Shown here: positions 1-64,000 of the stretch, piece by piece
How positions within the stretch are numbered: the first letter of the stretch is position 1
Layout: every line of letters starts with the position of its first letter
Assembly (NCBI GenBank): GCA_015832175.1
Contig: WJXW01000008.1
Coordinates: 868,001 to 932,000, forward strand
Reading direction: 5' to 3'
Origin: Paraphaeosphaeria minitans
Taxonomy: Eukaryota; Ascomycota; Dothideomycetes; Pleosporales; Didymosphaeriaceae
DNA length: 64,000 nucleotides
The notes under the pieces: generated by a model
What the model saw: only the letters and a program-made list of their open reading frames with translations
What the model was told of the DNA's origin: nothing
Databases searched by the model: none
Position numbers and translations under genes: made by a program

Positions 1-43
1 GATTGTCAACTTTGGGATACGCATGAATATCATTTGGTCTTAC

Positions 44-1528
44 CCAGTACAGCTGTATTCCCTCCTTCCACGCCTGCTTCTCCGTCAATCTCAGCGCTGA
101 GGTCTAAAATTGTCGGTGTTATCGAATAGCGCAAGTCTTGGGATTGGTATTCCACTGCCCCAGGGATGCATTTCTTCAAGACGAAGATTTGACGACCATA
201 CGTGTTGCTGCTGTCAATATCTCTGAGGCGTTCTAAAAATTTGTCGGCCCACCTCTCCTGTTCTGGAGACGTCTCAATTAGATGGATGGGAACGGTATAT
301 AGTTACACTCACCTGGCGTTTCCAAGAACCAAGTAAGTGCTACTCTTCTAACTCGGACAGATTTGTCTTTGTGTGCTTCGAGTAGGTGTCGTATGTGCAG
401 CAAGTGTGCGGCAACTCCTATTCCGCTTGCTAGTAAGAGGACTTTGTCGTACTGACCTAGTGACTGAACCCGCCCGTACGGGCCGTCAACCATGGCTGAA
501 TGGGTCGTCACGGTCGGAAGTGCAAAAATTGCATTACTGAAGCCCTTGTTTCGTTCCACAAGGATGATGATATCCTGCCCGTCGATCCAAGCGATAACGT
601 AAGGATGAGACTGTATCAGCCCGAGGGTGTGTAAAGAGAGTCTTGGAAGCGTTATGTATATATACTGCCCAGGCCCTAGGTCCCATTTTCTCTCGAATTT
701 GAGCTCAATCGCCATAGCCTCTGGTGAATTGGGAGTCAACGCATTGAACTTTTCAATACTAACGATGGGAGTAGATCGTGAACCAGGTGTTTGATGGATC
801 AGTCTAATGAGCCAGATCACGTGCTGTAACAACCAGGCAGCCGATGCTACACCCAGACATACCGAGGCGCGAGTGGAAGAACGTCGAACATGGAACCATA
901 ACACAACGGCCAAGGCTAGGGCAAATAGTAGGTGCGTTTTGAGGAAAACCTCGTACATGTATCTTCGGAGATGCAGGAATGATAGACATCCTAGGGCGAC
1001 TACTAAAGAGAGCAGCTGTTCATGTTAGCTAGAGCTTTTCGATGAACAAATACGTACTATTGTCTCTACAATGGAGGCTCGTGACGTTGCGGCGTTTAGG
1101 AATCCATGAACCAATCCTTGGACTACACATATGCGGCCTATCCACCGGTGTAGGAGGGCGTACTCATTGAGCTGGAGACGAAAGATCCTATCCGCTATAT
1201 AGTTTGTTCGACCGCCGAGATACAGCGGGATAACATTGATGATGAACAGCGTTCCGCATCTTTTGGCGATTTCTGCTGGATTTGGAACCCATAGAGTGCA
1301 TGCTGTGACATTTGCAGCGCCAAACAACAATAGGTTCAAACCAGCCAACACACTAATATCGGAGGAGGTGCGTAAACGTCGCATGACTAACGCGTACAGG
1401 AGCCGTTTGCGGATGAACAATACAATCGCGGTCCGCGTAGATCTATCGATCAGCCGCCAAATCGTCCAGATGAACAAGACGATTACTGCCGATGCGAATG
1501 AAAGAGCATAAATGGATAGTAGGTGCAT
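44..1528 (-). CDS. Ferric reductase-like transmembrane protein (FRE), 3' end beyond window
   Basis: Plasma-membrane flavocytochrome that would reduce extracellular ferric iron with NADPH electrons. Exons read 1528-1058, 1015-313 and 262-44; the introns (42 and 50 bp) keep frame, and a third GT at position 43 suggests continuation past the left edge. The start is the first Met before a hydrophobic helix. Visible are several TM segments, the bis-heme histidine pattern (HRWIGR, QGLVHG, FLKTHLL, LWFHV), an FAD-binding stretch (GPGQYIYITLP then HPYVIAW) and an NAD-binding glycine motif (ASGIGVAAH). The distal NAD-binding end is missing. The MADS-like gene is divergent, 395 bp away. FRE is a recurrent Starship cargo family. 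Family assignment is secure; exact substrate is inferred. Confidence 0.85.
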
Positions 1529-1923
1529 TGTGCGTGCAGTAGCGTTCGAGAAGCAGAGAAACGTCGTAGTTAGCCAGCTCGAATGGGTATTAATCTGAAG
1601 CGAAAGATTACCACCGCAGGTACGCGTAATGAAACTGAAAACCGAATCTCCACTTCTACAATACGTCCTCATAAGCGTCATATTTCGAATGTCGTTTCTG
1701 AAAACTGTTGAGCCCGCGCCGCCTCAGCCCACACAAGACCTTAGCACCAGATCTGCCCAAGACGGCACACTAGCGCGGCAATAACGAAGTGCGGCGTGGA
1801 GGCTCCTTTGGGTGTGCTCTTGAATTTGGGAATCAGCTTTCGCATTTTATAAGGAGACACGGGTGAGCTCTTCCACAGTATCAACCGCAAATTCGTCTTC
1901 TCCAGTCTCACACCCGTATCACA

Positions 1924-2902
1924 ATGTCCGCAACTTCCGCTGCCGCAAAGATGCAACAATTCTTCAAACGGCGCAGTGATGGCATAAACGTCAAAGCCAA
2001 AGCAATGGTACTGCAGAACCAGGACGTGAAGGTCGCCATCTTCTACTCCCACGGCGATGAGTTCTCGGTCTTCCGTTCGCATCCACACCTGCCGAATTGG
2101 CCTTTCCCTCAGCATCTCCTCGTAGGATCCACGCATTCGAGCTCCATGGCATGCACTGACAACCTGATAGGGAAGTACTCCAATCCACGAAACGAGCATG
2201 GAGAACTACCCTACCAAACCGCAACATATGATGTGGATGGCCGAATGGCTTAGGCGCGAAGGACTGTCGATGCCATGGTCGCAGTCTGCTCAGCCGGTTG
2301 TTCCAGAAGCAAGTGGAGCCTTCGAGGGGAATGCAACAGAAGATGCTGCAAACGAACACCTGGCAATAGAGGAGTCTAAAGGCTTGCTTGAGAGGACGGC
2401 CGCAGCCTACGACCAGGAGCCAGCATTGTCTGAATTTGACATCATAGGTCCCGAATGGTTCGGGATCCAACATGGTCAATCGCCAAAGGCGGCTCCACCT
2501 CCATCTCGACAGACACCTACCGCACCTGTGTCAGAAGTCCCGGTAGAATCAGATGATGATCTCACTGATGACGACTTTATCAACCTTGGTTCCGAAAATC
2601 GGCACAGAGGTGGAGGTTCCGATCCAAGTTCCATCTCTCCGCTGAAGCGCCCACGTCACAACGACGGGCACTACATTCGTTCAGCTGGGCCAGCACCCAT
2701 GAATCGTCCCCCGTTCGTGCCACTCAACAGGAAGATCAAGAACGCTCCTCGTCGTGCACGCTCAGCCTATAATCTTCATCCACAGGGCGGGATCCAATTG
2801 CACGACAACCACGGGGATCCTTTCTACCGTACAGCAACGGAGATATATGGTAGCCCTCCACTTACCAGGACCAGGGCAGCGCGCGCAAACCTTGGTAGAT
2901 AG
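1924..2902 (+). CDS. Degenerate MADS-box-like protein
   Basis: Exons 1924-2121 and 2171-2902 give 309 residues; the 49-bp intron has a CTGAC branch site just before TAG and joins the frames. Residues about 10-50 (FFKRRSDGINVKAKAMVL, then VKVAIFYSHGDEFSVFRS) follow the MADS pattern F.KRR.G...KA..L...V.V.IF......, including the basic KRR and the later hydrophobic strand. Several normally invariant positions differ, so DNA binding is uncertain. The rest is acidic and low-complexity (SDDDLTDDDF) with a basic Pro/Arg-rich end. It lies between FRE (divergent) and DUF3723 (convergent, 135 bp apart). It could be a regulator of the neighbours, but that is inference; it may instead be an orphan protein that only resembles MADS. 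Confidence 0.6.
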
Positions 2903-3037
2903 CGCTTTGGCGGACTTCATGCTTCACAGATAGTTGAATTCTCTTACGTATACAATGTATTGTTTTCTTGAAAGGCTTGCTATGCACTAGCAAAAAATGT
3001 TTAAAGAAGCTAACGTTGCACTTCTTCGCCATTAAGA

Positions 3038-6000
3038 CTATCGTTTGGAACTTGCAAGGTGTACAGCTCCAAGTTTCCTTTTTGGGCTCGAAACCGACAG
3101 GAGCTGGTCCAATGTACTTCTCTCTCCAATGAAACAAATACCGCTCTTTCCACAGTTGGCTCTTAGGCTATCTGCGTCGAAGGTGTTGACGGGCTCCATG
3201 AGGTGCTTAGGGGCGGAGACATTTTCGGTGGTTGGCGTCATTACACAGCCTTTGAGTTCTTCAGGAATCGAGGCAATGAAATTGTTGGCTTCCGCAGTGC
3301 GAATCCAGTATTGAACAACGCGAAAGCCGTCGTTTATGTAGACGTGAATTATACTGAGGTAACCGGGATCGTTATTGGAGAGGTTAAGAATGCGCTGCGC
3401 CGTTCTGTATCTTTCGTGTACAACTTGCTTCGCAAAGCGGTCACGCGCCCATTCTACACGGCCTTTCCAGGCGTTGGCTTCTTGATACGTGTAGGAATTG
3501 CGAGCTTTGATCTCCAACATACTATGTGGGAGCCGATCACATTTGAAAAGATGATCATAATGAAATATCGACGTTCGCTCGGCAGTTCCTGCTGCGTAAC
3601 GGCCAGAGGATTCAGTCTCGGAATTGTTAGACTGCCTGAGATCCGCAATTTCAGCGTCCTTAGCTGATAACCGTTCAACCATCTCCGCTATTACTGAATC
3701 TTTCTCATGCATCTGTTGTTGAAGGTCGGTGCGTACGATGTCCTTGCTTGCTATCGTTTCCGACGGTTCCGCGATCGCCTGGGTTCCGCCCGCGAAGTCG
3801 GTTTCTAGAATGGCAATCCTCCCGTCCCTGAGCTGGCTATTCAGTTCCGCGTGCTTCAGTACCTCAGCTTCTAATCTTGCGATTTGTGCATCCTTCTCTT
3901 CTAGCTGTGAACTTGCTTCTAAAGGTGCCGTTGTCTGTTGATGAAGAATTCTTTGTAACTCAGCAATCATCTCTTGCTTCTCAAGCAAGTTTTGCTTTTC
4001 ACTATCTACCTGCACCTGTAATGCGTGGTTTTCATTCGAGAGTTCGACTACTCGTCTTTGTGTTCCTTCGTGGTCTTTACTCATCTCTTCAAGACGGCGT
4101 TGTGTTATCTGTAGATTACGACGAAGCTCCATCACTTCCGTTTCTGAAGCGCGGATAGGCTGTGTCGCAGATCTGCCGCACAAACGCTCAGAATCGAAGG
4201 TCAATGTTTCTAGCCTAGGGCTCATTTCGACTGTGTCCTGTAACTCATGAACATGTACCCGGCTCTCAAGTGGAAGACTTACTTTGCCAAAGAATGCGTA
4301 TAGGAAGTCCCGTTTCACATAGAGAGAAGTCACATCAACATCTTCGTGTCCTTCATCTACCGTCTGCCAGAGCAGAGGCAAGAAAAGATGCTCCTTATCT
4401 TCTTCGTGATCATCATAGTATGGTCGACCGCACCTTCTGCTTGGGGGGTAGCGAGGCCGGCCAGTCAAGTTGCCCCTCTTCACGATCCTTGGCATCTCTT
4501 CCATACTATTCAGCACGGCTACGATCCGCTCAATGTGCGCCTCATGGTCTGTGTTTAGACATGGCTGAATGGTCTGCAAAAGGCCGCGCACTTGCGTTCT
4601 ATCGGAATCTTGGTCTTTGAGTCTACGAATCTCTTCTGTGTCGAAACCGAGTCTCCAAGCCAGGGTAGCGAGCCTGTACCAAGATGCCTGATTGTACCGG
4701 TATAGCTTTTCGGCCTTTCGTTTTCGCGAGCCGAGTCTTGGTGTCATCTCGGTCATCGCAGGAAAGTTCCTAAGACAGAACATCCATAATTGGACATACC
4801 CTAGCTTTCGCGCCCACCCATTGGTGGTCTCCTGTAGGGGTGACGTATGCACATGGTGCTCCGACGTCTGAACCAAGAATGAAGTGCGACTGAAGTGTCT
4901 AGCACCAAAGCCCTCTTCCAGGGAGCGTTTCGGCTCACACGTTCCTAGAAGCTTCCTGAGGATCCAACTGCAGGGCTCCAAGTATTTCTGGTTCTCGAAA
5001 AAAGCTCTAAGAGACGGTATGACGCATTTTGTCCGCTTGAATATCTCGATGGCTTGGGTTCGCTCGGCATCGCTTGCTGCTGAAAGTATCTCGCTGTTCT
5101 GGGTAATTTCTCGCAAGTCCGCCTTGGACACACCTGGTGCGCGTAGCTCAAGACCTCTGACCGTTGCATTGTCGACATACGATGCGGTACTTCCAATCTG
5201 ACTCCATACGTCCAAGATATGGTTAAGGTAGTTCAAGAGTTCCTTTCAAGAGTAAGCGTTAGCGCAAAACTCAAATACACAGCTCAACACTGACCTCCGG
5301 GCATCTAAGGCAATGAAAGCGGTGAAGTGTGCCTAATTGAATAGGGTCCCACATCCCACTGAAGTCGAGTAGCCGGTCGAATGATTCTGTCAGCTCCCGA
5401 TTTTTCAATAGCTGACGCAAATCCTTCTGCTTGGTAGCAGTCAATCTTGCCCACCACATTCTTTCTTTATCATACAAGTTCCCACGATGAGCCAGGCGTA
5501 TGTTCCTGAAGATATATCCATCAGAGTAGCTTTGCTCGTGGGTAAAGGCAGCTTGCGTATAAGAGCTAAGGTCTTGTCGCTCATGGAATCCTGGATATTG
5601 TAAGCATGTTGTAGGTAACTGCGTACTCGTACCCGCACACCTTCTTGTGAAAATAACCGGACGATCCACCAGCGATCATTGAACGGGAGATATTTTTTGG
5701 CTGCGGAGATCCGGTGCAATCCATTCTGACACTCTACCAAATGGTGCAGTTGAAGCTTTCGGACGTCGCTAGCATGCTGGAAACCGGAAGCATCAGCAGG
5801 GGAAATTGCCTCTTGGAAGACCTGAAGAGGGATAGTCGCATCGATGAAATTTTCGACTTCGTAACGTTTGCACCCTTCAAGTCGGAAAACCCGCAGTAAT
5901 CGTGCTGTTGCTTTGTGTGATTCCTCTCGATGGTTTTCGCGCATGGACTCGTTGAAGCTCAATTGCGAAAATTGAATACGAGCGAATCCCAAAAAACACT

Positions 6001-6046
6001 TCGACTTGAAGATGGTCACTTCAGGACTTTCCTTCATTTGTTCCAT
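3038..6046 (-). CDS. DUF3723 family protein with coiled coil
   Basis: Three exons (6046-5641, 5590-5295, 5242-3038) give 968 residues. Introns of 50 and 52 bp have good donors and keep frame; the second junction restores the family motif LRCPEELLNYLNHI. The DUF3723 region spans about residues 15-400: ARIQFSQLSF, LRVFRLEGCKRY, QNGLHRISAA, YSDGYIFRNIR, ERMWWARLTATKQKDLRQLL. A long heptad-rich coiled coil follows (about 600-780), then a C-terminal DUF3723-type tail (EARNSYTYQE-like segment) and a basic end. Molecular function is unknown. DUF3723 genes are named accessory genes of Starship elements. It is head-to-head with the phospholipase across 327 bp. No break in frame, so probably intact. 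Confidence 0.82.
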
Positions 6047-6373
6047 TGTGCTTCCGTACTGCCAAAAAAAAGTCCTATTGCGATCAACCGCGTCATCTGC
6101 GCATACATGCCACGGCTCACATTTCGTGAGTAGCTATCACGGAACCTTCCTAACCTGATCCCGTTAGATCAGCACAGACCTCCAGCGGTATGACCAAAGT
6201 CGTGCAGAATCGGAAAACCAAATACCAAATTGGGTACTGGAAGCACCAACTTCGACTCTTCATATTTGGCATCGGATTCTAAACCATCCTGATCGCGGAC
6301 CATGCGATATAGGGGAGTGCGTGGAAGCACGAAGATGGCGCTTTCCCTACCTTCACCCCTCACATACTGGTAA
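6047..6373. promoter_or_regulatory. Shared divergent promoter interval, DUF3723 / phospholipase
   Basis: These 327 bp separate two outward-facing start codons, so both core promoters should lie here. No clear TATA box or repeated operator was seen. Position is the only evidence. Confidence 0.3.
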
Positions 6374-9300
6374 ATGTCTACCTATCCCTGGATCAGTATC
6401 TCTCAAGAGGACGAAGTCTTCAAGCTGTGGTCTCATAAAACCTTACTATGTGACCTAGGCCCTGGTCAAGCTCACGCAAGCGTCAGCCTGCCAATGATAA
6501 CCTTCATTGGAACAATAAAGAAGTCGATTATTCTGTCTCGGATACTCGGCTATTCTCGAACTCTGCAACCCCATGGTCAGGTGCACTTAGCACGTCCAAG
6601 ACTCACTGAGAATTTCAATTCCGAGATCTACATCGATTGTGAGCTTGGCGCAGAGATCCCATGCGCCCGCCCTCAATCGCCGGCGTGCACATCGCAAGCA
6701 ATAGTAGAGTCTGACTCTGCTCTAAATATCGGATATAGCCTTATCTCGAACGTTCTCGCGCCCTTATCGGACGTTGTTTGCTACTTTGCTGCCGACCTTC
6801 GCGGCATCCCTGGGATCTGTAGCATATTGGCGTACCAAGCGGTCCAGGCAAAGGCTCACAATCTGCCTGTGCGTGCTTTACCCTTTGCGCTAGTTGTTGT
6901 GGAAACGACGCGTGCATCACACTTTAATCACGAGAAGGTCCAGCGCAAGCTTTACAACATGGTTTTAGAAGAGATGAATCGGCTCAAGAAATACGCGAAC
7001 CGAGATCTAATCGAGCTAGATCTGAAGTCTCGATATCGCGACATCTGTGTTTTTGGGATTCGTAGAGACGGCCCTCTGTCAAGTCATGCGCAAACTCTTC
7101 AGCAGCGTATCATGTCTCTTAGCAATGACGTTCATGTGGGTCGAACATTCTCACGGTACCTGTTCAGCTTGAAACACATGGAAACGCTCGCGGCGCGTTT
7201 AGTACAGCGATTCTGTATGAGACAATCAAGCTTCAACTTCATAAGAGCGACGAGGCCGAATGATTTCGATTGTAAGGACACTTCCTTGCATCTCGAGGAA
7301 CTGCTCGGAATGATGCCAAACCAATCATGGATCTGGTCCGTCGGAGTACCTCTCTTTGCTTCAACTATCTTTCTACCAAATTACCCTCCCGAAGCTCATG
7401 GTAGGTGCTTTTGACATGTTTTCAACATCTACTAATTCTATCAGCCTTTCTACCAGAAGACATTTATGAGGAGTTCTACGCTGGCCAGTGCAGGAAAGCG
7501 ATCGCGAGATTCATCAAAGATGCAGACGACCAAGTGCGTTTTGTTGACCGGGTAAAGCATCGATTAAAAGAACATCATCAGAAATACGAGGATGATCCGT
7601 ACGTGAACAGCGCCATCAATCAGCATACCGAGACACTGGAGTCTTTGTGGCCACATCTCTCGAAATTGAAAAGCTTTCAGTCCTGTCTGAGCTGTTTGTC
7701 CATCGGACCAGAGAAAGTGTTCGAGTGCGGTCACGCCATATGCAACGTCTGTGTCCGAAGGCTTGGTCAGCGCTCAACGCTTTCGCGGCACTCTTTCCTA
7801 CTGCCAGAATGCAAGCTTTGTGGTCGGCTGCAGTCAAGCGAGAAGAACACCTTTGATCTTGTCCCACCGTCAGCAGGCTTACGAGTGCTGTCGATCGATG
7901 GTGGGGGCGTACGAGGTGTTATACCACTCGTTCATCTTGATCACATAGATAAGGAGATGCAGATCCTCGGCAGCCCTGTCCGAGATTGCTTCGACTACGT
8001 TTGCGGTACTTCTGCCGGTGAGTGCTCGACTTCGCCATCATTTGTTGATAATCACTAAATGGCATATAGGCGGACTGGTCACTATTGGAGTCTTCCTGAT
8101 GCAGTGGACTCCGAGTGACTGCCTCGTGCGATTCGAGGATATCGCCGCGACGACATTCAAATCCGGTCACGACAAGACGTTCTCCCTATCACGGAAACTC
8201 CACAGTTTACTTCGTACCTTTCTGCGAGATCACCGCTACAACCTTTCGCCAATTGAGAGAGCTTTCGGGACAGGCTTCGAGACCGCAATGAAGATGTTCA
8301 ATCCGCTTCGGGTAGACACCAAGGTTGCTGTTACGGCTACAACAGTTGGGGGAAACATACCTTGTATACATTCCAATTACAATGGACCAAGATCAGATGA
8401 AAATAGTAAGTCAATCGATAGATCGTAACACGAAGCAGTGCTGATTAGCAGACTACCAACATGTTCGGGCTGACACTTTTGGTCATGATATATCTATTTC
8501 TGATGCGTGAGTGAGAGACTCTTCATACTCCTCCAGTACTGACTTTAGGCTCAAGTGCAGCTTGTACTTCAGCGGCGCCATATTACTTCAAATCCAAGGA
8601 TGTGCTTGGTCTCGACACTTACCAAGACGGCGGACTAACGCACAACAATCCCGCATTGATAGCGGCATGGGAATGCGCGCGGATATGGCCAGAAAAAGGT
8701 CGGATTTTCGAAACGGATAAGTGCCGCATCGATCACCTGATCTCCCTGGGAACGGGAACCTCCCCCTCAAATCGCTATACGGTTGGTCCGCATTCCCCAA
8801 AAAAAGACAGATTCATGCATCGGCTTGCAAGTTGGGCATCAGGGTCTTTGGACTCCGAGGTACTCTGGAATAGATTTTTGAACTGCATTCCTGAATCGTA
8901 CCGTTCTCGCTGTCTTCGTCTCAATCTACACTTCCCAGGTCCCGAACCAGCGCTCAACGACGTAGACTCGATTAGCAGATTAAAGGAACAGACCGAAGAC
9001 GCGATTTGCTTAGATTGGCGTGTTGCACAAGCAAAAGATTTCATCATTGCAGGGGCTTTCTATTTCGAACTCGACGATTTTTCCCGCGTGGAAGGAGGTG
9101 GATACCAATGCTCTGGTAACATTTTTTGCAGGTTGCCGTTAAATTTAGAGGGCCGTAAGACCTTCTATGCAACCTTGCAAGATAATTCGACTACCTTCAC
9201 TATCCGGGGCCGCGCAGTTGCGATCGTAGACAGTGCGCCTCATGGGAGTCCCCCTTTTCGTTTGATGTTCAATTTTGTTGTGCAAAGCATGGAGGACGAG

Positions 9301-9486
9301 AAAGACCAGTTGGATATTTCTGTGCAGGGGATCACGAGTCGACCCATGCTGATTAGTGGCATGCCGATGAGCTTAGGCACCCTAATTCGAGCGCAGGGCT
9401 TTGACGCACCTTTTGGATGCAGTGACGGACGTATGGATAGGCCACTCCCAGCCATTCCCTCAAAACGAAAATTGCATGGGTTCTGA
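6374..9486 (+). CDS. Patatin-like phospholipase (PLP) with RING-like insert
   Basis: Acyl hydrolase using a Ser-Asp dyad. Exons 6374-7400, 7445-8017, 8070-8405, 8452-8506 and 8556-9486 give 973 residues. The oxyanion motif DGGGVRG lies near residue 495, the nucleophile elbow GTSAG near 531 (codon split by an intron), and the catalytic DGG with GLTHNNP near 686. A C3HC4-like Cys/His cluster (CLSC, FECGHAICNVC, CKLC) sits at about 422-467 just before the patatin fold. The first 340 residues match nothing I recognise. The last intron uses a CAAG acceptor because only it restores ATSAAPYYF-like continuity. PLP is a classic Starship cargo family. All catalytic residues are present, so probably active. 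Confidence 0.85.
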
Positions 9487-9961
9487 TTCAATATATCGAG
9501 ACCAATCTGGAATTCATAATACATGTCCGAGACGTCCTTCACATTGATGTAATTGGATAGGGATACCTGATTCGGAATGATCATATCCCTGCGTTCACAT
9601 GGGATCTTACATCACTAAACTATTCCGGCTATAAGTCAGTACTTTCCAGTCGGATCATGCTGGAAACTGAATTCGCTTGGCTTTCAAGGATAGGCTATGG
9701 AAAACCATTCTTTTGCAGGCAATCGTGTTCATTCATGGCATGACTGTCACCAAGTGCGACGCATGATTGATTTCGTTTACAATAAAGACTAATAATACCC
9801 TGATTCATTTGAATAACGATTGGTTTATTGACCCTTCCTGAACGGAGGCTGCTTGTGACACGAACATTGCCGGTCCTAAGCCTCAAGACTGTGAAGGCTG
9901 ACAACATCTTCTGATACGTACCTATTACGAAGTTCCAGCCATACCCTACCCGCTTAATATT
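9487..9961. other. Convergent 3' spacer, nothing recognised
   Basis: Lies between the phospholipase stop and the stop of the minus-strand membrane protein. Only short, uninterpretable reading frames are present. Confidence 0.5.
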
Positions 9962-10837
9962 TTATTGGATTGAGAACTCTGCGCCTAATGTTTCCCACGC
10001 AGGATAGGCTGACACATAACAGCTGGTACATAAGGACTGCCTGCCATCGTCAGAATCTCTGGCAAGTTGCAGCTTAGTACCTACAAAGAAGACACCCTCA
10101 CGGGGATGGCTCTTGACCTCGCAACCCGAAAACAGCAGAGTACATAAAATAGTACTTCCCACCGAGTGACAAAGGATTGTAATCGCTTGCGTAGATATGA
10201 TTGCAATCAAATTGAACAAGTACCGTTGATGTTGTAGCAGCTTTTTATGTTTATAAAAGCGCCAGAGTGAGAAAACTACGGACAGGAGAGGTGATATTGC
10301 GAGAAATGGAAGAACCAAAGACTCGTGTATGATATAGAAATTTTGCTGCCTATTAATGGTCAATAGCCACAGAATTCTGAGTCCGAGATGATTACCTTAT
10401 ATAGAGGTAGAGACCGGCGACGGTCGAGACAATGACCGCACCATATGACGTCCGTACAATCCACTGTGGGAGGCTTAAAAGAGACGAGACGCGAGCATAC
10501 TATCTGTCGCGTAAGAGACTATCACTACCATGCGACAAAGTTATCTTACCATCGTGATGGTATGAAACTGGATGATGCAAAGAGTGACGAAGCCTAGCCA
10601 TGTGGTTCGGTAATTGTTGTGAAGTTGTATCCCAACGGCCACTAACCCAGCTGCAAACAGACATGCTTGACAAGAGTATGAATATATGTCCAGGCTTCTA
10701 TCAAAAGTGGAAGGCGCCAGCGTCCAGTCCGAGTCGTTCGATCGGATAGGCCTTACAAGGTCGAATATCAACCACAAGCTGAGCAGGAACCCAGTAGCGA
10801 AAGCGACAAGAAAGAGCACGGGAAGCAATTGCGACAT
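9962..10837 (-). CDS. Small multi-pass membrane protein, unknown
   Basis: Exons 10837-10550, 10463-10396 and 10349-9962 give 247 residues. The middle exon of 68 bp is recovered because its frame reads as one continuous hydrophobic helix (GAVIVSTVAGLYLYIR). The chosen start is the Met directly before the first TM segment (MSQLLPVLFLVAFATG); an in-frame Met 32 codons upstream is less likely. About five to six TM helices are visible, with a soluble Cys-containing tail. No family was recognised. It is convergent with the phospholipase and divergent from the next gene. Its intron layout resembles the multi-TM gene at 40960, but sequences do not clearly match. Confidence 0.6.
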
Positions 10838-11766
10838 CTTTGGAGAATTATAGAGAAATCTAATGGGAGCCGGTCCCCTTATATAGCAGAAACGAGCTTG
10901 CCAATCTGCCTGACCCTCCACATGAGCTGTCAAATAAGGACCATCACCGAAACACCAAAAGCGCCCTTATACAAGACGTATGAGATTCGATATCTATATT
11001 TCACAGCATGGTTCCGGTGAGATTAAAGTGCTGAGAGCCTAGTGTTCCATCATTACAAAAGTTCGTAACTGGAGCGGTTACAGTCAAAAGTTCATCTACA
11101 GGAGTAGCACTACTGCTGTCTCCGAGACAGTACTAGAGCACGTTCGACGCTGGACCATCTGAGATTCTGAGCCTCCTGAGTGGCATCCTTGCAAAGAAAG
11201 ATGCCATTGGCTCATTGTCAACGGGGTGTGGCAAAATATTAAGAAGAGGTTGTTAGAGTTTTTAGGGCTCATCTTTTCAAGGTCTCCTCTTATTTAATTC
11301 CTTACCATATTCCCTATATGGTTTACCTAATCAAGCAGGAGATAACAGCGCCCTATTCTTGAGAACAACTTTGTAGCCGCCGCCCCGCTCTTCAGCTGCT
11401 AGTGTCGTATGCCTCAATCCAAGCGCGTAAAGGTTTGATTCGGTTGTTCCGACGGCGCCCCTGAAGACAATGGACCGCTATCGGAAAGCGTTGCCTTTGA
11501 ACATCAGGTGGTGCCCTCGAGGCTGTGTGCTGCGGAAGTTAGCCCGAAAGTGGGACACATACGCTTCACACTCATTGCCACGTCGGGTCCTAGACGTAAC
11601 GCAGTATTGTAATCCAAACCGACGCTGCGGTGGAACGTCATGTGATGCATGGAATTCCAGTATATAAGACATAGCCACGACGCTCATAAAAATAGATCTG
11701 CATCTTCTGCTGAGCTGTCCGACGAACACCTTCTTATAATCACATTCGCCCATCCTACAGCTCATA
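10838..11766. other. Divergent intergenic region
   Basis: 929 bp between two outward-facing starts. No supported gene. It includes a TATA box near the right end, listed separately. Confidence 0.5.
11661..11668 (+). promoter_or_regulatory. TATA box
   Basis: TATATAAG about 105 bp upstream of the ATG at 11767, a normal fungal distance; supports that small gene being real. Confidence 0.45.
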
Positions 11767-12378
11767 ATGTCTGTATACTACGATCTCCCATCTCCCATTG
11801 TGAATATCAGCGACCTCAAACGCTACAAAAAAGTCCTCGAAGAATGGGAGGACACGTATCCGACAGGTTGCATTTCTGACGATCGTGTTGAATCACTGAA
11901 ATTTCTTGTGTTCAATCTATTCGAGTGTGCGGAGCGGGGAATGTGCCCTCCTTCACCAACTATAGTCGATTCTGATCCAGAGGTATGCATATAGATAGGT
12001 GCTAATGTCCCACACTGCGACGCGAATCACACAGGGTAAAGAACCACTTTCCACCTTTGAAAGTCTAACATCGATGCACGATAGAAACACATTGCTATTA
12101 ACTGTAGAATAGTTTCCCATGGCCGTTTCTCTGTCTCCACATAGATCTGCAACATGGATTACCGTAGCGTTGGTATCGCTATCGACCGATTCGTCAACGC
12201 CCTTCAGGGTTGTTTTGGTTTCCCACCCTGGTTGCCCTGCGTATTTCCAATTAAGATTCCATTTCGGAGGCACTGGACCCAAGGCAAGTCGAGAAAGATC
12301 CTACTGCAGTCGTTGAGCGAGGATTTCAAGCTGAATGCTGCCGTTCCGAGAGTTTCTCCGATCTTGCAGGCTGCGTGA
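11767..12378 (+). CDS. Hypothetical 149-residue protein
   Basis: Exons 11767-11982 and 12145-12378, joined in phase 0 by a 162-bp intron (GTATGC donor, ACATAG acceptor), longer than the other introns here, so a missed micro-exon is possible. The product is soluble with no recognised domain. The N-terminal half is acidic and helical (SDLKRYKKVLEEWEDTYPTG) and the C-terminal part is basic (KIPFRRHWTQGKSRK). It is convergent with the NLR 345 bp downstream. No function can be stated. Confidence 0.4.
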
Positions 12379-12722
12379 TTTTTGCTAGCTGTATTTTATC
12401 CTGAGCTAGCACCAACTTAGATTTCCTTACAAATAGATACCAGATGGAACTACTCCAGATCGAGTGTAAATAGAGAGCCCATGCCCTTCAGGTGTCTTCT
12501 GTTAGTTGATCATTGTAACCGAATGGAGGACTTCCGAAGCCCCATGTTGCACAATAGACTTGCTTAGCACGTGAATTAAGGAGATTGTACATGGTATAGA
12601 TATTTGTAATTAGACAATGATTACGATATCCGTGTCTCCGATGTATTGCGCTTAACCATATCAGCACGTGAGCTGACCGTAACATACACGCTGCTTCAAA
12701 AAGTGATAAGAAGCTTAATTAG
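12379..12722. other. Convergent 3' spacer, nothing recognised
   Basis: Spacer between the small hypothetical gene and the NLR stop; no supported feature. Confidence 0.4.
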
Positions 12723-15700
12723 TTATAACACAGACAGGTTGAGAAGCGTTACGCGACCTGAAGAATGCCCTAAGCAAGCGACGCCTCGATGGATTGCAGA
12801 GCAGGTCGGCCGGTACCCGGGAGGAAGCCAGAGCAGCGGCTGTTGATCTAGAGAGATCCACTGATCCTCTATTAAAATATGGGACGCTTCCGAAACTGAA
12901 ATCAACGACGATGGCTTCGTAGGAGAAGGAAGAGGAATTTCACCTCGATCCGTCTGGATACATTGTCCATCTGGCGAGAAGGCCATCGCGTTAACTGAGT
13001 CAGAATGGCCCTCAAGCGTGCTGTGGTGCGCCCCTGTCTTTGCCTCCCACAGACGCACTGTTCCGTCGTAAGAGGCAGACGCAATTAGCCTCCCATCTGG
13101 CGAGAAGGCTACTGCGTTAACTGAGTCAGAGTGGCCCTCAAGCGTGATGTGGTGCGCCCCTGTCTCTGCCTCCCACAGCTGCACTATTCCGTCGTCAGAG
13201 GCAGACGCAAGCAGCTTCCCGTCCGGCGAGAAGGCTACCGCGTTAATTGAGCTCGAGTGGCCCCTAAGCGTACTGCGGTGCGCCCCTGTCTTTGTCTCCC
13301 ACAGCCGCACTGTATTGTCGTAAGAGGCAGACGCAACTAGCTCCCCGTCTGGCGAGAAGGCTAGTGCGCTAACTGCGTCAGAGTGGCACTTAAGCGCGCT
13401 TTGGTGCGTCCCTATTTCTGCTACCCACAGCCGCACTGTATTGTCAGTTGAGGCAGACGCGACCAGCTTCCCGTCCGGCGAGAAGGTTACTGCGTTGACG
13501 TAGTTAGAGTGGCCCTCAAGCGTGCTGCGACACGCGTCCCAATACGTTTCTCTCTTAGACACCTTAATGTTTTGAGGGGCTAGGTTCTCGAAAGTTCGGC
13601 GTATCAAACTTTTCTCTGGTGCGAACGTCAGTGCAGAGTAATAAACTTGCAATGGAACAACTTCTACAATAGGCTGGAACCGTAGTACGAATTCCTTAGC
13701 ATCTCGGAGAAAACTAATAACAGCGGTTGCTGATGGCTATAATGCACGTTAGTACAACACTAATTTATTTCATTAGTACAGATCTTACAGTTACAAGACT
13801 CCTAAGCCTATCAATCAAGTCAAAACATCGGCTTAACTCTCTCATAAGACTCAAAGCTTCGAGCCAATGTAGCAGATGCTCCTGGAGAAATCGGTGTATC
13901 GCATCTCTGTCAGCTATCTCTTGATGGCTTTGCTCAAGATGACTGACCCAGTAACGACACGCATACTGTAGCTCACGTGCCAAGTTACTGGTGACCATCC
14001 CGTCATCTGTCTCACTCCTCATGACCCTAGGTCCTGACAGGCTGCAGATATTCTTGCATAGGCCACCTGGCTTAGACATAAGCTCAAGACAGTAAAACGC
14101 AAGACTTTTGTGCGCCTCAGGCGCATCTACCCAGAATTGGTGCTTCTTCTGTCTTTGGCAATCGACAAGAAAGTCGCGGAAAGACAAATGAAGCAATCTA
14201 ACAGGAACGTCCTTATTGTCGGGAACATTAAGCACAGAGTGCAAAGCGTCTAAACGACACTCTACCTCTATCTGCGGGACTTGCAGGAGGCGTGCAAGCG
14301 AGGCAAGGGAGAGCGGGCTCTCCAGAACAACAATTCTGCCCACAATTTCCCGAAACGCCTGGAGCCAAGCTTCCTTCTCATCCTCTTCCTGTTCGACAAG
14401 CAGCTGCTCTAGGATAGGAAGATAGGTTCGATCAAGCTGTGAGAAGGTCGACTTTTTATACTCGAGCACCTTTCTTAGGTATCCTTCCGGGTGGCCTCCT
14501 TTTGTGCCGATGTATCGGCACACAGTGGCAGCAAAAATGAATAGCGGCACGGCTTGCTCGACCAGGGCGTGGATCTGATCACCTGTCGGCCAGTCCGGAG
14601 ACAGCATGCGCGCTCGGCGTATTACACTAAGCTCATGCTCGTAGAAGAGACGTATATCGTGTTCAACGGTGTTCTTTGCAACTTCATGAAGGACAAGGTC
14701 TTGGTACGTCCTGTTCGGCATCTCTTGAAAGCCAAGACGAATATGGAGCTCTTGCCTACTTGTTACCAAGACTCGTAATGATACCGACTGCATGCCTTGG
14801 CCTGAGTGAGGAGCTTGAGTATGACTCGGACGTCGTTCTCTCTCTCACATTCGTCTAACGCATCTATGACAATTACGCGTGTAGTAGTAGCTGAATGTGT
14901 TTGCTGCATCCCTAAAAGCGGATGGAGTATAAGTTTCTCGAATTGATCCTTCAATGCCTTGTGTGGCAAGGCCGGGTCTTCGTCAAGAGCTTTCTTGATA
15001 TTGGGTAACATGCCCGGTTCGCAGGCAACCAGGTCAATAGCGATGGTGCTGAAGAAGCGGGAGGCGTTGCCGCGCTCGCCCTCGCCCTTCCTAAAAAAGA
15101 AGCTTGCCCCAAGCTGACCGTTTTTGTTGAAAGAATGGGCAGCAGTCCGTGCGATTGTGGACTTTCCTGTGCCGGCCATACCGCACAACCAGAATATGGG
15201 TTTACTATCCTTATTGTTCGCCCAATTCGCAATGGTCTTTAGTAGATCGGTGCGGGTGTTTAGCAAACACCGTGCGTTGTGCTCGTCGGCGTGCGAATCG
15301 AACGAAGCGCCTATTGCAACAGGTAGTTTCGTTAGGTCTAGCTGCTCGCTTATATCAGTCACGAGGATCCTGTATAATTAGTGAGACGCTATACTTGCGG
15401 ACGGCAGCTCTGGGTGTGGAAGCTTACGTCTGATCGACTTGGAGCGCAAGGCTAAAAGTGTGCCCATACTTCTCGAGGTTCTGAACTGTCTTCTCCACCC
15501 CCTTGCTCGTCAATGGCCATTTCAAGGCTCGTAGACAGAATCGCTGCATTGCTTTACGGCGCCCACTAGGCTCAAGATTGGTTTGGAGAGTAGCCTCGAG
15601 CTCTTTTAACTCCTGCAAACATCTTTGGAGCGGGTCTAGCAATGTGTTTGTAGTAGGGAGCTGCGACTTGCCCCGCTTGTCCAGAAGCTGTTGGAGCTTT

Positions 15701-15858
15701 TTGAGTATACCTTTGGTATCGTCAACCTTTTGGTGGAGGCGCTCGATGTCGCCCTTTGCGCGCCTGACCTCGGCCAAGTACTGCAGGCAGAGCGACGCGA
15801 CTTTAGCAGATATGTCAACGACGGCTATCACGCTTGCTGCTCCCGAAAGGCCGTCCAT
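12723..15858 (-). pseudogene. NLR (STAND): fungal N-domain, NACHT, WD40; one-base frameshift
   Basis: Intracellular NOD-like receptor of the HET-E/HNWD type, a class involved in fungal allorecognition. Exons 15858-15428, 15369-13789 and 13736-12723 (introns 58 and 52 bp). Residues 1-143 match the fungal STAND N-terminal domain. The NACHT module has Walker A GMAGTGKST near 207 and Walker B VIVIDALDEC near 309. At about 14792 the frame ends 18 codons later, while the expected LRVLVTSRQEL continues in another frame; the pattern fits loss of one base. The C-terminus carries four to five WD40 units and a tail (PPGYRPTC, LGHSSGRVTLLNL) typical of complete family members. NLRs are a named Starship cargo family. 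As read it is broken; a sequencing error is the alternative. Confidence 0.85.
12975..13530 (-). repeat. 126-bp WD40-coding tandem repeats
   Basis: Four to five tandem copies of a 42-codon WD40 unit (core FSPDG, LVASASYDNTVRLW, GHSDSVNA). Copies are very alike at the DNA level, as in fungal NLRs whose repeats are shuffled by recombination and under diversifying selection. Variable positions cluster at the binding-face residues between units. Confidence 0.8.
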
Positions 15859-17439
15859 AATGCGGCGCGCCGTCAGGTTTGCGGACGACGCAGGTTTACG
15901 AGACGGCGGGGCCGCTTTGTGGTGGTGGAAGATGTTGCCGCCTATGCTAAGTACGGCGAGGCTGAACGCTGGGAAGGCAGCTGCGGCTAAATGCTGGACG
16001 CGGGAGGCGAATGTCGAAGTGGGCGCTTAACAGCAACCCCGCCATGATCTGGACGAGAGCAGTACGTTTCAATAATAACATTAGGAAATTTGCTGTGCTA
16101 GAACTACGCTTTCTTTATCATTCATTTGTTTTGAGGCTTTACGTGGTCAATCGATAATGTCCACTTTTCTGTGCCTGTTGAGGATAGGTATAGGGTCCTT
16201 GGAAATCTCCTTTAGTAGTTGTCTCTCGTTGACGATCAAAAGTGCATCCAGCCTTTCTCACGGTTGGTCCGGCAGAAGTCTGTATGATACATGACAGGGT
16301 GATTCATGCACAAGCTTTCAGCCGTCTGAGCGTACGTGGAGTGCCCCACGCACAGTCCGTGGCCTGATAAGCCAAGCACATTCGAGCAATTTTGACCAAT
16401 ATTGCTCACAAGCGCTACTGAATGCGGTCTTCAACCCAATTACCCTGCAAATGCTCTGTCGCTGGCGAACCGTGACTAATTGCGTAGGAAATGAGCAGTG
16501 TGAGGCATAACGCATTTACAATGGCATGGCTCCGGATTCCTCGGCGCAATGGTTGCATCGGTTCTGATTGAGCCCACCGATCGGTTTGATAAATTAGTAC
16601 GACCGTGTCTGTATTGAAATCCCCGTCTAGCCATTCTGGCCGGGCGGTAGACGTCACATCACATCCGCTTTGACAAATGCCACACATCCAGAATGCGACT
16701 ATAGTCTAATTATACGCACGGTCCGGTATGCAATGTAAATGCGGGGACCCAAACTGTGATAACTTCCGATCATCCCAACTTATCTGAAAGAAAGTTTGTC
16801 TGCCAATAACGGTTACAAGATTCATCACCAGGAGCTTCAGCGCAAATGGAAAGAAGCCCCAGCGCTGATAAGAACAGGCTTGTGCGGCCCAGATGGCAAG
16901 TCATTTCAAAAGACCAGGGGAGGTGCAATGACTTCCAATCACGCGCGGAGGCTCCTCCGTTCGTTGGAAGTGGACTTGAAATACGTGCCACACTCACCCG
17001 AATGTGTTGAAGCTCTACGTGAAGCCAACTGTGGCGGGTGTGTCCCGCCCCTGGCCAAGTCTAGACCGACCATTCGCAACCATCGAAACTAATCAAGCAA
17101 GCGTCCTATACCCTAGTAAAAGCACCCCGTGCTCGCCTGCCCACGGAATTAAATTGAGCGCTTCAGCGGCATGCCGTTCCACTTCGCGTAGCCCCTTTTG
17201 TAATTAGGAAGTAGGCCTGAAATGCGCAGGGTATAATCCACTAACGTATCATGGCCAATGCAGACAAGCGCTCGAGATTGAATCGTTTGGATCAGCTGTA
17301 CGGCCTCTAGAGTGACATTGGTCGAGTCCTAGACTCTTGCTCCCTCAGCTGTGGCTGCAAGAGCAGACGCGGCAATCGTACGGTCTAGTACCATGTAGAA
17401 TGGCTTCATGTCAACATTATAGCAGTGATCACGATTCAA
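15859..17439. other. Gene-poor interval upstream of NLR
   Basis: About 1.6 kb containing the presumed NLR promoter at its left end. Several short frames exist (for example minus 16415-16687, 90 codons) but none shows a domain, a splice partner or a convincing start. Confidence 0.4.
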
Positions 17440-18759
17440 TTACATCTGATAGTATTTACAGTGACTCACAAGATGGTGGTATTCTGCACCATCCTCTGCA
17501 CCATCCTCCAGGGTGAAACACTCGCTCTCTGCAAGGGTGAAGTATGCTTTTTCAGCCTCTGATCCGACAAAGTCTTCAGTTGGAATTGATCCCCGCTCGC
17601 TATACATCTCTGCTAAGGCATCATGCATCTGTCTTTCCTCGGAATCTGGATGGAGAACTTGGTGGGCGTTGTTTTTGTTTGAGCTCAATCTGCGGTTGAT
17701 TTGATATTCACTGTAACGTCTGTAGGGAAAATTCCGGGCAAGTTCTTCGCAGGCGACTTGTAGAACTTCATCGCGAGGACATCTCTTTCTGCATTGAAAA
17801 AGAATCGTGTCGGCCGGTGGGTCCCACCCCTCCACTTCTTCCACGTCCAGAATGTGTTCGCTCCTAATCAGCGGGTGATCTGATGGCACTTGTTCTGAAG
17901 TTTCGATCCATAGTGTGTGGAATCCTTTCTCTTCTCTATAGTGGAAAAAAACGTTTAGTGTTTCCATATGCGTCAGTTGTTCCGAGGCGATCGCGTCCTC
18001 ATTCAACATGCCGTCGTTTGGATATGAATAACAGCCCAACAAGGTTCCTTTCTTGAGAGGCTCCCTTGCTCTGAATCTCCCGTCAAAGTATATCAGCGGC
18101 CTATCATTTGAGATTTTGGGTGAACCTGAACCAGTGGAAGCTACGGTGGCCCTGTAATATAATTAGAAGCGTGTTACCTAAGGCCGTTGCCAAGGACCTT
18201 ACGCGTAGGTAGAGCTCCGCTCTGTTATGCGTTTCAGTGCTTCAAGTGTACATCTTAACGCTTCGATTAGGGCGTTTATATGGCGTTCTGAAGACACTTC
18301 GGCGGCGATCCTGAAGAGTTTCGCGACATCTGACGCCATGGTACTTTCGTCGCTTTTGTTTACCATTAATTCGTGCCTAATTCCGTAGATGAAGCCACGT
18401 ACGACAAGGAATTGTTGTTCGCTGAGATTGAGATACAAGTAATCTTCAGCATCGTTCCTACTCTCATTTACACAATCATTTGGTGTTGAAGTGCTGGACA
18501 GGGGGGTATGCCAGTGTGTAATGCAGCAGTAGCTTCTTATCGTGCAGTGCATCAGTGCAAGTTCGGTCCCGTAAAGGTGTTCTCCGGTATTGAGAATGAG
18601 ATCAGCAGCTTCTTCGAAGACATCGGGGACGCGAGCTATGATGTATTCCAGTAGCTCGGCGATTTCTTTCAATAAGCGTGCATCGTTCTTGTGTCGCCCT
18701 GTCAAACGCATCAGCAAGAATGCTATGTCGCGCAGCTTCGTGTTGTCGAGAGTGCTCAT
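17440..18759 (-). CDS. Myb/SANT-like protein A with helical N-domain
   Basis: Exons 18759-18203 and 18151-17440 (51-bp intron, phase 2) give 422 residues. Residues 1-185 are all-helical (LRDIAFLLMRLTG, FEEAADLILNTGEHL, ALMHCTIRSYCCI). Near residues 295-341 there is a helix-rich R/K motif (DEVLQVACEELARNFPYRRY then YQINRRL) resembling a Myb/SANT-type tri-helix. The end is acidic. A strong GTGAGT near the stop leaves room for a further exon. Protein B, transcribed away from it 151 bp to the right, has the same order of parts, similar length and the same intron phase, so the two look like paralogues. Probably a DNA-binding regulator; target unknown. Confidence 0.6.
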
Positions 18760-18910
18760 ATTTAAGTATTTCTGTTCACACCTCGAGAATCTCCCGTGGA
18801 AGGGGGTACTTCCGAAAGTCGCGTCTGACGGATGCCAAGGTGGCTCGTGCTCCTTTGGCCTTCCAGAGACTTCAACCTCTGTCTCACCTCTTCAACCCCT
18901 TGCCACAGAC

Positions 18911-20253
18911 ATGGACCCTGTGAAGGAGCTTTGCGACTTGGTCGGGAAATCTTCTTCTGTCATCGACAGCCTTGAAACCCTCCGCAAGGAACCGGACGAA
19001 TCACTTCGAGAGTTCAGCTATCTGCTCATTCACATACGCGTTCAAGCCGAACGCATTGCAACGACACAGCTATTCCATGGTACCTCACAGACCATCAAGC
19101 TGGCAACCGAACTTCTCCGAAACGCTAACATACAGCTTGCGATGCAGGCTTTGAGAACTTGCTGCTATTTTCTGAAAATAGTGCAGAGGTTCGAAGTTGA
19201 ACACAGTCAGATGAACAAGCACGATCTATTCGGACTGGTGCACGAAACACGTCACAAATTGAGTTCTTCGTTGCCAGGTACTACAAAGCTCCGATCTCTA
19301 CTTTGGGACCTGGGTAGCGAGCTGCTTCAGTTAGCGGAGCAGCCTGACCTATACAGGCATTTACGTGATCTGTTCACGGCAGGAGGAAGACTTGAGTCGA
19401 GCGAAGACATTAGAATGTTCTTAAAGATTCTACAAACCTCGGTTGTGTCGATGATGAATGGCTTGAGAGAAACGGGACATTGGTAAGTAAGACATACAGT
19501 ATGTTACATACTAGACTCCTGACACAATTCAGTGAAGCTGCGGAGTACGCAAGTAGCCATCTCACGGAAGAACGAAGCCTTTTCCAATGGATACGAATGA
19601 CCGGAGATGAGTCGATACACGAGATTTCGGGGGAACACATTTCGGAAGAACAGATTGTGGGAGATCAGTATGATGATCAGTATAATGGGGATGAAAACGA
19701 TACTCGCCGGACCCGCCAATTTCCAAGCATGTCAACCCCTACACACGAATCGGAACCCACGCCTACACATGAATCGGAACCCACTGCAATTTTCGAAACA
19801 GCAGAAGATGGTACCATAAGAAATGAAGGTATGCTAAGGCTCTATCAGAGGCACGTGTGGAGTTGTAAGGAAGATCTTGAATTGGCCCGTTGTCGGATTG
19901 CCATACCTGCCTTAAACTGGAATGAAACAGCGGTCCGGCTGAGGAAGAAATTTCCAACTTATAGTTCTAGTTACAGCTATAAAAAAGTCAAAGGGAGATG
20001 GCGTAGACTAATGCAGTTTAGCGAAAAAGATCTGAAACCAGCATTTAGACGCCTAGTCCAACAGTCAGACATGACGAAGCTGCGGTGGCGCAAGGCCGAA
20101 GATCTCGCATTGGTGCGTTTGGAGAATGTCAGACCTGCCCTTACAATCGATTGTATTGTGGACCGACTACAGGAAGAATTTTGCAATCATAGTATTCAAT
20201 TCAATGAATACTCTGTCACAAACAGATTGGATGAACTCAGAGCCGGGCGATAA
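18911..20253 (+). CDS. Myb/SANT-like protein B, paralogue of A
   Basis: Exons 18911-19482 and 19533-20253 (50-bp intron, phase 2) give 430 residues. The N-terminal 190 residues are helical (IKLATELLRNANIQLAMQAL, LRTCCYFL) and align by eye with protein A. A Ser/Thr/Glu linker has a short duplicated THESEPT motif. Two Myb/SANT-like repeats follow: about 298-350 (VWSCKEDLELARCRI ... VKGRWRRL) and 374-425 (LRWRKAEDLALVRLENVRPA ... VTNRLDEL), each with a leading Trp, ED, and a terminal R..L helix. Myb-type regulators are reported among Starship accessory genes. The head-to-head arrangement suggests a shared promoter in 18760-18910. Confidence 0.65.
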
Positions 20254-20844
20254 GCAGCGGGGCGATCGATTGGCAGGAGTTCCCGAAGGGTTGTGGACAG
20301 CTACCAATGCGAATCACACCACATGGTCCTGTCCCCGAAATGCGAATTCTTTTGCCGACGGATCCTTTACGCAGTGGGTCACTACAGATCGTGTGCTTTG
20401 GGGCAGACCACGTGAATATGACAACACTTCCGTAGTTTCCGATTAGACTAGTGACTCAACTCAAGGCATGATCGAAGCATCAACTGCTTTGGTGTTTTTT
20501 TAAAACCAGCCACCTCTGGAACTCCCGCAAATCCCCCGGTTCCTTGGATCATACGTGCAAAGCTTTGAGAACTAGGTCCTAATGGCGGTCAGCCAAAGCA
20601 TTTGAGCTCAGATTACACGTTACCAGGATACTCTCCATGATTTTCAGACGAAGATCTGTAACAGAAAGAGGCAGCTCGCTTCCAGGTCGCAGAGATTCAT
20701 CCCTTCCTACCTCAGATATGAAGACCCCTGGAATGATCCGTGCCCACCTGCATAGCAAGGTGAAGTCCCAATCGGAGGACTGTGCGCGGCAGCCCCCATC
20801 CAGTAGCCGACCGCAGTAGCGTTAAGTATGAGCTTGCCGCCCAA
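20254..20844. other. Intergenic, no supported gene
   Basis: About 590 bp between the Myb-like gene and the zinc-finger regulator; only short overlapping frames. Probably the promoter of the downstream gene. Confidence 0.4.
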
Positions 20845-21699
20845 ATGGATCGACGGGAGATTTTGCTCTGCTCTCCTCTTTTTCTCCAACATAACAAGCT
20901 ACATCAGGCAAGCAAAATCATGGAGGCTTTCCTTACCCGACCAAATTCACAGACGAAAGAATCACAAAAGAAGCACCAATGCTGGGAACATGATTGTAAT
21001 GGCCGTCCGTTTAAATCGCGTGACAGCCTTAATCGACACCTGTGTAAGAAGCATAGCATGTATGCCTGCGATCGATGCCGCCGCAGAAGGAAAATATGCA
21101 ATTCAAGGTCCACTAAACTGACCTGCTCAAGTTGTGCTACAGCGAAAGAAGATTGTGTTTTCAGCGTGGCGGAAGCTTCGGCGCCAAACCATGATTCTGG
21201 AGATTTAATCGAACCAATATTGCCTTCAACTATCGAATACATCTTTGTCCAGCCAACGCTTGGGGTACAAGCCTACACCGACAAAATCAGCACAGTCAGA
21301 CAACCTCAACTAGCGGAATCGAACGAACCTCTGGTATCATCGTGTTACCAGTCATCCGAACTCTACGCCCCCTACCAAGAGCAAAGAATGCGTGGCTACA
21401 AGATGAACGAGTGCATCGGCTCCCCAGCCAACGAACTCGCTGCGATACCGGCTATTATGCCAACCGAGGTTTTCTCTTCATACGGAATTTGTCTCATTTT
21501 AACATCGCGCAGCGATCACACGTCCACTTCCAACAGGGAAGGAACCACCTCTATTGAATATCACGACGAAGTCACCTCGGATGGCATCTCTACATGCATT
21601 GTCTCAAATTTCCCTGCAAGCGATCCATACGAGAACGCCGCTTCCGAAGAAGTTCCTTCACGTAGGTTATCGACGCTCAATGTTAACTCGGTTCCATAA
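20845..21699 (+). CDS. C2H2 plus Zn2Cys6 regulator-like protein
   Basis: Single frame of 284 residues from the first ATG; the frame is open further upstream but only with a GTG start. A C2H2 finger (CWEHDC ... SLNRHLCKKH) is followed directly by a Zn2Cys6 cluster (YACDRCRRRRKICNSRS, then CSSCATAKEDC). That C2H2/Zn2Cys6 tandem is known in some fungal transcription factors. The remainder is Ser-rich and lacks the fungal-specific middle homology region, so it is short for the family. The downstream gene repeats part of this sequence, so this may be the 5' half of a duplicated or split regulator. Confidence 0.6.
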   Translation: MDRREILLCSPLFLQHNKLHQASKIMEAFLTRPNSQTKESQKKHQCWEHDCNGRPFKSRDSLNRHLCKKHSMYACDRCRRRRKICNSRSTKLTCSSCATAKEDCVFSVAEASAPNHDSGDLIEPILPSTIEYIFVQPTLGVQAYTDKISTVRQPQLAESNEPLVSSCYQSSELYAPYQEQRMRGYKMNECIGSPANELAAIPAIMPTEVFSSYGICLILTSRSDHTSTSNREGTTSIEYHDEVTSDGISTCIVSNFPASDPYENAASEEVPSRRLSTLNVNSVP

Positions 21700-21744
21700 C
21701 AAGCAGTAGGTACAATTGAAGAGCCAATAATACCTAGCTCCGGA

Positions 21745-22684
21745 ATGAACGAACGCATCGGCTGGTTTCGCCCAACTCCCGACCCACACCAGCGAGCGGA
21801 AGATCGCAAGATATTCCGTCGTCCTGGGCGCAAAAACGAACACGTGGCCTCCAATGCATGCACGCAGATTCCGGACACCTTTTCAGGTATCAAGCCCATA
21901 CGCAAGACAGCCTGCGATCTATGCAGACATAAAAAGATGAAATGTGATTTAGAGTCTGGAAAACAGACCTGCTCAAATTGTGCTACAAGGAAAGAAGATT
22001 GTACTATTAGTCCTCACAAAACATACGAATTCCTCGAGGCATTTTACAACGAACACAAGGACTGCAAAGGCACCAAAAGGAAGGTGGAGGGCGATTTGTC
22101 CCTAAAGCATGATTCTGGAGATTTGACTGACACTGGGTGTATCGAAGAGGTACATCCTATCAGTATCAAGCGCTTCCTTTCTGAACAAGACCTGGAACAG
22201 TTATGCATCATCTTTGTTGACCTTTACCGCACTGAACTTCCCCACTTCGACAAGAAGATGCTTGCACCCAAGCTCCGCTCATTACGCCGAGACGACCAGC
22301 CAGAAAGCTATCATCCATTCCTTCTAGCGTTTCTAGCGCTTACGGTGCCTCATTTTGAACAATCTACGGAGAACACAGAGCTCTCAGTGACGCTTGCAGA
22401 CACTGTCCACGGGAAAATAGGTCTAGGTGCAATGTCTTGGACACTCGACTATGTGAACGCTTGTCTATTGTGAGTCACGTTATCAATTATGGATTTATCA
22501 GATGACTTACCACGGGTTTAGGATGTCCTGTTACTGCTTCAAGGTGAAACAATCAAAAGATGGTAGCCTTGAGTGGTGTGTTCGCGCTGCTCGAGGACTT
22601 AAATCACTTTCCCTCAGACCCACGCCCACTCTGTATGCTGTTAGTCACCTAGGCAAAAGGATAAAAAGTTATGATTGGGATTAA
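21745..22684 (+). CDS. Zn2Cys6 transcription factor, short C-terminus
   Basis: Exons 21745-22469 and 22522-22684 (52-bp intron, phase 2) give 295 residues. Zn2Cys6 cluster at about 53-85 (ACDLCRHKKMKCDLES, then CSNCATRKEDC). The start of the fungal transcription-factor domain follows (EQDLEQLCIIFVDLYRTELP, FLLAFLALTVPHFE), and exon 2 gives the expected EWCVRAARGLKSLSL stretch before a stop. Members usually run several hundred residues longer, so it appears truncated or has unseen 3' exons. Its cluster and the following HDSGDL segment closely match the preceding gene, pointing to a local duplication. Confidence 0.55.
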
Positions 22685-23660
22685 CTTAATGCTTCATGTT
22701 TATGTTGGCGACCTCTTTTGCTCTTCTTATCAGACCAGTCGGTGCGAGTTGTGTCAATCCTGCCCAACGATTAGCAGTCAGGGTCGCTTGACCAAATTCA
22801 AAGCTGCTCCGCCACTCGAGTATGGCAGACCTGATCATTTGCTTCATGTATTTAATTCGTTGTCATTTGCTACGTCAATTACTCTCGAGGGTACGAAGGA
22901 CGTTCCATGCTTCCCCTTTGTAATGAGTAAGTATATGAACAATAAGAAAGAAAACAAGGACTTTCAAAGAGCGTATAGGATCATAAAGGAAATTGACAGT
23001 CAATCTGAAAGGAAATACTGGAAAACAATCTATACGAAGGATAATAACGAGAGACAAGAGTAAAGAAATGTAGCGAGCGGATTTGGGAGGATCTAAACGA
23101 ATGGAATTCCGGATAACTAACAGATGGAGGTTTCGGGAAACACTTCGCGTGGATCGCCGCCTTGGCATCGCGCCTCGGACAGGGGTCTAGGTACGTGATG
23201 GGGGTCACATTAAAAAGCCTTAGGTGTCTCACACGCAAGTTTCGCACGAGTTCCCGGCACAGCCTTTGAATTGCGGGGTATCTTCCTTAGAAATTGAATG
23301 ATCCATGTTTCCGGGTTCCCAGAATCAAGTTTCCATTTTCGGTTTTCTGGACATCCTTAGCGCTGCGGCGTATGGTATGACTCGATCCTACGCTATCGAA
23401 GGGGCACGGTACAACTCGCGAAGATTGTGAACGAAAACTTGAGAAACTAGAGAAGGCGTGATTTGAACTGTCTAAGCTATCTTGGCTTTTCCGGTTTCTG
23501 CCTTTCCAGGACACGATTTCGAAATTCAGGCTATGGCATAATTGATTTCCCAATCTGGATGGTTGCGTCTGCCTGATACTTTAATTTCGTCCTCTTCGAG
23601 ATTCAAGTTGAAGCACCCCTCTCATTTGGGATCTCTATCGAAATACTCCCGTGCTGTGAA
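22685..23660. other. Intergenic or decayed sequence
   Basis: Nearly 1 kb without a supported gene. A plus frame at 22671-23063 (130 codons) has no domain and biased lysine-rich content; it may be the decayed 3' part of the regulator above. Confidence 0.35.
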
Positions 23661-24185
23661 ATGAATCTTTACTCCAGACAGATTGCATATGCAGAACGTA
23701 AGGTGGGTGAACGCTTCAGGAAACCTCTGAGAATGGTCCTTCGCGTTTACTCATACCCTACTAGGGTTACGAAAGCCTTTGGAAACAAGACTTCAGTCTC
23801 AATAATTCACATCGCGATCACTGTAAGAAAATCGGGTTCTTTCCACGCTCGGGGGCTGACTAGACTAGATCATTACTTCGAAAAGGGTGCAAATCTCATT
23901 CCCGCGTTACACAATCGAACGGATAGGCTTGCTTTAGTAATGAACGATATTGTGAACAACCAGAAGATTGTAACTGATCCGAGGCTGAAGGAAGAATTGA
24001 GTGACATATTGGACGATATGGGGGGTTACAAAGCCATTCTGGACTCCATAGTGATGATTGAAGGGTTGACCAGGAAGCTGGAGGATGCGCAAGTTGCCCT
24101 GGGGTTCAACGACGTCGCTCCCGGTCGCGCTAATCAGGAGGAGATCAAGGTGTATCTTTATCAGAACTCCAACTATCGTTCATAA
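23661..24185 (+). CDS. Hypothetical 174-residue protein
   Basis: Uninterrupted frame with an ATG. The C-terminal half is helical and well formed (LKEELSDILDDMGGYKAILD, IEGLTRKLEDAQVALGF), while the first 80 residues are basic and irregular, so a real exon may begin further inside. No family recognised, no signal peptide or TM segment. Confidence 0.3.
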   Translation: MNLYSRQIAYAERKVGERFRKPLRMVLRVYSYPTRVTKAFGNKTSVSIIHIAITVRKSGSFHARGLTRLDHYFEKGANLIPALHNRTDRLALVMNDIVNNQKIVTDPRLKEELSDILDDMGGYKAILDSIVMIEGLTRKLEDAQVALGFNDVAPGRANQEEIKVYLYQNSNYRS

Positions 24186-26545
24186 GATTACCGTCACTAT
24201 ATTATCAACAAATCTGAAGCCTTGAAGGATTGAAACTTGTGACCTCCGATGCGACTTGCATCCGCAACCAACCTTCCAGCCCCCACTGTTAAAGACTTGG
24301 CCTGCGTGATCTGGCAACGTGACCACGAAATCCTTGCACTATACACGTGCCGCAACGGAGGCAGAAAAGGTTTGTTGCTAACGTGAAAAGTTAACCATTT
24401 GCGACATACAATTACCTAGCGGAAAACTTGCGTTTGCCCTTAAAAAGCTTTTCATCAGATTGCATCTCGCCAGCTTACAGTCGAGCGAAGTTGAAGGTCG
24501 GAACTGCTCGCGTTCACAGGGCGCGTAGATGGCTTTTGAGTTACTAAGGGCTGACACGCACCGACTCAGGGGCCTCTGCTCATCTTATGTACGTACGTCT
24601 ACCTCAACTTCCTCTGGCCAACTGGCAATGGACTTGCACTTATTGCCGCAGTCATCCTTTCGAAGGCGACCAGCTATGGTTCGGTATATAATTCTCTTAC
24701 TTCTTCTCGAAATAGAATTTATCATTCTAATGTCGGCAGTCTCTGAATCAACCGAGCATTGCAAAGGACCGTGGATGATGTTTGTCGATCGCGAACACTG
24801 TCCCAAGGAGTACTGTCCGTGGTGCAAATCTGCTCCTTTGGTATATCCATTCCATATCCATTGCCTTGGCACGATCCACCAATTTCTCCAGGGCCACTAG
24901 ATACTCGATTTGCAGTGTAGTAATCTTCCAGCATATCTCCTACTTAACAGGACTAGATCAGATACCAATGTGGCCGTCACTTATCTTGCTTTAGAAAACT
25001 TAAGTGGCATATCCGTCGCGCACTGCTATAGGAAAATTGAGGTTATCCACGTGCACAGAAAGAACCACAAAAGCTCGCATGTTTATTGACAGGTACACAG
25101 CTACGTCACATAGATGTATTGCCCTATTAATAGTCAAGAGGCTCTTGTAGGTTTATAGTTGCTATGCCACTCTAGCTCGGGGACTGGATTAGTCGTAAGT
25201 ATTCTTACACCCAAAGCTCTAATAGTTTTTTATATTAAAACCGCATCTAAAGTTGTATAGTTGTGTCCTTACATCGATCAATGCAGTCTAAGAACCGTCC
25301 TTACTCCTGCATCAGCCGCAACAAAGACAATCTATCATTCCTCCTGCATGCAGGGTGTTTGGGTCTATGCTACCAATCGCTCAGCAGTGCGTCGCTCCTT
25401 CCTGGCTTGCACGGTGCGGTATTCCAGAGTTTCCGTCCCTCCTCCAAGGGCATTGTAACTACCAGTGGTCCTTTTCCGCAGCGTCGTTGGACAATGTTCA
25501 AGCAGTTCGAGTGAGCCGGAAGGGAGGAATAGCACTGAGATATGAGGGCTTCCGTCAATGCCTTGGCGACTTTAGACCTTGTGAGGCGCTAGATTAGTGC
25601 GAGAATCCTGAATGTTTTTCAGACTCGCGAATAACTGAGACGCATCATGTGATTCGGTTCTTCAGAAAGGGAGATCAGTGTGCAGAATCAGGTCTTTATC
25701 CGTTGACTGGAAGACAGATCGTATTCTGGTCACGCCAAGATAGCTTGATTATTGAAGTCAAGAGTAGTATCTAGTTGAGAATTCTCGAGCTTGGAAAGGC
25801 CTGTGTCACTTCAGAGAGCCCAGTGGGGACTGTAAATGTGTTGTCTTCCCAGCCATGGTTCGTCAGCTTCAAGAAATGTCCATCCCGCGGCCGAAACTCC
25901 CACCTGTAGCGTGGTCAATAGCTGATTTCTCATGGTATTACATGACGCTGACGTACCCATTCCGGTTGACATAATGGACGTAGGATAATTGTGCTGTGGT
26001 CAAGATCGAAGGCGGATACAGATGCGCTACGTCGGGACGTATCGAATTTCGGCTGAACCTAAGAGGGGTAAGGATCGATCTCATCCTATTGCAGTGTAGT
26101 TCACTTACCCCATGTGTTCCCGCAGACCTCGAAAGCACGAGTCAATCAGCGACCCCTCAGCAAAATCACTAATATCATAATAATCATTAGTGTTCGGGGC
26201 GCCCTCGCCAGTAATTTGCACCTGGTTCATACTTGAACACCCTGTAGAAAGAGCCGATGACAGAGAAACCAAACATAGCACCCATTGGTATGTGCCTAAG
26301 ATATCTTCATGCAGAGCTCCATGGGTAGTTCACCGTAGAGAACACAGTTTCCAAGTCACAAAATTACGACTTATGATTCTGCGTATCACGTACCAGTGTA
26401 GAATTTTGTAAAAAGTAGATGCGACGCTCGGGAAGACCAGCAATAACCAATTTTTTTTTCTTTTCGCAAGCAGGAGTCGTGCTTCTAATTGTTAGAGGCT
26501 GTTGTCCTGTCCCGGCCTCTGGACAATGCTCATCGTCAGTCCTGA
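24186..26545. other. Gene-poor 2.4-kb interval
   Basis: No supported gene. A plus frame at 24529-24900 (123 codons) contains one possible TM helix (YIILLLLLEIEFIILMSAV) and scattered Cys, but has no domain or splice support. The rest reads as decayed DNA. Confidence 0.35.
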
Positions 26546-28483
26546 CTACGCGTATACGTTGACATCGATTCGTGAACAGTCAGGTGTGAACCACCACACA
26601 ACTTCTGCATTATCGTCGATCTTGCTCCAACCTTCTCCCATTTCCCTACCCGGAATGATTCGTACGTAAGGACCCTTTTCTGTTTCCCCAGTAAAGAAAG
26701 AAATCTGTCCAATAAACTCAAAATCATCGACCTCACAGTCAGGCCTCCATTGTCCCAGTACCTCTTGGCAATTCGCATACACAAGCATCATTCCAACAGC
26801 AGGTTTATGCGGTTTTCTGTTATCCACACATAGCCGTAGACGACAAACTCCAACGAGCGATCCAGAAGACTTAAACCACTGTGGTATCCAGGAATTAGGT
26901 CGAGTGTGCGTAATCTGGAAAGGTGGATCGGGTAGCGCACAATCGCCTGGCGACGTACCGGCGATGGATAATCGCGCGAGCGTTACACCAACTTTCGTCT
27001 GTGCCGAAGAGAAAATCCCGTTATTGTTGTAGCAAAAACCGGTAACCCGATGACCGCTTAGGATGATGAGGGGCTGATAACGATATTGATCTTGGTGTTC
27101 CCTAGGTATATAAGGCCCAAAGGTGCAGTTCCGTTTCAGAGAGGTGCTCAACTGTTCTCTAATAAGACTGATGTCACTAGGAGCATGAATTCTCTTACCA
27201 CAAGGACAGGATGATGAGGTATCAGTACGTTGTTGTTCAATTCTCGCTTCAACTCTCGCATCCAGGCGCCTGTGATGAGTTCGTCTTTACCAAGAGGAAA
27301 ATAGATCCACACAGTACGCTCAGAAGATCCACAACTCGGTCCCTCGTCGATCCTGAATTTATCATTGTGTGCATTGATGGCGATGCTCACAATACCGTCA
27401 AGAGCGCACAGAACAGCAACTCCCTGCGCATCATCGCTCAATCTGGTATATTTCATAAAGCTAGGTGGAGGTGAATTGGGCTTGGCAGTGTACCAGGTAG
27501 ATACCCGAGGCGTAAGCTGATCGTCCCAGTAAGGACTCCATGTTTCATCAACGCTTGCCATCTCAAGATCTGTGATAATGTGCTGTGCTAGTCAGAAAGA
27601 TCAAACGAGCTGGAAAGAACTCATACCTTGTGGTGGACACGCAGATGTAGATGATCTGACCTAGTCTGTATACGCTTATACCAATAGCCCCTTTTTGATA
27701 GTCGAAATTCACCCTGAAAATTGACATCTATGAGTCCCACTTCGTTCCGTATAAGGGCGATAGATAGACCCTTTGGGCAGCCTCTGCTCGTCTTTTCCTC
27801 GATGCTGAGGCCCGACACGTATGCGCTGCCCAAGAATTTGAGGCGTGCGACAATAACTTCCCCCCCTGTGTATAGTAAGGAGTCCATGACATTGCCCTTT
27901 CCTCTCTTCATAAACTCCAATAACGAATGACCTTCCTCAGAAATTATCAGTGGTTTCTGTAAAGCGCATGGCCACGACAGCTCCGCAATATGCGACAGAA
28001 GCTCCGCCGGGAGTTTTCTGATCATTAAGCGGAGGAAATCCACAATGTTGTTCTGTGCGCCGTGACTACTCGATCGGGATAGGAGACGCTCTAAGCCCGA
28101 ATGATTGAAATATTCTTTGTAGGTGTGTTTCTCTATGCCGTTGTGTTGTTCAAGAAAGTCTGGGAAACATGGCCACAACTCTAGCAAGTCTCGAAGTCGT
28201 ACTGTTGAGCTCGGGGCAAATTGTCGGAAGTATTGGTAGCAGCCGCGATGAATGCAATGGGAAGAGGGGCCTTGACCAGATGCGCACAGTAAGCAATGGA
28301 CCTTTTGACAGAATACGTCCTTGTGCGGACGAAAAAGAGGCTGCTGGGTGTTATCGGAGGCTACGGATAGTCAACTTTGGAAACCAAAAATAGAGACGCG
28401 TACATACTGGTGGCAACAATTTCCCCTACATTGACAGCCAAATGACATAGCAAACATGCGCGTTGGCCTTTGCCGTGGTACAT
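26546..28483 (-). CDS. F-box-like protein with Cys/His-rich N-terminus
   Basis: Exons 28483-28408, 28360-27627, 27561-27199 and 27151-26546 give 592 residues; all three introns keep frame. The N-terminus has paired cysteines (RACLLCH; VFCQKVHCLLCASG; SHCIHRGCYQYF) typical of a zinc-binding segment found in a Dothideomycete F-box-like family. An F-box-like helix pair follows (MIRKLPAELLSHIAELSWP). Downstream are beta-rich stretches (GSAYVSGLSIEE, FGPYIPREHQDQYRY, GPYVRIIPGREMGEGW) as in the same fungal family. F-box proteins recruit substrates to SCF ubiquitin ligases; that role is inferred and no substrate is known. Confidence 0.6.
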
Positions 28484-29460
28484 TGCGCATTTGACAGAAC
28501 GATCCCAAGGCGCAGCTGTCGAGGTTGCCTGCTTCAATCTTTGATTACATAATTATCCGCCTCGCTAACTAGGTAGTTAATTGATTGGGTAAGGTCATCG
28601 ATCATGTCGTCATGGGAGTAAACAACCCAACAACGGGAACCCCCTTAAATAGAAATCAATCTTGCGACTGAGGATCCGCAGCCATCCGATGATCAATCCC
28701 AATATTCGAGTACGCTACACGCCTCAGCACTCACCTTCGAGATTCACTGGGCTGCATCGCACCAGCTTCAATAAGGACGGTAGCGAGGCCTTAAACCTAT
28801 ATCGACAAAGACGCGGAGAATGCGCGACACGGAAACGACAAAGACGCAACACATCACGACGTTAGCATATACACGATACGACCGGAATAGGTAGTAGAAT
28901 CGGTACATACTGCTGCGCCTGTGCACGCAGCAGGCACGCACTGCGTACCTCGATTTTCTACGATGTCAGAAATGAATGCAGCAGAGCTATACAGAGTCAA
29001 TGTAGCACCATCGATCGCATAAACATTCACGAATTGGAACGAAGTTAATGTGGCGTCACGTCCCGATCTGCACATGCAAGCCCGTTATACGGTCGATTAC
29101 CAAAGCGGAATGACGAATTCTCGAGGCGATCGCACAACAATCCGGGTTCCAGGATAGAGGGCGGCTAATTGCTGTGAGCAGAGAAAGAATTAAATTCCAA
29201 TATTCTTAGATGATACAGCTGCTGCGAATGGAGCAGGAGCTCAGCGCTTTCAATATTGACTGTAAACTACTGAAGTGGCCGCAATGTTGTATGTTGGTCC
29301 GTCCCGGTCACTTCTTCGGAGCCCATTCAAGAACGCCATTTTTGTATCGATAGTAATTTCTATGCGGCACTGACCAGGTCCATGCTGTGGTTTGTGGTGC
29401 TTGGCTTGCCGTCCTGTGGTCCAATTAGCTTATGAATGCAACCAAACTGGGAGACTACAC
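28484..29460. other. Intergenic, nothing recognised
   Basis: 977 bp between two minus-strand genes; only short frames on both strands. Confidence 0.4.
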
Positions 29461-30018
29461 TTACTGTGACGTTATCGTCGCGGCGGTGGCATAACTGGAA
29501 GGTGGAAATTGCTTCATGTGAAGCAAGGCACTACGCAATGTCGAAGCGGCTGCAGAGTCTGCATCGATATAGGCCGCTCGAGTTCCTGAAGGAGAGGAGT
29601 TCCCGAGGCCCAGGAACGTACGGTCTGCCGAGTACTTCCAAACTCGCGCTTCGGTACCTATCGTCGTCACAGCATAGATGTGGCTAAGATGTGGCTGGCT
29701 GCTCAAGAAGGTGCCGCACGCTTCGAAAGCTTGCCCTTCAACAGCTTGCATTTCTGCCTGCGCCTGGCTCGTTCTTTTTGCCTCGAAGAAGAACAGGACC
29801 ATAAGCCTGTTTGTTTGGTTTTCCACGTATGTGAGCTTTCCATCCACACGTCGTAGTGGGTCCGAATGTGAAGCTGGCTTTTGTGTATCGAAGAGGAAGT
29901 GTTCCTCCGGAAAGTATACCTTGAATACATAGGCCCAGAAAGTCACAGCCGAGTGTTCGTTCTGTGGGTTTACGCCTTGGTAGAACGCTCGAAGGAAAGT
30001 ATTGGTGATCAGAGACAT
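29461..30018 (-). CDS. PD-(D/E)XK nuclease-like protein
   Basis: Frame of 185 residues from the Met before LITNTFLRAFYQG. The segment RRVDGKLTYVENQTN then LMVLFFFEAKRTSQ places an Asp and an E-x-K on adjacent strands, the arrangement of the PD-(D/E)XK nuclease fold. It is followed by AVTTIGTEARVWKYS, a strand pattern seen in fungal proteins of this type. A GTAAGT overlaps the stop and another lies upstream of the start, so extra exons at both ends are possible. Whether it cleaves DNA is not shown. Short for a full-length member. Confidence 0.45.
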   Translation of the reverse strand: MSLITNTFLRAFYQGVNPQNEHSAVTFWAYVFKVYFPEEHFLFDTQKPASHSDPLRRVDGKLTYVENQTNRLMVLFFFEAKRTSQAQAEMQAVEGQAFEACGTFLSSQPHLSHIYAVTTIGTEARVWKYSADRTFLGLGNSSPSGTRAAYIDADSAAASTLRSALLHMKQFPPSSYATAATITSQ

Positions 30019-31050
30019 TGTAGGCAATTCACCGTGGTACGTCAGCGGGGACATGCAGAAATTTGTTGCGAAACTTACCACTGTAGATTGTGTTCAAAGA
30101 ATTCGAAGTGACCTTACGGTTTCCAGGGACGCGGAGCAGACTAGGGCTTTTGTACACAACATCCGTTATGTTTAGCCGTAAGTGTGCATCTAGTAGGAAC
30201 ACTGAGTAGCCTCATTCACCCGCGGACCATTCCCTGTAGGTGCGCGTGGTGGCTTATCCACGGATAGATTGTGTGGCTTTCCCCGACTGATCGATGACCT
30301 CGCAGTACCAGATCCTTAACCCAAAATGCGTCCTCGTATAGAAAATCGCAATGCATTCTCAGTTCACCTCACTACACCAACTTCTACGCGATCCACACTC
30401 GTATGCTCACAGGCGTTGGTAGAACAGGATGTCTGACAGGGGTTGGCACTCGAAGCCCTCGCGGCAACACTCGAAGTACTATTGGGCCGGACTGGAACTA
30501 GAAGCCTAGTCTTGCCTTCAATGCATCTGTCACTTATCCATGGAATCCAGCTTCCCATGCTCTTGACAGCCGAGATCATGACTGTTCGTCCGAATCATTG
30601 CTGCCTAACCTTGGGAACCTTGGGGCGAGGCTAAAGAAGCTTGGACCACATCAGACAGATCAAAGCTACGGCCACGTCCGACACATCAAAGCACCCCGCA
30701 CAGCATGCTATAGTGTAACGGCGCTTCAGTGCGTGTCGATTTGATGCTAGTCAAATTGACAAAAGGCACATAAAGTTGTGATTGACGGTAGTGTGGCAGG
30801 GATATTGTAGAATCGTGGTAGATAGCCCCTGGGCTGATGATTGGAGGTGTACATCACTGCAACGCATGCAAACAAGCAAGCGATGCCATGCAAGGTCAGT
30901 GGGCCGTTGGCGCTTCCATTCTGCTGCATACCTACATGCGCGACTACCGATAGTGTCCGATCCTCGCATTCAGGAACCACCAAAGGTTATTAGTGAGTCC
31001 GTGTGTCGGAACGCATAGCGAACCTTGATCCTCGCGTGTCATAGGGAACT
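30019..31050. other. Intergenic, nothing recognised
   Basis: About 1 kb with only short overlapping frames; leads into the minisatellite. Confidence 0.4.
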
Positions 31051-31280
31051 GGTGCGGTGCAGGAGAGCGGTGCGGTGCAGGAGAACGGTGCGGTGCAGGA
31101 GAGCGGTGCGGTGCAGGAGAGCGGTGCGGTGCAGGAGAGCGGTGCGGTGCAGGAGAGCGGTGCGGTGCAGGAGAGCGGTGCGGTGCAGGGAACTGGGGCG
31201 GTGTAGAAGAGTGGTGCGGGAAAGAGGTGCGGGAAAGTGAAAGTGGTGCGGGAAAGTGGTGCAGGAACGTGGTGCAGTGC
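31051..31280. repeat. 18-bp GC-rich minisatellite
   Basis: Seven to eight near-perfect tandem copies of GGTGCGGTGCAGGAGAGC from 31051 to about 31194, then diverged units to about 31280. Because 18 is a multiple of three, frames stay open on both strands; these are not taken as genes. Confidence 0.9.
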
Positions 31281-31357
31281 AAATCAATACAGCAAATAAA
31301 ATCCATTTTTGCCGCACCGATCTCCCCAATCTAATGACCGACGACAGTCATTAGCCT

Positions 31358-31447
31358 TCACTGTTGTGTGCCTGTGCCATGGCAGGCACCACAATCGTAG
31401 TCGCCCTGCTTTCCAGTGCCATCGCAAATAGGACAGTTATCCGGCAT
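31358..31447 (-). CDS. Micro-ORF with two CxxCxGxG motifs
   Basis: ATG-to-TGA frame of 29 residues containing CPICDGTG and CGACHGTG spaced by nine residues. This is the zinc-ligand repeat of the DnaJ/HSP40 cysteine-rich domain, which normally has four repeats; here there are two, enough for one zinc site. It could be a stand-alone micro-protein or the last exon of a gene with undetected 5' exons. The repeated motif makes chance occurrence unlikely. Confidence 0.4.
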   Translation of the reverse strand: MPDNCPICDGTGKQGDYDCGACHGTGTQQ

Positions 31448-31748
31448 TTGCGCCCAAAAGAGGAGCTGTGACCAGTCAGTGTGAACTCGCTGGACAGTGT
31501 GTTTTGTGCACAAAAACCTTCACGAGTAAAGTAGCTTGGTAGCGTAACAGGCAGTCTGAGATTGTAGACGTGATGGTGATGACGGATGCATTGATTTGGA
31601 AGAAAACACTGAGCATAATTAGGGGATCCCGTGATTTTTATGACGTGGCGACGTCAGGTGGACGGACACGAAGTGGGGCAGCTGACTGTTCCTCGCACGG
31701 TTCGATCCTGTGGTTCAGCGGTCTGCACCAGTCGACGACAACCTAACA
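31448..31748. other. Intergenic, probable promoter of downstream gene
   Basis: No gene seen. Contains ACGTGGCGACGTCA near 31643-31656, which holds a CRE-like GACGTCA core; significance is unproven. Confidence 0.25.
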
Positions 31749-32996
31749 ATGTCGTTCATGCAGAACCCTCCTTCGCGCTGCCAGAACTGCCATGATTTCG
31801 GCATCAATGCCGAGAAATTGCGCAAGCTAGTAGGAGCCTTCACTGCGTTACAAAATGTCCTCAAAAACATACAGCCCATGGTCAACAATATTCAGCCGCT
31901 CATTAACGAGATCCAGCCTATTGTCGATCAGACCTGGTCGCCATTAATAGACCAGGACCATCTTTTCACGGGTAGCGGCGGTGAACAAAGCGACATTGAG
32001 CATAGTGACGATTCGGCATTTGGAGCAAACGAAAGCGAGCCTCTGCACTGTCCTCATGATAAGTGCAAATCAGAATCCAAAACACAAACTTACACCAATA
32101 TTAGCAGTCTAACTCGTCATTTTACCACCCGTAAGTCACACTGACCCCCTGCTCGACATAGCCGGATATCCTCTGCTAATACAGCTACATTCACAGATGT
32201 GACGTGCAAAGAGACTTGCATGCTCTGCGGCAAAAAAATAGCTACAGTGAAAAAATATCTGAGGCATTTCAATTCTTGTAAGCGCGAAAGTAACAACGGC
32301 AATTTGGAAGAAGCAAAGCGCAAAAAGGCGGAACTTAGCAGTATGGTGAGATCGAAGATGAGACAAATGCTCCCCGAGCGTACCAAACCAATCAAGGGTG
32401 GCGTTCTCGTGGGAGAAAATAGCGGAAAAAGGAATGCCAGCGATGCAGGATTGACGCCTCAAGGAAGGCAAATCAACTCAAGGGGGATGGCATCACCTAA
32501 TTCAGATGCATGCTACAACAAGGCTGTTGCGGCGGGTATTAATGGCCCACATTCATGAACGTACCTCCGCTAAAGACATCTAGAAGAATCCACAGCATCC
32601 CATCTCAGTAGGCTCTCACCGTGGAACTCATACGTGGACCACACCGCATTTGTGGAACCTCAGTTACCAGAGATTACAGCGAACTTCGACCAATATCCTT
32701 CTCGAGCAGGAGTGCTGGGAACATCCACAGTAGATTGGAGTAACTATCATGGCAGAGACTCTACAGATGAGCAAATCTTCCAGCAATTTCCTCCTCGAGC
32801 CGGAGTGTTGGGAACCTCCACGGTAGACTGGAGCAGTAATTGGAGCAATGAGTTAAGAGATCGGAATCTGACGAACATCAACGGGCACATAAACAGGCAA
32901 ATTGCTTCGCTCATCGACCCTGGTATTTTCACGGAAGCTGCTGCGATCGACAATGAGATCATTGATCAGACCTCTATGGAGCCATCGCGCCACTGA
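31749..32996 (+). CDS. C2H2-like zinc-finger protein with duplicated motif
   Basis: Model of three exons (31749-32130, 32197-32535, 32596-32996), 373 residues. The first intron has GTAAGT and ACAG; the second uses a weaker GTATTA donor. Without it, exon 2 ends at 32558 and the product has 247 residues. Finger-like Cys/His pairs are CPHDKC ... SLTRHF and CMLCGKKIATVKKYLRHF. An N-terminal CQNCHDFG and a helical segment with three IQP repeats precede them. The third exon carries a 13-residue motif, RAGVLGTSTVDWS, twice about 36 residues apart. Probably nucleic-acid binding; no named family recognised. Confidence 0.5.
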
Positions 32997-33010
32997 GACT
33001 GCTACTCCGT

Positions 33011-33790
33011 TTATCTCCTGGCAACGAATTCAACGTTCATACCGATCTTATCGCTTTCCATCTCGTTAACCTTTTTCATGATGCCCGCCTTATTGGGGTA
33101 TTCCATTTTCCGCCAATATTTGACTTCTTCCTCTACCGCAAAGGCGACCATGATCGTATTTCCTTCAATTATTTGAAACGCAAGTCTAGCGTCAATGATT
33201 GCGCTACCAAATGTTAGAAACTGTTCTCATCAGGTTCGCGTGAGGTGACTCGCCAACCGCCGTCCTTCATTGTGACCTCACACGGTTCTATGCCCTTTCC
33301 ATGTAGCCTCTCAGGAGGAACCTGTAATAACCCAATCTTGCCATTCTGAGCCCTCAAAGCATGCAAATGCGAGCGTTTGTAGAAGACGATAGTGGATCCC
33401 GGTGGGAATAGTTGGACGACAAGGCCCTTGACTTTGTCTATCTCCTTATTCGATCCGTCGGTTGTCTCGTCTGACTCGTTCGAAAGGATAGAGAAAACGG
33501 TGTCGTGTTTCGGGCCGAAGAGTTTGAACATACCAAGACTTGAACGCTCAAACAGGGATTCTACTGCGTCTCGAATGCGCTTTGCACGTTAGATAAGAAG
33601 TATACATGAAGCTGTTCGCGTCGCTCACCTTATCTTCGAGGGTACTCGTTCGACAAAAGTCGAGTCCCTCTTCTGTCTGGAAGGGAAACTTCTTCTGGCT
33701 GAACTCATCGACTCTCCTGCCAACGTCTGGATCTTCGAAAATGATAACTCCTTCCTCCAACAGTGTCTTTTTCTGGTCTGCTAAAGCCAT
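33011..33790 (-). pseudogene. Orphan gene with probable one-base frameshift
   Basis: Exons 33790-33629 and 33579-33214 (49-bp intron, phase 0) encode 175 residues to a stop at 33214. Immediately beyond, another frame stays open for about 66 codons to 33011 with typical coding composition (GSAIIDARLAFQIIEGNT, EEEVKYWRKMEYPNKAG). No GT-AG pair of workable size joins the two frames, so a single-base indel near 33216 is the simplest explanation. The product would be a soluble alpha/beta protein of unknown family. Type is given as pseudogene because of the break; a sequencing error would make it intact. Confidence 0.45.
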
Positions 33791-34918
33791 GTTGACGTAC
33801 TGTAGCCTATGTGGTGAACTTTGTCTCGCGGCGGGGCGCGGAGCCAAGGCCGAAACCCCGCCACCATCGGAAGTTGCCGGCTGTCACGCGCCTTATATGA
33901 TCCAATTAGAGCTTCAGCTCACGTCGTAACCGAACGAAACAAATACGGCTTTTGATTGGCTGATGAATAGCTGCAAGCGAAAGCAGTTAGGGTACTACCT
34001 GGATCGTTTTGCTTACGGTGCGAACCACCTTAGAACCACTTTGAACCACTTCGAACCACGCTTTGAGCCACTTTGAACCACGCCTTGAACCACGCCCACG
34101 CCCACGAGCCGCACACGCGCCGACACCCGTCTTTGAAACGTAGACAAGCTCATAGAGCGTATTATTCTTGTGTATAGATTGTGCCTGCGGCGGCTCAATG
34201 AGACCTTTGAATCATTTCAAAGATGAAGAAGAAACAGTGCGTCGATATCATTAGCTGGCATACATGCAGGTCCAGCTAACTTGCACTTGGCTCGGACCGT
34301 CCGCGCTATCGGGGTCAGGGATACAGCCATGCATCAACACGATGCGGGTTACATCCTACAAGCCTTAAACGACAATGCATTCCTGGATGTAGGTGCTGCG
34401 TCTGACTGCGTACACACCGACAGAAGAGGGATTGATGCTCGGACGAGCAACGCCGTAAGCACGCATGCTCCGTGGGAATGCAGATATAAGAGCTTAAAAT
34501 CTCCGTTTCTTGTCGATGCCACAGCTTGTCATCTACAGCTGTATTGCATCCTCGTCAAATTGGCTATTCAAGTTCTCTCGCCTTCGGACAGTATCCAGAT
34601 CGCTGACACTCTACCACTTCCGCATACATCAAGTCTAAGCACAGAAAAGTACAAGCAACAAGGTAAGAGCAGATACAACTATCCTCTTGATCGTAGCTAT
34701 AAAGGCTGACAATCTCTGTTCATATTCAAGGCATTACCATTCTATCTTGTTTTTTCTCGTCCTGCAAACACCTGTCTCTTGCTGTTAGCAATCTGGACGC
34801 GTCACGTTCAGTCATATAAGCACAAGCGACAAGGTAAGGGCAGCATTATCTTTCCTTTAACTCTATGCTTATGGTTATACAGTTGTTCTTGTGTACTTCA
34901 CTCCCATACGCGATCAGA
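33791..34918. other. Intergenic with minisatellite and repeated exon-like leader
   Basis: No supported gene. Contains the decayed GAACCAC tandem array and two similar segments near 34650 and 34819, each ending ACAAG|GTAAG, which look like alternative untranslated first exons for the small gene at 34919. Confidence 0.4.
34021..34093. repeat. Degenerate GAACCAC(CTTT) tandem repeat
   Basis: Six or more imperfect copies of an 11-13-bp unit, GAACCACTTT and variants, merging into CCACGCCCACG. Confidence 0.75.
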
Positions 34919-35167
34919 ATGTCTTCCAGCTCATCGAACTCCACCACAAACGAGTCCAGCTCAACGAATGGCCAGACTGGTACTAAAGCGAGCAATGAAG
35001 GATCTCGGACCCATAACGACCTAAGCAACGCTTCACGGGATGTTCCAGGAAGGGATCGGGGCAAAGTCTATGTAAATGAATTGGAAACGGTTCCAGCTGG
35101 GTCTCGTAGAGGCAACACCAATCCATTGTACACTGGTTCTGAGAACGGCCACAACGACTCGAAGTAG
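34919..35167 (+). CDS. Small hydrophilic protein, 82 residues
   Basis: ATG frame rich in Ser, Thr, Asn, Glu and Lys, with no hydrophobic core: an N-terminal SSSSSNSTTNESSS run, then SRDVPGRDRGKVYVNELE and NPLYTGSENGH. The composition suggests a disordered protein. Two upstream GTAAG sites preceded by similar sequences suggest a spliced 5' leader, and TTATACAG lies 39 bp before the ATG as a possible acceptor. No family recognised. Confidence 0.35.
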   Translation: MSSSSSNSTTNESSSTNGQTGTKASNEGSRTHNDLSNASRDVPGRDRGKVYVNELETVPAGSRRGNTNPLYTGSENGHNDSK

Positions 35168-35389
35168 CGTTACTGGCGATTCGATTGGACAATATGTCGC
35201 TCCTTGTTGCTCGAAAACACGATAGCCTCCTGTCAAATATCAGCTAAATGTTGAAGCCCTGCAAATATCACAAACGAGAGATCGAAATGCAGGAATAGAG
35301 CCTTTACACAGAGCTCACGTGCCATGCCTTCTCCCGTCGGATGAAGGAAGAAAACTTTTCCGGACAGTTGCCTGCCACGTAGTGAGTTA

Positions 35390-37474
35390 CCGTGTCCGTG
35401 CACCGAACGCCCGGAGTCACCGAACGCCCGCTCCGGGCCTTCAAGCCCACCACAAAATTGAGGCTGTAGAGCCACGAATAATAGCTATTATCGCATCGCG
35501 AGATATTCTGGTGGAGTGCTCTATAGGCTTATACGATCATTGTTCTCATACAATCTATCTATATAATGTGGCGGTGCGGCCGCTGCGGGTCGTGTGCGTG
35601 CGAGCGGGTGGGGGAGGCGTCACAGGCTTTGGGTGACTACGCGCACCCACACCACGACGCGCAGGCTCCTGTTGAGCTTATAGACTTGCCTCTTTGGGAC
35701 TGTTGCATAGCTTTTGTAGAGTCGCGCGCCTGTTTGACAGCGGCTCTAGCAGCTTTGCGGGCGTCTATCGCTCGACGTTCCTCTGCCTTCATCCTTGCAC
35801 GCTCTTCCTTCTCCTTCACCCGCGCCTGACGCCTCTCTTCTTCAATCTTCTCCTTGTATAGCTTATTAGCAGCTGCTAACTCCTTCATCTTTGCCTTTTT
35901 TAGCTCTTCCTCCTCCTTCTCTTGCTCAGTAACTGCCTTGCGCACGCGTGCCTCCCGGATAGCTCGAGGAGACCACACCATCGCTCCGCCATGATACTCC
36001 TGGTGCTGTTGCAAGTCTAATTGCCTACTAGGTTGCTTCTGACGCTTCTGATTTTGGTATATCTGCCTCAAACCATCCAGTTCGTTGTGAAGGAGCTCAA
36101 CCTGGGTCGATAGGTGGTGGATAGTTTGGCCAAGCTTCCGCGCACCTGCACTGCGAGGATCCTTCACCTCCGCGCGCAGTGTAGTGCAAGCTCTAAGCCA
36201 ATCCTCTGCAGAATAAGCCGTAGAACCAGAGGCAACTGAGTCTGAGTCAATAGGTGTTGTGTGGCCGAATCTATCGAGGATAACGTCGGGGTTTATTGGG
36301 CTTATCCCCGTGGCGGTGAAGGAGTTTTGTACGAGCTTTTCTGTGAATGTATTCACCCAAGCAGGCCAAAATAAGCTGACGAAGTCACCTCTCGTCAACG
36401 GCGATAGGCCTTGAGACTTCTGGAGGTAGTCATCCAGCTCGGAGGCGTACGCGGAGGAGAGTGGCTTGAAGCAGACTACGTCCAACGGCTGCAGCGTTTG
36501 GGTACTGTGAGGAGGTAACACTGCAAGTATTATCCGATTCTGGTCGCAGTAATCGATGAAATCCTGCGTCAGGTGACTCCCGTGGCCATCTACTATCAAA
36601 AGCCTGTAACTCCGACGCGCTTTTGCCTTAGTATAACGGTCAAACACCTGTTCAAGCCAGGCCAATCCAATATCATTGTTCGTCCAGCCTGTAGGCGAAG
36701 AAGCCACGTGAATTGGGTGGGTTCCTGCCTCAATATCGGCCACCTAATGGCTCTGGATTGTGGAGTTTTTCGACGCAAATATGATGCCTGGAGGCAGTGC
36801 AGTACCATCCGCGCAGACTGCTGCCAATAGGCTCGCCCAATCACGTGAGCCATCTTGACGAGCCTGTCTAACCTCCTTCTTCCCATATTGACGCCTACTG
36901 AAGATACGCTTTGTCCTTCCTAGCAGCCCAATCGCGAAGCCCTTCTCATCCATATTGTACGTGTGCGCCGGCTCGATGTTGTATTCGGTGATCTTCTGCT
37001 GCAGCAGGTCAAAGTATAGCTTGTACTTATACCCAGACTCAGCGTTGTGGCGGCTCGCGGTGACGGTGCAGGAAGCGTGTGACCCAGCTCTCGGAGACGT
37101 GTCCCTGCACAACAGTAGACGCGAAGTTTTGCACCATACTCCTTGTAGGTGGCAAGTGGCGCGCAGTAAGCTTTTCTATATACTTAAGTAGGTCATATTC
37201 TTGTTGGTCGTTGAGTTTGCGGTTGTTGTGATACCTACTCGACGTGTCGAGGGACCTGCACACCGCGATGCGCGCGCGACAACGTTGTGCGCGACACACC
37301 GTGTTTTTCTGCAATATTCGTATAGACAGGTTTGTCGCCTGGCTTCAAATTACGGATCTCTGCAAGCGCAGCTTGTAAACCTGGCATGGTGTTGAGTTAT
37401 TACGCGTTCAAATATTGAGTAAATGTGGTGCGCCGGGCGTTCGGTGACTCCGGGTGTTCGGTGCACGGACACGG
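35390..37474 (-). mobile_element. Fot1/pogo-type DNA transposon, decayed
   Basis: 2,085-bp element with 41-bp terminal inverted repeats at 35390-35430 and 37434-37474, differing at one position by eye. Each repeat carries a nine-base subrepeat (CGAACGCCC-type) twice. TA lies next to both ends (35388-35389; 37476-37477 with one extra base), consistent with TA target duplication of Tc1/mariner/pogo elements. It holds one transposase pseudogene. Confidence 0.85.
35637..37387 (-). pseudogene. Pogo/Fot1-type DDE transposase, multiple breaks
   Basis: Starts at 37387 with an HTH (YTNIAEKHGVSRTTLSRAHRG). A first frame change near 37240 leads to the CENP-B-type region ending SESWVTRFLHRHRE. A deletion of roughly 60 bp with frame change near 37080 leads to the catalytic core. 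DDE residues lie in NMDEKGFAIG, LLIVDGHGSH and LQPLDVVCFKPL. An in-frame TAG at 36744-36746 replaces the Trp usual before VADIE. The C-terminal Glu/Lys/Arg coiled coil is intact. At least two frameshifts and one nonsense change make it inactive as read. The TGG-to-TAG change fits RIP-type transitions but is not proof. Confidence 0.85.
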
Positions 37475-37600
37475 GTAGTGCCCCGCTCTCCTCGCTCCGG
37501 CCTTAGCGCTGGCTCTCACGAACATCGATTTAACACCCGCAAGTCATGTACTTTCACCTAGGCATCCATCATTCGTTCTTCAACTGAAAATATTTCAATC

Positions 37601-38263
37601 ATGCTTTTGTGCGACAGCCTAGCTACATCAACAGCCCTTCAGGATCTTGTGGACAAGATCCTATCCCACACACATAACATAACGGAGCTTCTCGTGCATC
37701 CCGAGATAGCTCAGCCGAATATATTTGAGCTTCAGTGGAATCCAGGCTTTGACGAGATTGTAACTGAGCTTGCAGGAACTATGGTGTGTTGAACCTGAGT
37801 ACGCTTTTGTGAAAACCCCTGACTTGTACAGCAGTCAAAAAAAGCGAAAGAGAAACTCGCCACTGCAGGCCTGGAAATCAGGAAACCACTCCCTGGAGAA
37901 CCTGGCATCACACAGCGAGTGCTCCTCACCAATGATTCCATGCTCGTATCGAATGAGAATCGATGCTTTCTGCTCCAACGGCTTCCCATCTCCGAGGATG
38001 CTCACCAGAAGATGGTACGTCACATACAAACAAGTTTCCCGAAACTTGGAAAGATACGGTCGGGTTCGATTGCAGACACAAAGCTCAGATTATGGAATGA
38101 CACAGATAAGTCTGATCAGAAGGAGATGGAGATGAAATTTTCGACCGACACCGTCCATTTGGTCTACGGGGGTGTCGGTCTTCGAACCGAACCACCACTG
38201 TCTCCTTTTCTTATGATATCCCTTGCCACGCAACCAAAGCAGGATCGGCAGAGCGTGGTTTGA
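37601..38263 (+). CDS. Hypothetical 203-residue protein
   Basis: Exons 37601-37783 and 37835-38263 with a 51-bp intron (GTGTGT donor, CTGAC branch, GCAG acceptor) in phase 0. Soluble alpha/beta composition with helical N-terminus (LQDLVDKILSHTHNITELL) and a central strand-rich part (RVLLTNDSMLVSNENRCFLL). No known family, signal or TM segment. It is convergent with the next gene, whose stop lies 21 bp away. The ATG lies about 125 bp from the right TIR of the transposon. Confidence 0.5.
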
Positions 38264-38284
38264 AGCGCACGTGAGCTATTGAAA

Positions 38285-40467
38285 CTAATCTAGATAAAAC
38301 GTTTCCCATTGCTCCATGTTTGGATCGTTCCCGAACAAACTGTTGATGTATACTGATGTCGGCCTTTCTTCACTCTCAGTCGCTTCCATGAGCTCTGCTT
38401 CTTGGCTGGAACCAACTTCTACGTGCAACACGCTATCCCCGCTGACCTGTGAAATGTAGCCCTCTGATAGGGCAACTTGCAGAGCTGTTCCTATTTCGCT
38501 GCTGTTTTCATTCCGACTTTCTTCCGTGTGTAGATTCTCCCCATCTCGAATTTGCTCGCCTACCGAAGACGGGCCGCCGAAATGTATGCTACCATGGTTA
38601 CCACAAAGGAGATCTGCTCGACAATCTGCCTGCTCGTCGTGAAGTTCCGCGCCTGCCGAAGACGGGCAATCACTTGGCGCATCAACTGCTGGGCAATTTA
38701 GAGGGTGCGTGATGGCAATGCGTGGCGGCAACTGCGATGGTGTCGCGAAAGCGTTGAATGAAAGTTGGGCGGAGCCGTCCTGCTGCAAATTTGTGGTTGT
38801 TGAAGTCGTAGAATGCGGCATATCCCATTCAGGGCCTATGTCGTCATTGATCTGCGATCTCTCACTAATTTCGCTCTCGACAAGATACGAACCGCCTTCA
38901 ACACGTTCAGGGGTAGTATCTGGGGTTATACACCCTCTTTCAACCGCGCCTTTTTCCCGAGCTTGCGCTTGCATCTGTGCCCGATTCCGTTTTCCAAGAA
39001 CTGTCCCATCTGTCTCGTGTGAGCAAGAGTCATTTAGCTGGATCAAGGTCGTACTTATAGCTAGAGCGTCGTGTACCCGATGAGTTGCCAACTCTAGCTG
39101 CGCGAGCGATGGGCACCCAGAGGGCACACCTGGACCGCGTGCAAGAGAATGATCCTGGCTTGAAGCAAAGGTTGATACTATCTGCGTCCTTGTTTCCAGA
39201 GGTGGACTCTGAATCCGTGCTCGTTTCCTGTTCTCATCGGACATCGATTTCAGGGCCTTTTTTTTGCTTCTAAGATCACTCGATAATTCGCACGTCCCCT
39301 TGACAGCCCGGTAGCGTATCATGCCTTTTTCGAGAGCTTTACGTTCCACGTGACAGCATACCAGCTCCATTATATCACTTTTGCTTTGCGCAAGCTGATG
39401 GAAAGTCCAGCCATAGTTCACAAGGCCCCGGACTATCAGCTCCGCTGCAATTGTGCTCATTGACTCGAAGGCCCCAAGTACTTCTTCGTGGTTATGGGCG
39501 AGATAAAGGAATATGTTACCAAGATCTCTGCTAGAAATTCTCTCGATTCTGAGCTGAATTAGCGACGCAGAGGAAAACCGTAACCGATACGAACTCTGTG
39601 ATGCTTGCCGTAGTAAGTATGGCGCCCAGGCCACAATTTTTTGCAAGTAGCAAATAATTCTTAGTTCTGTCATATGTCATCTTTACCTTTTTGTGATTCA
39701 CATTACAGCTCTTCGATATGGCTTCAAGCCCTAAAGTTTTCGCATTTTTTCCCGCCGTTAGCTTTATAGTGGGTATGTAAGACTCCACTGCATGACCCAA
39801 GAAAAGAAGCTTGATTCGATGTTTGTAGCCTTCTGAGGAGTTGAGCAAGACGTCGCGGAGTTGCCCTAGTCGATCATTGATGGTGTCGTTATACGCCCAC
39901 AATTTGGAGTAGTCGGCCTTGGGCAAGATCTTCTTTTTGACGAGCTTCTGCGCAAATCCCATTCTCGTTTTGGTAAGCTGTATGTACGCACGCTCTGATG
40001 TCTGCGCAGGCTCTGACGCAGTAGGCGAACGCTCTAATGTCTGTTGAGGCTCTAACGCCGCGGGCAAACGCTCTGATATCTGTTCGGGCTCAGACACCGC
40101 AGACGAAGGCTCTAATGTTTGTTCAGGCTCTGACACTGCAGGCGATTGCTCTGGCGTCTGTTCTGCCTCTGGCGCTGCGGATGTGTGTTCTGGCTTGGCT
40201 ATTGGCTCAGGCGGAGCTGATCGTGCTCGTAGCAGAGCGGGGTGCTGGAGCCTTGGCAATGACCAGTATGATGTCTTAGCAAATAGTTGATTGCATTCAT
40301 ACTCGGTTCCTCGCTCCCAGAACTCCACAAAGGCTAACTTCAACACCTTACACGGGGTCAGACCTCTACCTTGCGATCAACACGGCGCAACTTACATCGC
40401 TGCGGCAGACGTCACCTGGTGTAATCTTCGATAGTATCCTCTTCAGTTCATTCGCAGTCTCTGCCAT
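38285..40467 (-). CDS. Large orphan protein with Glu/Pro/Ser repeat
   Basis: Exons 40467-40396, 40346-39687 and 39595-38285 give 680 residues; all junctions are phase 0. The start begins MAETANELKRILSKITPGD. After a helical head there are four to five imperfect 14-residue units of the type VSEPEQTLE.S.A (about residues 70-125). A helical region (KLVKKKILPKADYSKLW ... LGQLRDVLLNSSEG) and a long Ser/Thr/Glu-rich tail with basic patches (KKKALKSMSDENRKRAR, GKRNRAQ) follow. No family recognised; the basic clusters could be nuclear signals. The first exon was found from its GTAAGT donor and continuity with DVLKLAFVEFWERG. Confidence 0.55.
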
Positions 40468-40542
40468 ATCGCTGCCAGACCTAATGATGCCGTCGTCGAA
40501 TTCTAAAGGGGCTGGAAGTGGGCTGCTTGTTGATAGAGGCAG

Positions 40543-40579
40543 AAGGGGTTTCCGCAGGAAATTCCTGCGGAAACCCCTT
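40543..40579. repeat. Perfect 37-bp palindrome (18-bp arms, 1-bp centre)
   Basis: AAGGGGTTTCCGCAGGAA, a single A, then its exact inverse complement. It lies 76 bp upstream of the orphan gene start at 40467. It could be a transcription-factor site, a snapback artefact, or a junction left by an inverted duplication. Confidence 0.9.
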
Positions 40580-40959
40580 TGCTCAGCGCTAGGCCAACTT
40601 TGGCGTCGGGCTCATGTAGCCGAGCAACATCGCCTTGCATGCACATCTTATTTAATGTCAATACAGCTAATAGTTTGTGCCGCCTCCCCCGGAGCGGTTC
40701 GTTTGCTCGACTACCCTCCATGCTTAGTTCAGTGCTAGCCGTTGGCAAACGAGGTGGACTAGTGGCTGGGACTGATGCGCATGAGGCGGGCCTGCTATCT
40801 AAAGCATAATGCACTACTTTTTCACACAGGTCAGCTACTCGCAAATATATATATGCACGCCCCCAACAAGGCAAACGTCCTCGTCCTTCGCATGCATTCT
40901 GCGCTGACCGCTTCTTCTCACCCGTTTCCCTCCTGCACGTTCCTGCTACCTACGCGCAT

Positions 40960-42023
40960 TTGGAATCGCAGCTCGAGGTGTTCATCACGATCACCGTCAA
41001 CAGCGGAGATGCCTTGTCGTCCTCACTATGGCTGGCCAGCGTGATCGGATGCTGTTTCGCAGTCGCTACTTTTGTTATTCGATTACGGTGTGAGACAACA
41101 AACAAAACCCAACATGTAGTGATGGTTCTGGGTGATATTATCGCTACTTCTTTAATTTGTTCTCTAATGTTCGTCCCAAACACGAACCCAGACTGGAACA
41201 TTCACGGTCTTATCGTAGCATCTTCGCTCCTTTCTGCGAGCTTGACTGAGGTACGGAGTCTGCAACTGTTCTTGAAAATGCTAACTGTCAAAAACAGGCA
41301 TACTATTTTTTGTACCATGCAAAACCGGTCGTACGAGACCTCGAACCGCAATTGCACCGCTTCTGGGTAGTCCTTAACGTCATATTGGTACCTGCACCAA
41401 GTCTTTCTTCCTTGATACTATTCTCTCCGTAAGCTCAATGACCGACTTCCCAAATTTATACTAATCATCCAAAGGATCGATCTGAATCCTTCAACACGAC
41501 TCACTCTGGTGTACTTAGTCGCGATATTCGTGTTCCTTCGATCCTATCTTGCGGCTTGGGCACACATATACATCGCTATCGAAACGCATCCAGATACCAA
41601 GAGTCTCAAAAAGAAATCCTTTTTTGCGGTATTGTTTTACATCACGTGCCTGCCCGTGGGGTTGGACTCGGCAAAGTGGGATGTTGAGCAGCAACGAAGG
41701 GACCAGCAGCAGCATGTGGTCTGCAAAAATGCTGCTAGGGTGTCTATTATAGAATGTGTTGTCCTACTAGGCGTTTCAATCAGCGCAAAGTGGTGGTTCG
41801 ACCCTGCTTATGTTTCGGTACGTCCTTGGTCTCCACAAACGCTCCGACTGACCGACTGCCGGTTCTTAATTACACTCACTATTTACAGTCGAATGTACGT
41901 CGCAGTCAGTTACTACGAGAACCATGGCCTTGGATCCATGAACGGCAAGGCAAGCTCAGCCTCCGCAGCCGATGTGCACAAAGCTGGGACATCGCTTGCC
42001 AGTATAGCCTCGAGTCATCATGA
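40960..42023 (+). CDS. Multi-pass membrane protein, start uncertain
   Basis: Exons up to 41250, 41298-41428, 41475-41817 and 41889-42023 give about 300 residues from 40960; introns are 47, 46 and 71 bp with clear branch sites (GCTAACTG, TACTAATC). Position 40960 is a TTG and the frame is open upstream without an ATG, so a 5' exon is missing from this model. About seven hydrophobic helices are seen (SSLWLASVIGCCFAVATFVI, VMVLGDIIATSLICSLMFV, FWVVLNVILVPAPSLSSLIL, YLVAIFVFLRSYLAAWAHIY, SFFAVLFYITCLPVGL, SIIECVVLLGVSISAKWWF), then a basic cytosolic tail. Topology suggests a receptor- or transporter-like protein; no family recognised. Confidence 0.5.
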
Positions 42024-42534
42024 TTGCTCTTCCTGGACGAGGCTTGCATATGCGCTACTAGAATTATTTATAATAGTAGGGATGTTATTATTTACAATAA
42101 TTACTGGGCCGTCTAAACTTGCAAAGCAGTAACATTAGTACAAGTATAGGCTGCAACGCGATGATAACGGCGTTCTAGACCCCACTGTTTCAAACGACCT
42201 ACCAGGATTAATGTCCGTATCTGAATAATGGTATCTCGGGAGCGGCTAGCCCTCCGCTCGCTCGATGGACTGAGCGCTGGGATGACCATGCATGTCAAAG
42301 GCCCGCACCGTCCTTTGCTAGTAAGTAAAATCCAGTTGTGGTAGACAATCATCTGCATAAATCAGATGAAATACATCACATGCAGGATGAGGTTTCTGTA
42401 AAGACATCACATTCTAAGGCGAGAGCGTCTCCTGCGGCAATCCACGGATACCAGCACCGGAACCCATCATCGTACATTTTCGTATTGGATCGCCTGCCAT
42501 ATCAAGAACAAAGAACCAGGAGACGGTTCAAATA
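42024..42534. other. Convergent 3' spacer, nothing recognised
   Basis: 511 bp between the membrane protein and the RRM gene stop; no supported feature. Confidence 0.4.
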
Positions 42535-43484
42535 TCAATAATTAACGCTACTTGCCCCAGTCTTGTTCGTGCCATCGACCACTAAAGGCTCCAACGAGCC
42601 AATGACGGTAGAGTTGGTGTCCATGCGCGCGGTGAGAGTCCTCCCAGCATGTGTTCTTCCGTTAAGCACGGAAACAGCTAATTCTGCATCGGCTTTCCTA
42701 GAAAATCTGGCGGTTGCTACACCCTTTGAAGCGCCTCTTGAATCTCGGTGCACGCTGGCTTGCTGTGGTCGCAGACCACATTCAGCTAGCAGTATTTTGA
42801 GCTCGCCGTTTCCTACGCTGTACTTCAGGCCCTGGAGGAAGATCCCGCGCGACTCAGTAATTACCGCACCCGGGCTTAAATTCACAGGCAGGCCTCCGGA
42901 GCTTTGTAAATACATCGGTTGCACTAGTGCCCTTGGGTATTGGTAGACAGATAGTGGCGTGTAGGGTGGAGCTTGGTAGCAGTTAGTGTATTGGTAGGTA
43001 AATTGTGCCGGCACCGCGTAATAAGCTGCAGAATCTCCCTCTTGTTTGCCAAAGACCTGGTTTACAGCATTGACATCGATTCCGGAACGACCCGGGGAGT
43101 GGCCTCTATCTCCCACCCCGAAATGCCGATTACAGTTGCATTTGAACAGGTCCCAGTACCCGGTGCGCAGACTTGTAGCGAAGATATGAATCACGACTTG
43201 TCTGGAGTAAGCATCTAGAGTCTCGCATTAGCCAAGGCGGTTGGTCTGGGGTGATTTCACAAACTGTAAACAGAGTTTGCATCTTCCTTATCCTTCAGTC
43301 TACACCATCCCTGCATATCTCCTCGTACCTTTCCCTCGCATACGTTAGCCCATCCAGGCTGCTCTTTCACAACCTTTCGGATGTGATCTTTGAAGCGTTT
43401 CCAATCCGCAAGGTAGGGAGCTTGACCAGAAACTACGAGAAGATAGTCACCGTCTGCATCGTTCCTTGCGACTGGAAAAGCCAT
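42535..43484 (-). CDS. RNA recognition motif (RRM) protein
   Basis: Exons 43484-43265 and 43214-42535 (50-bp intron, phase 1) give 299 residues. The C-terminal RRM spans about 205-280: RNP2-like GIFLQGLKY, RNP1-like GASKGVATARFS, and LNGRTHAGRTL. The N-terminal part (LLVVSGQAPYLADWKRFKDH ... KGDMQGW-like segment) resembles a diverged second RRM, followed by WDLFKCNCNRHF. The middle is Tyr/Pro/Gln-rich (QFTYQYTNCYQAPPYTP). It probably binds RNA; process unknown. The exon join restores a continuous AYSRQVVIHIF strand. No breaks seen. Confidence 0.7.
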
Positions 43485-43897
43485 TGTGGCGTGGAAGTGG
43501 ATAAGGACAGAAAGGTAATACCAGAATCAGAGAAATTTCAAAATGATGATCAGGGAAGTGAATGAATAGCGTATCGCTTGACAGGAGTACGACAATCGTA
43601 AAATATATACGCACGGCTCAATCACCAGGATAACGCTTTGGTCTATCGCATGAGTCGGCCCTCTGGGTAAGACCCGCGCACGCCACTGGCCGCCCAGCGT
43701 TACAGGGCAATAGCGCGTAAGTAGTTAAAGCCGGAACCCGTTCGGGATGCACGTCTTTCTGTACTGCGTTGGCTTCACTTTCGGGTCGCCAGAGACGCGG
43801 CACTCCTTGCGTGTGGGGGAGATCTGTACACGAACGGTAACACCAGCTCTTCTAGCCCGTTGGTGATCGACTGCGATAGATCCTGCCGTCAGTCATC
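43485..43897. other. Intergenic, nothing recognised
   Basis: 413 bp upstream of the RRM gene on the minus strand; presumably its promoter. Confidence 0.35.
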
Positions 43898-44278
43898 TCA
43901 CGCAGCGAAGGGATCGAGGGCAAGTCTTGGCTTGCATACTTGAATTTTTCCACGGTTTGCACAACGATCGTACGCGAAAAGGAGCGTTGCCGCCTCGCTC
44001 TTAGCCTGCGCACGTCTGCCCAGTCTATCGTGGTTGCTGCAATCTAGATGCAGATCACATACAGGCCCATCCTTGCATTGAACCATCTTAGTTACCTGCT
44101 CTTCATAGATGTGAGTGCTCTTTAGTACTACGGCAGGAAGCGAAAGTTGTCTAGAGTACCGGTACCCATCCGCGCTCGATGGGATCGTGTTCCAGCTTGC
44201 GGTTGATCGACGCCCAAGAAGAGCTTGTTTCTTGTACTTGAACGATGCCTTGCAGGCGTTCCAATTCTTTCCTCCCAT
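43898..44278 (-). CDS. Unsupported-family ORF, 126 residues
   Basis: ATG frame rich in Lys/Arg and Cys (WNACKASFKYKKQALLGRRS; CKDGPVCDLHLDCSNHDRLG). No domain recognised. It lies just downstream of the next minus-strand gene and could be its last exon. Cysteines form no classic finger pattern. Confidence 0.25.
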   Translation of the reverse strand: MGGKNWNACKASFKYKKQALLGRRSTASWNTIPSSADGYRYSRQLSLPAVVLKSTHIYEEQVTKMVQCKDGPVCDLHLDCSNHDRLGRRAQAKSEAATLLFAYDRCANRGKIQVCKPRLALDPFAA

Positions 44279-44343
44279 TCTATTCTGTGATCAGTTACAT
44301 AAGAGAGAGCTTCATAGTTCTGGACACACCTTGATGAGGCTTT

Positions 44344-45285
44344 TCATTTACCCCCGGAAAGGCCAGGACGTTCTGCGACAGGACTTCCTCCCACAGGATC
44401 TTCTGTCACATGGCCTCCTGCCACAGGGGAGTCAGCTACAGGAGTGTTTGGTACAGTATCGCCTTTCTCCCATGATATCTCCGTCGCAGGACGTTCTGCC
44501 TTAGGACCCTCGATCAAGAGTTCAGGGGGCTGACCAGGCAGGTCGCAGGTTCGAGAGACAACATCCCCTTCGAATCCAACCTCGCCCTCGCCACTACCCC
44601 CAAACTCACCGCACCCCCCACCAGCACCTCCTCCAAAGCCCCCACCATCCTCTTCCGCGTCCACGCCGCGACCTTCAACCCCGCAGACCACAAAGTGCCC
44701 CTCACGCCCATCGTGGGCTCCTTCCTCAACACCAAGCCCGCCACCCCCGCCCTCGACTACGCCGGCGTCGTCGAAGCCGTGCCCGACGGAGAACAGGACG
44801 TGAGGGGTTGGCGAACGATTGACTTTAAGATCTTGGATAAGCCTGGCCTGGAGGCGCCGTGTCTGGACGTTGTCTTTATCTACAACCACTATATAAGCCG
44901 CCTTGAACGCGTGTATAAGCAAAGTCAGACTTTCTTCATTCAACCCCGCAGCCTGGCTAACTATATGATGCACCAGGCCGTAAGCGGGATGCTGCGTGTG
45001 TGTCTTTCCAAGAGATAATAGCGCTGTTTGTAGTGGCCACCAGGCAGTCTTAAGTTCTTGAAACTTTGAGGGAAACTGTCGCTGGAGAAGACTGGCGAAG
45101 TGTTCGATGCTCAATCTCAGGGCTACGGCATCCGGTGGGTTGTTCCAGTAATGGTATTCGATACATTCGAAATAGTGTAGGCTCGTCAAGATCGTATCGA
45201 GAAGTTCCATCCCAACAAGATTCGGGGGCTTGGATAGTTGGAGAACGAACTCGAGGGCGGGTTGAACAGGTGGTTGTAATTCCAT
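44344..45285 (-). CDS. Orphan ORF carrying an antisense dehydrogenase fragment
   Basis: Continuous minus frame of 313 residues from the ATG at 45285. Residues 1 to about 165 look like normal coding sequence (LDTILTSLHYFECIEYHYW, LRLSIEHFASLLQRQFPSKF, EESLTLLIHAFKAAYIVVV). From about 44806 down to 44552 the frame becomes extreme Gly/Glu/Val (a GVVEGGGGGLGVEEGAHDG run) because it reads the opposite strand of an oxidoreductase fragment. It then resumes with a repetitive PVA.SPVAGG tail. An insertion that by chance kept the frame open is the likeliest history. Family of the host gene unknown. Confidence 0.4.
   Translation of the reverse strand: MELQPPVQPALEFVLQLSKPPNLVGMELLDTILTSLHYFECIEYHYWNNPPDAVALRLSIEHFASLLQRQFPSKFQELKTAWWPLQTALLSLGKTHTQHPAYGLVHHIVSQAAGLNEESLTLLIHAFKAAYIVVVDKDNVQTRRLQARLIQDLKVNRSPTPHVLFSVGHGFDDAGVVEGGGGGLGVEEGAHDGREGHFVVCGVEGRGVDAEEDGGGFGGGAGGGCGEFGGSGEGEVGFEGDVVSRTCDLPGQPPELLIEGPKAERPATEISWEKGDTVPNTPVADSPVAGGHVTEDPVGGSPVAERPGLSGGK
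44552..44806 (+). pseudogene. Fragment of MDR alcohol dehydrogenase / enoyl reductase
   Basis: About 85 codons in one plus frame read TILFRVHAATFNPADHKVP, IVGSFLNTKPATPALDYAG and VVEAVPDG. This is the N-terminal GroES-like part of the zinc-independent medium-chain dehydrogenase/reductase family (pattern VRVHAAALNPADxK ... PxxPGxDFAGxV). No start, cofactor domain or stop of that gene is present. Its very GC-rich, C-ending codons differ sharply from the neighbours. It is therefore a transferred fragment, not a gene. Confidence 0.7.
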
Positions 45286-45959
45286 GTTTTGGGGACAGTT
45301 GTTGATAAGCGTTATAATCACGGTGTCTAGCTCATTGAGGCGCGGTCATGGGCTTCGCTTTCCACGCCCCATTCGGCTGCTTTCAGCATGAGATGATCCC
45401 AAGTTTTGAGCTGTGCAAAACGGGTAGCTTTGAATGCATTACTACGGCCTCGCAACGAAGGTACGAGTATTGCGGGCTTTCGCCACCGTCGATCTCTGGC
45501 CTCTGAAGCCCGAGGGGAACATGAAGGGCTTTCCACGGATATTCTGATTCGGCTGCAGAAACGCGCAGGCTGGCTACCGTCAAACCGGGAACATGTGTGC
45601 AGAGGGCTTGCAGTTAGGTCACAAAATCAAACCCGGGTAGCAATGAGCACGATGAATTGCATGGACTAGACTTGGACCCTCTCGTCGTGTTTGCGTGGGC
45701 TGGCGGGGAGTGGGACTTTGATGCCAAACACACAGCAAGGTCTTTTGATCAGGTATGAACTACCTCCACAAATCAAGCTTCTGGTAATTCAGTGTGCCAA
45801 TTGCATAGCGTTACAGTATGTAATTCGCTTTTTGCTCCCAGTCCAGTGCGTTGAACTTCTGAGGTGTACCACATTCACAGAGCCCTTTTATACACATCAG
45901 CTACAGACTGGACTGAACACGATTGTTTTCCACGCAAATATATACTGACTACTCCCAGC
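45286..45959. other. Intergenic, nothing recognised
   Basis: About 670 bp. A minus frame at 45327-45536 ends in a plausible helix (FAQLKTWDHLMLKAAEWGVE), possibly the tail of a decayed gene. Confidence 0.3.
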
Positions 45960-46277
45960 CATAATGCCGATTTCCCGTTTGATGTCGATACGGGAAAAGC
46001 ATTGCATTTTGCCTTTTGCCCAGCATGATAGAGAGTCTGCCACCGGCCAACGAGGATAATACCTGAATGAAGTGCATACCAACAGGTTAAAATAACCGCG
46101 TCTCCTAGCCTGTCCGTGAGAAGAAGGGTATAGTAGATAGCCTCCACCGACCTTCTTGCAGTGTGAGAAGACAATCGATTCTGCCGAAAAAGCTGCGTAT
46201 GCAATTTGCTTCTCCCGGAAGAGGCTACTGTCAAGGATGCTATTGACATAATCCTTGCTCGATAGAGAAAAATTCAT
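45960..46277 (-). pseudogene. Frameshifted orphan coding sequence
   Basis: Begins with MNFSLSSKDYVNSIL and FREKQIAYAAFSAESIVFSH in one frame, then continues in the next frame as VEAIYYTLLLTDRLGDAVIL and WYALHSGIILVGRWQTLYHA. Both halves have good helical coding composition, and no intron of normal size joins them, so a small indel near 46150 is inferred. No known family. Confidence 0.3.
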
Positions 46278-46328
46278 CGTAAGCCAACTGGCCTAGTCTT
46301 TTATGGGTGTCAATTATGTATAGCCGAC

Positions 46329-46937
46329 TTGACTCCTCGAGAAACATCCCCGCCTCGTTCGACGCACCTTTCTGTCGCAAATTCAATTGCCACGGATCCT
46401 GCAAGCACCATCAACGGCTCTAGAGCACAGGTACAGTCCAATGCTTCCATGGAAGCGGCGATGGCCATGATTCCTCACCGAACAACTTCTTCGATCAAGA
46501 AATATCTTATCGAAGGTCAGGCCAAAGCCGGTATACAGATGACATTTCCTTTACGCCCTACACAACTTCCTTGCAGTATCACATTTCAAATCGAAGGCAA
46601 CATAATCGAAGACATTGCGTCGGCTCTTGTTGGCGTCGTTGTAAAATTCGACGAGGAAATAAGGTACTTGTATTATCCTGGTGGAACCGAAGTGTTTGCT
46701 TATGAAGGCCGCTTCAAGTTGCGGAATGGCAAAGTACAAGTCATGGCCGAGCTGTTTGGCCCTGAGATAGCGACAGCAGTCAGAACAAGCCCAATCTTCC
46801 AACAGGGCATGAATGAACCAGATCGCACAAAATGTATTAGTATGTCTATCTCAAATGATCCAAGACAGGCTGCATTATTGAGCCTCAGTATTGGCCTGGC
46901 GAAAGGTACTCTGATATCTGCGAAGTTTTATCCATAG
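46329..46937 (+). CDS. Hypothetical protein, about 163-202 residues
   Basis: Frame open from 46329 (TTG) with the first in-frame ATG at 46449 (MEAAMAMIPHRT); a 5' exon may exist. The C-terminal 140 residues have a regular beta-rich pattern (MTFPLRPTQLPCSITFQIEG; EEIRYLYYPGGTEVFAYEGR; KLRNGKVQVMAELFG), suggesting a beta-sandwich or lectin-like fold. The N-terminus is Ser/Thr-rich. No family recognised, no signal peptide visible from the ATG. Confidence 0.4.
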   Translation: MTPRETSPPRSTHLSVANSIATDPASTINGSRAQVQSNASMEAAMAMIPHRTTSSIKKYLIEGQAKAGIQMTFPLRPTQLPCSITFQIEGNIIEDIASALVGVVVKFDEEIRYLYYPGGTEVFAYEGRFKLRNGKVQVMAELFGPEIATAVRTSPIFQQGMNEPDRTKCISMSISNDPRQAALLSLSIGLAKGTLISAKFYP

Positions 46938-46965
46938 AGATAGCGATAGGGGCGCATCGGTATCA

Positions 46966-47244
46966 TCATGCACGAATATACTTTCCCATGTTCACCGGCG
47001 AAATACATGACCAAGCCTTCTTCAATATTTGTCTTCCCACCGGTGTTTCGAACCGATGTCCATTTGTTTGGATCTTTTTTAGATCGTCGCCTTTTTTCCC
47101 GTATGATACCTCGCAGTGGTCAAAAATGGTATTTGCTGGTCCCTCCACCCATTTCGGAGCATTAGGCTTCTCTGGGAGCTTTTTACGGTCATCGTCGTCG
47201 AGCACCGTAACGATGGGTGCCTGGCAATCTATTAGACAAACCAT
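46966..47244 (-). CDS. Small hypothetical protein, 92 residues
   Basis: ATG frame with a plausible globular composition (MVCLIDCQAPIVTVLDDDDR, KKLPEKPNAPKWVEGPANTI). Its stop faces the stop of the preceding plus-strand gene 28 bp away. A TATA-like CATATA lies just before the ATG, rather close for a promoter. No family recognised. Confidence 0.3.
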   Translation of the reverse strand: MVCLIDCQAPIVTVLDDDDRKKLPEKPNAPKWVEGPANTIFDHCEVSYGKKGDDLKKIQTNGHRFETPVGRQILKKAWSCISPVNMGKYIRA

Positions 47245-48220
47245 ACGCTATATGTGATGGAATTACCATAGTCCCAAGCTCTTGCTTCTGGCGTGGTTGC
47301 TGCGCAGAAACGGCGCGCTCAGCGGTTGACGTTTGCAGCCGCTCTCCACGTCGAAATGAATCGTCCGGCCTCGCAATAAATGTTTGTCGGGGTCGTGATT
47401 GTTTCAGCCCACCTTGGGATGGAGATTTTCGTGCAGAGAGTAGGTGCAGGCGAAGTCATGGCCGTAAATGCGCTGCTTGACTGCTGGACGACTACCGTAC
47501 CGTAAAAATTCGAAAGGGACGTCAAAATGCGCGTGGGGTATGGCGACCCGACATTGGCCGGCTGTCCAGGCAAAATTTAGGCATGAATGCCTTACGGTCG
47601 CGTGCAACAGACGGACCACTTAAAAGTCTAAAGACCTAATCTTGGAATCGGATTCTGGTTTTCGCATTGTTTCGCTCAGTCATGAACCAAAATTCTGTTT
47701 TGTACAGTGAAAAACGAATGCAAATATAATGTTAGACAGAGCTGAGTTGCAATAATGCTCATCTGTGCATGTTGCACGGCATTCGAAGCTATATGGCCCG
47801 AGCCGCCGGCAGCTGGCTTGGAAATAGCTTCTATCACCTCGATTTCCAGTATCATCTTCAGGTTCCTCCATCGAACCTATCAAGCACATGATGACTACCA
47901 GCGGACGGTTCACTGTGGGAGATTGCTCGCTTCTGCGATGGGCTCAAGGCTGGATAATGTGTTTTAAGCACACCGAGAGAGAGGGCCTGCGTGGCCTCGT
48001 CGGATGCAATGGTGGTTATTCCCTCGATCGCCAGAAGGGAACCGTTAACTTCAGCCCAAACTGGTATGCTGGAGATGTTCTCCTTAGGATCGACGAGAAG
48101 CCACATCAAGGTTCCACAGCTGAGCGCAGTAGCCAAGGCAAGTAAGGCGTCCGTATTGGTGTGCTTACCTGACTTTGCGGAGAGATCACATCGGGTATCG
48201 TCGACCATCAGGTGCACCTG
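47245..48220. other. Gene-poor interval
   Basis: About 1 kb. A minus frame at 47858-48247 (129 codons) has one hydrophobic stretch (LALATALSCGTLMWLLV) but overlaps the start of the chromodomain gene and has no other support. Confidence 0.35.
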
Positions 48221-49125
48221 ATGGCTGATAGAGCCGAGGAGGGCCAATTTCGCTCACAAAGCTCAGACGTGAGCGTCCAGAACACGACCGGCAATCCTAC
48301 AAAGAGAAACGAAGTCATTGACTTAACAGATCCAAGTAAGCAGAACTCTAGCAAAATGCGAAGACAGAACGAACTATGTGGACTCAAATGATGTAGGTGA
48401 CGTGAGCAGTGATGATGACGAAGAAGGTAGAGAGGAGGACGCGTGCCACCTACATGATAGCTATGATAGTCACAACTGTACGATCATTGGAAAACGAAAA
48501 CGCGATGCTTCGGTCAATACTGCGGGCCGCAAGCGGGGCAGTGGGGCATCAAGCAAGATGTCGAAGAAGCGATCGGCGAATGCCGAGTACGATCCCAAAC
48601 AACGAGAACGATGCTTCTCTCTGCGGTCTCCCCAATCTCCTCCAGGATCATGGTCTCGCGCCGATGTCGCTGAGGTAAAGGAAAACCAAGACACTGGCGC
48701 TAAGAGTAGCAGTAAGTGTAGGAACCAACACCAATATCTATCTTCGCAACACTAAAGATTTGCAAGGTCTCGGCAGGACAAAGAAAAACTACGGAAGTGC
48801 GAGTAAAGACACCGAATACGAGGTAGAGCGGATCCTAGCGGTCCGTATCCATCGCAGCAAGCTGCAACATCGCGTTAAATGGCTTGATTATAAGGCTGAT
48901 CCGCACTGGTACACCGCATCTAACTTCAAAAATAGCCCACACAAACTCCGCGCGTTCCACGAGGTAAATCCTACTATAACACAACCTCCAAGAGGGCTCG
49001 ATCACTGGCAATGGTGTTGGGAGGAAGACAGAGATGCAGATGATTATACAGACGATGATAAACCCATGAGGACCGCTCGCGAAGGGGAAAAGCATATGGA
49101 ACAGATATCAAGTTTTCCTAAATAG
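48221..49125 (+). CDS. Chromodomain protein with N-terminal SIM-like motif, 5' part unclear
   Basis: The secure part is exons 48378-48711 and 48758-49125 (46-bp intron, phase 1). A chromodomain occupies the second exon: EYEVERILAVRIHRSKLQHR, VKWLDYKADPHWYTASNF, with aromatic cage positions Y, W and Y/W. It is followed by NSPHKLRAFHEVNP and WQWCWEEDRD, as in a common fungal chromodomain family. Before it is an acidic stretch and basic patches (GKRKRDAS, AGRKRGSGASSKMSKKR). An upstream ATG at 48221 opens a frame ending with EVIDLTDPS, a SUMO-interaction-like motif, but it runs into a different frame near 48370. Only a 28-bp GT-AG could join them, so an indel is likely. Probably binds methylated histone H3. 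Confidence 0.6.
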
Positions 49126-50722
49126 CAAACTCTTAATGATCACGGTCGTTACACATGGACTTAGTCTTGAGTACCTACATCGCTCTCCGTCTTGACTTTT
49201 ACATTACCTGGATCTGTCCGCGTTTACTTTTGAATTGATGAAAAAGCTCTGTATCAAGTCAAGACTAAGTTCTCAACAGTTTCAGGCTGAGCATGGACAG
49301 TACATCAACACCGCCGAGAGGGCCCCTTCATTGTTATCAAGACTACTAATAGTCACATTCGTCTTCGCTCATCCAGCTGGAGAGATACGTAACTCTTCTT
49401 GAGCTCAGCGTGGCTGTGGTCGCCTCGCGACCGGGAACCAATGCAATACAATCTCAATGTCCTTGACAGGAAAATGTCTCTTCATTGGCAAGGCGCACAC
49501 TCGGCCTCGATAATGTTCTTGAACCTCCCTCCACCTCTGTCCAGCCATAGTGAAGATACATTGCGATTCTTGCGCAGTAATTGTTTTGATAATCATGTGC
49601 CACGATCAATATGCGCTCGCTTGGAGATGGCTCATGTCATGCATCGCTATATAAATCGGCAACAGTCCCGCACTTCTCTTCATCCACTTCCACTAAACTC
49701 TACATACAAACTTCAGCCATAGGTAGGTCTTTTAGGGGACTAATAAACAGAATTCCTAACAGGCTATTAGATACACTACCTGCAGAACTTATATTTACAA
49801 ATTTTTTGGTCGGAGATGGCCGCTGTGGTTTCTTTGTATTTGTTATGTGCATTGTTCTCCGTCGATCGACTAGCATCGAATTTAGGACAGTCGACTATGA
49901 GGTTGATTTGAAGCTTTCTTAAGACTTTCAACCTCGGAACCGCTGGCACGAGACTTTCAACGTCGCAGCTTGTGTGTGGGAGTGTATGGCAGACCGCTAT
50001 CTTAACCTGCAGTGTACGAATCTAGCTCTGGTGTTTCTAGGGGCGCGGCCCGTGCAGACTTTTAGCTCGCAGCTCTTTACAGGCTAAAGTTAGAAATTGC
50101 TAAAACAGGTATTTATGTACAGTCTAGGTGCGTCTGTGCAGGGAAGTAGATGCATATTAAGAATCTATTGCTAATATGCTCTAGAGTAAGTAGGTTGTCT
50201 GTAGGCAGGAAACAACTCTATTGGCGAAGCGGCGTTGACATGACCGACTATCAGTTCAGTGGACTAGAGGAGTATTATAAGAAGTTCAAGACCAAGTTAG
50301 GGGGCGAATGAGAGCTTGAAGTTGCACTTTGAAATTATTCACTTTATTCACTCCCTTATAAGTATCCTTCCTTTGTCATCTTCGCTCGCTTTGTTATAAT
50401 AGAATAATTATAATATAAAAATATTTCTACCAAGGTGCAATGATGAAGCTGTTGCGCGAAAGCTTGTGATTATAAGGAATGGGCCACCTATGCTTTTTGT
50501 TTCAGCTACGTGTGGAGCATTGTATAGCTCTGTGATCTAGCTTTTAAACGATTTCACCGAAGTGTTATGCTGTGTGCACCTCGGACCAGACGGAAACCAT
50601 AGGACAATTGTGGTTGAATCTACTGTAGTATCTGTGCAGCAACGCTAGGAGCATCGCGAGTAGTACCGTGGCATTTTCGCCCTGGTTGTCTTTGTTTGCG
50701 GGAATTCTAGATTGGTTTTCGG
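49126..50722. other. Gene-poor interval with orphan promoter-like element
   Basis: 1.6 kb. At 49650-49659 GCTATATAAA is followed by a pyrimidine-rich leader (CTTCTCTTCATCCACTTCC), like a fungal core promoter, but only a decayed AT-rich sequence follows. From about 49950 to 50560 the sequence is AT-rich and shows no gene. Confidence 0.4.
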
Positions 50723-51193
50723 ATGCAGCTAGCTTCAAATTCTGGAGTACCACCCGCCGCAAAGCACGCCAAGGCCAGAACGGATACCAAATATGATAAT
50801 CCAAAACGCGCCAAGGCTGGAGCGGAATATGAAAATTGGAAACTCGCCATTCTCTACATATTAGTATCATGCCTTCAAGCAAAATTCTTCAAACTCTTCA
50901 AACTTGTCAACTGGTTCTAGGGGAAAATGTGTCTCTTTATTTTCATCGTTCGATCTCGAAGGGACAGACTGCCCGTGGCAGAGCAAGCCGGGACAATAAG
51001 ACAACGCCTCCGCCAACTCAGCCATTTCATATTCGGCTCAGAAGAAGATTATCCGCAGGATTCACACCCTTCGATCGCTGTACCTCCGTCGTATAGTATT
51101 CTGGCGCCTAACACCACGAGCAATTTCGAGAGGCCATTGCTTCACCAAACGGACAGCGGGCTCGACATGGAGATCAGTAGCGCACATGATTGA
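50723..51193 (+). CDS. Hypothetical 137-residue protein, one TM
   Basis: Exons 50723-50863 and 50921-51193 with a 57-bp intron (GTATCA donor, TTCTAG acceptor), phase 0. The join creates a single TM-like helix (LAILYILGKMCLFIFIV) between a basic N-terminus (AKHAKARTDTKYDNPKRAKA) and an acidic, Ser-rich tail. No known family; the splice model is the main uncertainty. Confidence 0.35.
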
Positions 51194-51620
51194 ATGAGGG
51201 GATTCATAGAACTTTTGCATCAAGCACCTCTCCACATGCAGCGCAACGCTTTCGCATCGAAGGCAAAGAGAAGCTATGTGATGACCGAAATCATTAGATA
51301 GAAACAATGCCAAGATATAAAATTGAAATTTGCCAACAACACCAGTGAACAAATCAAAAAGGAGAGACTTCTATAAATTAATGTTCCATGAATACACCAG
51401 GTGCCGGTTCGACCTGAAGATGTTTCAAACTTTACCTAATTAACGTCACCCACTGCGAAGCGAGACACACAGCGAAATGAGACAGATAATAGGTACTTTA
51501 AGCTAAAGTCACTCTAGTAATGCAGTAACGTCTAAATTTTTAGCTTACTTACAGTAATAATATAGAAGAGCTTTTTAGGAATAAGTCCCGTGTTTTAGAA
51601 TTAATAATTACCAGTCCTAT

Positions 51621-51831
51621 TGTCAAATGACAGAAGCCCTGCTCCCGTAACCAAAACGAGGTGGCTGGCTCCCGAGGTGGGACAAGGTGCCTGCCGATGG
51701 GAGCAAGGGAGAACACAAGAACATAAAAACTCCTAAGACGCACGACGCGAAAACACAGACACAATCAATCAATTTCATCAAATCCATCATTCAAAATTCA
51801 TCAGAATTCGCACAATACGTGACATCTGACA
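51621..51831 (+). repeat. Solo LTR of the same copia family
   Basis: 211 bp starting TGTCAAATGACAG and ending ATCTGACA, about six differences by eye from the two LTRs of the complete element. No internal region flanks it, so it is a solo LTR left by recombination. Flanking bases (CCTAT left, AGTCT right) do not form a clean target duplication. Confidence 0.9.
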
Positions 51832-52093
51832 AGTCTATAAGAGCACGGAAAGAGAAAGGAACACCTAGAGGAACCCCTTCTACTAAAGCATAACTTACCT
51901 TGTCTATAACTATTAACATGCTATAATAGGCAGTAGTAGTAGTAATAAATAGATAAGTAAGGCAGCAATAGGTAGGCTAGCTAATAAGTAGGCTAGCCTA
52001 GCTGTTCCCGCGCAACCGCGACAAAGGACACGTTAGTAAGGGTCACTAGAATAAGAGCCACGGTTATTTTTGGGTCTTAATTAAATTAGGTGT
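51832..52093. other. AT-rich spacer between LTR copies
   Basis: Low-complexity DNA with TAG/TAA-rich short repeats (TAGTAGTAGTAATAAATAG; TAGGCTAGCTAATAAGTAGG). No gene. Confidence 0.6.
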
Positions 52094-52098
52094 AGTCT

Positions 52099-52309
52099 TG
52101 TCAAATAACAGAAGCCCTGTTCCCGTAACCAAAGCGAGGTGGCTGGCTCCCGAGGTGGGACAAGGAGCCTGCCGATGGGAGCAAGGGAGAACACAAGAAC
52201 ATAAAAACTCCTAAGACGCACGACGCGAAAACACAGACACAATCAATCAATTTCATCAAATCCATTATTCAAAATTCATCAGAATTCGCACAATACGTGA
52301 GATCTGACA
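52099..52309 (+). repeat. 5' LTR
   Basis: 211-bp direct repeat, identical by eye to 57246-57456; expected to hold the element promoter. Confidence 0.95.
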
Positions 52310-52355
52310 ATTAAGAGTCTCAGTGCCTCTACAACGAGCAGCGAAATCAACAACA

Positions 52356-53708
52356 ATGGCATCCAACCCGAACCAGAGGGACGCGACGGTCATTCTCAGC
52401 GACCCCAGCAAATGGATCCCCTGGTATCGCCAAATCAAGATGCAATGCGAAGCCCTAGAAATATGGGACATTGTAGACCCTGAAGGCGACATCGAACCGA
52501 GTACGAAGCCGACCGAACCTCTCCCACCACTGGTATCCGACTATGAACCAGCTGCTACTCGAAGAAACACGCCATCAGCCTCATCCGTATCAACAAGGAC
52601 TGTGAGAGGCAGCGCTCGCGCAACCACACAGGGCATAGTTGATCCCGTCAATTCCATCGCGCAAACCTCAATCATACCAACGCGATACTCAGAGCTTTCA
52701 GCGGAAGGAAAAGAGGCATACGACGGGGACTCACGAGAGTTCAGGATGGTCTTCGACTCATACAGAATACGCGAACGAAACTATCGAGATGAACGCACGA
52801 ATATTGCGGCGATAATCAAACACCTAAATATAACAGTCAGCCCACACCTTCAAGTGAGCTGCTTCGAGGAACATGAAACCCTCCGCAATTGGATCACAAA
52901 CCTCCGGGCGGCAGTGGGAGTGGACCTTGATGAGGAAATCAGAAGGGTACGAGAAAGGTACCATGAATCCCTGAAGCCTATGAGAAGCCCGCAAAATTGG
53001 GAATCATGGCTCAGCGAATACGACCAAGCGGCGACTCGCGCCGAAGCCCTCAAGATAGGGGACGTGATACAGCGCACGCTGGTTGTGGACGACTTCCTGA
53101 AAGCAATCTCTAGGATTGCCCCAGCATGGATGGCAACATTCACTGGAGCAGGAAGCGACCGAAGTAATATGGAAAGGAGACAGATGATGAAACTCTTCCG
53201 CGAACATATGAGCCTAGCTCACCCAACACGAGGCAAATCAAGAAGTGCCTTTATGACGGGTGAAGCAGCCCATGCGGCGAGCGGTGAATCCGACTCGAAC
53301 ACACAGGGGGACGCCTCGAGTGTGCAAATTAGAGCGCCATCTACCAATCCTAGCCAGGGAAACCAAAGGCAATCAAACAAGCGCAGAATGAATGCACCCA
53401 ATAACAAGTCCAAGCAATCCCAGAAAAGGGATACAGCAGAGGCTGAGGATATATGTCCTGCTTGCGACCAGCGTCATGACATAAGTACATGCTACTACGT
53501 CAACCCAAATCTGGAGACCCCAGAATGGTTCAAACCAAACAAGCATATCGTTAAGCTGGTACAGTACAAACTCCAACATGACCCAGACTTACAAAAGGCT
53601 GTACAGGAAATGAACCTAGGATCGAAGCGACCACGCCTGACTACGGCATCTCGCTCGATCACACCTCATATCAAGACATCCCAGACCCCAGACTCGACTA
53701 TCGACTGA
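52356..53708 (+). CDS. Copia gag (capsid/nucleocapsid)
   Basis: 450 residues from the ATG at 52356; the frame is open slightly upstream without ATG. The product has the helical capsid region typical of copia gag (WIPWYRQIKMQCEALEIWDI; AAIIKHLNITVSP; KLFREHMSLAHP). A single CCHC zinc knuckle near the end (CPACDQRHDISTCYY) would bind the RNA. It ends at TGA (53706-53708), followed by CTA, with the polymerase frame continuing in phase. Confidence 0.9.
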   Translation: MASNPNQRDATVILSDPSKWIPWYRQIKMQCEALEIWDIVDPEGDIEPSTKPTEPLPPLVSDYEPAATRRNTPSASSVSTRTVRGSARATTQGIVDPVNSIAQTSIIPTRYSELSAEGKEAYDGDSREFRMVFDSYRIRERNYRDERTNIAAIIKHLNITVSPHLQVSCFEEHETLRNWITNLRAAVGVDLDEEIRRVRERYHESLKPMRSPQNWESWLSEYDQAATRAEALKIGDVIQRTLVVDDFLKAISRIAPAWMATFTGAGSDRSNMERRQMMKLFREHMSLAHPTRGKSRSAFMTGEAAHAASGESDSNTQGDASSVQIRAPSTNPSQGNQRQSNKRRMNAPNNKSKQSQKRDTAEAEDICPACDQRHDISTCYYVNPNLETPEWFKPNKHIVKLVQYKLQHDPDLQKAVQEMNLGSKRPRLTTASRSITPHIKTSQTPDSTID

Positions 53709-56700
53709 CTAGGCGGACGCGAGATCGCGAGACTCGAAGAGGGCACGATGAAAGCGGCATTTAGCGCAAGCCAACAAGGATATCCATTAAAGGATGCGTT
53801 CATCCTGGACTCCGGCTCGACTACGCACATCTGCAACAACCTCTCAAGGATCGACGACATACGCCCACCGGCAATGGGAGACTATATCTGGGCGGGAAAC
53901 ACAAAGGTCTGGGTACAAGGATACGGAACCGTCCGTGTGACAACGAAGGGGGCACAGAAGGAACAACTCCTTCGCCTAAACGATGTCGCATGGTGTCCAG
54001 ACTTCCTCTGCAGCCTAATATCATTCAGGCTGCTCAGAAGACAAGGCATATGGTGGGAAACCAGAGAAAACCCAACCAGCCTTCGACAATGGGACGGGAC
54101 CATCATCGCCACCCTATCAGAACAACACGGCCAGTGGGTTATTGAGAGCCCGCGTGAGGCCACCGCAGCCTTCCATGTGCGCATGAACCGATCTAAAAGA
54201 TATCCGCAGAGGGCGACAGCAATGCAGTGGCATAAGCGCCTAGGACACCCTGGACCCTCAGCGATTGAACACCTCGTGCAGCAATCTGAGGGGGTGAGGA
54301 TTAAAGGCATCACTACTGTACAATGCGATGCCTGCGGTAGATCGAAATCGAAACGCCAAATACGTAGAGCCCCACGGCTTAACGATGAAGGACCTGGCGA
54401 AAGAATCGCTATCGACTTTCATGAGTACGAAGCAGGCAGCTTCACAGGAGAGAGGAGCCAAATGCTGATTACCTGCCGAAATTCCCGATACGTATGGGAC
54501 TTCTACTTCAAGGACAACAGGCCAGCCCGCTCTATCATCCGACAGCTAAGCCTCTTCGTCCAATTCATGAAGAAGCAATTCAACATCACAGTTGAGGTCA
54601 TTGAGACTGATAACGAGATCGTCACTGTCAAGCAAGAAGTCGAAAGATGGTGCACGTCCCAATCAATCAGACTCGAGCCTTCAGCTCCAGATACCCAATC
54701 ACAAAATGGTGGAGCCGAACGCTCAGGGGGTGTGATAAAAGAAAAGGCACGCGCAATTCGACTGGATGCGAACCTTCCATGGGAACTCTGGCCAGAGATT
54801 ACCAGAGCGGCGGTATATCTATACAATCGAACGCCGAACTATCCAAACAAGTGGAAATCGCCCTACGAAATATTCTTTACGCGCGTAGCAGCCATGAACG
54901 GCACAGTCACCGGACCCCGAAAACCAAATCAAGCTCACCTAAGAGCATACGGCTGCAAAGCCTTTGCAATGACAGACGATACACATCGAGTAAAGTCCAG
55001 ACTTCAGAGGTTAGATCCAAAAGCCTGGATTGGGTACCTTATAGGATACCAATCAACTAATATCTATCGAATCTGGATCCCGTCCATGGCCAAAGTAATC
55101 AGCACTCGCGATGTAGTGTTTGACGAAGAAACGGTCTTTAATGGCAAGACTGAGGACCTGATGGACAACCTCATGCATAACACCCTGGAAGAAATCGCAA
55201 CCTGGGTGAGAACAGTTGAACTACCGGGTACTCAGAGTCAACAACCAGAAACCGAAACGTTCTACGAAGACGATACGACGCAGGAAGAGACTCCGGGTGG
55301 ACAACAACCCAGATACTACCGAGGAAGGAAGGTTGTAGAGGCATACCCAACGCCACCACAAACTCCTCCGCCGGTAGCCCTTCTTGTCCAAGAAGAAGTA
55401 AGCAACGATGGCAAGATGAGGTTCTTCAATCAACCCACGTCAATGACGGTCCCATGGGCAGCCGCCTTCATGGCGGGCACCGAAGCCGGACATGTTGGCC
55501 TACACGAGGGCAAGCCAATCGATAAAGCTCAGATGAAGCGACTACTAGCTAAGGGGATCAAACCCCACCGCAACCAGTTGCCACCATTACCAACAGCGCA
55601 TTCGAAGCTAGAAGAGCACCCTCTCTACGAAATGTTCAAGGAAGCAGAAAGAACGCACCTTGAGAGCCACAGGCAAATGAAATCCTGGACTGAGATTCCA
55701 GCGTCACCAGTCAAGAAAGCAGGACAGCAGATACTGGACTGTATGTGGGTGTACACATACAAACTCGATAAACACCACCGCCTCAACAAATGCAAGGCAA
55801 GGCTTGTGGCGAGAGGAGACCAGCAGCGCAACATTACAGGCCAGGACACGTACGCTGCGACCTTGGCAGGCCACTCCTTTAGGATGTTAATGGCAATCGC
55901 TGCCAAATTCGATCTCGAACTCAAACAGTACGATGTGACCAACGCCTTCGTGCACGCAGAAATCGATCGAGAAATATACATGAGGATGCCACGAGGATAC
56001 CAGAAGCCAGCCACCTTACTTAAAGTACAGAAGGCACTATACGGTCTTCGGATCTCACCACTACTCTGGCAGAAAGAACTCACAACCACGCTGTCTAAGA
56101 TTGGGTTCAGGCAGATACCGCAAGAGCCCTGCTGTATGATCAAGGATGGAGTTATCATCTTCTTCTATGTGGACGACATCATAATCGCATACCACTCGAA
56201 GCAACAGCAGGAAGCAACAAGGGCTGTCGAATTAATCCAGGACAAGTATCTATGCACCGGAGGAGAGGACCTTCAATGGTTCCTAGGCGTAGAAGTGATA
56301 CGCGACCGAACTCAGAAGACAATTCAGTTATCGCAGGCCGCATATGCGGACAAAATCAGTCAACTAGCCAGCAGACGGGATATAAGACATGATACACCAA
56401 TGTCAAGTGTCGAACTCAAACCAAGGGAAGGCCTAGCAGAACCAGCTGAAATCAATCGATACCAACGTAAGATCTGATCACTGCTGTTCGCAGCAGTCAC
56501 CACAAGACCAGACATAGCGTTTGCGACTTCAAGACTCGCTCGATTCCTGGTCAATCCGAGCACTGAACATCAAGACGCTGCAGACCGCGTGCTTCTCTAT
56601 CTCAAACGGTCGAGAGCCCTAGCCCTCGAGCTCGGCAGAGGCGACGACCTTGAGGTAGCCAGCGACGCATCATTTGCAGACAATACCCTTGACAGGAAAA

Positions 56701-57224
56701 GCTCACAGGGATATGCAATCAAGCTGTTCGGCGGCCTAATCGCCTGGAGAGCAAGCAAGCAAGATACTGTCACGACGTCCACTACTGAAGCAGAATTGTT
56801 GGCGTTGTCTCAAGTGGCCAAAGAGGCAATTTTTACGACGCGATTGCTGAAGGAGCTTCAGGTAACCCTGAGCAATCCAATCATCACAATCAAATGCGAC
56901 AATGCCCAGACCATTCGGCTGGTCAATGAGGACGTGGCCAAGCTCCACACAAAGCTTCGGCACGTTGAAATACACGGCCACTGGCTGCGACAGGAAGTTA
57001 CCCGAAAGATGATCAAGGTAGAGTATACGCCGTCTGACAACATGATCGCAGATGGATTTACCAAGTCACTGCCAGCCAATAAATGGGCCAGTTTCATTGA
57101 TCAATTGGGACTTGTCAAACGCAAAGAAGCCACGTTAAAGGAAGCTCAGCTTGAGGAGTTGCAGGAGCAGCTGGAGGGCCTCGTACTAAAGGATCAATCA
57201 ACCAGTTTGCACAGCTTGCAATAG
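53709..57224 (+). pseudogene. Copia pol, one internal stop
   Basis: Same phase as gag; the first ATG is 53748. Order: aspartic protease (ILDSGSTTHIC), GAG-pre-integrase (QWHKRLGHPG then CDACGRSKSKR zinc finger), integrase core (AIDFHEYEAG, ETDNEIV, NGGAERSGG), reverse transcriptase (DVTNAFVHAEI, FFYVDDIIIAYHS), RNase H (VASDASFADN, TTSTTEAELLALSQ). A TGA at 56475-56477 interrupts the segment linking reverse transcriptase to RNase H (before SLLFAAVTTRPDIAFA); family members read through here without a stop. Otherwise intact, so this copy is a recent but probably defective insertion, or contains a sequencing error. Confidence 0.88.
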
Positions 57225-57245
57225 GACTTCCAAGCTGAGGGGGTG

Positions 57246-57456
57246 TGTCAAATAACAGAAGCCCTGTTCCCGTAACCAAAGCGAGGTGGCTGGCTCCCGA
57301 GGTGGGACAAGGAGCCTGCCGATGGGAGCAAGGGAGAACACAAGAACATAAAAACTCCTAAGACGCACGACGCGAAAACACAGACACAATCAATCAATTT
57401 CATCAAATCCATTATTCAAAATTCATCAGAATTCGCACAATACGTGAGATCTGACA
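57246..57456 (+). repeat. 3' LTR
   Basis: 211-bp direct repeat, identical by eye to 52099-52309, preceded by the polypurine tract and followed by AGTCT. Confidence 0.95.
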
Positions 57457-57461
57457 AGTCT

Positions 57462-58291
57462 ATAGCGTAGTGCTAACAATATAACTAGTGCTAAAGATTT
57501 TATAATATAGCTAATTCGTCGCACTATGGAAGCGCACAGAGAAACTCTTAGAATAGGGTAATCAGGCTACTAATCGCGATAAGGCTTAAAAGATACAATC
57601 TTAATTATTATAACTCTCTTTTCTATCCCCTAAACAATTAATTAATACCCTTAGTATCTATAAAGCAGGGGTAGGATGAAAAGTAGAGCTTAAAGAGCCC
57701 TAATAAAACAATTAACAGCATCTACAACGTTATAGGGATTTTAGTTATAAGCTGGAATAAGGATAAGTAAATCCTGTAGAACTATTTGCTATTTTATTGA
57801 ACTGTCCTTCTATGCTAGAACAAGATCCAGAGTTCTTAGTGCAAAAGTGTCTTATTACCCTGTGTGTCTCATGTCGCAGTGAGTGACGTTATAACGTTAA
57901 GCTTAATACCTGCCTTATTAACGGTGCAATCTCACGCTCCATCTCCAATCTTAATTTAAAGTTAATTAGACTTCGCCACGTGGGCGCTATTCCCAGCTAA
58001 ATTACAGTAATTAATCAATTAATGTCATTACTAACTTATATGTACTAAATTACGCTTTAATTATCAGTTGAAAAACATTAATCAACGTTACCTTTCGCTT
58101 TGGCATCGATACAATTGCTGCTGCCAGTTCCAAAATTGTCTCGAATGAGAAAAGGAATTCCAGCTTCATTTTCGTTAATTTAAAGTTACCTTACCAATCT
58201 TGGTCTTGCTTGAGACTCAGCGAAGTTAATCGCTCCAAAGTTAATCATATACAGAATCCTTAAGGCAATTTTGTATATCTACTCGAAACGC
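57462..58291. other. AT-rich decayed sequence
   Basis: About 830 bp rich in TTAAT/GTTAAT words, stop codons in all frames and no gene. It resembles repeat DNA degraded by repeat-induced point mutation, and probably is the older landing region of the retroelement. Confidence 0.5.
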
Positions 58292-59590
58292 TTACGCTGA
58301 TGAAGACGTTGAAAAACGGTCCAACCAGTCTGTATGCTCCAAACTAATTCCTCGACACTGAAGGCTCCGGCACGCCGTATCCCGGTTACTCTGTCGGCGA
58401 TGCATAAACCCGTGGTCCCCAGGGCACATGAATGTCTTCATCTCGAAGCGTACAAGGTTTGGCAACAGTGAACGATCGGCAGCCAACGCCTCTAAAGAGC
58501 CCCCTGGTACGAAGAGATCTGCACAAAAGCCTTTAGAATCAAATAAAGTAATGTTCTGCAAGGTCCTGGGTAGCCTCGCCCAGATTTGGCGCTGGTTTGC
58601 GAAGGGCAAGATCGACGTAGACAAACGAGTCAGTCGTTCAAACTGCGATAGAGCTTGGAGTACGTTTTCCATTTTGGAATGCTCTTGTACCTCATGGAGG
58701 CTGTTGTAGAAGACATCCTGGAGGCTTTTCTGATGGAATGCAGCTGCCTCGAAGAAAGACTGGGCATCCAGGTCGGTGACTGTGGGGAAACCAGCGACTA
58801 CGAGTCTTAATCTTCGTAGCGCTTTACATGAGCGTACTATGGTTGAGATAGTCGAACTCAAATAGTCCCGGATGTTGATTTCCAATGAGGTGATCTGACT
58901 TGCGCACCGAGGTAATGATAGTTCCGAAATCATGCCTTCAGTAATAGTCGCCTTGAAATGACGGAGAATAGGAAGAGTGAGAATAGCTTGTAGCTGCGAA
59001 AGGGAACAGTGTTGTATTGACAACCTCTGTACACGGTTAAATGAGGGACCATTAAATCCATACGATAATATTTCTCGGATGGGACGACTGTCACAGCGAG
59101 CCGTTCGCCCATTACAGCCGAACGAATGTAAAGCCGCGAAGCTGCAGCTGTAATATTGTATTTCCAGGCTCGTTAGAATCGGCAGCCTACTTATTAACAA
59201 GCCGATCTGCGTCCTGTGGTTTATGATGCTCGATCCGATAAGTGTGTGCGAAAAGTTGTCAAATTCTGTTTGTACGGGTAGCACCGGCGCCCACATATAA
59301 GGCTCTGATATGACGATAACAGCGTGCTTGACAAGCGTTCTGTGTGACGGTATCTCGATTAGTGTACGAAGGAGCAAGGATGCGTTCCAGCTAGTGATAT
59401 GGACACTTCGGTAAAGAGAGTAGATAGTCCAGGAGTAAGTTAGATGAGAGACTTGGCAAAGAGCTTGCAAACTATGCGTATCAACGTATCTCAGGATCAG
59501 GTCCATCACATCGAAATTAAGTTTGGTGATGAAGCACGGCCGACGCTTCAAGACGCAGCACTCCAACAGATTTGCAATAGTTCGATTCAT
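58292..59590 (-). CDS. F-box / leucine-rich-repeat-like protein
   Basis: 432 residues from the Met before NRTIANLLECCVLKRRP; an in-frame Met at 59728 would add 46 residues of non-conserved sequence. An F-box-like motif is at about 15-60 (ITKLNFDVMDLILRYVDTHS, CQVSHLTYSWTIYSLYRSV). Leucine-rich-repeat-like stretches follow (LPILTSLEIQYYSC; FNRVQRLSIQHCSLSQL; CKALRRLRLVVAGFP; PNLVRFEMKTFMC). Such proteins usually present substrates to SCF ubiquitin ligases, which is inference here. Single exon. Divergent from the next gene (219 bp between chosen starts). Confidence 0.65.
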   Translation of the reverse strand: MNRTIANLLECCVLKRRPCFITKLNFDVMDLILRYVDTHSLQALCQVSHLTYSWTIYSLYRSVHITSWNASLLLRTLIEIPSHRTLVKHAVIVISEPYMWAPVLPVQTEFDNFSHTLIGSSIINHRTQIGLLISRLPILTSLEIQYYSCSFAALHSFGCNGRTARCDSRPIREILSYGFNGPSFNRVQRLSIQHCSLSQLQAILTLPILRHFKATITEGMISELSLPRCASQITSLEINIRDYLSSTISTIVRSCKALRRLRLVVAGFPTVTDLDAQSFFEAAAFHQKSLQDVFYNSLHEVQEHSKMENVLQALSQFERLTRLSTSILPFANQRQIWARLPRTLQNITLFDSKGFCADLFVPGGSLEALAADRSLLPNLVRFEMKTFMCPGDHGFMHRRQSNRDTACRSLQCRGISLEHTDWLDRFSTSSSA

Positions 59591-59808
59591 CGTGCTCGAC
59601 GTATATCGAACATACTTCCACCAGCTTTTATTAAGACAGCAGGTATGACCTGGGTGGGCAGAAACGAAAATCCGTTTTTGGACACCGGTAACGCTAGTGC
59701 CAATTGACACGAATGTCGTTTCCCGCATTCTTGCACATGATGAGTATTATGACCAGAACCTCATAAAGTTCTTATGCGCAGGCTGTTTGTCACTTGAGAT
59801 GTTTGTCC

Positions 59809-60687
59809 ATGTCGATTGCCGGGATGGTATCGAAAATCTCTGTCACAGAGGTATTCACGAATGTCGAACCTTTCCGAAGTAGTATTCTTCGCATGCTACT
59901 TCCTTCAGAAATATCAAATCTTTTGGCTGCTCTGGCCTGCACCGTCTCGCCATGGGAGCGATCGACCCATATGGACATCATGCATGAAATTTTTCAAGAA
60001 TTTCAAGATTTGGTCTCCATGCAGAACCTAGGCCTCACAGTACGCGTTCTTGGTTCTGACCTGGATTTGTTAAACAAGAAGATCCAGGACCCATGGGCTT
60101 TTCGCAATGCCGAGGATACCCGCCGCTACTACATATTTATCATCATCAGCGATGAATTAGATGGGGCTTCTAGGCTACACAAGGACTTCCGAAGCAACTT
60201 GCGCGGAAACAGCACTGCAGAAGATATGGATGTCAATGAACTCAGTGAACGGTTTCCGGAAGATGTTGCCCAAAACGTCGCAATGCTGTCCAAATGGATG
60301 CTTTGCACGCCGCACCTCACAGGAAGCTTGCCCGGCAAAATTCCGGGTTGGATACCCGTGTTCAAGACGCACAAGGACATCGTGCTACGGACCTACATGT
60401 CAAGCTATAACGAGTACAAGACCAGAATACTGTACATGGAACGGACGCTTATCCAAAGGGTTTTTGGCCACCATGACAAGGATCTTCTTGCGCATGTTTG
60501 CAAATTGCCAACAATCTGCTATCTGCTGCAGAACAACACGCGGGAAAAGAAAGAGCTCAATGGACGTTTAACGATGAACACTATTCGAGATGTATACATG
60601 CCTCTTAAGGAACCGTTGCAAAAAGGATATGTCATCGTGAACGCGATTCCTCCTCTTGATGCCGCCGTGATACTTCATCTGCCCTAG
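59809..60687 (+). CDS. F-box-like fungal protein
   Basis: 292 residues, single exon, from the first in-frame ATG. The segment RSSILRMLLPSEISNLLAAL then CTVSPWERSTHMDIMHEIFQ follows a fungal family that begins with a short F-box-like helix pair and continues LRVLGxDL (here LTVRVLGSDLDLLNKKIQDP). The rest is mixed alpha/beta (YYIFIIISDELDGASRLHKD; GWIPVFKTHKDIVLRTYMS) and ends at VILHLP. No enzymatic motif. Paired head-to-head with the F-box/LRR gene. Confidence 0.5.
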   Translation: MSIAGMVSKISVTEVFTNVEPFRSSILRMLLPSEISNLLAALACTVSPWERSTHMDIMHEIFQEFQDLVSMQNLGLTVRVLGSDLDLLNKKIQDPWAFRNAEDTRRYYIFIIISDELDGASRLHKDFRSNLRGNSTAEDMDVNELSERFPEDVAQNVAMLSKWMLCTPHLTGSLPGKIPGWIPVFKTHKDIVLRTYMSSYNEYKTRILYMERTLIQRVFGHHDKDLLAHVCKLPTICYLLQNNTREKKELNGRLTMNTIRDVYMPLKEPLQKGYVIVNAIPPLDAAVILHLP

Positions 60688-61387
60688 GCTTGGACTGTGC
60701 ATACGGCTCTTTTGTTTCGACCATACGCGCAGAAAACTCTGAGCTCTCATCACATCGACGAGCCCTTCTTGTGACGGGTGGTTGTTGGGTCAGGTGTACC
60801 GGCGGGTTGGCTCCTTAAAACGCTGAACGGGTTTTGATGATTACATGGGTAAACCTCTGGAGTCATGTTCTTCTCGCGACGTGCATGAAACATCCTTGCC
60901 TTACAATTTTTCCTAGTACGAAGGAGTGGTCGGAGCGCACTTAGAATTATAAGACATTCACTTTGATAAGTGCAATTGGTTCAACGCAACAAAAGTGGTT
61001 TATCGCGCTTACGTAGATCACTTGACTAGGCACCCTACCCAACATCGCGCTGAGGTTTTAATAATTCAATCTCCATCCATGATGTTGTATCACTACGCAG
61101 GCTCTGCTATACTCCTAATGCGACGTTAACCGCACAGTGAATGTGCATTAACGTCAAATGGTCAAAAGTTACCTCGCTCTCTGTGCTGCAATTTCTGCGC
61201 TCTCGAAAACCCAAGTTCACTAATTGCCGAACTGTTGTAGGTTTCGTAGGAAGGCTTTCTGGATTCGGAAATGGAGTTGTGACCCGGAGTGGTGCGGTTT
61301 TTGAAAAGCGAATACTGAAAATCGAAAATACTCCGCTTCTCACTCTGCAATATATGGTGAGTGTTCCGGAAAATTTTCTTCACAACC
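60688..61387. other. Intergenic, nothing recognised
   Basis: 700 bp between two plus-strand genes; short overlapping frames only. The right end is presumably a promoter. Confidence 0.4.
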
Positions 61388-61912
61388 ATGTCTTATCCTA
61401 GTCTTCTTCCAGGCAACGACTCGAAACGAAATTACGTCACTTTTTCCGTCCCGAATCACAAAGTCATTCGCAAGATCATCAGGAACTTAGAGGACGATGA
61501 GCATCTACGAGTGAAGGTATCAGGGAAAGCCTTAGAGAAACGTCTGGACGAAGTTGCGACTCTGATTGAGAGATTCGACATTGAATCCTCTCCGATCGAA
61601 GGACATCAAGAATTACGGGTCCGATTGTTCATGCCGAGGCCTTCGAAGACACGACCCATACTCTCAGCCCAGAGAAACAACGGTGTGACCTTCGAAACTC
61701 AAGAGATCTCAATACGCACCACGAAGCCTCAATATGTGATCCATGAGCCGTCTCGAACCAAATCGGAACAGCGGAAGATGGACGTCGGCGTTGCTGTTGC
61801 ACGGAAACATCGACGGCGAACATACTCCATAGGCTATGATCTCATCTATGAGCCAGGAAACCGGCAACAGGGATGTCTATACACGATTGAAGAGAGCGCC
61901 ATGGAGGCCTAG
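61388..61912 (+). CDS. Hypothetical 174-residue basic protein
   Basis: Chosen ATG reads MSYPSLLPGNDSKRNYVTFS; an in-frame ATG nine codons earlier is possible. The N-terminal half is alpha/beta (NHKVIRKIIRNLEDDEHLRV, GKALEKRLDEVATLIERFDI) and the C-terminal half is basic (ARKHRRRTYSIGYDL). No recognised domain, signal peptide or TM segment; intact frame. Confidence 0.45.
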   Translation: MSYPSLLPGNDSKRNYVTFSVPNHKVIRKIIRNLEDDEHLRVKVSGKALEKRLDEVATLIERFDIESSPIEGHQELRVRLFMPRPSKTRPILSAQRNNGVTFETQEISIRTTKPQYVIHEPSRTKSEQRKMDVGVAVARKHRRRTYSIGYDLIYEPGNRQQGCLYTIEESAMEA

Positions 61913-62196
61913 CGTAGATAGATCAACTAAAGTTATGGAAGTAATGTTACAATGATAGCATTGGTTTGTGAGAAGATCCGCAACAAATGAATATTGATTA
62001 GTTTTGGAATCCGAGAAAATCATGATCAACAGTTTATATGTAGTGAGAAGCCGTGAATCAACTTGATGGATGATAGGTTGATGGAAGAACGTGATTTGAT
62101 TCGCAGGAAGGAGCTATCTGATTCCAACTCAAGTCATACAATAGCAATCCGAAACGTCGCTCAAAAATGACATACCCAAGACTTTACCTTGACCTT
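61913..62196. other. Convergent 3' spacer
   Basis: Spacer between the basic orphan and the cupredoxin-like gene; nothing recognised. Confidence 0.4.
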
Positions 62197-62937
62197 CTAT
62201 ATAATTGCCATAAACAGAAGCCCCGCAATAAGAGGGAGGGCGTACGTCAGCCTACGAGCGTTATTGGAAAGATCCGGTGCTATTATAGTCGGGTAAGGTT
62301 GGAACGTCAAAGAAGCAGTACCATCACTGGAGACCGTCTTATTAGGTGATGCCGACAAGGGTACATTGGTGCAAAGGCTGGCCATTGGCCTCGAGGTGAC
62401 GGGAGGTGCTGAGCTTGATGGCGAGCCTGATGACCGCGTCTCGTTGGCACGCTCGTACCTGTCATCGCTTGGATTCACACTGAAGACCATACCTGATTGG
62501 CAGTGCGATATGGGCTCATTCTGTGCACAGTAAAACCATTGCGGCCTGTCCGACTCAACCAGATAATCTACTAGAAACGTACCGCTCACGTTCTGAGGGT
62601 TGAATTGTTGAAACCCCGTATCGACCCCAGAGCTATTGTGGCATAGACTCGCGGAGGAACTCTGGGTGAGGGTATGGTTGAGCCCTAGAAAGTCAAATCG
62701 AAGCGTCGTACCAGGCGTAACGCTGACGGAGTTTGGGTTGAACGCCAACTGCCCTGCAGCGCCCACAACTATCTCAACGATCTGAGAAGAGCTGTTTGTA
62801 TTGACGAGCTTACTGCTGGGTGTACAAGTTGAGTTCCAGCTGATTGAGTGGTTGGCCCACTGCCTGTCGTATGCGGGTCGAGGGGGGGAGAGAGAAAACA
62901 TGACTGTCCTAACAAACGAACCAGGACCGTGGTCCAT
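62197..62937 (-). CDS. Cupredoxin-like, GPI-type cell-surface protein
   Basis: 246 residues. A cupredoxin domain spans about 50-155: VEIVVGAAGQLAFNPNSVSV, GLNHTLTQSSSASLCH, PQWFYCAQNEPISHCQSGM; the His of NHT, Cys of FYC, His of SHC and Met of SGM match the type-1 copper ligands of fungal extracellular serine-rich proteins. A Ser/Pro/Thr-rich linker and a C-terminal hydrophobic end (LTYALPLIAGLLFMAII) suggest a GPI anchor. No signal peptide is visible after either ATG (62937 or 62901), which is odd. CTATATAG lies directly before the first ATG, so translation may start at 62901 or from an unseen 5' exon. Confidence 0.7.
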   Translation of the reverse strand: MDHGPGSFVRTVMFSLSPPRPAYDRQWANHSISWNSTCTPSSKLVNTNSSSQIVEIVVGAAGQLAFNPNSVSVTPGTTLRFDFLGLNHTLTQSSSASLCHNSSGVDTGFQQFNPQNVSGTFLVDYLVESDRPQWFYCAQNEPISHCQSGMVFSVNPSDDRYERANETRSSGSPSSSAPPVTSRPMASLCTNVPLSASPNKTVSSDGTASLTFQPYPTIIAPDLSNNARRLTYALPLIAGLLFMAII

Positions 62938-63169
62938 CTATATAGATAGCTCGAGATGAACAAGAAAACGGTAATCCTTCTCTCGAAACCGACTTTCGGG
63001 TTTCCAGTTACCACTTTAGTGATTCGATACAAGCACAGGCGGCACAGCCACGCCCTCGTCGCTAGCGAGTCGCTCATTTAAACCAAAACGCCCCTCGAAG
63101 TGGTCGTGAACTAAGCAGCATCCTCATTGAGACTTATCGCTCAGACTTCATTCACCAACAACAACAAAG

Positions 63170-64000
63170 ATGTCCGGCAATACTGATATGGGAGGCGTAC
63201 ATGCAGATCCAGAAGTGGCAGAATTCTGCGACCTAGTGTCTTGGGATCCTCAAGAGCCTTGGGAAGGAAACGCTGCTTTCAAATTGTATGCGCAAGCGTG
63301 TGCGAAAGCATTCTTGCCAGAGGGGCAGAGCTTCGAGGCATGGAGCGAAACAGCAACAATCGAGGACTTCTTCGAGCAGGTGTACGCAATGCAAATCCTG
63401 CCGCCAGAACTGAAAAAAACGACCGAGATGACTGACAGCAAGAGGAAAGATCTATGGCAAGAATCGGCACGCAAGCAGTTTGAGAGTGAATGCGAAAAGA
63501 ACGTTTTGCCCTTGGTCTATGAAGCAGTTGAAGAAGACGCACACAAGTGGAACCTACCGATACCATCAACAAGTGATCGCACTTCGCAGGAATATCAGGA
63601 TTTCATGAAGAAAGCGGCGAAGAGGAAGGCTTATGAGCTTTATGGGTACTTGTCCGAAGTTGAAGCCGCCGAGTTCGAGTTTCGTTCTGGAGACAAGTCA
63701 AGTAGGATCGAGCAGGTCGGCGAAAGTCTGTTGGACCTCATGACCACAGAAGAATCATTCAGCATAGTGTGGTATGAACGACCACTGCGCATGAATGACG
63801 CACAGTGGGTGGAGGAGAAAAAGAGGAAGATTAAAAAATCACAAGAGGAAGACGAAGAGCAAGAAGGCAGGAAGACAGAAGAGGAAAAAGAACAAGAAAG
63901 ATTGCAACAGGAGGAGGACGAGAGGGAGACAGCTCGAGCTCATGCTCTCGAAAACAAAAGTGATGAGGTGATAGAGCCTCGGACAATTACCGATCCGGCA
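63170..64000 (+). CDS. Charged coiled-coil protein, partial at right edge
   Basis: Open from ATG at 63170 to the window end without a stop (277 codons). The start follows a pyrimidine/CAACAACAACAAAG leader typical of a fungal 5' UTR. Residues 1-200 are acidic and mixed helical (DLVSWDPQEPWEGNAAFKLY; QEYQDFMKKAAKRKAYELYG; FSIVWYERPLRMNDAQWV). From about 215 the sequence is almost pure Glu/Lys/Arg/Gln coiled coil (EEKKRKIKKSQEEDEEQEG). No family recognised; the 3' end lies outside. Confidence 0.6.
   Translation, partial: MSGNTDMGGVHADPEVAEFCDLVSWDPQEPWEGNAAFKLYAQACAKAFLPEGQSFEAWSETATIEDFFEQVYAMQILPPELKKTTEMTDSKRKDLWQESARKQFESECEKNVLPLVYEAVEEDAHKWNLPIPSTSDRTSQEYQDFMKKAAKRKAYELYGYLSEVEAAEFEFRSGDKSSRIEQVGESLLDLMTTEESFSIVWYERPLRMNDAQWVEEKKRKIKKSQEEDEEQEGRKTEEEKEQERLQQEEDERETARAHALENKSDEVIEPRTITDPA

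Follow-up and report, generated by a model that had tools for sequence, protein, structure and literature searches.

Ferric reductases (FRE), DUF3723 proteins, patatin-like phospholipases (PLP), and NLR proteins are customary passengers of Starships, giant fungal mobile elements whose family reportedly received its name in a 2022 survey. Genes of all four kinds lie close together in the DNA studied here, which raises the question of whether they are Starship cargo and, if so, which captain gene they belong to. The host, Paraphaeosphaeria minitans, is a mycoparasite employed in biological control and, as expected of a Starship host, belongs to the Pezizomycotina (Pleosporales, Didymosphaeriaceae). 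The whole stretch that was analyzed, referred to below as the window, comprises 64,000 nucleotides, C8:868,001-932,000, with C8:868,001 as base 1; C8 and similar labels denote contigs of the 47.45-Mb, 30-contig assembly.

Accessory genes at the left end of the window

All four accessory families were found inside window positions 1-16,026 (Table 1). The initial annotation had described five families side by side, and for three of them, the ferric reductase, the DUF3723 gene, and the NACHT-type/WD40 NLR within the first 20 kb, Pfam scores exceeding the cut-offs bear it out. The FRE match spans 278-1723 (-), with the gene running on past the left end of the window, and scored 29.6 bits for Ferric_reduct (cut-off 28), 30.8 for FAD_binding_8 (22), and 22.3 for NAD_binding_6 (22.2). 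In the NLR gene, the region at 12723-13736 (-) reached 199.2 bits for WD40 (cut-off 27), the array being short and built of 126-bp repeats, and the region at 14763-16026 (-) matched NPHP3_N, a NACHT-type NTPase, at 98.5 bits (24.8) and PigL_N at 35.7 (27.2); the NACHT model proper stayed below its cut-off (22.2 against 26.7). The reading frame shifts at 14763-14844, which may reflect a small intron, a frameshift, or an assembly error, so that the frame is possibly broken. DNA copies of this gene that are 88-92% identical lie on C15.

The fourth family stood less firmly. The PLP gene matched the Patatin model in two pieces slightly below the cut-off of 27.7 (25.4 and 22.1 bits, between 7,405 and 9,486 on the plus strand), and these cover profile positions 1-37 and 150-190 of 191, a pattern consistent with the one expected from an intron-split gene. 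Its last exon has relatives of 32% and 29% identity on C15 that adjoin matches to the Patatin model; a RING model scored 17.1 bits, below its cut-off of 21. The fifth family, a pair of Myb-like genes, could not be confirmed, as the Myb/SANT models of Pfam gave zero matches in the four ORFs of the pair even at E 10. The plus-strand ORFs, taken from stop to stop, overlap those of the minus-strand gene. For the second plus-strand ORF, 660 candidates yielded no homologue at E 0.001 and no second genomic copy was found, and the predicted fold of the C-terminal part is all-helical and unusable (pLDDT 39.9). The two ORFs with Zn2Cys6 domains that follow are possibly additional cargo.

Table 1. Positions of the genes at the window locus and of the comparable gene set on C15 (numbers without a contig label are window positions)
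Feature	Position	Strand	Remarks
Captain, DUF3435 tyrosine-recombinase gene	C8:849,586-851,968	+	spliced 744 aa; reads toward the window
FRE (ferric reductase) gene	1..1723	-	Ferric_reduct, FAD_binding_8, NAD_binding_6; 3' end left of the window
DUF3723 gene	3038..6133	-	PF12520, 231.7 and 62.8 bits (cut-off 22)
PLP (patatin-like phospholipase) gene	6374..9486	+	two patatin pieces below cut-off; relatives on C8, C15, C19
NLR gene	12723..16026	-	PigL_N, NACHT-type NTPase, short WD40 array
Gene without family, half of the "Myb-like" pair	17440..18891	-	two ORFs, no Pfam match at E 10
Gene without family, other half of the "Myb-like" pair	18575..20253	+	no Myb/SANT match at E 10
Two ORFs with one Zn2Cys6 (Zn_clus) domain each	20764..22473	+	PF00172, 22.6 and 31.2 bits (cut-off 21)
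C15 captain	C15:394.1-392.6 kb	-	
C15 FRE	C15:365 kb	-	
C15 DUF3723	C15:329-330 kb	+	
C15 PLP	C15:327 kb	-	
C15 NLR	C15:323 kb	+	

An open captain gene to the left

A captain had been predicted to lie left of position 1, and a whole-genome DUF3435 profile search, which takes in the flanks as the initial annotation had asked, did find one there, starting 18.4 kb and ending 16.0 kb from the window; this gene also excludes the contrary case that it had named, the lack of any captain within several hundred kb. Splicing through three GT-AG introns yields a stop-free frame, so that the gene is both present and open, as expected of a Starship captain. The protein scored 97.6 bits against DUF3435 (cut-off 25.8) over residues 145-416, and its match to Phage_integrase was weak and below the cut-off. 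It contains R182 within TGLRPGE, SFRRGFAN at 344-351, H368, and Y377; R182, the FRR at 345-347, H368, and Y377 are placed, as we take it, like the residues of tyrosine recombinases. Cysteine-rich motifs lie close to the C-terminus. A structure model was too poor to use (pLDDT 36.6).

The spliced protein is identical to the P. minitans hypothetical protein PMIN04_012523. Among the 7,995 candidates richest in shared words that were scored, three relatives came from outside P. minitans, one of them from Westerdykella ornata, at 37-38% identity in local and 39-41% in multiple alignment. The 16 kb that separate the captain from the FRE gene hold few recognizable genes.

The captain sits between the cargo, toward which it reads, and a conserved block. 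Of ten ORFs scanned to its left, seven matched no family, and three encode a deoxyhypusine synthase, a USP7-like protein, and Vps18. The nearest neighbor on that side is a gene ending near C8:848,200, whose first exon lacks a Pfam match and which, read by eye, we presume to be an HD-domain, cyanamide-hydratase-like gene. GC content was 0.552 in C8:828,001-848,200, 0.486 in 849,586-932,000, and 0.506 in 932,001-1,092,000. Taken by single kilobases, it is below 0.5 already at 845 kb, left of the HD-domain-like gene and about 4 kb before the captain, so the change in composition does not fall exactly at the captain. ORFs of at least 200 aa covered 0.70-0.93 of the three bins that precede 846 kb; past that point, coverage was at most 0.64 in 35 of the 41 bins (range 0-0.96). 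The TpA/ApT ratio, at 0.58-0.97 across 44 bins, was taken to give no indication of RIP.

If the captain opens the element, the 5' edge lies between C8:848,200 and 849,586; if composition marks the edge, it may be nearer C8:845,000. The right side was read as far as C8:1,092,000. A scan for a direct repeat followed by inverted ends returned 14 candidates, whereas five shuffles returned 8-13 and four of them equalled or exceeded its best score; no target-site duplication or terminal repeat stood out, and no edge was found. Three further leads were set aside. Two short pieces at C8:848,347-848,451 that match C5 and C4 were taken as dispersed fragments, the motif GAACCAC, which occurs close to the captain and as tandem copies around window position 34,022, formed no captain-linked pattern by eye, and a stretch shared at 99.6% by C20:51,482-57,000 and C15:761,351-766,870 belongs to a different captain and is uninformative on the window element.

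The right side of the probable cargo

Right of the cargo, the sequence is a mixture of repeats and transposons that includes a fresh Copia insertion and, at 35.6 kb of the window, a DDE_1 transposase. Among the 30 ORFs scanned from window position 38 kb to C8:1,092 kb, matches were to reverse transcriptases of Copia and LINE type, to ankyrin and dynamin proteins, and to a kinase, along with single RRM, HLH, AAA_17/HAD, DUF7770, and DUF3638/DUF6606 proteins. Some of the single proteins could represent conserved genes, and over these 30 ORFs there was no clear resumption of conserved sequence. An 8-kb block at window 22,694-30,615 is 98% identical to C20:42,018-49,928 and was considered a candidate for the element's 3' end; it was rejected because it starts abruptly on the left, at a boundary also seen in a third, partial copy, and because the block breaks up into separately repeated pieces. 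Two further captains, 85% identical to each other in DNA, lie at about C8:1,009 and 1,072 kb.

Genome-wide distribution and a second gene set

Some of the families found at the locus are confined to few contigs. Profile match counts, which are lower bounds throughout, placed all of the at least 20 DUF3435 matches on C8, C15, and C20, all of the at least 11 DUF3723 matches on C8, C15, and C19, and 11 of the at least 13 matches to the window type of PLP on these last three, the other two (C3 and C5) being the weakest. FRE and the NLR NTPase are not confined to C8, C15, C19, and C20: FRE had 3 of at least 20 matches on C8 and C15, and the NTPase 13 of at least 32 on C8, C15, and C19.

A second set of captain, FRE, DUF3723, PLP, and NLR genes lies on C15, and its gene order matches that of the window locus (Table 1). 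Orientation relative to the captain is alike in four of the five genes, the FRE gene being the one that differs, and DUF3723 and PLP stand head to head in both sets. The proteins themselves are distant: where aligned, identity between C15 and window was 30% and 34% for PLP, 24% and 31% for DUF3723, and 28% for FRE, the C15 NLR matched a C8 NLR other than that of the window, and the two captains share about 35% identity across only about 90 residues.

Accessory genes cluster near the captain more than chance would give, with all four families lying within 35 kb of the C8 captain and within 71 kb of the C15 captain. For placement tests, manual merging of matches gave 9 captain, 7 DUF3723, 17 FRE, 18 PLP, and 30 NLR loci, the nine DUF3435 loci being spread over three contigs; the window PLP, which the genome-wide Patatin search had missed, was added by hand, a copy at C8:1,239 kb was excluded, and the length of C19 was assumed, as it was in the pairing test below. 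At these distances, which were picked post hoc with the data already seen, uniform placement gave at least one captain with all four families in 0 of 200,000 trials at 35 kb and in 10 of 200,000 at 71 kb, and two such captains at 71 kb in 0 of 200,000. With contig membership kept and the same post hoc distances, the counts in 50,000 trials were 123 for at least one such captain at 35 kb, 1,556 for at least one at 71 kb, and 131 for two at 71 kb; for C8 alone at 35 kb, the figure was 3 of 200,000 placements.

A PLP gene lay within 30 kb, a distance likewise chosen post hoc, at all seven DUF3723 loci, compared with 0 of 100,000 within-contig shuffles; with two duplicated loci removed, five of five loci were paired, compared with 6 of 100,000. 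DUF3723 and the window type of PLP might be a conserved functional module of Starships, kept or exchanged as a unit among unrelated captains. This idea, which we hold only tentatively and think more doubtful than probable, draws on the pairing at every locus and on the two head-to-head pairs, 220-240 bp apart by ORF limits, that persist despite 24-34% identity of the proteins and about 35% of the captains. Against it, 17-29 kb separate the two genes in the remaining five pairs.

Relatives in other strains and species

Both the captain and the DUF3723 gene have relatives in other strains: in PMIN06 the captain gene is annotated with different splicing on a 53-kb contig, and a 950-aa protein of P. 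minitans PMIN03 shares 94% identity with the DUF3723 ORF. Ranked by score, the DUF3723 relatives (nine proteins, from the 7,990 candidates richest in shared words) are led by P. sporulosa (74%), followed by Bimuria (59%, spanning 69% of the query) and Karstenula (35%), with other Dothideomycetes after these. From the taxonomic placement of the first three relative to the host, these nine relatives track host taxonomy, so horizontal transfer of DUF3723 is unsupported and no recent transfer between distant hosts is indicated.

Competing explanations of the locus

We consider it probable, at about 0.72, that window positions 1 to about 16,000, and perhaps as far as 22 kb, are the captain-side cargo of an intact or decaying Starship that lies beside conserved genes. 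This reading draws on the open, inward-reading captain, the conserved genes to its left, the GC contrast, the restriction of families to few contigs, the C15 set, and the clustering. Weighing against it are the lack of an edge or repeat, the GC drop away from the captain, the unrestricted FRE and NLR families, the gene-poor 16 kb, the patchy right side, and the possibly broken NLR frame. The initial annotation's proposal of Starship cargo is supported in part: a captain reads inward with conserved genes beyond it, but the repeat scan gave no edge, and the Myb-like pair was not borne out. Some of the same observations would also fit a mosaic accessory region, in which the captain is solo or part of a short element and the FRE-DUF3723-PLP-NLR group is the remnant of an older Starship that lost its captain. 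The gap of 16 kb that separates captain from FRE and the patchiness of the region, with its shared repeats, the block also found on C20, and the fresh Copia insertion, speak for such a mosaic, and according to PMC12134995 captains are less usual than solo DUF3435 genes. We nevertheless regard a mosaic as unlikely in view of the identical gene order on C15 and of a captain that is open, placed on the core side, and directed inward.

That the families came together without any Starship, in a fixed and non-mobile region, seems improbable. NLR, FRE, and patatin genes do occur elsewhere in the genome, the DUF3723 relatives do track host taxonomy, and captain and DUF3723 relatives do exist in other strains, but clustering with captains exceeds that in shuffles and two captain-led sets share an identical order. 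Ownership of the cargo by one of the two captains at C8:1,009 and 1,072 kb is hardly credible: they share the contig, with about 77 and 140 kb between them and the right end of the window, but both read rightward, away from it.

Within the Starship reading, the best reading is that the DUF3435 gene at the left is the captain of the window cargo, and that this part of a Starship sits in a GC-poor region, of which about 240 kb were read, invaded by other transposons. Captain and cargo would then be a single element that has moved. Its recombinase would recognize both ends of the element, the active-site tyrosine would cut and rejoin the DNA, and the entire element would have been relocated with the FRE, DUF3723, PLP, and NLR genes carried along. 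One study (PMC12506042) proposes that PLP and NLR genes take part in self/non-self recognition at the time of transfer.

Comparison with known Starships

If confirmed, the locus would be a further Starship, found in a mycoparasite and with a captain that looks intact. In one assembly, nine DUF3435 loci on three contigs could be compared, two of which lead an identical accessory order, and such a comparison could indicate which accessory genes travel together. A search of one open library of papers found none naming Paraphaeosphaeria together with Starships.

The locus resembles the Starship superfamily in its side-placed, inward-reading DUF3435 captain, its FRE, DUF3723, PLP, and NLR genes, and its Pezizomycotina host; it differs in that the repeat scan gave neither edges nor direct repeats for the putative element here. 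One member, Sanctuary, comes from Bipolaris sorokiniana, a species of the order Pleosporales. According to PMC12506042, Sanctuary is 170-196 kb long, begins with a DUF3435 gene, and shares FRE, NLR, and PLP with the window, and the protein of its first gene has a central YR domain and a DNA-binding C-terminal part. The captain left of the window, with DUF3435 likewise central and cysteine-rich motifs close to the C-terminus, resembles that protein in layout. Sanctuary differs in its three haplotypes, its known edges, and the roughly 350 bp that lie between its captain and the edge (PMC12506042). Horizon of Pyrenophora tritici-repentis is a 143-kb element (PMC9594970) for which target-site duplications and an empty target site have been demonstrated, a point of difference, and it shares a 5' DUF3435 gene, a ferric reductase, and a NACHT gene with the window. 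The kind of element is already known, and the window locus looks like a new example of it.

Repeated sequences in the window and elsewhere in the assembly

The 8-kb block to the right of the cargo was found by sequence comparison to have a long copy on contig C20 of the same assembly, and this copy stops approximately 4.7 kb short of a captain (the DUF3435 tyrosine-recombinase gene of a Starship) on that contig. A shorter copy on C8, the contig that carries the window, has its left end in common with the block. Judged by its sequence, the block looks like a mosaic, with its pieces each repeated separately. The window also contains a Copia retrotransposon whose copy on contig C15 is identical throughout, so it has been active recently.

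Window features and their copies in the P. minitans assembly
Feature	Window position	Copy	Identity
Copia retrotransposon	52,087-57,458	C15:1,212,246-1,217,617	100% across 5,372 bp
8-kb block	22,694-30,615	C20:42,018-49,928	98%
8-kb block, left end	left end of 22,694-30,615	C8:938,373-938,793 (421 bp)	
Patatin-like phospholipase (PLP) gene	6374..9486 (+)	C8:1,239,287-1,240,009	83%

The second PLP copy carries an in-frame stop. In the NLR gene (PigL_N/NACHT-type NTPase/WD40), two ORFs in differing frames overlap at window 14,763-14,844; there may be a small intron or a frameshift here, or the assembly may be in error. DUF3435, DUF3723 and PLP genes are shared among C15, C19 and C20, as are long near-identical stretches.

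Three match pairs link C8:1,173-1,191 kb with C8:1,352-1,370 kb, and their constant offset of 178,943 bases suggests a segmental duplication. On C15, the offset comes to about 146,410 for two match pairs. C15:761,351-766,870 is 99.6% identical to C20:51,482-57,000, and these two contigs, together with C19, may be accessory chromosomes.
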